Source: a virus. Taken from it: a stretch of 31,376 nucleotides of DNA. The notes beneath the pieces are model-generated. The model was not told where the DNA came from. It saw only the letters and a program-made list of their open reading frames with translations, and ran no database searches. Each line of letters opens with the position of its first letter. The first letter of the stretch is position 1. The stretch lies in the IMG/VR virus record IMGVR_UViG_3300022542_000387, positions 1 to 31,376 of that record. One strand, given 5' to 3'. The position numbers and the translations under genes are program-made. Shown in pieces: positions 1-31,376 of the stretch.

Positions 1-1506
1 CGTCCCCTCAGGTTTTTTCCAGGGTTTAGGGGCGATTTCGGCAGGCGCAACCTTCGCCGGAGGCGTTATCTCGGCTTCGGGCGGAGGTATCTTCGTTGGG
101 GGGGTAGGTCTCATAACGGGCGTAGGCTGTGTGGTGGGTGGGGGTGCTTGTGGCCTGGTAAGTGCCTGTTTTAATTCCATTCGGCCTTGTTGGATTATGG
201 CTTGGACATCTGCCTTTACGGTTGTGCCTCCACGTTGTATTCTACCATTTATCCGCTCGGCATAACGCCGCATTACCTCTTGTTCGGGTGGCGGCCTGAA
301 AGCTGGAGCGGCCCTTTGTATGGCTGTTCTTGCTGCTTCATAGCCAAATTTTTCTTTTACAATGTCAGCGAACTTCTTGATATGCTTACCATAAACTCTT
401 CGCAAGGTCGCTTGCGGCATTCCCCTTTCGGCTGCACGGAAAGCCTCATCTACTTTGAGAAGTATTTTACGAGGGATTTTTTTTAATTCCGGTCGAAGTT
501 TCACAAAATCCCTGTATCGTTTAAGCGCTATGCCTTTTACCATCAAACCTTCTGCCGCTCCGAACATAGAGCCTATAAGTGTCTCAAAAATCAATTCACC
601 CTCATCAATAGGTTTTCCTTCTATGAGTTTCTTTGGTGCCTGCTCTGCTATATTTCTCAAGCCAAAAGCTCCGCCGCCTCCAATAATCAGTCTGAAAGAC
701 TCTCTTAGGGGTAGATACTTTATTAGGGGATAAATAATTCTGCCCGCGCTTCTCAGACCACCGTATGCTGCAAAAGCATCACCAATAGCCTTCTCTTTTG
801 GCGTCAACGTCATTGCAGGGGCAATTTTCTTTGTGATTTTTTCCGGTAGGTCTTTTGATATGAATTCAGGTGTGTAAAGAGCACGCCCTTTCAGATATTC
901 GGCTGGAAGATAGGCGGCCATTCCCGCCATCGTTCTGAACGGTTGTTGCTCTCTTGTCGGCGCTACGGGAGCATACCGAGTCCCTGTCGGCAGGTCGTAT
1001 TGCACTATTGGCCTACCCCTATGAAGCCTTGCCCTTATTCTCTCCAACCACGAAAATTCGCGTGCGCTAATTGTAGTTGGTCTATCAAGCGGAATGTCCC
1101 TTACATCCTGTGGCGTTGTCATAAATTGTGGACGAGTTCCAAGCTTTGGTTGTGAGTAGTATCGACCATCCCTTTTAACAATCTCATTTCCAAGTCTATG
1201 CTCCTCCTCAACCATCAAATCCCACTCAATCTTATTGCCTTTACCCTTTAATACCATGCCAGTACGAGGGTCTAAACTTCCCCAATGTCCTTCAACATTA
1301 GGCTTCCCGCCAAAAGATACGGCTGTCTCATAATCATAACCACTGCCTTCAGGGTCGAATTTAGGAGTTACTGCCAAATCCTGCGGGTCTGCTATTGTCG
1401 GGGCATCGAAACGAGATGGCATAAAATCAGAGCGCCTCTCTATTTCCGCAACCGCAGCCCTACGCCTGATTTCCTTCCGTGCTTGTTCTGCTGTAATCGG
1501 CATCAT
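1..1506 (-). CDS. Large virion-associated protein, 3' end outside the window (502 residues visible)
   Basis: The frame is open from a tandem ATGATG at 1506/1503 to the edge of the window, so the protein is longer than 502 residues. I translated about the first 385 residues codon by codon from the nucleotides and found no stop. The start overlaps the stop of the upstream gene (ATGATG/TGA), with a GAGGGC Shine-Dalgarno just before. Residues ~49-62 (FDPEGSGYDYETA) and the following GHWGSLDPRTG-type stretch resemble the N-terminal region shared by many large phage internal or peptidoglycan-remodelling virion proteins. Hydrophobic Gly/Ala stretches lie at ~243-285 and ~305-325, and the last ~60 visible residues are Pro-rich, like a linker. 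No catalytic domain is visible; one may lie beyond the edge. Position next to other internal-protein-like genes suggests an ejected or inner-virion protein (inference). Confidence 0.72.
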   Translation of the reverse strand, partial: MMPITAEQARKEIRRRAAVAEIERRSDFMPSRFDAPTIADPQDLAVTPKFDPEGSGYDYETAVSFGGKPNVEGHWGSLDPRTGMVLKGKGNKIEWDLMVEEEHRLGNEIVKRDGRYYSQPKLGTRPQFMTTPQDVRDIPLDRPTTISAREFSWLERIRARLHRGRPIVQYDLPTGTRYAPVAPTREQQPFRTMAGMAAYLPAEYLKGRALYTPEFISKDLPEKITKKIAPAMTLTPKEKAIGDAFAAYGGLRSAGRIIYPLIKYLPLRESFRLIIGGGGAFGLRNIAEQAPKKLIEGKPIDEGELIFETLIGSMFGAAEGLMVKGIALKRYRDFVKLRPELKKIPRKILLKVDEAFRAAERGMPQATLRRVYGKHIKKFADIVKEKFGYEAARTAIQRAAPAFRPPPEQEVMRRYAERINGRIQRGGTTVKADVQAIIQQGRMELKQALTRPQAPPPTTQPTPVMRPTPPTKIPPPEAEITPPAKVAPAEIAPKPWKKPEGT

Positions 1507-2471
1507 CTGCCCTCTGCGATACGGTTCAATTCCTCATCGCTTAATCGCGTCATATCTTCTGTCGCGGTTTGCCTTTCCAGTTCCAGAACTTTGGCATCTT
1601 TCGGGTCCCAGTCGATTTCACCCTTACGATATATTTTTTTGTTCGCTCCGGCACCGATTTCAACGCCAGTTTGTTTTATTTGTTTCATAAATGTATGCCA
1701 AGCCTGGCGAATTGCCCTGCGGTAATTCTCATTTACTTCACTGTATCCCGTCTCGTTTAGATACTGTTCATAAGCCTTATTTACTTGTTCCTTGTTGTAA
1801 TCAAACTCCCAAGGGCCGGGGATATGCCAGGAAGTAGTTTTCGGGTACATACTAAAAACAGAAATGGCAGTTTTCTTAAATCCACTCCGGTCTGTTGGGC
1901 TCGGTTGTGTTAATTTTCGGTGTTTTTCTATTCTTTCATCAGCCAGTCCGCCTTCTCCAACAACACCCGCCTCCCAATCTTTGCCAAATTGAACAAGAGG
2001 CTTGGTCATCTTCTCTCTAAGTATTTTATTTCTCTCATCTGGTGGCAATTTCATCAGATAATCGTATTCAAGTTGACGTAACTGCTGTGAAGGAGTTATC
2101 CCCTGTCCAAAGAGGTTCTCCATTTGACCTCGCATACCTAATTGCAGTCCCATTTCACTTTGCATTTGAGGGAATTGCGGTTGTTGTGGTATTTGCGGCC
2201 AACCTGCCCCTGCCCCCATATCCGGTCCAAGCCAACTCTGTGCTGTTTGAGCTACTTGAGGCATTAGGTTCTGTAAATCTTGTTGATATGCCTGTGTCTG
2301 TTGACCAAAAAGTCCAAGATTAGCCAAGTCCTCTTGCTGCTGTTTTATTTTTCTATCTTTAAGTGCTTTATTAAAAAAGGCCTGAGCCAGAAATTCTAAC
2401 CCTCTTTGGTAGCCCTGGCCCCTTCTTTCTATACCCACTGGGGCGGGCATCATAACGAATCCTGCTGGCAT
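1503..2471 (-). CDS. Gln/Pro-rich putative internal virion (ejection-type) protein, 322 aa
   Basis: ATG at 2471 has a strong AAGGAG ten bases upstream. The N-terminal third is rich in Gln, Met and Pro (residues ~45-135, with QQPQFPQMQ-like runs); the C-terminal two thirds are charged and probably helical. No known domain is recognised. The composition and the flanking Gly/Ala/Gln-rich genes resemble the ejection-protein clusters of podoviruses, where sequence conservation is low; the assignment rests on context. Its stop overlaps the start of the next gene. Confidence 0.7.
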   Translation of the reverse strand: MPAGFVMMPAPVGIERRGQGYQRGLEFLAQAFFNKALKDRKIKQQQEDLANLGLFGQQTQAYQQDLQNLMPQVAQTAQSWLGPDMGAGAGWPQIPQQPQFPQMQSEMGLQLGMRGQMENLFGQGITPSQQLRQLEYDYLMKLPPDERNKILREKMTKPLVQFGKDWEAGVVGEGGLADERIEKHRKLTQPSPTDRSGFKKTAISVFSMYPKTTSWHIPGPWEFDYNKEQVNKAYEQYLNETGYSEVNENYRRAIRQAWHTFMKQIKQTGVEIGAGANKKIYRKGEIDWDPKDAKVLELERQTATEDMTRLSDEELNRIAEGR

Positions 2472-2472
2472 T

Positions 2473-2808
2473 TTATTTTCTCCTTAACTTCGGCAGAAAC
2501 ATTCCTGTTTTTTTTATATAATTTAGATAAGAACCATCCTGTTTAAGTATCTGTTCCTCGTTTATCGCTCTCGACAGAAAAAACGCGAAAGCAAGATATG
2601 TAACAGCAAGAGGAAGATAGAGCAAAGATAACCCAGCGATGATAAGTATTGAACCGATATATGATGGATGTCTGACATATTTATAAATCCCCTTTTTCAT
2701 AATTCGCGCGGGCATTCTTAATTGAAAGGAAAAACTCCGCTTTAACTGCCTTATGGCAATCAAACGAATAATAATACCCAGTACTAAAATTGCTGTTCCG
2801 TAAATCAT
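2473..2808 (-). CDS. Isoprenylcysteine/phospholipid methyltransferase-like membrane protein, 111 aa
   Basis: This looks like a compact member of the ICMT/PEMT integral-membrane methyltransferase family, which transfers methyl from S-adenosylmethionine to a lipid or prenylated carboxyl group. Visible signatures are the RHPSY motif at residues 46-50 (family RHPxY, cofactor-site region), hydrophobic helices at ~4-20, ~51-68 and ~68-80, and the conserved EE pair at 84-85 followed by a YLNYIKKT stretch and a basic end. Family members are usually 150-200 aa; this copy keeps the C-terminal catalytic half with only one helix before it. It starts with an ATGA overlap on the upstream virion-like gene and its stop lies just before the Shine-Dalgarno of the next, so it is fully embedded in the late operon. 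The substrate cannot be inferred. Confidence 0.78.
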   Translation of the reverse strand: MIYGTAILVLGIIIRLIAIRQLKRSFSFQLRMPARIMKKGIYKYVRHPSYIGSILIIAGLSLLYLPLAVTYLAFAFFLSRAINEEQILKQDGSYLNYIKKTGMFLPKLRRK

Positions 2809-3578
2809 ATAAGACCTGACATAATACCAGCGGCACCCATCATACCCAGAGGCCCTGCAAGTGTTTCCATTGTACCTGGTCGGTAAGCACCTTGGAAACC
2901 AACATTAGTAAAAGCCGGTGTTCCCAAAGCCGTACCCAAGAAGTTTAATGCGGGGTCTTGCCAGGGTTGCTGTGCCTGCCAGCGAGCTAAATCAAAGCCT
3001 TGTTGCTCCTGCGATATTCCTCTTTGTTGTCCCCCAAGTGCTGCCATTTGCCCGGGTACCTGGAATTGCATCGGGGCGAATTGTGCACCTAATCCCAGGG
3101 ACAGATTCCTCGCTTCCCGGCCAAGTATATTCGCCGCCCCGCTACTGCGGGCCGCCCCCACACCCCCTAATCCCGCCATAACCTGCGGGACTAATTGCTG
3201 ACCAAACATTTCCGTTGCAAATCGGCTTACGGGTTTCATTTGACTCATTATGTCAGGCAACTGCCCGCCCAACCCAAACGCCTGTTGTTGCAATGGCGAT
3301 GGGCCGACTGGCCCCAACTCCGTAGGCGGCGCTGTTCCAGGCCATGCATCGCCCATTCCGCTCGTCGAAGAAAATGCGTCCAGGTTTTGTCCTTGTCGGG
3401 CCCTTTCGAGGATCCCTCTGAATCCCCCTCCCCCTGCTCCCCCTGCAGACCCTCCCGTTCCAGTTGTGCCAATTGAAGGAGCTATTCTACTAATCAAAAG
3501 ATTAAGTAATGCTTTTTGGCTTGGCGTTAAAGCTGCTACTTGTTGAACCTTTTGTCCGGTTACTTTACCTTGTGACAT
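2805..3578 (-). CDS. Gly/Ala/Gln-rich putative internal virion (ejection) protein, 257 aa
   Basis: ATG at 3578 has GGAG about eight bases upstream. The protein contains a Gly-rich stretch (residues ~38-53), a motif around GILERARQGQ, and long Gly/Ala/Gln/Leu/Met-rich segments to the C terminus (LAGPLGMMGAAGIMSGLI), typical of membrane-active or pore-forming podoviral ejection proteins. No enzymatic motif is visible. It overlaps the end of the GNAT-like gene by 19 bases and the start of the methyltransferase-like gene by four. The role as an ejected protein is an inference from composition and neighbourhood. Confidence 0.7.
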   Translation of the reverse strand: MSQGKVTGQKVQQVAALTPSQKALLNLLISRIAPSIGTTGTGGSAGGAGGGGFRGILERARQGQNLDAFSSTSGMGDAWPGTAPPTELGPVGPSPLQQQAFGLGGQLPDIMSQMKPVSRFATEMFGQQLVPQVMAGLGGVGAARSSGAANILGREARNLSLGLGAQFAPMQFQVPGQMAALGGQQRGISQEQQGFDLARWQAQQPWQDPALNFLGTALGTPAFTNVGFQGAYRPGTMETLAGPLGMMGAAGIMSGLI

Positions 3579-4054
3579 GGCTGTATCTCCAAAATAGTTA
3601 TCTTTGACCTCTTGAGTCGTGGCTTTTCATTCATTCTCTTGTCTCTGGCTTCGCATGCTTCGGGCCGAGGTGTTATCATTTGTATCTTTGTCAACTGCTG
3701 CTCTTCTTGTATTTTCTCCGCAAAATCGAGCGTTATTTTTAACGCATCATCACCCTGATATTCCCGGTCGACAGAAAAAATATTAACGAACAGGATATTC
3801 GTATATACATCTATTTCAGCCCATAGGAACCCTTTGATTAGAGCAGTATCTTTTTCTACAAGAACATGGAAAAAGGTGAAGGGATGCGCTAAGGAATGTG
3901 GGCCGTATTGATATACGCGGTCTATTATCAAGTCCTCGTCCTTGACCTGCTCAAAAAGATACCGGGGTATCAAATTGAACTGACCTGGCTCGGTCAATCG
4001 GACGAATTTCAAGTCCTCGAATTTCTTGCCGTTTTCTTCCATGTTATTGTCCAC
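3560..4054 (-). CDS. GNAT-like acetyltransferase-fold phage protein, 164 aa
   Basis: The middle of the protein (residues ~75-125: LWAEID, LFVNIFSVDREYQG, followed by a helix and an IQMITPRPEA strand) follows the beta-strand/pyrophosphate-loop/helix order of GNAT N-acetyltransferases and matches a small GNAT-like family I know from phage structural regions. The acetyl-CoA loop is degenerate: REYQGDDALK has DD where Q/RxxGxG/A would be expected, so catalytic competence is uncertain. The annotated start is GTG at 4054, directly against the T-run of a terminator hairpin; an in-frame ATG lies four codons on at 4042. Neither has a Shine-Dalgarno. Confidence 0.65.
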   Translation of the reverse strand: MDNNMEENGKKFEDLKFVRLTEPGQFNLIPRYLFEQVKDEDLIIDRVYQYGPHSLAHPFTFFHVLVEKDTALIKGFLWAEIDVYTNILFVNIFSVDREYQGDDALKITLDFAEKIQEEQQLTKIQMITPRPEACEARDKRMNEKPRLKRSKITILEIQPCHKVK

Positions 4055-4087
4055 AAAAAAAACCCGACAGTTTATTGGTCTGTCGGG
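4055..4087 (-). terminator. Intrinsic terminator T1 abutting a GTG start
   Basis: On the minus strand an 8-bp perfect stem (CCCGACAG / CTGTCGGG, loop of 9) is followed by eight T. It lies after the 76-aa membrane protein gene. The T-run ends exactly at the GTG of the GNAT-like gene (4052-4054). Confidence 0.85.
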
Positions 4088-4112
4088 CGAGTGCTCGTGC
4101 GGTGTACTCGGC

Positions 4113-4343
4113 TTATTTTTTGGAATTTGGGTCTTTTGGTACTAAAGTCATTTGCCCATTTGGCATATTGAATGTAATCTGGCCGTTTTGCCTGGCTTGC
4201 GTGAGAACCGAAGCAAGTGCATCGTTAACGCCTCGCCTATAGATTTTCCGCTCTACTGTTTTCCAGGCAAAAAAGTAGAGGTTAAGAACGATAGATACCA
4301 CACATATCGTTACGCCGGCGATTTTTATGATTTTATGTTTCAT
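4113..4343 (-). CDS. Small single-pass membrane protein, 76 aa
   Basis: ATG at 4343 overlaps the preceding TGA by one base (TGATG) and has GGAG about nine bases upstream. Residues ~8-27 form one hydrophobic helix with basic residues on both sides (MKHKIIK... and ...KTVERKIYRRG), so a signal-anchor topology with the soluble 48-residue tail outside the cytoplasm is likely. The tail is polar and ends in KDPNSKK. Nothing identifies it as holin or i-spanin: it has only one helix and no partner lipoprotein gene is seen. Function unknown. Confidence 0.72.
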   Translation of the reverse strand: MKHKIIKIAGVTICVVSIVLNLYFFAWKTVERKIYRRGVNDALASVLTQARQNGQITFNMPNGQMTLVPKDPNSKK

Positions 4344-5671
4344 CAGTTTATCTCCACAAAGATTACCTGGCCTACCGCTGCTGCCGCAGGTGTATAAGTT
4401 ATATAAGATGAGGTCTTGCGGTCATCTCTTTGGCCGTTTGCTGAACCCCAAGGGTCTTCTAAATCATTTGATGGCGTTCCAGTCCAAGCATGTGGATACC
4501 ATGTAGTAGACTGGTCGTAACCTGCATCCGTAGTATATCTCGTAACAAAAGTGGCATCATTGTTTTCTGCCGTCCACAGGCCGCCGGCGGAAAAAGAGCC
4601 GCCGCCGGTCACTGGAAAATCCATCCATTCGGCACTTTTAGTCAACGACAGCGCATTTGAAAGAGCTAAGCGATTATCGGGGTCTTTATCATCATCACCA
4701 CCTCCACTATATCCAGTAGGGTCGTTATCATATAATGCCATACAAATTGGCATATTGGTTTCACTTGAGGAGCAGTACAAGTGCATTATAGTACAGGTCC
4801 CATCTTCTCCTATTGTGCCCAACCAGAATGATTGCTGATAATCGGCATCACAACCCATAGTTGAAGCACCGACAGATTCGTAGCCAAACGTAGCATTTGA
4901 CCTGACAGGATACACCGCCTCATCGAGAAACTTCTGCGGGATGGTCTCAACAAGGGCATCGTTCTCAATGCTCAGCTCTTTCCAAACCCATTTACCCATT
5001 GCGTCAACAGCCTTCCCTCGCAGTATTTCAAGGACCTGACCCGTTCCGTAGTTCTTGCCGCCCAAGCGGTGATTTACTTTGGTCTTATGTACGACAGCGT
5101 ATGAACCATCAATACATAAAGGTCTCTCGTCATAAAGGATGGCCCCACCCGGTGGGTGGACCTGCCTTATCCAATCCTCCCCGTTTCTCTCAAAATACTC
5201 AATCTTTGTACCGGGATAGCGCAACGCTTCTTCGCTAAAAGGTGTTTGGTAACAGAACTTAAACTTTCGCCATCCATCACCTGTAAACCTGTGAATGAAT
5301 TTATTGCTTGCTGGTTTTCTCTTGAGGATTCTGACCCATTTCAGGGAATAATGATTTCTGCCGGCAAGCGTTTTCGTGTCCTTATACCATTGGTACTTTA
5401 CGTCAGATAAGTCAAGTTCAAGAATATTATCTTTAACAGTCGGCGTGCCCTTCACGCCTTCTTCTTCAAGAGCTATCGAATCCTCACCCCAAAATGTCAT
5501 TTTGAGATGAGACTGAAACTCATCAACCTTGCTAATATTACCTACGGAAATTGTGCGGCCATCATCAAGATAATACGCTTTTTTGCCTGCAATTCGTCTT
5601 ATCCTGGTAACACTCGCTCCATAGGATGCTGTGCAAAATAAGATGAGCAAGATAGCTATATACTTTTTCAT
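4343..5671 (-). CDS. Exported phage protein with N-terminal signal peptide, 442 aa
   Basis: The N terminus (MKKYIAILLILFCTASYG-A) is a classical Sec signal peptide with a likely cut after residue ~18. Residues ~20-250 are a mixed alpha/beta region rich in charged and aromatic residues; ~250-442 are a Gly/Ser/Asp/Thr-rich beta region starting near YPVRSNATFGY, a pattern I associate with phage appendage proteins that end in a jelly-roll-like domain. A Gly/Asp stretch (GGGDDDKDPDN) interrupts it. The last gene of the exported fibre-like set, it follows the 901-aa gene after seven bases. No enzymatic motif recognised. Confidence 0.75.
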   Translation of the reverse strand: MKKYIAILLILFCTASYGASVTRIRRIAGKKAYYLDDGRTISVGNISKVDEFQSHLKMTFWGEDSIALEEEGVKGTPTVKDNILELDLSDVKYQWYKDTKTLAGRNHYSLKWVRILKRKPASNKFIHRFTGDGWRKFKFCYQTPFSEEALRYPGTKIEYFERNGEDWIRQVHPPGGAILYDERPLCIDGSYAVVHKTKVNHRLGGKNYGTGQVLEILRGKAVDAMGKWVWKELSIENDALVETIPQKFLDEAVYPVRSNATFGYESVGASTMGCDADYQQSFWLGTIGEDGTCTIMHLYCSSSETNMPICMALYDNDPTGYSGGGDDDKDPDNRLALSNALSLTKSAEWMDFPVTGGGSFSAGGLWTAENNDATFVTRYTTDAGYDQSTTWYPHAWTGTPSNDLEDPWGSANGQRDDRKTSSYITYTPAAAAVGQVIFVEIN

Positions 5672-5678
5672 TGTTCTT

Positions 5679-8384
5679 CTAATCTTCCTCTGCGTGGAAC
5701 AACATCATAAAATTCATTTGAACAGCGGTCCCCTCTGGGTCGGCACCAAAATTAAGGTAAACCATTTTTCCAGCCGCCACCGCTGTTCCACCGTTAATAT
5801 TGGCATCTGTATCTTCAGTAGATACTCCATTAGTAGTATCTAAAACATCAATGACCGCCGAGTTTGCTAAACCTATCCAGGCATCAGCATATTTTAAGTC
5901 CAAATCCATCTCGACATCAGGGTCAACGTTACAGGAGACCTTCCATTCATCTATAATAATGCCATTGGGAAATTTGTCAGCGTGGACCTCGAAAAGAAAA
6001 ACCTCAGTATCGCTGTCATACCAAGCGCCGGGGTCAAAACTAACGGAAGCCATTGAAAGAACACTTATCGTAACTTCTCCTGCCACTTCTCCGCCCGCCC
6101 CTGCATGAATAGATATTCTGTCCTCGTCACCTCGAACATGAATCATACCCAAAGCCGAAAGAGCGGCATCGGTACTTTCAGCATTTGGTATTTCAAGAGT
6201 AGTCGCTCCACCAAAATCGTGGACGCCTGTATGAATATCACCATCGGCCTCTGCAAAGTCGGCTACATCTGCAATATGGCCTTCCAGCTCACTTTTTGAA
6301 TCGACCTCCGCCGTGGCTCCGCCTGTAATGGCAACAAGCCCAGTATAACCACTTATGTCAGCCTCTAAACCACCGTACTCATGTTCGATAGTACCCGCAT
6401 CAAAGAAGGCCGTTGCGCTGTCACCTGTAGCGGCGTCTATGGCTGTTAGTGATGAACCATCACCGGAAAAAGAACTGGCAGTTACTGCACCTCCAGATAC
6501 AACATCACCGTTTTGTCCTACCGTAAAGACTGCTCCACCCGCATCTTGGCAGATAATATAGTCTGCATTGGCCTGATTGTCGTCTACGCTGTAATCCAAG
6601 TCCAAAAGGTACATAGCATTGGCAACATCGGCATCAGAATTCCGTATTGTCAAAAATGAACCAACTGCGTCATATATCGTTGTTAAGAGCGTGTTTTCTC
6701 CTGCATTGTCGAAGTCAATAGTTGTTGTTCCATTGTTATCCGGGTCGCCAATATCATCCCATGCCGTAGAGCCTGCACTATCATCATTACCCCAAGATAG
6801 CACACCGCTTCCGTCAGTATGAAGAACTTGAAGATTATCTCCATCGTTAGCAGGCAGAGTGTAAACTGTATTGGCCGCAAGTGCCGGAACCATGAAAGAA
6901 GCGAAGTTAGAGCCATCATCATCATCTTCGAGTAGTGTTAAAACTCCGGCGGTAGTCGTGGCGTTGCCAACCGACAAATTTCCGTCAAAAGCCCATGCTG
7001 TGGTAAAGTCAAGAGCTATTGTAATATCTGCATCTGCACCTGGAAATATATCATTAGTACCACCCGTAACGGGCGCAGTGGTAACGAGGTCTTTGAGTAC
7101 AGTTATTGCAAGTGTAATATCTGCATCAGAGCCGGTCAGAATGTCATCTGTCCCCCCTGTAAGGGGTGCGGTAGTTACCAAGTCCTTTAGGACGGTTATA
7201 GCAAGCGTAAGGTCGGCATCTGCTCCAGGAAGAACATCATCAGCCCCTCCAGTTATGGGAGCGGTTGTCACAATATCTTTTAGTAAAGTCAAGGCAATAG
7301 TTACATCGCTGTCGGCCCCAACAAGAACATTGTCAGTCGCTCCTGTAATCGGTGCGGTAGTTACTATGTCCTTTGCGTAGGCAGCAGCGGCCAAATGAAC
7401 CAAGTCTATTGAGCCATCGTTGTAGTGCTCGGAATCAATGCCATTGTCGGCTATTTTCGTCTCATCAACTATATCGGCGGCAAGATGCTCGGCATCAATG
7501 GAAGCCGCGGCGTAATCAGCTGAATCCACCGTATCATCGAGAATCTCCGTCCCATCTATCGAGCCTGCCGGCAGGACTATCTCTGCCGTTCCCGTGCCGT
7601 CCGTTACAAAGGTATGGTCGGTAATATCAACCGAGCCGTAGTCTATATCCACAGCACCTACAGCATCGATAAGATTAGTCAGCACCGTACTAACTGTGAC
7701 ACCCAAACCTGTAAGAATTCCGTCGGAAGTGACTGCTCCATCTGCGCCTACCGAAAAAACGGTATTTGGTGTTGCACCCGTATCATCGACCACTTTGATG
7801 TAAGTTAAATTTGCAGGGGCATCATCTACCGACTGAATCTGAAAGATGGTAGTTGCGGCAACTACATCAGCGTCCGTGTGGTCAATCTTCAGAACAACAT
7901 GGGCGGCTTCATCAAGAGTTGAGGAGAATCCAACCTCATAGCCCGCCAAAGCTATCGTATCATCCGCAGTAGGATTCCCAATATTATTCCAAGCCGTAGC
8001 ACCACCTGAATCGGCATCGGCCTTCATATAAAATTTGTCAATAGCGGCATCATAGGCTACTACATAATCATCATTAGTTGGCAAAGTGGCGAGGTCTACA
8101 AGATACTTGACCTCATCATCATCATACCAGCATAGAGCACCATCATCCCAGTTGGCTACAGTGTTATCATATTGTAATTCACCCACCGCATCCGGCGAGG
8201 CATCTTGGTCTGTGAATGTAACAATGTTAGTGAAAACAGTATCAATATAGGCCGAAAGCCAGTTTTTACTTGAGGTTCCCAAGCCACCCTCACCATCGGC
8301 GCGAGGTACGATATTTCTCGTGGCGGCATAAACAGCCGATACCAAAAGCAAAATAATAATAGATATAACAATCTTTTTTCTCAT
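5679..8384 (-). CDS. Large exported tail-fibre-like protein with 31-aa tandem repeats, 901 aa
   Basis: The N terminus (MRKKIVISIIILLLVSAVYA-A) is a Sec signal peptide with a signal-peptidase I type A-x-A site at residues 18-20. It is followed by an LGTSSKNWLSAYIDT motif (residues ~36-50) typical of phage fibre proteins. Residues 338-461 contain four tandem 31-aa repeats of the form KDxVTTAPxTGGxDDxLxGADADxTxAxT. Much of the rest is Asp/Ala/Thr/Gly-rich beta sequence with fibre-like phrases. The last ~150 residues look like a globular beta domain, perhaps for trimerisation or receptor binding. Very acidic and almost without basic residues after the signal peptide. Three bases separate it from the upstream 229-aa exported gene. 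Confidence 0.8.
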   Translation of the reverse strand: MRKKIVISIIILLLVSAVYAATRNIVPRADGEGGLGTSSKNWLSAYIDTVFTNIVTFTDQDASPDAVGELQYDNTVANWDDGALCWYDDDEVKYLVDLATLPTNDDYVVAYDAAIDKFYMKADADSGGATAWNNIGNPTADDTIALAGYEVGFSSTLDEAAHVVLKIDHTDADVVAATTIFQIQSVDDAPANLTYIKVVDDTGATPNTVFSVGADGAVTSDGILTGLGVTVSTVLTNLIDAVGAVDIDYGSVDITDHTFVTDGTGTAEIVLPAGSIDGTEILDDTVDSADYAAASIDAEHLAADIVDETKIADNGIDSEHYNDGSIDLVHLAAAAYAKDIVTTAPITGATDNVLVGADSDVTIALTLLKDIVTTAPITGGADDVLPGADADLTLAITVLKDLVTTAPLTGGTDDILTGSDADITLAITVLKDLVTTAPVTGGTNDIFPGADADITIALDFTTAWAFDGNLSVGNATTTAGVLTLLEDDDDGSNFASFMVPALAANTVYTLPANDGDNLQVLHTDGSGVLSWGNDDSAGSTAWDDIGDPDNNGTTTIDFDNAGENTLLTTIYDAVGSFLTIRNSDADVANAMYLLDLDYSVDDNQANADYIICQDAGGAVFTVGQNGDVVSGGAVTASSFSGDGSSLTAIDAATGDSATAFFDAGTIEHEYGGLEADISGYTGLVAITGGATAEVDSKSELEGHIADVADFAEADGDIHTGVHDFGGATTLEIPNAESTDAALSALGMIHVRGDEDRISIHAGAGGEVAGEVTISVLSMASVSFDPGAWYDSDTEVFLFEVHADKFPNGIIIDEWKVSCNVDPDVEMDLDLKYADAWIGLANSAVIDVLDTTNGVSTEDTDANINGGTAVAAGKMVYLNFGADPEGTAVQMNFMMLFHAEED
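7002..7373 (-). repeat. Four 93-bp tandem repeats inside the 901-aa fibre-like gene
   Basis: Consecutive units at 7373-7281, 7280-7188, 7187-7095 and 7094-7002 each encode about 31 residues beginning KD(I/L)VTTAP. The protein repeats are closer to each other than the DNA units, so codons have drifted while the motif was kept. Confidence 0.85.
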
Positions 8385-8387
8385 TTG

Positions 8388-9077
8388 TTAGCCTCCTGTC
8401 GGCATTAGATCACCACTTGTATCGGGCACAAAATAAGCAAAGTGGGCGGGCATCAAGTCGTCATTGGTATCAAGGTCAAAATCAGCATCATTGAAACTTC
8501 CGGTGACAGGCATGGAATCACCATTACCATCAAGTTCCCAGGCGGGGGTTGTGCTTGTATCCACCTCGTAATCCGCCGTGAGAGCAAGGCCAGCAAAGGT
8601 CGGGCTGGCTCCTGTGTGAATATCTTGCGGAGTAGATAGAGTAATTGAGCCTGCCGCGTTTGTTACCGAAATTTGATTTGTAGTTCCCGTTATTGTCGCT
8701 AAAACGGGGTCTGTCGTTCCATCTCCTATCGGAATTTGACCGTTTGTGGCCACGCCCAGAACCGTTATCGCTCCCGTTCCCGAACCCAGAAGAATACCAC
8801 CATCGGTAAGACTTGTGGCCCCTGTGCCGCCGTAGGACACTGTAACCGTAGTTGCATTCCAGGTTCCAACGCTTATTGTCCCTTTCGATACCGTAAACGT
8901 GCCATCTGTTAAAACAGTGGATTCGAGAGTATCGTAATAGCCGTAAAGCCATCTCAGACTATCTGTACCGATAGTCAAGGTGCTGTCCGTTTTGGGTTTC
9001 AAATGGCTTGTGAATACATCACCGAAACAGACAGCCGCAAAAAACAGTAGGCATAAAATAACGATTGTTTTTTTCAT
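8388..9077 (-). CDS. Exported tail-fibre-like protein, 229 aa
   Basis: I choose the ATG at 9077 rather than the upstream in-frame start at 9167, because it gives a clean signal peptide (MKKTIVILCLLFFAAVCFG-D), has AAGGGA about nine bases upstream, and overlaps the preceding stop as ATGA. After the signal peptide comes a TLTIGTDSLRWLYGYYDT motif, parallel to LGTSSKNWLSAYIDT in the 901-aa protein, then SYGGTGATSLTDGGILLGSG and NGQIPIGDGTTDPV, phrases found in many phage fibre proteins. The C terminus carries repeated D-x-MP elements (DSMPVTG, DDLMPA, GDLMPTGG). Confidence 0.78.
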   Translation of the reverse strand: MKKTIVILCLLFFAAVCFGDVFTSHLKPKTDSTLTIGTDSLRWLYGYYDTLESTVLTDGTFTVSKGTISVGTWNATTVTVSYGGTGATSLTDGGILLGSGTGAITVLGVATNGQIPIGDGTTDPVLATITGTTNQISVTNAAGSITLSTPQDIHTGASPTFAGLALTADYEVDTSTTPAWELDGNGDSMPVTGSFNDADFDLDTNDDLMPAHFAYFVPDTSGDLMPTGG

Positions 9078-9400
9078 ATCGGTCGTTCCCTTCTCTGGGT
9101 AAGTACCCAGGTTCCAGTTATTTTTACCTGGTCTTCCAGATTGTCCCCAACCTGGATTCTCCGCCAAGTACCGTCAGGATAAGTACCATCCGCCTGTGGG
9201 AGAGCGTAATAATTCGCTTCACCATCAACCAAATCTATCACATAGTTCGATACTACCGTTATCTTCTCAAGTAATTCCTGCAAATACTTAACCAGCTCAA
9301 GCAAATAGTCGGCCGTCCGAACAGGGTCGCCGCTTTTCAGAGCGTCCTCATCGTAAGGTACCCGCACATCAATATCTAATTTTTCTAACTTGCTGCTCAT
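9074..9400 (-). CDS. Hypothetical virion-region protein, 108 aa
   Basis: Starts with an ATGA overlap on the stop of the 551-aa gene and ends with an ATGA overlap on the start of the exported 229-aa gene, so it is translationally coupled on both sides. Residues ~20-60 look helical and possibly coiled (ADYLLELVKYLQELLEKI); the C-terminal half is a short beta region (WRRIQVGDNLEDQV). No family recognised. Its place between a tail-hub-like gene and fibre genes fits a small connector or fibre-attachment protein (inference). Confidence 0.7.
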   Translation of the reverse strand: MSSKLEKLDIDVRVPYDEDALKSGDPVRTADYLLELVKYLQELLEKITVVSNYVIDLVDGEANYYALPQADGTYPDGTWRRIQVGDNLEDQVKITGTWVLTQRRERPI

Positions 9401-11052
9401 AAATTCGAATGTCCCGCCGGCTTCATATAAAGAACCAGGGCGTGGATTCGAGGCCGGTTCGCTTTCTCGGTATGTGAAATCTTTAACTGATGAAAGTTGG
9501 CGACTTCACCGCCCGCCCAAAAAGGAACCCAGATTTTGTCCTTGTTTGCAGTGCCGCTTAATGTGAGTGTTTTGCTTTTATAGGCGGTATCAGAATCAAT
9601 ATCGCCGGCGTCTTTGTAAAGTGACGCCAGAAATGAAGCCGTGGAATCCCGGTTTACGAAGAAGTCTATTTTTTGAAGTTTTGCCTTGCGGCCTATCTTG
9701 GTAAACGGGTTCCACCGACCCGACCTTATATCTATCTCTATCTTTCCATTGTCATCGTCCGTACCATCGTAATTGCCATCGTTCCATTTATACACTCGGC
9801 TGTTGCGGCATCCTATTAGAGTAAACGGTGATGGTGAGCCGAGGATTTCCCTCGAATCTATGTCCATCGCACTCATCAATGCGCCGTCAGCTCCGGTATA
9901 AACATCATCGGCTTTGAGCCATGTCGGGACCATCTGGCCGTTAAAGCCGCCGATGCAGTTGATGAAAAAACTCTGCTCCGATTTGTGGACTGTCCAGTTG
10001 TTCTCGATTATATTATAATCGAGTATCCTGTCGACGCTCGATGAGCTTGAATCTGCAAACGTAAGTAATAAGTGCCGTTCCTCTTTCTGATTGTAACTAA
10101 AAACAGAACGGACATAGACATCGTTAAACTCATCGAGAATGTCTCTAAGGTTCGGAATGTCCATGTCTTTTATCTTAAAGCCATCGTAAAAAACGATGTT
10201 CGTAGCACCAACGGCAGCCAGACCATCTTTTATTTCTACCCCCGAATACGGCGACCTGATAACCTCCGTCTCAGTCACCTTGTCCCACCTGAACGGAATG
10301 TCGGCATTGCCGGTGGACTTAATCCGCCACAAGGAACCTTCACCCGCACCCTGCATATAGACCGCCAAGTCTTTGCCCACGAATCCAGCGGCACATACCC
10401 TCTGCTGTGTGGGACAATCTACATAACCGCCGCCGCTTTGCGTGCCATCTACGCTCAGGACGGGGCTGTATCGAAATCGCTGCGGACACCAATCGCCGAA
10501 CTCCACGGTATCGAGAAAACATAGTCTGTCATCTTTAACGAATATGAACCGGCAAGTATCGAGATGATTAGTCTTGGAGTCTGAGCTTATCTGGTAATTA
10601 AAGGGTACAACGGCGGAACCGGCACCTTCATACTTATGTATCTGGTCGACATTATTGACCATATAACCTACGCCGAGCCAGTTGCAAAAGTGAAAGAAGT
10701 CCGTTGCCTTACCGCTAAATATATCCGCCGGGGTGTCGAGGTCGCTTGAAATGTCCGTCATTGTCTCATCTACCGGATTATAGAAGTTGCATCTTTTGGT
10801 GTCCATTATGAGAAGGTCGGGCATCCCATTTTTGAGGTATGTCTTTATTCCCTGTATAGATGTAGCGGTCTGCGCTACCGCCCCATGCTTCATCTGTGCG
10901 AACAGACTCCAGCCCCTGCGCTTTTCGAGAACGCCTTTATTGACGTGAGCGTTTATAATTGTTGGAAATCCGTCCTCTGGGGTAAGCCAGGGTTCCAGTC
11001 CAATTGACTTTGCAGTCCTCAAATTCGAGATTAAAAATGGTTGATATTGCAT
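9397..11052 (-). CDS. Tail hub / packaged-DNA stabilisation-like virion protein, 551 aa
   Basis: The N terminus (GLEPWLTPEDGFPTIINAHVNKGVLEKRRGW) matches the opening of a common podoviral virion family: a beta-propeller-like protein compared with the P22 gp10-type hub/stabilisation proteins. Repeated blades can be seen as Y-x-x-G or W-rich segments. Near the C terminus a GRWNPFTKIGRKAKLQKIDFF segment followed by LYKDAGDID is also typical of the family. It closes or extends the tail below the portal and adaptor. No signal peptide, unlike its neighbours. The start lacks a strong Shine-Dalgarno. The family call is from memory of sequence patterns, so the exact structural role is less sure than its virion nature. 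Confidence 0.72.
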   Translation of the reverse strand: MQYQPFLISNLRTAKSIGLEPWLTPEDGFPTIINAHVNKGVLEKRRGWSLFAQMKHGAVAQTATSIQGIKTYLKNGMPDLLIMDTKRCNFYNPVDETMTDISSDLDTPADIFSGKATDFFHFCNWLGVGYMVNNVDQIHKYEGAGSAVVPFNYQISSDSKTNHLDTCRFIFVKDDRLCFLDTVEFGDWCPQRFRYSPVLSVDGTQSGGGYVDCPTQQRVCAAGFVGKDLAVYMQGAGEGSLWRIKSTGNADIPFRWDKVTETEVIRSPYSGVEIKDGLAAVGATNIVFYDGFKIKDMDIPNLRDILDEFNDVYVRSVFSYNQKEERHLLLTFADSSSSSVDRILDYNIIENNWTVHKSEQSFFINCIGGFNGQMVPTWLKADDVYTGADGALMSAMDIDSREILGSPSPFTLIGCRNSRVYKWNDGNYDGTDDDNGKIEIDIRSGRWNPFTKIGRKAKLQKIDFFVNRDSTASFLASLYKDAGDIDSDTAYKSKTLTLSGTANKDKIWVPFWAGGEVANFHQLKISHTEKANRPRIHALVLYMKPAGHSNL

Positions 11053-11061
11053 GACGTATTC

Positions 11062-12510
11062 TTAATTATTAACCCTGCCTAACTCGATATAATCGTTGTC
11101 AGCTTGAACAAGAAGGATAAGAACGTCATCGAGCGAGGCGGTCCAGGACGCCGAAAGATTAAAATTGCCACTGTCCGCGATTGTGGAGGAATTAGTATTA
11201 CTGCCGCCGACGATATAGATTATCTGTCCGATTACGGGATTGTCTAAATCCGTTATCGCCGTTGCGCCAGTGTTCACAGATGTAACAAATATATTACCTT
11301 CAGATACGTCTGGCGTTGCATCATCGGCAGCAATCGCAGGAATCCATGTTGAAGTTCTTGCCGGGTCTAATCGCCTTAATTTAGCGGTTGCAGCATAACT
11401 TCCCACCGTTGTGACATGAGTGCAATTAACCTCAAGCAATTCACAACTGGCATAAAGCAAAATAGTCTTCGTAGAAGCCGTGATGTAACAACTGGACACT
11501 TCGCAAGCCAAAGCATAATCAGCCCCATCGTTTTTAATAACGACACCGTAAGTATCTGCATTTATATGACAATTGCGGATACCAACTCTATCGGCAGCAT
11601 ATACTTCTATGGCTTCGCCCGTATTTCCCTCAAAGTAACAAGAATGAATTGTCGCCTCGTAGCCCATATAAACTTGAATACCCCCACCTGCGTTATCCTC
11701 GATAGTGCAACCGTTCATATTGAAGCAAGTAGCATGACTTGTAATCACTCCCCAGGAAGTATTGTCATTTATCCAACAGCCGTACATATTAACTGAATTA
11801 GACGCATCCGGGTCGTCCCATTGCAGTCTTACGCCTGCTGAGCCGTTATTAGCAAATTGACAATTTTCAATAAGCCCCTGCCATGAAGCCGTAACTTCCA
11901 AGCCATCACCTTCACAACTATCTACCAGGACATCTTCTAAATGCCATCTATAAGCATCGTCTATGGTAATACCGTCTCCGGTATATGTTCCCTTGACGCC
12001 TTTTAATGTCAAAGAGCGGATAGTAACCTCGTTTGCCAGCGACCCTATAACCAGCATATCACAGTTCCCACCCTTTTGGATTATCGAACCGTTCCACTTA
12101 CCTGTCCCTTGAAGAGTAATTCCTCCTTGTGTGCTTGTAATTGAAAGAGCCGATGTGATTAAGTATGTACCATCTGGGAATAAAACAACGCCACCAGCAC
12201 CAGCGGCATCTATAGCTGCCTGTATCGTCGTCGTATCGTCAGTAGTACCGTCTCCAACTGCTCCGTAAGCTCTCACGTCAACCCAAGGGCTTTTAGTTTT
12301 TATATCGGTTGCATTAACATCGCCGATTTGCCAATCGACCGTAGAAGCATCAAGGTCAACACCCAAAAGCACTTCGAGCGCATCGTTATTGGCCCTTATA
12401 TCACCAGCGGCATTATTCCAAGTCTGATTATCGGCAGGCTTGTCATTGTCCCAAGCGGCCCAGCAGCAGATACTTATGAGAAGTACCAGAATAATTATGT
12501 ATCGTTTCAT
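11062..12510 (-). CDS. Tail spike with pectate-lyase-superfamily beta-helix and signal peptide, 482 aa
   Basis: ATG at 12510 is chosen over an upstream in-frame start (12528) because AGGAGAG lies eight bases before it. It gives MKRYIIILVLLISICCWA-A, a Sec signal peptide. Residues ~70-125 hold the Pectate_lyase_3 opening (VDVRAYGAVGDGTTDDTTTIQAAIDAA, then GGVVLFPDGTYLI), followed by repeated N/C/G beta-helix rungs to ~350 and a small C-terminal beta domain. Such spikes bind and often depolymerise surface polysaccharide. No catalytic residues can be assigned. A pectate-lyase-type spike normally has a virion-binding N domain; here a signal peptide and a short DNDKPADNQTWNNAAGDIRAN linker, common in phage fibre N termini, take that place. 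Confidence 0.85.
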   Translation of the reverse strand: MKRYIIILVLLISICCWAAWDNDKPADNQTWNNAAGDIRANNDALEVLLGVDLDASTVDWQIGDVNATDIKTKSPWVDVRAYGAVGDGTTDDTTTIQAAIDAAGAGGVVLFPDGTYLITSALSITSTQGGITLQGTGKWNGSIIQKGGNCDMLVIGSLANEVTIRSLTLKGVKGTYTGDGITIDDAYRWHLEDVLVDSCEGDGLEVTASWQGLIENCQFANNGSAGVRLQWDDPDASNSVNMYGCWINDNTSWGVITSHATCFNMNGCTIEDNAGGGIQVYMGYEATIHSCYFEGNTGEAIEVYAADRVGIRNCHINADTYGVVIKNDGADYALACEVSSCYITASTKTILLYASCELLEVNCTHVTTVGSYAATAKLRRLDPARTSTWIPAIAADDATPDVSEGNIFVTSVNTGATAITDLDNPVIGQIIYIVGGSNTNSSTIADSGNFNLSASWTASLDDVLILLVQADNDYIELGRVNN

Positions 12511-12520
12511 TTTTACTCTC

Positions 12521-12934
12521 CTATTCAATGTAGAGGATGACTTGAACGGTTGCAGTTTTCGAACCTACTGAGGCATTGTCCGGGGCGGCACTTGGCGTAA
12601 TTGTAGCGGTAAGCGTACTGTTTACCGGAATCGAATTGAAGTCCGCATCCTGAGTACCTTTTCCGCTTTCGCTGTCCCGCCAGTGTTTCGTATTGTCTGT
12701 AAGAGAGGCCTCCGAAAACAGCGATGTGCCGTTCGAGTTGGTAATCGCCACGGTATAAGTGATGCCATCTTCGGTGTCTGTTGTTATTATTTCTATTGCC
12801 TTTATCGTTCCCACAACATTGGCCAATGTCGGGGTCAAAGCTGCTGTCCCAGTCATCGGAAAGGTCTGGGTAGCAAACTCATATCTTGCTATCGGAAAAC
12901 GCCCATCTAAATGCCTCCGGTCTGAAGTCGCCAT
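12521..12934 (-). CDS. Hypothetical virion protein, 137 aa
   Basis: ATG at 12934 follows a good AGGAG site. The protein is mostly beta (Thr/Ile/Val alternation, e.g. TVAITNSNGTSLF, STLTATITPSAAP) and acidic, consistent with a small decoration or tail-associated beta-sandwich. No family recognised. It lies between the head-tail adaptor and the tail spike, ten bases or fewer from each neighbour. A virion role is inferred from context. Confidence 0.7.
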   Translation of the reverse strand: MATSDRRHLDGRFPIARYEFATQTFPMTGTAALTPTLANVVGTIKAIEIITTDTEDGITYTVAITNSNGTSLFSEASLTDNTKHWRDSESGKGTQDADFNSIPVNSTLTATITPSAAPDNASVGSKTATVQVILYIE

Positions 12935-12944
12935 AATTTATCTC

Positions 12945-13979
12945 CTAAAAACTTGTCTTTGTATGTCTGTTTTGATTTTGGATTCGCTGCTTGTTGGCGA
13001 TTGAGTTCATTCTAAATTCGGTCAAACTTACCGGAGCGCCGGTCAGCTCGATGACCCTGTCCTGCTCGCCCTTTGTAACCAAGAATAATATCGCCGCTCC
13101 TAAAGCTATCATCGGCCCCCATTTGACATCATCCGGCACGGCATCATCGTCTGCAAGCACCGTTGGCCTTTTACGAATGGGCGCTTTGAGCTCGTAAATG
13201 TCATCTGGCTTTGGCCGGGTGTATAATTTACCGCCGTATCTTAAAACGGCTTCGGGGGTGTTCCTGTTCTTGGGCTGGCCATCGGTGTAAGTGTCCGTTA
13301 CATTGGAGGCATCAAGGGCCGTCGTCGCCGGTGTAAAAGCGCCATCCGATTTAGTGGCTGTAATAAAGCCCATAAATGCTTCGCTCGATGCAGCTACCGA
13401 AAGGACGGCAACGGCCAGGGCAGGGGTATCGTAGCCGGTTGCGTTATCGCCCGCCGCCGTTACGGTTATCGTGCCGTCACTATCTATCTTTAACGACCAG
13501 GCCCCGTATTTGCCCGCCGGTACCGCATCGCCGGTCAAATCGACCTCGCTCGAACTCTTGGAATAAGAATCGCCGGCTATATCGTAATCGAAATCATCGT
13601 GCTTGACCTTCTTCGAATCACTGGAGCCTATGGCGATCCCGGGAGATGTAATATATTGCTCGTCCTCCGGATACTTTTCAAAGAATAATTGTTTATCGAG
13701 GTAGAGCGTAACTTCATTCCCATTGACCGTCACAGGCTCCATGATTTTAAGAACCGTCTGGGCCAGCGTGTATTCACCTGAATCGTCAACCGAAAGGGCC
13801 TGAGTAAGCCAGTCGTTAAGGTCGTCAACCTTGGCATCTTCAGGGAAATAGTTGGTGTAATAATCGTTTATTAACTTATTGACGTTGATATCGGATATAT
13901 CGGCAGTCGAGCTGCGACCGGTAAGTGATCGCCATTCTGTCCTAATCTCCGATAATTTCCAAGTATACTCGTCAGCCAT
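12945..13979 (-). CDS. Head-tail adaptor-like protein, 344 aa
   Basis: The N terminus (WKLSEIRTEWRSLTGR...INKLINDYYTNYFPED) and the C-terminal stretch (YTRPKPDDIYELKAPIRKRPTVLADDDAVPDDVKWGPMIALGAAILFL) follow the adaptor family that binds below the portal in podoviruses (SU10/T7 gp11-like adaptors): helices, an IRRP-like strand, then an LALGAA helix. Between them, residues ~140-235 are an Asp/Ser/Ala/Thr-rich insert that the core family lacks, probably an extra surface beta domain. ATG at 13979 has AAGGTGA upstream. Confidence 0.75.
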   Translation of the reverse strand: MADEYTWKLSEIRTEWRSLTGRSSTADISDINVNKLINDYYTNYFPEDAKVDDLNDWLTQALSVDDSGEYTLAQTVLKIMEPVTVNGNEVTLYLDKQLFFEKYPEDEQYITSPGIAIGSSDSKKVKHDDFDYDIAGDSYSKSSSEVDLTGDAVPAGKYGAWSLKIDSDGTITVTAAGDNATGYDTPALAVAVLSVAASSEAFMGFITATKSDGAFTPATTALDASNVTDTYTDGQPKNRNTPEAVLRYGGKLYTRPKPDDIYELKAPIRKRPTVLADDDAVPDDVKWGPMIALGAAILFLVTKGEQDRVIELTGAPVSLTEFRMNSIANKQRIQNQNRHTKTSF

Positions 13980-13995
13980 ATATCACCTTAAATCG

Positions 13996-16437
13996 TTACG
14001 GAGTTGCTTCGGCCCAAGTTCCAACCATCTCTGTTATAATCCAACCGTCAGTGTGAGCGGAAACCTTAATATAATCCCCATAGTTTTGGCCGGTTTTAGG
14101 AATAGTCATTGCCTCACCATCTGCCGGAGTAAAGCCGGAACCAACAAATTTATCTGCGTTATCAAGTTCTATCGTAAGCAAAGCACCATCGTCGGCAGCA
14201 ATACACATAATCCAGAACTCTACACCCGCCACGGTAGCGGGAAGGGTAATCGTCTGTGCATCAGCGGAGACTTGAAGGCAATAACCACAATCTGCGGTTG
14301 TTACAGCGCCGGTGGTTATGGTTTTCTTCTTGACAGTGGCCGGCAACCAAGTACCCTGAAAAGTAGCATCGCCAGTAACGGTAAGGGCAAGGTCACCGGC
14401 GGCGGTGATTATCACATCATCCGCTGCGTTAAGCTCTATATCACCGTAGGTTGAACCATCGGCGTTAAGCATAATCCCACCGTCCGTAGTCTCAAGGTTA
14501 ATGGCATCGCCATCAATTTGTCCGGTTGCGTCAACTTTGAATTGGTCGGCGGCTGCGCCGTCAAGAGTAGCAAGAAAGTCATTAGTTGTAATAGACATTC
14601 CAACCGACGCCGCTAATATCTCAAGATTATCGTCGGTTGTCTCATCGTACATAATAGAAGCATCTGCATTAGAACCAAATACAAGGCCCATCTGGTCGCT
14701 GAAAGCCATTACATCACCATCGTAGTCCGTGGTAATAGTACCAGCCGTCTCGAAGTAGTAGGTAATATCAAAACCAGTTGCAGTGCCTCCAATCTTAAAA
14801 CCTTCATCAGCCGAATTGGCATCAATAATAAAATCCGTACCATCAAAAGTTATATCAACATCTTCCGCATCGCCGAAGAAAAGGATGTCTGAATCCTGCA
14901 AACGAACATCATAGGCATTGAATATCAGCGTGTCTCCCGAGGCGTCATATACTACCGTACTTGCCTGTCTGCCGAAAATCCTGACATCGGAGGTATAAGT
15001 GGCGTTACCTATATTGAGCGTTGAAGTATCATCACTTTCGGATGGTAAGAACAAAAGCGTCTCATCGGTAGATATATCGATCGTCCAGTCTATACTATTA
15101 TCTGCTACGGCAAATTCAATCTGAGCGCCTTCGTTTAGCTTCAGGTCGCAGTCCTCGAAGAACAGCTCATTGGCACTGGCGTCAAATATCGCCCAATCGC
15201 CGGACGTTGCACCCATCATCTTTAAGTCGGTCCCGGTTGTGCCATCACCAATCTGGACGGCATCGTTGGTTGTGGTAGCAACAATTATCAAGTTATCGGT
15301 ACTCTCATCGAAATCCATAACAAAAGAATCCGAAGCGCTGCTATCTCCAAATGTAAGCATATCGTCATCACTCAATCTAATGTCATAACCATTAAGAAGG
15401 AACTCCGCCGCACTCACATCGAAAAGAGCAATCTTCGCAGCGTCCGAGCTATAAAACGCCCAGTCAAGAGCATTGGTAGACCCTATTCGCACTTGGCCCC
15501 AATTATCGGAAACGGCCTCAATAAGAACATTCGTACCATCGCCTTTGATAGTAACGTCGGCAGCACCATCATGGTCGCCTCCGATACCCAAAACGGCATT
15601 GTCCTGGAAAATGAGCATATCTTCACTTGTGTCCCACGCAACATCATAGGTGTCGTCAAATAAGACATCGCCTGCGTTATTTGTAATACCTACGCAAACA
15701 ATCGCTCCGGCCTTATCTAACGTGAAATAACCGCCCGTACCTTCAATGTCAGAACCAGTACCGGTGTTCTCAATCTCAATAGCATCGCCGGAACCAACAG
15801 ACATCGTAATCGTCAAGCCATCGCCTGTTGTATTACCGCTGTACGTTAATCCCAAAAGGGAAGCTGTGTCGTTTTCGGTATTGGTTATTTGAACAGCACC
15901 ATCAGTAGCGGTTATCGTCCTGCCTCCACCGACACTACCGTAATCATAGGCACTGTCAAGCGATACCCCACCTGCGGTATCTATCGGAAGCCAATCCGTA
16001 CCGGTAGAAAGCTGTAACTTATTAAGGGTATCGTCATAAAAAACCTTGCCTTCAGAATGTGCAGGTGCGTTGGCGGTGGTTGTCGGTGTGAACAAATATG
16101 ATTCGCTCGTCACATTCGCAAACACATCCCTTAAATACTGCGAGAGCATCTCCGGGTTAGAAGCAATTTCATAGTTAATATCAGTCGTTACATAAACTCC
16201 CAACGTTAAACTAACGACCATGAGCGAAACAGCTATCGCCACTATAAACGCCAACATCTTCTTCAGCATAAAACCCCCTTTCTTTGTGGGTTTCTTTGTG
16301 GGTTTCAATGCCGAAACTTCGTCTGCAATCTGGCTTAACTTCGTATCTTGAAGCGCGGCATTATTGAATACTTCCTGAAAGAGCTTTTGTACCTCATCTA
16401 CGGTATCGCACTCTTCTCTATATACTACTCGTCGCAT
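13996..16437 (-). CDS. Giant beta-repeat appendage protein with internal membrane segment, 813 aa
   Basis: ATG at 16437 has AAGGAG spaced six bases, so the in-frame GTG nine codons upstream is unlikely. Residues 1-56 are a soluble helical region ending in KKPTKKGG; residues ~60-83 are one hydrophobic helix (MLAFIVAIAVSLMVVSLTLG). Residues ~100-700 are Asp/Gly/Thr-rich beta repeats of about 75-80 residues with recurring phrases such as ILIFQDN, MLTFGDSS, LFFEDCDLKL, DILFFGDAED. The last ~110 residues (TADCGYCLQVSADAQTITLPAT ... GDYIKVSAHTDGWIITEM.GTW) are a C-terminal domain common on phage appendages. A second start at 16269 (MLKKMLAF) has an AAAGGGGG site four bases upstream and would begin with a signal peptide. 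Confidence 0.8.
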   Translation of the reverse strand: MRRVVYREECDTVDEVQKLFQEVFNNAALQDTKLSQIADEVSALKPTKKPTKKGGFMLKKMLAFIVAIAVSLMVVSLTLGVYVTTDINYEIASNPEMLSQYLRDVFANVTSESYLFTPTTTANAPAHSEGKVFYDDTLNKLQLSTGTDWLPIDTAGGVSLDSAYDYGSVGGGRTITATDGAVQITNTENDTASLLGLTYSGNTTGDGLTITMSVGSGDAIEIENTGTGSDIEGTGGYFTLDKAGAIVCVGITNNAGDVLFDDTYDVAWDTSEDMLIFQDNAVLGIGGDHDGAADVTIKGDGTNVLIEAVSDNWGQVRIGSTNALDWAFYSSDAAKIALFDVSAAEFLLNGYDIRLSDDDMLTFGDSSASDSFVMDFDESTDNLIIVATTTNDAVQIGDGTTGTDLKMMGATSGDWAIFDASANELFFEDCDLKLNEGAQIEFAVADNSIDWTIDISTDETLLFLPSESDDTSTLNIGNATYTSDVRIFGRQASTVVYDASGDTLIFNAYDVRLQDSDILFFGDAEDVDITFDGTDFIIDANSADEGFKIGGTATGFDITYYFETAGTITTDYDGDVMAFSDQMGLVFGSNADASIMYDETTDDNLEILAASVGMSITTNDFLATLDGAAADQFKVDATGQIDGDAINLETTDGGIMLNADGSTYGDIELNAADDVIITAAGDLALTVTGDATFQGTWLPATVKKKTITTGAVTTADCGYCLQVSADAQTITLPATVAGVEFWIMCIAADDGALLTIELDNADKFVGSGFTPADGEAMTIPKTGQNYGDYIKVSAHTDGWIITEMVGTWAEATP

Positions 16438-16457
16438 TTTTTTCTCCTTAAAATGAT

Positions 16458-16485
16458 TTGACACTTAACTATTATTCACTACAAT
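16458..16485 (+). promoter_or_regulatory. Sigma70-type promoter for the rightward HNH gene
   Basis: A perfect TTGACA at 16458-16463 and TACAAT at 16480-16485 are separated by 16 bases on the plus strand. The predicted transcription start is near 16491-16493, at the first bases of the hairpin that follows. It is the best promoter match I found in the window and points against all neighbouring genes. Confidence 0.7.
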
Positions 16486-16490
16486 AAAAC

Positions 16491-16524
16491 GAGCCGACCG
16501 CTGGTATGTGCCAGCAACCGGCTC
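16491..16524. terminator. Hairpin T2: 5'-UTR stem-loop on plus, possible terminator on minus
   Basis: GAGCCG/CGGCTC outer stem with an inner GCTGG/CCAGC stem and 3-base internal loops. Read leftward it is followed by GTTTTATT, so it could stop minus-strand transcription ahead of the 813-aa gene. Read rightward it lies at the very 5' end of the predicted HNH transcript. Confidence 0.6.
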
Positions 16525-16534
16525 TAAACACAAA

Positions 16535-16555
16535 CCTTTTTGTAAAGGAAAAAGG
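16535..16555 (+). promoter_or_regulatory. Small hairpin over the ribosome-binding site of the HNH gene
   Basis: CCTTTTT (16535-16541) pairs perfectly with AAAAAGG (16549-16555), leaving GTAAAGG in the loop. The AAGGA that would serve as Shine-Dalgarno for ATG 16558 spans the loop and the edge of the stem, so translation could be modulated. Confidence 0.45.
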
Positions 16556-16557
16556 CC

Positions 16558-17088
16558 ATGTCTGAACCAATCATAAACAAGCGCTGTTCCCGTTGCAAAC
16601 AAATCAAACCAATCTCTGAATTTTACAAACACATCAGATACGGACTTCAAAGTTGCTGCATAATTTGCAAAAGAGCTTATCAACGAACTGAAAAAGGCAA
16701 AGTTGCTCATCACAAAGCAAATAAGAAATATCGAAGAAGCGACAAAGGCAAAGCGATAGAAAAACGATACGCACAAGATGAGAAAAGAAAAGCGGCTCAT
16801 CTCAAAAGTGTTGAGAAATATCATAAAACAGAAAAAGGCAAAGTTGTTCAGCGGGCAGCACTAAAACGCTTCCATGCTTGCCATCCAAATCACATTAAAG
16901 CTAAGCAAACTGTGAATAATGCAATTCGTGCTGGAAAACTGCCTCGACCCGATACCTTGCTCTGTCACTATTGCCCTAAGCCAGCTCAACAATACCACCA
17001 CTGGCGTGGCTATGAACCAGAGTGTTGGCTTGATGTTGTGCCTGTTTGCAATTATTGTCATGTCAAAGAGCGAAAAAGGGTGGGATAA
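16558..17088 (+). CDS. HNH endonuclease on the opposite strand, 176 aa
   Basis: Free-standing HNH family nuclease, probably a homing endonuclease. An N-terminal zinc knuckle (C10, C13, C33/C34, C37) is followed by repeated YxxxEKGK-type units at ~41, ~58 and ~88 (YQRTEKGK, YRRSDKGK, YHKTEKGK), a basic DNA-binding-like region. The HNH core is at ~136-170: CHYC, QQYHHWRGY, then VPVCNYCHVKE. It is the only rightward gene. It has its own promoter at 16458-16485, and its TAA (17086-17088) directly touches the stop codon of the converging virion gene at 17089. That placement fits a mobile gene inserted between two late genes. Confidence 0.85.
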   Translation: MSEPIINKRCSRCKQIKPISEFYKHIRYGLQSCCIICKRAYQRTEKGKVAHHKANKKYRRSDKGKAIEKRYAQDEKRKAAHLKSVEKYHKTEKGKVVQRAALKRFHACHPNHIKAKQTVNNAIRAGKLPRPDTLLCHYCPKPAQQYHHWRGYEPECWLDVVPVCNYCHVKERKRVG

Positions 17089-17676
17089 CTACTCATTCTT
17101 GCGCATTTTCTGGAGTAAAATAGCCTCGTCCTTAGTGAGTCGCTGTTCGAGGATAAATCTGGGCGTGATAATCGGGATAGTACCCTTTTGGAGACCGGTA
17201 TCCGGGTCCCAAATGGGTTTACCTCTCGTAAAGGTAAGGCCCCTCAAATGCGAAACTACACTGTAGGGCAATTCGATTTCCATTCCAGGGAAAAGATGAT
17301 ACCGCGGGCATTTGCGATGGCCGTTTGAATTTTCGGGGCCGTACATTCCTTTGGGGCCGGTAAAATTGAATGTTATGTCCTCGTTTGCACTCTGCATATT
17401 GAAGAACACGACATTTATTGGCGGGTCATCTTCTGAAATTGATCCTGCTGCGGACTTTTCCGTTTCTTCGCGGGCCGACTTTTGCCTGTCCTGGTCGATT
17501 TTCAAAAGCTCATTCTTGATGGCGTCCTTTGTCAGCGCCAAGTCGATTACCAAGCCCATGTACTCATCGGCATACTTAATCAGTTCCGGCTTTGACATTC
17601 TTTTGAGCTTTTCCTCCAAGGGAATGGCCTGACTTACGTCGGACTTTACCGGTTCATGAGCAGTTGTAGTCTCCAT
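17089..17676 (-). CDS. Conserved-looking phage virion-region protein, 195 aa
   Basis: ATG at 17676 has AAGGAG nine bases upstream, directly after the T-run of a terminator. Residues 1-75 are acidic and helical, possibly coiled (KLKRMSKPELIKYADEYMGLVIDLAL); residues ~85-180 are beta with conserved-looking phrases INVVFFNMQSANEDITF, HLFPGMEIELP and GTIPIITPRF. I recall similar proteins next to capsid genes of metagenomic podoviruses but know no function. Its end abuts the stop of the opposite-strand HNH gene with no spacer. Confidence 0.72.
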   Translation of the reverse strand: METTTAHEPVKSDVSQAIPLEEKLKRMSKPELIKYADEYMGLVIDLALTKDAIKNELLKIDQDRQKSAREETEKSAAGSISEDDPPINVVFFNMQSANEDITFNFTGPKGMYGPENSNGHRKCPRYHLFPGMEIELPYSVVSHLRGLTFTRGKPIWDPDTGLQKGTIPIITPRFILEQRLTKDEAILLQKMRKNE

Positions 17677-17689
17677 AATTATTTCTCCT

Positions 17690-17720
17690 TAAAAAATAAG
17701 GGAGCCAATAATTGGCTCCC
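17690..17720 (-). terminator. Intrinsic terminator T3 after the capsid cluster
   Basis: A 21-base near-perfect palindrome (GGGAGCCAAT-A-ATTGGCTCCC, 17700-17720) is followed on the minus strand by TTATTTTTT. It ends the scaffold-capsid-decoration cluster; the next gene's Shine-Dalgarno follows at once. Confidence 0.85.
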
Positions 17721-17745
17721 TAATGTTCAACTACGCACAGTTACC

Positions 17746-18390
17746 TTAGACAACTCTGCCGGCAGCTATGTCGCCAGTATCGCCCTTGTCTGACATCTTA
17801 TCGTGTGACTCAGCTATAAGAACCCAGACATCACTATCAGTGCTAATCGTAGCCCCGATAGTAATACCCTTAGTGCCAGACCTTGACACCTTTTCGGTTC
17901 GACAAGTCCAGACAATACTGCCTGACGCCTCAGTAACCGTCTGGCCTGGAACTGTCGGCCAGGTCGGTTCAGTAGCATTACCTGTACCGGATGTGGTACA
18001 TTCGTAAATGTAGCCGTTATGCGTTGTCGGCCGGACAATAGTACCTATTGCCGTTGCTGTTCTGGCCGTTGCCGATGTGTTAGACCAGTCGGAAACCGCG
18101 GCCTCGACTTCACCGATACCCGGCTTTGGTGACTCGATCATAACGCCGTTAATGGCGCTATCGTAAGTAGCAAAACCATCTGCCGCAGCGGTACTCGGAG
18201 TCAAAACACCGGCACCGTCATCTTTGATGCCGTATTGCCCTGAAACAGCGTTGTCGGCCAAGACTCGATAGAAGTCGTATCTTAATTCTGTACCGCCTAA
18301 AGCGGCTATGGCGTGCACTTCGTCCGGGATGAAACCCAAACCGATAATCATGGCATTGCCATCAGCTATAAATGTGTGAGAAACTTTCAT
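17746..18390 (-). CDS. Capsid decoration-like protein, 214 aa
   Basis: Directly downstream of the major capsid gene, with AAGGAAAG before ATG 18390. Residues 1-75 and ~165-214 form a beta framework (MKVSHTFIADGNAMIIGLGF; GITIGATISTDSDVWVLIAESHD). Residues ~105-163 are an inserted module of the type G-T-I-V-x-P...Y-x-C-T-T-S-G-T-G-x-x-E-P-x-W-P...V-W, a small domain common on phage virion surface proteins and thought to bind carbohydrate or stabilise the shell. Gene order and size fit a head decoration or accessory capsid protein. Confidence 0.75.
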   Translation of the reverse strand: MKVSHTFIADGNAMIIGLGFIPDEVHAIAALGGTELRYDFYRVLADNAVSGQYGIKDDGAGVLTPSTAAADGFATYDSAINGVMIESPKPGIGEVEAAVSDWSNTSATARTATAIGTIVRPTTHNGYIYECTTSGTGNATEPTWPTVPGQTVTEASGSIVWTCRTEKVSRSGTKGITIGATISTDSDVWVLIAESHDKMSDKGDTGDIAAGRVV

Positions 18391-18408
18391 GGTTCTTTCC
18401 TTTCCGGC

Positions 18409-19341
18409 TTAGCCGTTGGTGCACTTCAGCACGTGAATAAAAGCATCGTTAAGGATTCTGGCTACCTGCCACATCTTCCAGCCAACCGTTGCTCTTTGGT
18501 TTATCGGATCTGTAGTTCCACCCGAACCAAAGCCTTTGATAATGGCCGTGGCGTTGCCACCATTTATATCAATCACGCCATAGGCTTCTTTGCCTATGAT
18601 GGGACAAGAATAAGTACCGCTTGACACATAGCCCTGCGTTGATGTACGCCAGCGAAGATTGCCCGTAATCCCCCATTCGGCGACGTGAACGCCTCGCTGC
18701 GCAGCGTAATTGGAAGAATGCTTAAAGCCCGCCACTTTTTCGAGGTCGTCTTCGAGGTCGGTATCCGCAAAACCGATATATGACGGTCGGACGGGACTTG
18801 TACCCTGGCCGGTCCCCGCTTCTATAAGGTTGGTAATATAATCGGCGTCTTCGTCACGAAGAGTAGAATGAACCGCCATAATGTCGGTCTTATTCAGCAA
18901 CGTTGTGGTAGGAGAACCGTTTGTGCAGGTTGTACATGATGCCGATGCGCATATCGCATCACGGGTCAACTGGTCAATGGTGTTCTGCAACTGGTCGTTT
19001 TGCAGGCTTACTTCCTTGGTGATGTTCGGGTCCTCAACGGTCAAGTCCAGAACATCGCTAATTATCGCAAAATCGCCGTACTGCGAGACCTGGGCAAGCA
19101 AATCCACCTTGCTCTGCTTGTGACCGTTCGGTGTTATCCCCTCAGTCAACGGGGTTGTAGCCGCAGAGTAGCGAGCATAACGTCTCATCTTGAGGGTATT
19201 ACCACTCTTTCTGGCTATTGAAAATTTCCGGGCTTCTTCGGCGTAAATGTATTTCGGTGTTGCAGGTAGTAATAATGTTCGTTCGTAAGCCACACCTATC
19301 GCCGGGTCCACCTCGACTGTCGTTGTCATACTATCAGCCAT
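18409..19341 (-). CDS. Major capsid protein, N4-gp56 family, 310 aa
   Basis: HK97-fold major capsid protein of the N4_gp56 family. Family-like features are the N-terminal AYERTLLLPATPKYIYAEEARKFSIARKSGNTLKMRRYARYSAATTPLTEG region (~18-68), the YGDFAIISDVLDLTVEDP segment (~88-106), and the Gly/Lys/Trp-containing C-terminal end RATVGWKMWQVARILNDAFIHVLKC. At 310 aa it is slightly short for the family. It lies 20 bases after the scaffold gene and ahead of the decoration-like gene. Shine-Dalgarno AAAGGC precedes ATG 19341. Confidence 0.92.
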   Translation of the reverse strand: MADSMTTTVEVDPAIGVAYERTLLLPATPKYIYAEEARKFSIARKSGNTLKMRRYARYSAATTPLTEGITPNGHKQSKVDLLAQVSQYGDFAIISDVLDLTVEDPNITKEVSLQNDQLQNTIDQLTRDAICASASCTTCTNGSPTTTLLNKTDIMAVHSTLRDEDADYITNLIEAGTGQGTSPVRPSYIGFADTDLEDDLEKVAGFKHSSNYAAQRGVHVAEWGITGNLRWRTSTQGYVSSGTYSCPIIGKEAYGVIDINGGNATAIIKGFGSGGTTDPINQRATVGWKMWQVARILNDAFIHVLKCTNG

Positions 19342-19361
19342 TGTTTTGCCTTTCTACCAGA

Positions 19362-20147
19362 CTAAAAGGCTTGGTCGATTATCTTCTGTTGACGAGTTCT
19401 GAACTCTTCGTCAGACATAGCATTTATCGCCGCTACCTTGTCGAGATTGCCGCCGCCGGGAACAGAACTGATTGAGGCAGGTGCGTTGGCTGCTTTTATT
19501 GCAGCCTCCGCCTCCATGGCCTTTTTCTGCTCCTCGGTCATACCCTCCTTCTTTAGCTCCTCCTGGTATTGCGGGTCCTTGACTGCCAGCTCATAAGCTA
19601 TCATCTTCGCGCTGGGATTGTCCCCAATCGAGCCAAGTGCTGCTCTCAAGCCTGGATTTTTATCTAATACTCTTTTTAATGGCGGTGCCTCTTGAAATCG
19701 TCCGGTGACATTCATTACACCTACCACTTTTTCATAATCAGAATGCTCGCTCATGAAGACGCCCTCAGCCTGGCGAGAGGCAACGACCTGAATCATGGCG
19801 TCCAGCACATGACCTTGCTGCTCGCCCGTCAGGTACTCCTCATCATCGTAACCGAGATTTTTTGCTATCTGCTGGTAAAGGGTTTGAGTCGGCTGTGCTG
19901 GCGTCTGCGGCGCGTTAGCGGCCACTACGCTCATCTGGTCTTTTAATAGCTGCACATTCGCCTCGGCTGCCTGACGCTTCTCACGCTCGGCAACGGCGGC
20001 TGCCTTCAATCCTTCAATTTCACCCTGATTCCCCTCGGCGGCAGGGGCAGTGGCCTGAGGAACGCCCTCAGTTCCACTCACAACGCCCGCTTGTGGCTGA
20101 CCGGCGGCATCAGCATTACTTTCGCCCGTTTCGTTTTCTTCTGGCAT
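19362..20147 (-). CDS. Capsid scaffolding protein, 261 aa
   Basis: Located between portal region and capsid gene, as is usual for a scaffold. It is acidic and Ala/Glu/Gln-rich: disordered N terminus (MPEENETGESNADAAGQPQAG), a coiled-coil stretch at ~43-75 (EIEGLKAAAVAEREKRQAAEANVQLLKDQM), helices in the middle, and a C-terminal helix (EEFRTRQQKIIDQAF) of the sort that contacts the capsid floor. AAAGGA lies upstream of ATG 20147. The gene begins about 95 bases after a tandem terminator, so it may head a separate transcript. Confidence 0.87.
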   Translation of the reverse strand: MPEENETGESNADAAGQPQAGVVSGTEGVPQATAPAAEGNQGEIEGLKAAAVAEREKRQAAEANVQLLKDQMSVVAANAPQTPAQPTQTLYQQIAKNLGYDDEEYLTGEQQGHVLDAMIQVVASRQAEGVFMSEHSDYEKVVGVMNVTGRFQEAPPLKRVLDKNPGLRAALGSIGDNPSAKMIAYELAVKDPQYQEELKKEGMTEEQKKAMEAEAAIKAANAPASISSVPGGGNLDKVAAINAMSDEEFRTRQQKIIDQAF

Positions 20148-20240
20148 TTTTAATGTCCTTTCTGCGATTCAAGGCCCGACATCGGCCTACCTGCGGCATC
20201 CAGATATGTCTGTGCCCGTGTCCGTATCGCTCTGGTTAAT

Positions 20241-20294
20241 AAAAAAGGCCGCCATAAAGGCGACCTCATAAAAAAAGCCCCGCTAAAACGGGGC
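20241..20294 (-). terminator. Tandem intrinsic terminators T4a and T4b ahead of the scaffold gene
   Basis: Leftward reading: GCCCCG/CGGGGC stem (20294-20277) then seven T, followed by GGTCGCC/GGCGGCC stem with one G-U pair (20265-20247) then six T. Two full intrinsic terminators within 54 bases. The region 20148-20348 holds these, the scaffold Shine-Dalgarno and no further ORF; I saw no clear promoter in it. Confidence 0.87.
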
Positions 20295-20348
20295 GATAAA
20301 AGTTATTTAGTTGTCAAAAGGTACATTTTCTTTTTTCAGGGTCTTGTA

Positions 20349-20936
20349 TCATTTTTCTTTCCCCTTCCACAGCAATATAGGAGGGGCTACTAATCTCTCT
20401 GCAATATACGCATCGACCATCGGCTTGATAAAATGCTCGAAAAACTTTTTTGCTACCTCATCACAATTTTCCATCCCCTCTATTTCCAGCTTGTCACCCT
20501 GAAAACTAAACGTAACCTCCCCGCTATTTCCGAGGCAAAACATCAAATCATAAGTACCTTGCATTTCATGTTCGTAGAAAAAAGTTGTTTCGTCAAGTGT
20601 TCGTGACGCTTCGTTATGGTCTAAAACAAACTGAACGTCATCATCGTAATCTCTGCTCGGCTGCCACATTATATACTCATTGTTGGCTTCCCAATCTTCG
20701 GATTGTGCTCCTAATATGATGATGCTATTGGGGTCCGAAAGCGCCGCCGACCAGTCTTCCAATTCAATAAGTCCTGCATTTGTTCTGTCATACCGACCAT
20801 CTGCTCTAATATCTCTCTGAAAGTTTCGTTGAGCCACCCATCTGCAAAAAGTCGGCGTAGTTAAAGACCATATTATAAAGATAACCGGCAAAAAAACTGC
20901 CGTTATAGCTAACGCCCATTTTCCGTAAGTTTTCAT
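20349..20936 (-). CDS. Membrane-anchored hypothetical protein, 195 aa
   Basis: I choose ATG 20936 over an in-frame start at 21053 that would overlap the upstream gene. Residues ~6-25 are a hydrophobic signal-anchor (KWALAITAVFLPVIFIIWSL). The rest is an acidic soluble domain, with an N-terminal basic patch, a WSAALSDPNSIIILGA region, a long acidic loop and a beta segment (GEVTFSFQGDKLEIEGMENCDEVAKKFFEHFI) with a helix after it. No family recognised. Last gene before the tandem terminator. Confidence 0.68.
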   Translation of the reverse strand: MKTYGKWALAITAVFLPVIFIIWSLTTPTFCRWVAQRNFQRDIRADGRYDRTNAGLIELEDWSAALSDPNSIIILGAQSEDWEANNEYIMWQPSRDYDDDVQFVLDHNEASRTLDETTFFYEHEMQGTYDLMFCLGNSGEVTFSFQGDKLEIEGMENCDEVAKKFFEHFIKPMVDAYIAERLVAPPILLWKGKEK

Positions 20937-20967
20937 TTCAATAATCTCATTTCCTTGCTTTCTTGTG

Positions 20968-21258
20968 CTAACCCGATATACGATTGACCTCGTTCTGCAT
21001 TTGGGATAATGACATACGCCTTCGCTCTGGTGCCCACAATAAGGAATACCCACATCTATCGGTATAAACAGAACCTCTCAATTCATCAGGCCAATAATCA
21101 ATATGACAACAAGATCCGTTCGGGAAGATTACGGTTGATAAATGCCAAGGACATTCCACATTATACCATACAAGAGACGAACCCTTTGGTATTTTAATAG
21201 GCAGCTTGACCTTTATTGCTTGGCTTCTAAATATTCTTTTTAATAGCCATCTTATCAC
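20968..21258 (-). CDS. Hypothetical protein, 96 aa
   Basis: GTG start at 21258, with AAAGGG about nine bases upstream and three bases after the previous stop. The N terminus is strongly basic (IRWLLKRIFRSQAIKVKLPIKIPKG), followed by four Cys and an aromatic-rich middle (WYNVECPWHLSTVIFPNGSCCHIDYW). No family recognised; the Cys pattern is not a standard zinc finger. Confidence 0.6.
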   Translation of the reverse strand: MIRWLLKRIFRSQAIKVKLPIKIPKGSSLVWYNVECPWHLSTVIFPNGSCCHIDYWPDELRGSVYTDRCGYSLLWAPERRRMSLSQMQNEVNRISG

Positions 21259-21261
21259 ATC

Positions 21262-21426
21262 TTAACCCTTTACTTTCTTGTGCTTAATGTGTCCCAAATG
21301 TGATTCGCCCTCTATAAAGCAAATACGACGGTATTGGCCATTGGCAAGGCCAAACTGCTTACTCGGCCCGGATACGGTTCTCACACGCCCCCTATTGCGA
21401 ACGCATTTGTCAAATGCTTCCGGCAT
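21262..21426 (-). CDS. Small conserved-looking phage protein, 54 aa
   Basis: ATG 21426 follows AGGTGA. The sequence opens MPEAFDKCVRNRGRVRT and later contains QYRRICFIEGESHLGHIKHKK, a pattern I recall from many short phage and metagenomic proteins (MPxAFxxCV...GGxVRT...ICF...KxYxGEVxxKK). No function is known to me. It is basic and may be a single beta-barrel or KOW-like domain. Confidence 0.68.
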   Translation of the reverse strand: MPEAFDKCVRNRGRVRTVSGPSKQFGLANGQYRRICFIEGESHLGHIKHKKVKG

Positions 21427-21462
21427 AATATCACCTACTTGGAATCAGCTTGTTTCATGGCC

Positions 21463-21876
21463 TCAATTCTTACTAAAGATTAGCGGCATTCTAAACCTTT
21501 TGGCCGACTTGAATACCAGCTCGGAGCCATCCTCTTCGTTCCCGGTCTCTATCATCGGCGCATCCGGCGGCAGCATATAAAGACACTTGACCTCACCAAT
21601 CCTATTATCGACCCGAAATAAGCCTGAACTGAACATCGGTACTACCGGCGGTCTTTCTAAAATCGCGTATCGTGTGGTAAATACTATTTTGCCCTCGAAG
21701 TTCTTGTCTACCGTCTTATTCGGGCTGTTGGCCGGCGGGCCAAAATAGCCCTTCTTGATAATCACAAGGATATAATATGGCCTTTGCCTATTTTGCTTGA
21801 AATTGATAATCTTCGTCAATTCCTTATGCAAAACGGCGGTGGCCCACAATCGAAAATCGCCGAATGTCGGTTTCAC
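21463..21876 (-). CDS. Hypothetical protein coupled to the portal gene, 137 aa
   Basis: Starts with an ATGA overlap on the portal stop. The protein is mixed alpha/beta and basic in the N half (KELTKIINFKQNRQRPYYILVIIKKGYFG), then mostly beta (KIVFTTRYAILERPPVVPMFSSGLFRVD) with a final helix. No domain is recognised. Genes in this place in podoviruses are often small head or connector factors, but nothing in the sequence shows that here. Confidence 0.68.
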   Translation of the reverse strand: MKPTFGDFRLWATAVLHKELTKIINFKQNRQRPYYILVIIKKGYFGPPANSPNKTVDKNFEGKIVFTTRYAILERPPVVPMFSSGLFRVDNRIGEVKCLYMLPPDAPMIETGNEEDGSELVFKSAKRFRMPLIFSKN

Positions 21877-23801
21877 GATTTAGCCTTCGCCTCCACATTC
21901 TGCTGCGGCACCTTTTCCAAGTCCACAGCCAATTTCAGCAATTCTAAAACTGGTTTATTCCGTAAATCCTCAATTTTAACCATTGTATTGATTCTGTCAA
22001 GGGCCGCACCAGTAGTATTCTCCGCCGCCTGAGTTCGCCTCTCTTCGGCCTGGGCCTTATCTTCGAGTAAACTGGCCTTCGACTGCTCGATTGCCAATTG
22101 TTGGATGGTGTCCTGTAACTGCTGCTGCCTCTGGGCGTCCTGTATTTGCTGCTGTTCCAACCGCTCTATTTCCTGCATCAATTCGCCTGAAATACTTGAT
22201 GGGAAGAATTTTAGCACAAACTTCCAGCCATAAGGTACTGGCTTCCCTACTCTTTGGCCTACTTCCATCAATTGTACTAATTCACTATACATCAGGTTCC
22301 GTTGCGTATTAGTCATTACGCCCTCTACCGGAACGGCATCATATTTACCAAAATCCCTGCTATAAAACTCTTGTGTCGGCTGCTGATTTGTTATCCGCTG
22401 GATTCTTGATGGTGCATATTGTTGCATCAGTTTCAAGAGCTTGTTCCCGATGACCTTTTGCGAATAGCTGAGGTTATCAAACAAATCCTGAAGACCAATG
22501 AGACCGGCCCCCATTCTTAATTGTGCAAGAACGCCTGCTATTTGCAGATTTCCCTGAGACGGCATACCAAGCATTTCCTCATTGATATTGACGGATTTTG
22601 TCATCTGCTCTTGGAATGAACGGTGAAGCTCGAACCTGCTCGCTGGTATCTCCGGCACCTGCCGGTCCCTTGTTCGATTTAGACTGATGGCATCTTTTTT
22701 GAACTGTCTCGGCTTCTGCCCGGAGGCAAACGCATCGTCCTCGTCAACCAGAGTACCTACCTCGAAATCAAGCCCTCCGCCTATCTGCTGCTCGAACATA
22801 CTGATTTCAGCCATAAACGACTTGTCACTGGCCCGCTGTGAGTCGACCAGGCCGTGAACGACACTTTGTAGTTTGGCCGCCATGTAGTCGTATTCGGGGT
22901 GCCAGAAGGCCATAATCGGCGTGAAAGAGAAATCACCTATCCCAAACTGGTCTATCTCATTATTGACTTCATGGCCTTGAAGATATGAGGTTACTTCAAT
23001 AGTTGGTATTCTGCGTGTTATCATTGTCAATTGAGTGTATAGAGCTAAGATTAAGTCTAAATCCTTTTTACTGCCGTTCCATTCTGTTTCTTTACTGCTG
23101 AATCGGTCGATGATTATTATCTGCTCCTTCGTTGTTCTGGTCTGCCATTCATCGTAAGCCAGCAATTTGTCACCATAGAGCGTAGGTGCGGAGAAATTCG
23201 GGAACTTCTTTTTGTCCTTGTCCTCAAATTTCAAACCCTCAATAAAGCTTTCCTTGCCAGGCAATATCATCTTCGCCGCCTCTTTAGTGATATATTTACG
23301 CAATATCCCGAAGTGGCAATCCGACAAATCCCGATAACTGAAATTCGGGTCCAAGAGGAATTGATTGTAAAAGAACCTGTCAAATTTCGTGTTCTGATTG
23401 CGGTCGTTGTAAAGGTTTATGAGGTTAATGCCCGTAATCAAGCAGCCTTCGAACCCGTCACTAATGATATTATAGCCATTCCCGTACTGCATCACCCACA
23501 TTCCCGCCGAGCTAAATATCTGAGCGGTCTGCTCATCGGCATTTTCCACAGGGTCGTACTTCAAAGACAATCGGTTCCTGCGCTGATAGCCGGTAATGAG
23601 CTTGACGTGCCGGCGAATTAAGGGGAAAGACATTGCCTCTCTCTCCTGCTTCTTGAAGTTAAGTCTGTCTTTTGCGGTCCAAGGGTCGCCGAGGTAAACT
23701 TTCAGGTCACGCCTGACGGTGGCCTGCCAGGTGCCAAAGCCAGCCCATGCCTGCTTATAAGCCTCCTCGAAATCAGCTTCTCTGTCTTTTTCACTTGCCA
23801 T
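21873..23801 (-). CDS. Portal protein, P22-type, 642 aa
   Basis: Portal protein that forms the dodecameric DNA channel and binds terminase. The start is ATG 23801, forming TAATG with the large-terminase stop, with AAAGGA 12 bases upstream; the in-frame start at 23831 would overlap the terminase further. Family features: an N-terminal DREADFEEAYKQAWAGFGTWQATVRRDLKVYLGD region, KLITGYQRRNR, a wing with EQIIIIDRFS, the crown region VHGLVDSQRASDKSFMAEISMFEQQIGGGL, and the stem-associated NINEEMLGMPSQGNLQIAGVL. The last ~120 residues are a Gln/Glu coiled-coil (~555-615), a usual P22-type barrel extension. Confidence 0.9.
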   Translation of the reverse strand: MASEKDREADFEEAYKQAWAGFGTWQATVRRDLKVYLGDPWTAKDRLNFKKQEREAMSFPLIRRHVKLITGYQRRNRLSLKYDPVENADEQTAQIFSSAGMWVMQYGNGYNIISDGFEGCLITGINLINLYNDRNQNTKFDRFFYNQFLLDPNFSYRDLSDCHFGILRKYITKEAAKMILPGKESFIEGLKFEDKDKKKFPNFSAPTLYGDKLLAYDEWQTRTTKEQIIIIDRFSSKETEWNGSKKDLDLILALYTQLTMITRRIPTIEVTSYLQGHEVNNEIDQFGIGDFSFTPIMAFWHPEYDYMAAKLQSVVHGLVDSQRASDKSFMAEISMFEQQIGGGLDFEVGTLVDEDDAFASGQKPRQFKKDAISLNRTRDRQVPEIPASRFELHRSFQEQMTKSVNINEEMLGMPSQGNLQIAGVLAQLRMGAGLIGLQDLFDNLSYSQKVIGNKLLKLMQQYAPSRIQRITNQQPTQEFYSRDFGKYDAVPVEGVMTNTQRNLMYSELVQLMEVGQRVGKPVPYGWKFVLKFFPSSISGELMQEIERLEQQQIQDAQRQQQLQDTIQQLAIEQSKASLLEDKAQAEERRTQAAENTTGAALDRINTMVKIEDLRNKPVLELLKLAVDLEKVPQQNVEAKAKS

Positions 23802-25123
23802 TAGCGGTGTTTGTCCTTTATTTGACGCCACTTGGCGAGAACATCAGCCGTGTTTAACATCCCATCCTTAATGGCCTTCGAAGCGTAACGCATAGCGTCC
23901 GCAAGATGGTTCGACCAGCTCGTGGCGGGGCTATCGATGAAAACAGGCTGAACTTCCGAGCTAACGCGGGCTATTTTAGTGGCAGAATAGTCATCAAGAG
24001 CATCCAGTAACAGCTCGCAATCATCTTTAATGAACCAACAACTAAACAGAAATTGGCGGGTCCGTTCAATCCCTTCGATTACACGATGCTCAGGCGTTAA
24101 AACCGTGAAATTTAGGCCATTTTCTGTGGCGTGCTCATATAAACTCTTTCCGGCAACGGCCTTATACGCATTGTTCTTCTCCGTGTCAATCGGGCAGAAA
24201 TGCTGGCCGTAACGATAGCCATATTCCTTTTTTAGCTTCTCCAATATCTCTATGTGCTTTTCAACGCCAAGCCCCAGCTCCTCATAGGCTCGGATAAAAA
24301 CCGGCTCCATACCACGCATTTGAAAGAAGAGCCACGGCCAATGATAGCCCGGGTCACATACCGTATGCACTGGCAAACTGGCATTATACGCCAATTCGTT
24401 CGTTATCCTGCCCTGGCTGAATAAAGTATTGAGCACATCGTTGTAATATGAACCTTCAACGCCTCCCTCGAATGAGCAGTAATACTCCTGCAGAATCAAT
24501 TTCTCGCTCATCCCCGACCGTCTCTCAAGGTCAATGGCCTCCTGTGTAATGGCGTGAGTATCGTCAACAGTCAGTCTTTCACAGAACCAATCCGGATTTG
24601 TTTGGGCCATCCGAAAGAGCCGATAACCGTGAGTTTTACCGCGGGGCGTGAAATTAAATACGGCCCAACCGTTATTTTCCGATAGAATAGGCCGTATGTA
24701 CTCATAGCCTTTCGGATGCTGGATGCTGTACTCGCTAAACACACACCCTACCGGATTAGGACCAACCACCTCCAGCCTGTCCGTACCTACGATCCGAAAT
24801 AATGAGCCATTTCGGAATACGATACGCATTTCCAAGTCATTCGGTTTGCCTGCAATCAGTTCCTTCGGGAAGTGGTCCAGGAACTTGAATCCATCTCTAT
24901 CGATGCCCTCCCATAGTGCTTTGCGGCCATAAGACATGGTTGGGTAGTAATAATAATATTGACCAACCCGCTTGACCATCTCCTTAATCATAAAATTGAG
25001 GTCGGTCTTGTCTTTGCCTGAACGTCTGTGCCAGACCTTGCACGCCCTCTTTTTCTGCTTCATCGCGTTCCAAAATGGAATCTGATAATCTCTCGGCTTA
25101 AACTGATGAGGAAGGGTCAGCAT
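23801..25123 (-). CDS. terL: Terminase large subunit, 440 aa
   Basis: ATPase-nuclease motor. The N terminus LPHQFKPRDYQIPFWNAM is typical. A Walker A-like segment HRRSGKDKTD is at ~32-41, a Walker B-like GCVFSEYSI near 126-134, and a coupling motif FNFTPRGK near 158-165. RNase H-type nuclease: first Asp in HTVCDPGYHWPW, middle acidic motif in CPIDTEKN, last in SNHLADAMRYA. ATG 25123 is preferred since the in-frame ATG 25156 adds an odd hydrophobic leader over the small-terminase coding region; neither has a strong Shine-Dalgarno. It overlaps TerS by 26 bases and the portal by one. Confidence 0.92.
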   Translation of the reverse strand: MLTLPHQFKPRDYQIPFWNAMKQKKRACKVWHRRSGKDKTDLNFMIKEMVKRVGQYYYYYPTMSYGRKALWEGIDRDGFKFLDHFPKELIAGKPNDLEMRIVFRNGSLFRIVGTDRLEVVGPNPVGCVFSEYSIQHPKGYEYIRPILSENNGWAVFNFTPRGKTHGYRLFRMAQTNPDWFCERLTVDDTHAITQEAIDLERRSGMSEKLILQEYYCSFEGGVEGSYYNDVLNTLFSQGRITNELAYNASLPVHTVCDPGYHWPWLFFQMRGMEPVFIRAYEELGLGVEKHIEILEKLKKEYGYRYGQHFCPIDTEKNNAYKAVAGKSLYEHATENGLNFTVLTPEHRVIEGIERTRQFLFSCWFIKDDCELLLDALDDYSATKIARVSSEVQPVFIDSPATSWSNHLADAMRYASKAIKDGMLNTADVLAKWRQIKDKHR

Positions 25124-25583
25124 TAGTATTAGGAGTATTTTTAACATTGTAACCATCTATGACCTGTACTTGCAAAGGCCCTCCGTCTTTGCCGGTTAGC
25201 TCCTGCGCATCTCTCATCCCGGCTATGTTCTTAGCTGTAAATATGTATGCCGCAGCAGGATAAAGACCCATTAGGCCATTGTTTATGAGCATCTCCTTTT
25301 GAAGCTCTTTGGCTATTTTATAGGCTTCGGAAAACTTTGGGTGTACTTTGCACCATTCACAGAGTGTATCGTGACAAACCCCTATGCTTCTTGCAAAGGC
25401 AGACAAAAATGGCAGCCCCACAGGTATTCTTATCTCCTTCTCCTTTACGCCACCGTTTTTGTAGTAGAATTTTTCCGTAGCTGTTTCGTATGTCTTTACT
25501 TCAAAGAATTTTATAATCCCCCCGCAGAATTTTGGATTGTACTTCGTTGGCCTGCCATTCTTCTTAGTCTTCTTCTTTGACAT
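25098..25583 (-). CDS. terS: Terminase small subunit, 161 aa
   Basis: DNA-recognition subunit of the packaging motor. A basic N terminus with a GRPTKYNPKFCGGIIKFFE opening, a helix-turn-helix region around LPFLSAFARSIGVCHDTLCEWCKVHPKFSEAYKIAKELQ (~60-100), and a C-terminal part AAAYIFTAKNIAGMRDAQELTGKDGGPLQV like many small terminases of the gp3/Terminase_2 kinds. ATG 25583 is chosen; the longer frame uses a TTG at 25628 that overlaps the preceding gene. Direct overlap with the large subunit supports the call. Confidence 0.85.
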   Translation of the reverse strand: MSKKKTKKNGRPTKYNPKFCGGIIKFFEVKTYETATEKFYYKNGGVKEKEIRIPVGLPFLSAFARSIGVCHDTLCEWCKVHPKFSEAYKIAKELQKEMLINNGLMGLYPAAAYIFTAKNIAGMRDAQELTGKDGGPLQVQVIDGYNVKNTPNTNADPSSSV

Positions 25584-25587
25584 GATT

Positions 25588-25851
25588 TTATAGTCTGTGA
25601 GCTTTTGGTATCTCGCCAAACGTCTCAATGTCCCATAGTCTTATAGCCTCTGAAACTCCTGGTGTACCCTGATACGCCGGTTGGCAGAAGTTACAGGCAT
25701 TTGGAACACGGAGCTTTCTCTTCGGAACTCTTATGGCGTCCCCACAGATGAAGCAAAATGCCCTGTAGTATTTGCTGTTGAGGATTTTATCGCCTCTAAC
25801 AAGACCATCCGCAGTTAAAGCACAATGCGCCGAAGAATCTGCCGTTATCAT
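25588..25851 (-). CDS. Cys-rich zinc-ribbon-like protein, 87 aa, start uncertain
   Basis: Two CxxC knuckles (CFIC and CNFC, about 18 residues apart with a basic loop between) form a plausible zinc ribbon. The visible ATG (25851) lies 56 bases inside the previous Cys-rich ORF, in another frame; a TTG at 25869 is also open. Such a long overlap is unusual, so either the start is later and non-canonical, or the two frames are joined by a frameshift (real or sequencing error). It lies four bases upstream of terS. Confidence 0.55.
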   Translation of the reverse strand: MITADSSAHCALTADGLVRGDKILNSKYYRAFCFICGDAIRVPKRKLRVPNACNFCQPAYQGTPGVSEAIRLWDIETFGEIPKAHRL

Positions 25852-26026
25852 AGCCCAAATCCAATCCAATCTCGTGGCTTACACCTAATCCACATCTTGG
25901 GCATTGCCTATCGAGCTTCGCTATGAGTATCTGCTGAGGTTCGCCCCAGGTTATTCTATGTAAAAACCCTCCTCTATATTTAGCGGAATTGGTTACGTTT
26001 TTGCCTTCCACATTGAACTTTCGCAC
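25796..26026 (-). CDS. Cys-rich zinc-binding-like protein, 76 aa, start uncertain
   Basis: CPRCG near residue 42 and CFNCGWSC at the C terminus make a four-Cys zinc-ribbon-like pair. The frame opens at GTG 26026, which overlaps the 56-aa HTH gene by 47 bases; a second GTG lies at residue 6 and an AGGAGGG inside the frame is not followed by a standard start. Both its neighbours overlap it, so gene limits here are insecure. No family recognised. Confidence 0.45.
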   Translation of the reverse strand: MRKFNVEGKNVTNSAKYRGGFLHRITWGEPQQILIAKLDRQCPRCGLGVSHEIGLDLGYDNGRFFGALCFNCGWSC

Positions 26027-26150
26027 GTTTAATAAGGCGTGTAACAGACGAACGGCTCACTTTCATTAGCTTTGCGGCTTCGCTATGAGGCAGGTTACAT
26101 CCTTCCGTTAAATAAAGCGCGTACACTTGCTTTATAGTAAGCGGTTTCAC
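25980..26150 (-). CDS. Small helix-turn-helix protein, 56 aa
   Basis: GTG start at 26150 overlaps the HNH stop as GTGA. The protein (MKPLTIKQVYALYLTEG..., then SEAAKLMKVSRSSVTRLIKRAKVQ) has a clear homeodomain-like/resolvase-type helix-turn-helix: first helix SEAAKLM, turn KVS, recognition helix RSSVTRLIKRA, with a basic end GRQKRNQFR. It may be a small DNA-binding regulator or packaging factor. The tight coupling between the HNH and terminase genes suggests a role in packaging or its timing (inference). Confidence 0.68.
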   Translation of the reverse strand: MKPLTIKQVYALYLTEGCNLPHSEAAKLMKVSRSSVTRLIKRAKVQCGRQKRNQFR

Positions 26151-26596
26151 TCAAGTAAAGCCTTCTGGCATTTCGATAGTGGTTTACAATAACGCTCGGT
26201 AAGAATCCCGACCAAGCGCAAAAGTAACATATTCATAACGACTGGATTATTTTGGTGGCGAAGGGCGTGTAGCCACAAGCAGACACACTCTCCATTATCC
26301 AAATCGTACATCAATTCCCTGAATTGCTCTCTCGGTTTTATATGATGTGATTCCAAAAGGCTGTTGTCGAGTTCTCCGCATTCCCCGCAAACAAAACCCG
26401 CTTTCATCTTGACCTCTCGTGACCATTGAGCGGCCTTATTAGCAAGCTCGGCTTCAATTGCAATCAGGGCATCTTCTCTTTCTTCGTGTTCGCTCAAAAT
26501 TCTCCAACCCTCGCCGCAAACCTCTTTAACACAGTGTTTGCCGTTTTCTCGGACGATTTTGACCTTAACTGCGTATTCGTATGATTTGTTGGCCAT
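26147..26596 (-). CDS. HNH endonuclease upstream of the terminase genes, 149 aa
   Basis: HNH nuclease domain in the C half: CGEC (C70, C73), SHHIKPR (H84-H85), DLDNGECVCLWLHALRH (N101, C104/C106, H110, H114), i.e. a zinc-bound beta-beta-alpha metal fold. The N half is a charged helical region. In many cos-type phages an HNH protein lies next to terminase and portal and is needed for terminal cutting; this position fits that role, though a homing nuclease cannot be excluded. The ATG at 26596 has no Shine-Dalgarno: it follows a terminator T-run directly. Confidence 0.82.
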   Translation of the reverse strand: MANKSYEYAVKVKIVRENGKHCVKEVCGEGWRILSEHEEREDALIAIEAELANKAAQWSREVKMKAGFVCGECGELDNSLLESHHIKPREQFRELMYDLDNGECVCLWLHALRHQNNPVVMNMLLLRLVGILTERYCKPLSKCQKALLE

Positions 26597-26630
26597 AAAA
26601 AAAGACCCGACAACTTTTTGTGTTGCCGGG
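26597..26630 (-). terminator. Intrinsic terminator T5 abutting an ATG start
   Basis: Minus strand: CCCGGCAAC / GTTGTCGGG stem (9 bp with one G-U), 7-base loop, then TCTTTTTTT running directly into the ATG of the HNH gene (26594-26596). It resembles T1 in stem sequence (CCCGaCAg) and in touching a start codon. Confidence 0.82.
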
Positions 26631-26636
26631 CCGCTA

Positions 26637-26683
26637 AAAAGTAGGCTCGAACATAGCCGCTTTCCAGAGTGGGAAAGTAGGCT
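26637..26683. repeat. Direct repeat with a small hairpin between copies
   Basis: AAAGTAGGCT occurs twice (about 26637-26646 and 26674-26683 on the plus strand). Between them a CTTTCC-agagtg-GGAAAG hairpin and a GGCT/AGCC pair are visible. The second copy touches the stop of the 70-aa gene. It is not a tRNA: no acceptor or anticodon arms form. Confidence 0.45.
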
Positions 26684-26894
26684 AAAGTTTTATATTGCTA
26701 TCTGGCCCTTTTTCCAAACACAACAGTCCTTTTACAACTCGACCATTGTGGTTAGTAATTAAACAGGCCAAATCTGCGTTTGGTATAAGTATCGCATATC
26801 GCCTCAGATTTAGAATGATTCTTGCTTCGTCATTTGTCAGCATTATACTCTTTTTCTTCGGCGATTGCAACTCTTCTTTTTCGCCATTTGCCAT
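26682..26894 (-). CDS. Hypothetical protein, 70 aa
   Basis: Basic and charged N terminus (MANGEKEELQSPKKKSIMLTNDEAR), a helix IILNLRRYAILIPNADLACLI and a short beta end. No family recognised. The start lacks a Shine-Dalgarno but lies about 27 bases after an extended -10 promoter. With terminator T5 behind it, it could be its own transcription unit, expressed at a different time from the terminase block. Confidence 0.55.
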   Translation of the reverse strand: MANGEKEELQSPKKKSIMLTNDEARIILNLRRYAILIPNADLACLITNHNGRVVKGLLCLEKGPDSNIKL

Positions 26895-26927
26895 AGTTTC
26901 ACATTTATGTATATTAGTATCAGCACA

Positions 26928-26936
26928 TTATAGCAT
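26928..26936 (-). promoter_or_regulatory. Extended -10 promoter for the 70-aa gene
   Basis: The minus strand reads TGCTATAAT, a perfect extended -10 (TGnTATAAT), in AT-rich sequence between two genes. No good -35 is present at 17 bases, which extended -10 promoters do not need. Expected start of transcription near 26921. Confidence 0.55.
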
Positions 26937-26942
26937 AAAAAT

Positions 26943-27830
26943 TCATTTTATGTTTTGTATAAAATTCAGTATTTTGTCAATATCTTTGCTCATCTCATTT
27001 ATCCTTTCAGGGTACTGCCTAATCTGGAGGTCTTTCGGGAACTTTGATATGTCGTGTTCGACTTTGCCGTTGATGTTTAGCTGCTTGACGAAAACTGGGA
27101 CACCCGCTACCTTGCATTGCCTCACCAAGTCCCGCACCCATTCTGTCTTGTACTCTCGCCGATTGGGGCCGGATTCGCAGCCGATTATCGCCCAACCAAT
27201 TTTCCCTGGCTCTTGGTAGTACTCAAAACCAAAACCGTGATTCAGTAACGGGCCTGGCAAATAAATCTCTCCTAATAATGGTTCAAGACTTAAAAACCGC
27301 ACCGCCGCCGGTATCTGCAAGAGTATCGGGATTCGCTCGTCCGCCGTCTTTTGGTTTTCACAAGTGACGCCGAGCCAAAGATTTTTGAATGGCCATTGAA
27401 AATCATGGCCTTTGTGAAATTTCGTTAAGCCGGAATGTAATTGTTTGAAATATTCCAACATCCTTTTTACACGTTTTGTTAATACCTGAAAAATGTGTTG
27501 CTGTGGATACATTGTTATGATTTGCATAACTTGATCAATAAACTCAAACGGCACTTTAGGATGAAACAAGTCGCTCATGGAGCATACAAAGATTCGGCGA
27601 GGTTTGCGCCAGTGTAGGGGCTTGTTAAGAACATCACGTCCCAAGCAGACGACTTTGTTATTCCATTTACAATTATCGTCTATCACGGAGCCGTAGTTGG
27701 CTTGCCCCATATAGTTTAGCCTCGCCGCCATTCTCTCTGCATAGCAATTCTGGCAGCCGGCAGACACTTTAGTGCAACCGATTACAGGGTTCCAACTTTC
27801 GTCTGTCCATTCTATTTTACTCACCATCAT
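26943..27830 (-). CDS. DUF5131 / phage Gp37-Gp68 family protein, 295 aa
   Basis: The opening SKIEWTDESWNPVIGCTKVSAGCQNCYAERMA carries the family's three-cysteine signature (C19, C26, C29). Later family motifs are present: RIFVCSMSDLFHP, IFQVLTKR, NLWLGVTCENQKTADERIPILLQIPA and WAIIGCESGPNRREYKTEWVRDLVRQC. The Cx6CxxC pattern resembles radical-SAM cluster ligands; the family is related to the three-Cys proteins that pair with TcmP methyltransferase-like partners, though no TcmP gene is visible here. Biochemical function is not established. AAAGG precedes the ATGATG start. Confidence 0.88.
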   Translation of the reverse strand: MMVSKIEWTDESWNPVIGCTKVSAGCQNCYAERMAARLNYMGQANYGSVIDDNCKWNNKVVCLGRDVLNKPLHWRKPRRIFVCSMSDLFHPKVPFEFIDQVMQIITMYPQQHIFQVLTKRVKRMLEYFKQLHSGLTKFHKGHDFQWPFKNLWLGVTCENQKTADERIPILLQIPAAVRFLSLEPLLGEIYLPGPLLNHGFGFEYYQEPGKIGWAIIGCESGPNRREYKTEWVRDLVRQCKVAGVPVFVKQLNINGKVEHDISKFPKDLQIRQYPERINEMSKDIDKILNFIQNIK

Positions 27831-27856
27831 TTGACCTTTCTAAATTCTTCTTTTCG

Positions 27857-27991
27857 CTATTGCAAACGAAGTATAAGAGCCTTTAGAACGCGCATCGCAG
27901 TATCTTTTTGGTACATCAAATGACAAAAACTAATCATAGAATCAGCCATTTTAACTCCTGCTTCATTTGCTTTACCTTCTCCTTTGCTCAT
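27857..27991 (-). CDS. Small ORF, 44 aa
   Basis: Encodes MSKGEGKANEAGVKMADSMISFCHLMYQ... Its ATG overlaps the preceding stop as ATGA, and AGGAG is placed just upstream inside the previous gene. Helical and basic with an amphipathic C terminus (TAMRVLKALILRLQ). No family recognised. Ends 26 bases before the DUF5131 gene. Confidence 0.55.
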   Translation of the reverse strand: MSKGEGKANEAGVKMADSMISFCHLMYQKDTAMRVLKALILRLQ

Positions 27992-28164
27992 TTCTTCTGC
28001 TCCTTGAACTTGCGCTCGCATAGGTGGCAACGATGCTTCGATGATATAAGTTCAAATATCTCTACCGTTACTACATTTCTCATTGCAGGCCAAATAAGTT
28101 TATTACAAGATGACCTGTGAAGCCTCAAGCTACGGTCATAAACTTCTAAATGCACTTTCTTCAT
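27988..28164 (-). CDS. Small basic protein with a CxxC, 58 aa
   Basis: ATG 28164 follows AAGGTGA. The product (MKKVHLEVYDRSLRLHRSSC ... HRCHLCERKFKEQKK) is strongly basic. C20 and the CHLC near residue 46-49 could be a partial zinc site. Overlap with the next ORF (ATGA) and leader similarity to the genes before it argue that it is expressed. Confidence 0.55.
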   Translation of the reverse strand: MKKVHLEVYDRSLRLHRSSCNKLIWPAMRNVVTVEIFELISSKHRCHLCERKFKEQKK

Positions 28165-28168
28165 CGCT

Positions 28169-28381
28169 TCACCTTGGGATTTTTATTTGGTTAAAGGTTT
28201 CCTCGTTGTAAAATTCCGGCCAATTTCCACATTGAGGGACCTTGCAACAAGGTATATTTTCAGATTCCTCGCCCCCCCAACCACAAATCAATTTCCGGTC
28301 TCTGGATTCTCTTTTATGAGCATAAGAGCATTGTTGACATTCCCACATTTTCAATAAATCTGCTAATTTCACAGTTTTCAT
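28169..28381 (-). CDS. Cys-rich small protein, 70 aa
   Basis: ATG 28381 with AAGGAG overlapping the stop of the HNH-AP2 gene. Seven Cys (C15, C18, C33, C45, C46, C51 region) in an arrangement ECQQCSYAHKR ... LICGWGG ... CCKVPQCGNW suggest a zinc-bound or iron-sulphur fold. No family recognised. Part of a run of small Cys-containing ORFs leading to the DUF5131 gene. Confidence 0.6.
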   Translation of the reverse strand: MKTVKLADLLKMWECQQCSYAHKRESRDRKLICGWGGEESENIPCCKVPQCGNWPEFYNEETFNQIKIPR

Positions 28382-28384
28382 CGC

Positions 28385-28888
28385 TTAAACTCCTTTCTGA
28401 CAAGAGAAATTGAGACAAGCAAAATTCCCTCGCAACTTAGATACTGCCCTATCATACGCTTCTGCTGCTTCAGTCTCGGCATAGTAACAACCTACATAGT
28501 GTTCTTTGCCATCCTGTTTGAAGCGAACAACCCATTTTCTTTTTCCCCGCTCATCGTAATAAACCCCCTTGTATTTGCTTGTTGTCTTGTCTTTTACCCT
28601 CCGCCGATTATGTTGATTTTGCGCATTCGTACACTCTCTTATATTCTCTTTCTTATTATTTAACCCATTATGATTTATATGGTCTACCCCCACTCCTTTT
28701 GGAGGATTAAGTATTTGTCTGTGCATCGATATAAGAGTCCTTTTATTATTAGGAAGTCGTACATTCCGATAAGCATACCAAGCACTGGGTTCTTTGTGAG
28801 CAAACCATTTATATTTACTCAACTCTTCATAATCCTCGTCATCTACAATGGCAAATTTGCCCTGTGTTAATGGTATAAGTTTAGACAT
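28385..28888 (-). CDS. HNH homing endonuclease with AP2 DNA-binding domain, 167 aa
   Basis: N-terminal NUMOD-like strand region (IPLTQGKFAIVDDEDYEELSKYKWFA), HNH core at ~55-90 (MHRQIL, VDHINHNGLNNKKENIREC) with the catalytic DHINHN motif, and an AP2 domain at ~103-160 (SKYKGVYYDERGKRKWVVRFKQDGKEHYVGCYYAETEAAEAYDRA). This is the standard free-standing phage homing endonuclease architecture. Its leader is a near copy of that of the gene upstream, as if insertion duplicated the junction. Confidence 0.93.
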   Translation of the reverse strand: MSKLIPLTQGKFAIVDDEDYEELSKYKWFAHKEPSAWYAYRNVRLPNNKRTLISMHRQILNPPKGVGVDHINHNGLNNKKENIRECTNAQNQHNRRRVKDKTTSKYKGVYYDERGKRKWVVRFKQDGKEHYVGCYYAETEAAEAYDRAVSKLRGNFACLNFSCQKGV

Positions 28889-28903
28889 TTCGCTTCTGCC
28901 TTT

Positions 28904-29320
28904 CTAACCAGTCAACATTTTTGGCATTTTCGACTTTGCTAACAATTCAAGGTTCTCTGGCTTTTTCATAAATTGACTGATATTACTGCCATCTGGTAAA
29001 CACATCTGGGCCAAGAATTGGTCTTCAAAAGATATAACTCCGCTCTCGATTTTTTCGAGTTCCATCTTCATAGACATTCTCAAAACCCGCCATCTTTGAC
29101 GAAGTGCTTGTTGATATTGATTTTCGGACATTCCTTCCGTTCTTTCAGGTAATGGCACGTTCATTTTGTAGACTCGCTCATTGTACTTAAAGCCGATACC
29201 CTGCCCACGCTTACTTGTGCCAAAGAAGAACTCGTCAACGCCGAATTTTTCAAGCTCATCCTGTATCTGCGTTCTTGACCTGTTTACAGGCACGGTTGTT
29301 GCTTTTGCGTATCTTGCCAT
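28904..29320 (-). CDS. Conserved phage protein of unknown function, 138 aa
   Basis: The sequence MARYAKATTVPVNRSRTQIQDELEKFGVDEFFFG...GIGFKYNERVYKMNVPLPE...RQRWRVLRMSMKMELEKIESGVISFEDQFLAQMCLPDGSNISQFM follows a protein family widespread in phage replication regions. I know no established biochemical function. A two-domain beta-then-helix layout is visible. AAAGG lies nine bases before the ATG. Confidence 0.78.
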   Translation of the reverse strand: MARYAKATTVPVNRSRTQIQDELEKFGVDEFFFGTSKRGQGIGFKYNERVYKMNVPLPERTEGMSENQYQQALRQRWRVLRMSMKMELEKIESGVISFEDQFLAQMCLPDGSNISQFMKKPENLELLAKSKMPKMLTG

Positions 29321-29396
29321 TTCGCTTCTACCTTTCAGTGAGTTATCCGCAATTAGAAAAACCCATCGTGTGTACTAATATATTTTTTTCTCTTAT

Positions 29397-29774
29397 TTAA
29401 TATACTGACCCTGTGTCGTAACTTTTCGGCTTTGAGGTCGCAACCTGCGACCCTGTGTCGTAAGGCTCTAATTTCTTATTGATACGGACCCCCAACCCCC
29501 TGAATAACGGCCCTGCCGTAAGCCTTTTAGGGTCGGCGTAGATGGTCCGTCTATGTTTTGACTCCGGCAGGACGGCCAACCATTCCCTGTGAACGAGCCG
29601 CTTTATGATACGCTGGACGCTACGAGGCGTCATTTTCAGTTTCTTTGCCATCGTGGCAGCACTCTCGAAGCAGCCGCGGTCGCCCCACATCAAAACTCTG
29701 GAGAAAACCAAAGCCTCAGGCTGGCTTAACTCACTCTCCATGACCCAATCGTACAATTTGGTGTATCTTTCCAT
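29397..29774 (-). CDS. Winged-helix protein, possibly replication initiator-like, 125 aa
   Basis: Residues ~15-70 form a helix-turn-helix of the HTH_36 / replication-initiator kind (LSQPEALVFSRVLMWGDRGCFESAATMAKKLKMTPRSVQRIIKRLVHREWLAV), followed by a basic wing (PESKHRRTIY). The C terminus carries two copies of (S/P)YDTGS-type sequence encoded by a 15-bp direct repeat. Proteins of this type bind DNA as regulators or origin-binding proteins; which applies here is not shown. Small for an initiator, where a helicase-loader domain would usually follow. Confidence 0.68.
   Translation of the reverse strand: MERYTKLYDWVMESELSQPEALVFSRVLMWGDRGCFESAATMAKKLKMTPRSVQRIIKRLVHREWLAVLPESKHRRTIYADPKRLTAGPLFRGLGVRINKKLEPYDTGSQVATSKPKSYDTGSVY
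29407..29463. repeat. Iteron-like 15-bp direct repeats with a 7-bp inverted repeat
   Basis: GACCCTGTGTCGTAA at 29407-29421 and 29449-29463 (42 bases apart), with GGTCGCA-acc-TGCGACC (29436-29452) between and overlapping the second copy. The array lies inside the 3' end of the winged-helix gene, the arrangement seen in lambdoid O genes. A candidate binding site or origin. Confidence 0.5.
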
Positions 29775-29820
29775 ATAATCTCACAATCTATTTGTTTGGT
29801 TGAAAAATTCGATTTTCATT

Positions 29821-29871
29821 TCACTTGCCTTCAAATAGCCCCATCTGGTTTGTCGGCAAATCCTTTGCCAT
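29821..29871 (-). CDS. 16-residue ORF with a QMGLF motif
   Basis: Reads MAKDLPTNQMGLFEGK. ATG 29871 follows AAGGA by 11 bases. QMGLF fits the loose bacterial sliding-clamp-binding pattern QxxLF. Coding is not proven: the ORF is tiny and may be chance. The rest of the 114-base gap to the winged-helix gene holds only a 12-codon ORF. Confidence 0.35.
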   Translation of the reverse strand: MAKDLPTNQMGLFEGK

Positions 29872-29888
29872 CTACTCAAATTTCCTTA

Positions 29889-30545
29889 TCAAGTATCTAA
29901 ATGCCTTTTCTGCCTGGGCGGGAACGTAGGCTTTGGTGCTTCCAGCAGTTTCAATCCACCATCTACGAGCCGAATCACGCTCTTGACGTTTTTCGTAAAA
30001 TCATTGAGCTTCAAAATCAATTCCTCGAAAGATTCCACAAGCTGAATGAAAAATCTCTCTCTTTCTTTTGACCAAGGAATTTCAACTGTGTCCTTGTATC
30101 CCACGGAAGGCGTATAATCAAAACTCGCGCTTTCTGAAATATTGTGTGGGGTTTCCAGATACTTACTGACTTTATCGCCATCGTGAAGCGTCCAAGTATG
30201 TTTGTTGTAGACTTCGCACCGTAGTTTTAGGCTCACTCCATCGTAGTTACCCCATTCGGTATTTTTAAAAATTGTCTTACCACCTCTTTCTATGATGGCG
30301 TCAGCGAGAAATTCAAGGACGACAACTTTGACCTTTTTCTCTGTAGAACTAATGAAGATTTCCGATGCGTCTTTGAATTTTTTGTTTACTCCATCTAAAG
30401 TATTGTCAACCACTTTTTCTCCGCACACAAGATGAGCAGCCTCTGGCAAATCAATCTCAAATTGCTTGTTTCTGCCTGAAAATTTCACCACCTTCATAAT
30501 CCTCAATTTGCCAAAAACATCCTCGGTTTTACTGACAACTGCCAT
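29889..30545 (-). CDS. Unknown phage protein, 218 aa
   Basis: ATG 30545 with AAAGGAG seven bases upstream. Mixed beta-rich domain in the first 150 residues (VVKFSGRNKQFEIDLPEA..., KVKVVVLEFLADAIIERGGKTIF), then a helix-rich tail (REREFFIQLVESFEELILKLNDF) and a basic Pro-containing end (PKPTFPPRQKRHLDT). No catalytic motif or family recognised. Located in the early-type region between the 42-aa ORF and the winged-helix gene. Confidence 0.72.
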   Translation of the reverse strand: MAVVSKTEDVFGKLRIMKVVKFSGRNKQFEIDLPEAAHLVCGEKVVDNTLDGVNKKFKDASEIFISSTEKKVKVVVLEFLADAIIERGGKTIFKNTEWGNYDGVSLKLRCEVYNKHTWTLHDGDKVSKYLETPHNISESASFDYTPSVGYKDTVEIPWSKERERFFIQLVESFEELILKLNDFTKNVKSVIRLVDGGLKLLEAPKPTFPPRQKRHLDT

Positions 30546-30573
30546 TTTTACTCCTTTGCTTGTTTATTTGTTT

Positions 30574-30739
30574 CCTTTGAGGGGCTACTCAGCTAAATCA
30601 TCATCAAGTTCATCCAAGATGTCTTGTCTGCCTCCTCGATGTCCGCTGGCAACTACCTCATCGAGCAAATCTCTTGCTCTCCAATATGTCTCACTTGCTT
30701 GTTCTTCGGTCATTCTACTTACTCCTTTGAGGGGCTACT
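30574..30739 (-). repeat. Duplicated gene-junction sequence, 16 bp, flanking the 42-aa ORF
   Basis: The exact 16-mer CCTTTGAGGGGCTACT lies at 30574-30589 and 30724-30739. Each copy contains a stop codon (CTA on plus) and the AAAGG of the next Shine-Dalgarno. A further 12 bases (CATTCTACTTAC) at 30711-30722 recur at 31365-31376, upstream of the RNA ligase, at the window edge. Confidence 0.75.
30585..30713 (-). CDS. Small acidic ORF, 42 aa
   Basis: Product MTEEQASETYWRARDLLDEV ... GRQDILDELDDDLAE: acidic, helical, ending in an Asp/Glu/Leu run. AAAGGAG lies ten bases before the ATG. The ORF sits exactly between two copies of the duplicated junction sequence, so it looks like a cassette. No family recognised. 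Confidence 0.6.
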   Translation of the reverse strand: MTEEQASETYWRARDLLDEVVASGHRGGRQDILDELDDDLAE

Positions 30740-31367
30740 TAAAATCTTTGTGTTTTATCTTTGTGATTATTCTGTGGCCAGCTCTTGTTTTAAGCTCACA
30801 AGACGGACGCAGTACAATTCCTTCTGCTTGAAAGTCGCCCCATCTTGATACAAAACCACTTTGAGCCATATCAATAGCGTGAGCCAAATTGCCAAACCCG
30901 ATAATAGGAACCACGTCAATTCCAAGTTTTTCGGCAACATCTTCAACATCTTTGCGTCGCAGCCACCAACTATCCACAAGAACATCAAAGAGAATAAAAT
31001 CTACACCATCAGATTTATAGTTTCCGCCGCCTTTTTGTATTCCCGCCCCATATCCCTCACCATACAAAGTTAAGCAGTCTGCCTTGTCAATGTTTTTGAA
31101 AACCTCATTGGCAGGAAGAAATAATTCATTTAGGCGGTCGATTAAAAATATAGGCATTTGGGCATTATCTGTACGTCCACCTATTTTAATACCAACATCT
31201 TTAATCCACTCGATACGAACATTCGTTCCATCTACCTTTTCAGTAAATATCCATTCGTTATCTTTAAGATATTCAAATTCAAGTTGGCTATATTGACCTA
31301 ATACCAAAGCACCTTTCTTGCTCATATCTCTCTTGAAAATAGTCTGAATCTTGCAAAATTTTTCCAT
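30735..31367 (-). CDS. RNA ligase family protein, 210 aa
   Basis: Nucleotidyltransferase of the RNA ligase family. Motif I is EKVDGTNVRI with the predicted adenylated lysine at K44; GGRTDNAQ follows (~63-70), then LYGEGYGAGIQKGG, motif III-like VDFILFDV (~123-130), motif IV EGIVLRP (~179-185) and motif V ITKIKHKDF at the C terminus. At 210 aa it is just the catalytic domain, without the extra domains of T4 Rnl1 or Rnl2, as in a set of short phage and bacterial homologues. It repairs or seals nicked RNA, often after host tRNA cleavage; no polynucleotide kinase gene is visible. The start lies ten bases from the window edge. Confidence 0.9.
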   Translation of the reverse strand: MEKFCKIQTIFKRDMSKKGALVLGQYSQLEFEYLKDNEWIFTEKVDGTNVRIEWIKDVGIKIGGRTDNAQMPIFLIDRLNELFLPANEVFKNIDKADCLTLYGEGYGAGIQKGGGNYKSDGVDFILFDVLVDSWWLRRKDVEDVAEKLGIDVVPIIGFGNLAHAIDMAQSGFVSRWGDFQAEGIVLRPSCELKTRAGHRIITKIKHKDFK

Positions 31368-31376
31368 TCTACTTAC

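Follow-up and report, generated by a model that had tools for sequence, protein, structure and literature searches.

Do the distal tail proteins of a short-tailed phage leave the cytoplasm before they are built into virions? In the textbook view, the cytoplasm is the sole assembly site of tailed phages. A lack of signal peptides is even taken to indicate phage origin (PMC6199706). We analyzed a 31,376-nucleotide stretch of viral DNA (hereafter, the window; IMG/VR record IMGVR_UViG_3300022542_000387, positions 1 to 31,376), which comes from an uncultured podovirus whose portal, capsid, and nozzle form a P22-like core. The initial annotation had reported four tail-region genes with Sec-type leaders, and their coordinates and N-termini were confirmed. 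All four were called by a rule-based leader caller (n-region charge, h-core, and -3/-1 site), having a positive n-region, a hydrophobic h-region, and small residues at -1/-3; the same caller recognized every leader in a set of 10 known from E. coli.

All window genes described here lie on the minus strand. The predicted leaders of the 442-aa exported appendage-region protein (4343-5671), the 901-aa fibre-like protein (5679-8384), the 229-aa tail-fibre protein (8388-9077), and the 482-aa beta-helix tail spike (11062-12510) were MKKYIAILLILFCTASYG (5618-5671), MRKKIVISIIILLLVSAVYA (8325-8384), MKKTIVILCLLFFAAVCFG (9021-9077), and MKRYIIILVLLISICCWA (12457-12510), respectively. The 442-aa gene lies downstream of the fibres, and its product had no match in Pfam or PHROG. 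The 901-aa protein contains many repeats and shares the motif LGTSSKNW with the 229-aa family, whose window member matched a PHROG tail fiber family (phrog_31660, E 9.5e-6). The spike matched Pfam Beta_helix (E 4.7e-25) and Pect-lyase_RHGA_epim (E 4.6e-20) as well as PHROG tail spike families. Virion membership of the spike and fibres is assigned by homology.

Misassigned starts, with the true proteins beginning after the leader, would also explain these N-termini. In-frame ATG codons do occur near the boundary in a few relatives (the spikes of L008-L010, reading CMGAWD, LMGAWD, and FMGAWD), but they lack a Shine-Dalgarno sequence, whereas the leader start has one. A Shine-Dalgarno-like run was found 5' of all four leader starts in the window. 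No in-frame ATG, GTG, or TTG was found from the leader to the mature region of the window spike, or close to the boundary in the 442-, 901-, and 229-aa genes, and the nozzles and the 229-aa family likewise had no such codon, bar one GTG without a Shine-Dalgarno sequence. We give this explanation almost no credence.

The leaders were selective and look functional, as had been proposed: they were found on appendage genes, and the core genes carried none. Leaders were absent from the families of the head decoration protein (17746-18390; phrog_20658, E 4.5e-8; 0/14), the major capsid protein (MCP; 18409-19341; phrog_1357, major head protein, E 9.3e-36; 0/13), the portal (21873-23831; phrog_156, E 7.8e-44; 0/10), and the terminase large subunit (TerL; 23801-25156; phrog_2, E 2e-19; 0/7). 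Among the cultured relatives of the MCP are short-tailed phages of Bacillus, at about 30%. Two candidate ejection or internal virion proteins of 322 and 257 aa (1503-3578), so named from position and composition, flank a 111-aa ICMT-like gene, and neither has a Sec leader. The 344-aa protein (12945-13979; leader in 0/14 of its family) had no match in PDB and PHROG searches; its gene occupies the place expected of a gp4-type adaptor, and from this position it is a probable head-tail adaptor. Leaders called in the scaffold family (2/11) were spurious upstream starts. The 551-, 108-, 137-, and 344-aa neighbours had also been described as leaderless non-appendage proteins, which holds in the window but not across the clade, where the first three are leadered in some relatives and leaderless in most. 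The 108-aa protein (9074-9400) is leadered in relatives according to alignment, and its homologues in L008 and L010 are fused to a fibre; homologues of the 137-aa protein (12521-12934) in L009 and L058 are leadered.

The initial annotation had pointed to related phages as a check, and in the window's capsid clade, 17 of 18 phages had leaders on genes that lie downstream of the one for the capsid. Among phages with an MCP at least 45% identical, 58 of 181 genes downstream of the MCP were leadered, compared with 6 of 408 (1.5%) outside the clade, and the leader rate is thus far above chance. In the MCP tree, the 17 phages with leaders grouped in a single clade (support 97/92) together with one phage in which they were secondarily lost, and the leader label changed 4 times, against 12.6 times with shuffled labels. 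On sequence grounds, we regard the leader as a clade trait. A strict all-or-none rule per genome was ruled out by one relative (G005), in which the F12 and F14 genes are leaderless and other genes are leadered; the trait is therefore not strictly all-or-none. Shared descent of gene cassettes could be a partial cause of its spread. Two profile scans of genome contigs for a host gave none: the nozzle yielded no relative, and the MCP yielded one 30% match (L048, in Fulvimarina), which is only distantly related and leaderless.

The way in which the leaders evolve supports their being true signal peptides of the Sec/signal peptidase I type. Pairwise identity of the spike leaders was 0.11, equal to that of shuffled leaders, compared with 0.57 for the next 22 residues; the hydrophobic core was nevertheless retained, and residue -1 was A, G, or S in 13 of 13. 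The same residues occupied -1 in the LamG (10/10), nozzle (3/3), and 108-aa (3/3) families and in the 229-aa family (A or G in the 6 listed N-termini; leader in 4/4 clustered homologues), giving 35 of 35 in five families. Smaller or closer leader families were somewhat more alike (0.24-0.33 versus 0.13-0.21 when shuffled). When leadered proteins, including the spikes, were aligned against leaderless homologues, the leader boundary coincided with the initiator Met of the latter (CWA|AWDN versus M|AWDN, RA|QEYQPFLI versus M|QYQPFLI, LYA|ATGDE versus M|ADGDQ, and LMA|ATYDHRN versus M|ATSDRR), so that cleavage would give back an ordinary virion protein. We took these boundaries directly from the alignments, since the automatic offset count was distorted by the aligner stacking Met residues in several families. 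Some phage entry proteins have hydrophobic N-termini, and the leaders might by that analogy be uncleaved tail peptides that anchor to the virion or insert into membranes. This is very improbable, given leaders conserved no better than shuffled ones with an invariably small -1 residue, orthologues that lack the leader and start at the same mature residue, and the same design on unrelated proteins, including the LamG protein of an unrelated siphovirus. Disulphide formation was rejected as a reason for export; mature leadered spikes contain 0 to 13 cysteines without a pattern.

Leadered LamG/fibre cassettes in unrelated phages, such as that siphovirus, would be compatible with capture of genes from secreted host proteins with their leaders retained, another origin that had been suggested. 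The homologues speak against it: LamG homologues in phages were leaderless in 57 of 65 cases by the rule, or 55 once corrected by hand, and started near the same residue, and leaderless phage orthologues exist for the spike, the nozzle, and the 108-aa protein. The leader is an addition to phage genes, because homologous leaderless phage genes occupy the same positions; host capture is not supported, and we consider it extremely improbable. The mostly leaderless LamG/fibre cassettes of environmental phages share the LamG domain and nearly the same first mature residue with the leadered copies, whereas leadered copies co-occur with other leadered genes: 19 of 49 other genes were leadered in leadered-LamG genomes versus 14 of 342 in leaderless-LamG genomes (p = 5e-11).

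The 551-aa protein (9397-11052) is leaderless in the window and leadered in L008-L010. It matched the VP1 nozzle (8zkm_E) in a profile search (E 1.7e-20). An AF2 model reached a pLDDT of 82.7 with 17 sequences (50 with 9), and the top 28 Foldseek matches to this model were phage tail proteins only, including 9nwi_Y, VP1, T7 gp12, and P22 gp10 (8eap_D, E 1.5e-15). As modelled, it is a tail nozzle with the P22 gp10/T7 gp12 fold. A search of 50,697 phage records with the window nozzle gave no match. Three of nine members of the family were leadered, and a viral scan with these three as queries yielded no additional leadered nozzle. In each of these, start and preceding stop overlap by 4 nt, and no start codon separates leader from mature part. 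In three genomes (G005, G006, and G007), with contigs taken as complete because direct repeats of about 110-125 bp occur at both ends, the sole nozzle gene is leadered, and searches of these contigs for a leaderless copy of the nozzle or spike found none. With the sole nozzle gene leadered in three relatives, a pure decoy or host-gene-capture explanation does not fit.

This finding also weighs on the suggestion that the exported proteins act at the cell surface or matrix, by superinfection exclusion, receptor blocking, or polysaccharide degradation before lysis, and that virions lack them. The pectate-lyase-type beta-helix of the spike and the LamG lectin domains in leadered genes would suit such a role, and lambda Lom is an example of an exported non-virion protein from a tail-region gene (PMC12309495). 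An obligate tail part is nonetheless leadered, and leaderless orthologues at the same syntenic site are ordinary phage tail genes (G008). Such activity may be an extra role but is not the whole story, because there is no leaderless spike or nozzle paralogue to build the virion; as a full account it is quite unlikely.

Fitting to virions outside the cytoplasm was the option of the initial annotation that survived best, since the sole nozzle is leadered in three genomes and cleavage restores the N-terminus of leaderless homologues; overall, the interpretation was supported in part. We propose that distal tail parts are exported through the action of Sec and signal peptidase I, with completion of virions outside the cytoplasm, probably at lysis, a proposal that we hold to be evenly poised between right and wrong. 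Export of the leadered tail proteins is its well-supported part, and sequence evolution strongly supports the first step, in which distal tail and fibre proteins would be made as Sec precursors, directed to the inner membrane, and carried across it. Cleavage by signal peptidase I at the A/G/S-X boundary would then expose, as the alignments support, the same N-terminus that follows Met in leaderless homologues. Assembly outside the cytoplasm we infer. Spikes and fibres would build up in mature form in the envelope or periplasm, as would nozzles in some relatives. Heads filled with DNA and equipped with portal, adaptor, and ejection proteins would meanwhile arise in the cytoplasm, and the two halves would unite once lysis breaches the inner membrane. 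P22 tail parts can reportedly join heads in vitro, as Israel et al. are said to have found in 1967 in a study cited by PMC3741392.

Packaged heads are normally sealed by the nozzle, and its export would therefore leave them open until lysis. Retention of DNA in heads needs a nozzle in the cytoplasm, which would favour synthesis at the inner membrane with a useful fraction remaining in the cytoplasm or at the inner face, where it would be built into virions. Some leaders are indeed long and anchor-like (the L009 and L010 spike leaders, with W/P), and the 813-aa family keeps a cytoplasmic domain and a helix. Against such dual targeting or tethering, the strictly small -1 residue and the restored mature N-terminus indicate cleavage outside, and the window has no internal starts for a leaderless isoform; we judge it unlikely. 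The 813-aa fibre-like protein (13996-16437) has a hydrophilic N-terminal domain of about 60 aa, a signal-anchor helix (residues 61-82; 16192-16257), and a large repeat domain predicted to be exported. The helix and an in-frame ATG at codon 57 agree with the initial annotation, but its internal start, with a Shine-Dalgarno sequence ahead of the helix, is not conserved among relatives, and a dual start was rejected. Homologues keep the N-terminal domain and helix, except that L006 has a plain 18-aa leader instead of both. Speculatively, this protein could be a membrane-spanning tether between a cytoplasmic domain and an exported fibre domain.

The window group shares with P22-like short-tailed phages (gp4/gp10/gp9/gp26 tail) the nozzle fold, the beta-helix spike, the podovirus-type portal and capsid (PHROG), and presumably the attachment of tail parts at a late stage, once heads are filled. 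The tail proteins of P22 are not known to carry Sec leaders, whereas the spike, fibres, and, in some genomes, nozzle of the window group are leadered. In the filamentous phages M13 and f1, the virion proteins pIII and pVIII have cleaved Sec leaders and exit the cytoplasm before assembly; they are unrelated to the window proteins in sequence and structure, and filamentous virions leave the cell by extrusion rather than lysis and lack a head, a portal, and a nozzle. Inovirus-type membrane assembly, with its extrusion machinery, leadered coat protein, and lack of a head, does not match the window, where capsid, portal, and terminase genes are present and leaderless. The fOg44 lysin, T4 RI, and lambda Lom are phage-encoded and use the host Sec route (Sec/SAR leaders), as the window proteins would, but they are not virion parts, whereas the leadered set of the window is a tail module. 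The cargo 'signal peptides' of eCIS were discarded as a precedent, being cytoplasmic loading tags. Among the open-access papers searched, none described Sec leaders on the virion tail proteins of a tailed phage.

We tentatively suggest, at slightly less than even confidence, that this lineage moved tail completion, and in some members the nozzle too, out of the cytoplasm, with Sec export, trimming by host signal peptidase to ancestral N-termini, and joining to heads at or after lysis. Such a split-compartment assembly route would be one not described for tailed phages. Clade-wide leaders on spikes, fibres, and nozzle would imply a second compartment for tail assembly. If this is true, receptor-binding proteins would be accessible to periplasmic chaperones and to the cell's own receptors before lysis, and both expression and annotation of these proteins would be affected, with many of them being labelled secreted bacterial proteins.

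The window, a single virus record of 31,376 bases, has its late genes on the minus strand, in the order terminase (23801-25156), portal (21873-23831), scaffold-like gene, major capsid protein (MCP; 18409-19341), decoration, an 813-aa fibre-like protein and a 344-aa gene that is probably the adaptor, followed by tail and fibre genes and then candidate ejection proteins. An ICMT/PEMT-like membrane methyltransferase of 111 aa (2473-2808; Pfam PF04140, 2.5e-14), also found in the virus genome G004, lies among the candidate ejection genes, and the early region encodes a DUF5131 protein (26943-27830; 2e-79) and an RNA ligase (30735-31367; 1.4e-17). The four leaders (442-aa, 901-aa and 229-aa proteins and spike) and one helix (813-aa protein) reported in the initial annotation were found as stated. 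Leaders were called by a rule-based caller that detected every one of 10 textbook E. coli leaders as well as the four in the window (4/4).

Relatives were collected as nine virus records carrying the 551-aa gene at 50-66% identity, and more were gathered via the spike N-terminus and the capsid protein. Among 13 spikes, leader identity was 0.11, equal to that of shuffled leaders (0.11), and the 22 residues right after the leader were 0.57 identical. The final leader residue was A, G or S in 13/13 spikes, and A or G in 22/22 leaders of 229-aa, LamG, nozzle and 108-aa proteins. At the sequence level, this variation is the pattern of signal-peptide evolution, and this evolutionary test is stronger evidence for signal peptides than the rule-based calling. 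Diverged leaders with a constant small end residue would not be expected of a peptide that binds the virion or of a hydrophobic stretch arisen by chance.

The initial annotation had proposed examining homologues in related phages. The MCP tree placed 18 phages in a single clade (support 97/92), and 17 of them had leadered genes downstream of MCP. The sole exception, G008, is nested beside the relative L006 and lacks leaders on 4/4 appendage-type genes, and therefore looks like a case of leader loss; we infer the direction of gain and loss from midpoint rooting. Leaders were called in 58/181 downstream genes where MCP was at least 45% identical vs 19/439 where it was below 40%; 13 of those 19 came from four clade members placed in that bin only through divergent MCP, and without these members the count was 6/408. 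By family, the caller found no leaders on capsid, portal, terminase, adaptor, decoration or ejection genes. Two scaffold calls were artefacts of upstream starts.

Several relatives carry short ORFs (77-99 aa) whose products bear a twin-arginine (Tat) signal (MKRRxFLK...), at L052:7891-8127 (G001), L010:1858-2106 (G007), L056:4045-4278 and L046:5614-5913 and 7185-7436; in L052, L010 and L046 they sit between the portal and scaffold genes. Two resemble capsid-protein pieces (RWRRYAKLEAPAMPLTDGIEP... NWKMWHATRILDDSIHVL; MCP profile matches 7.5e-8 and 0.006) and are possibly Tat-exported mini-capsid peptides. Between portal and scaffold, the window has a 234-aa ORF (20349-21053) whose product has a membrane helix at its N-terminus, and several relatives have different short membrane or lipoprotein genes at this site.

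In alignments, the start codon of leaderless orthologues falls at the leader's end (slash): M/AWDNTKPAD in G008 (L011/L044) vs CWA/AWDNDKPAD in the window for the spike, M/QYQPFLI in the window vs RA/QEYQPFLI in L010 for the nozzle, M/ADGDQTIV in G008 vs LYA/ATGDETVV in L003 for the gene family F12, and M/ATSDRRH in the window vs LMA/ATYDHRN in L009 for the 137-aa protein. Cleavage would therefore restore the ordinary virion N-terminus within 1-2 residues. Judged from these alignments, the leaders are additions to phage genes, and the agreement of start and boundary argues against the proposal that secreted host genes were captured whole.

The product of the 551-aa gene, a neighbour that has no leader in the window, is the tail nozzle: it matched the VP1 nozzle profile (1.7e-20), and for its AF2 model (pLDDT 82.7) the leading Foldseek matches were tail complexes of Pa223, VP1, SU10, Pan3, P22 and T7. 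The nozzles of L008, L009 and L010 open with leaders of the MKK(L/F) type, which start at GTG/TTG codons overlapping the preceding gene's stop codon by 4 nt, with no alternative start ahead of the conserved region. Their source genomes, G005, G006 and G007, have end repeats of ~110-125 bp, as in complete circular assemblies, and one nozzle gene per record; in these records, neither nozzle nor spike has a leaderless copy. As the sole nozzle gene is leadered, an obligatory virion protein is made with a Sec leader.

The leadered proteins would be translocated and cleaved in the host, and, less certainly, exported tail parts may meet DNA-filled heads at or after lysis. Late joining is plausible because P22 tail parts reportedly join heads in vitro, a finding attributed to Israel et al. 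in 1967, a paper that PMC3741392 cites. In P22, a head that lacks its nozzle usually loses DNA, and such leakage is the weak point of an exported nozzle. A partly cytoplasmic pool, or assembly tethered to the membrane, would avoid the leak, and it stands as a rival reading, though a rather unlikely one. The predicted architecture of the 813-aa family, a conserved cytoplasmic-type domain, a helix and a large exported-type fibre domain, would suit a tether. In the window protein (13996-16437) and homologues, the cytoplasmic-type domain spans 60-85 residues (M...ECDS.EEV..LF..) ahead of the signal-anchor helix; the L006 homologue has a plain leader and lacks this domain.

With LamG, a lectin domain found in leadered genes, as bait, 65 usable homologues were obtained, 57 leaderless and 8 leadered by rule; hand correction (L134, L138) raised the latter to 10. 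After removal of near-duplicates, and counting only genes of at least 150 aa, other genes were leadered in 19/49 cases where LamG was leadered vs 14/342 elsewhere (Fisher p 5e-11; Mann-Whitney p 1.5e-7), p-values that are optimistic because related genomes are non-independent. In L130, L137, L142, L146 and L002, a gene of ~230-240 aa before LamG has a long leader of ~34 residues (MNRRFVGKIMQWTLVSL..), which, in contrast to other leaders, keeps its sequence from one phage to another. L142, whose LamG is leadered, belongs to the long-tailed phages: it encodes an HK97-type head, Hc1, a tail tube, a chaperone and a tape measure. Thus, the leader trait is independent of any single tail type, and its spread could be explained by a common host group or mobile cassettes. 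In this siphovirus, three leadered fibre/LamG genes (L142:4180-7849) lie between head and head-closure genes.

Filamentous phages provide the known example of virion proteins with leaders, but their particle and exit route differ from those of the leadered tailed phages. A search of the open-access literature yielded no description of a tailed phage whose virion tail proteins carry Sec leaders, and one paper took signal-peptide absence as support for phage origin (PMC6199706). The genome comparisons showed selective, clade-wide, signal-peptide-like leaders with a conserved predicted processing boundary. The earlier interpretation was partly supported and sharpened: the selective leaders held, and whole host-gene capture did not. 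The leadered tail module is a variant of a known tail module, possibly with a new assembly route.
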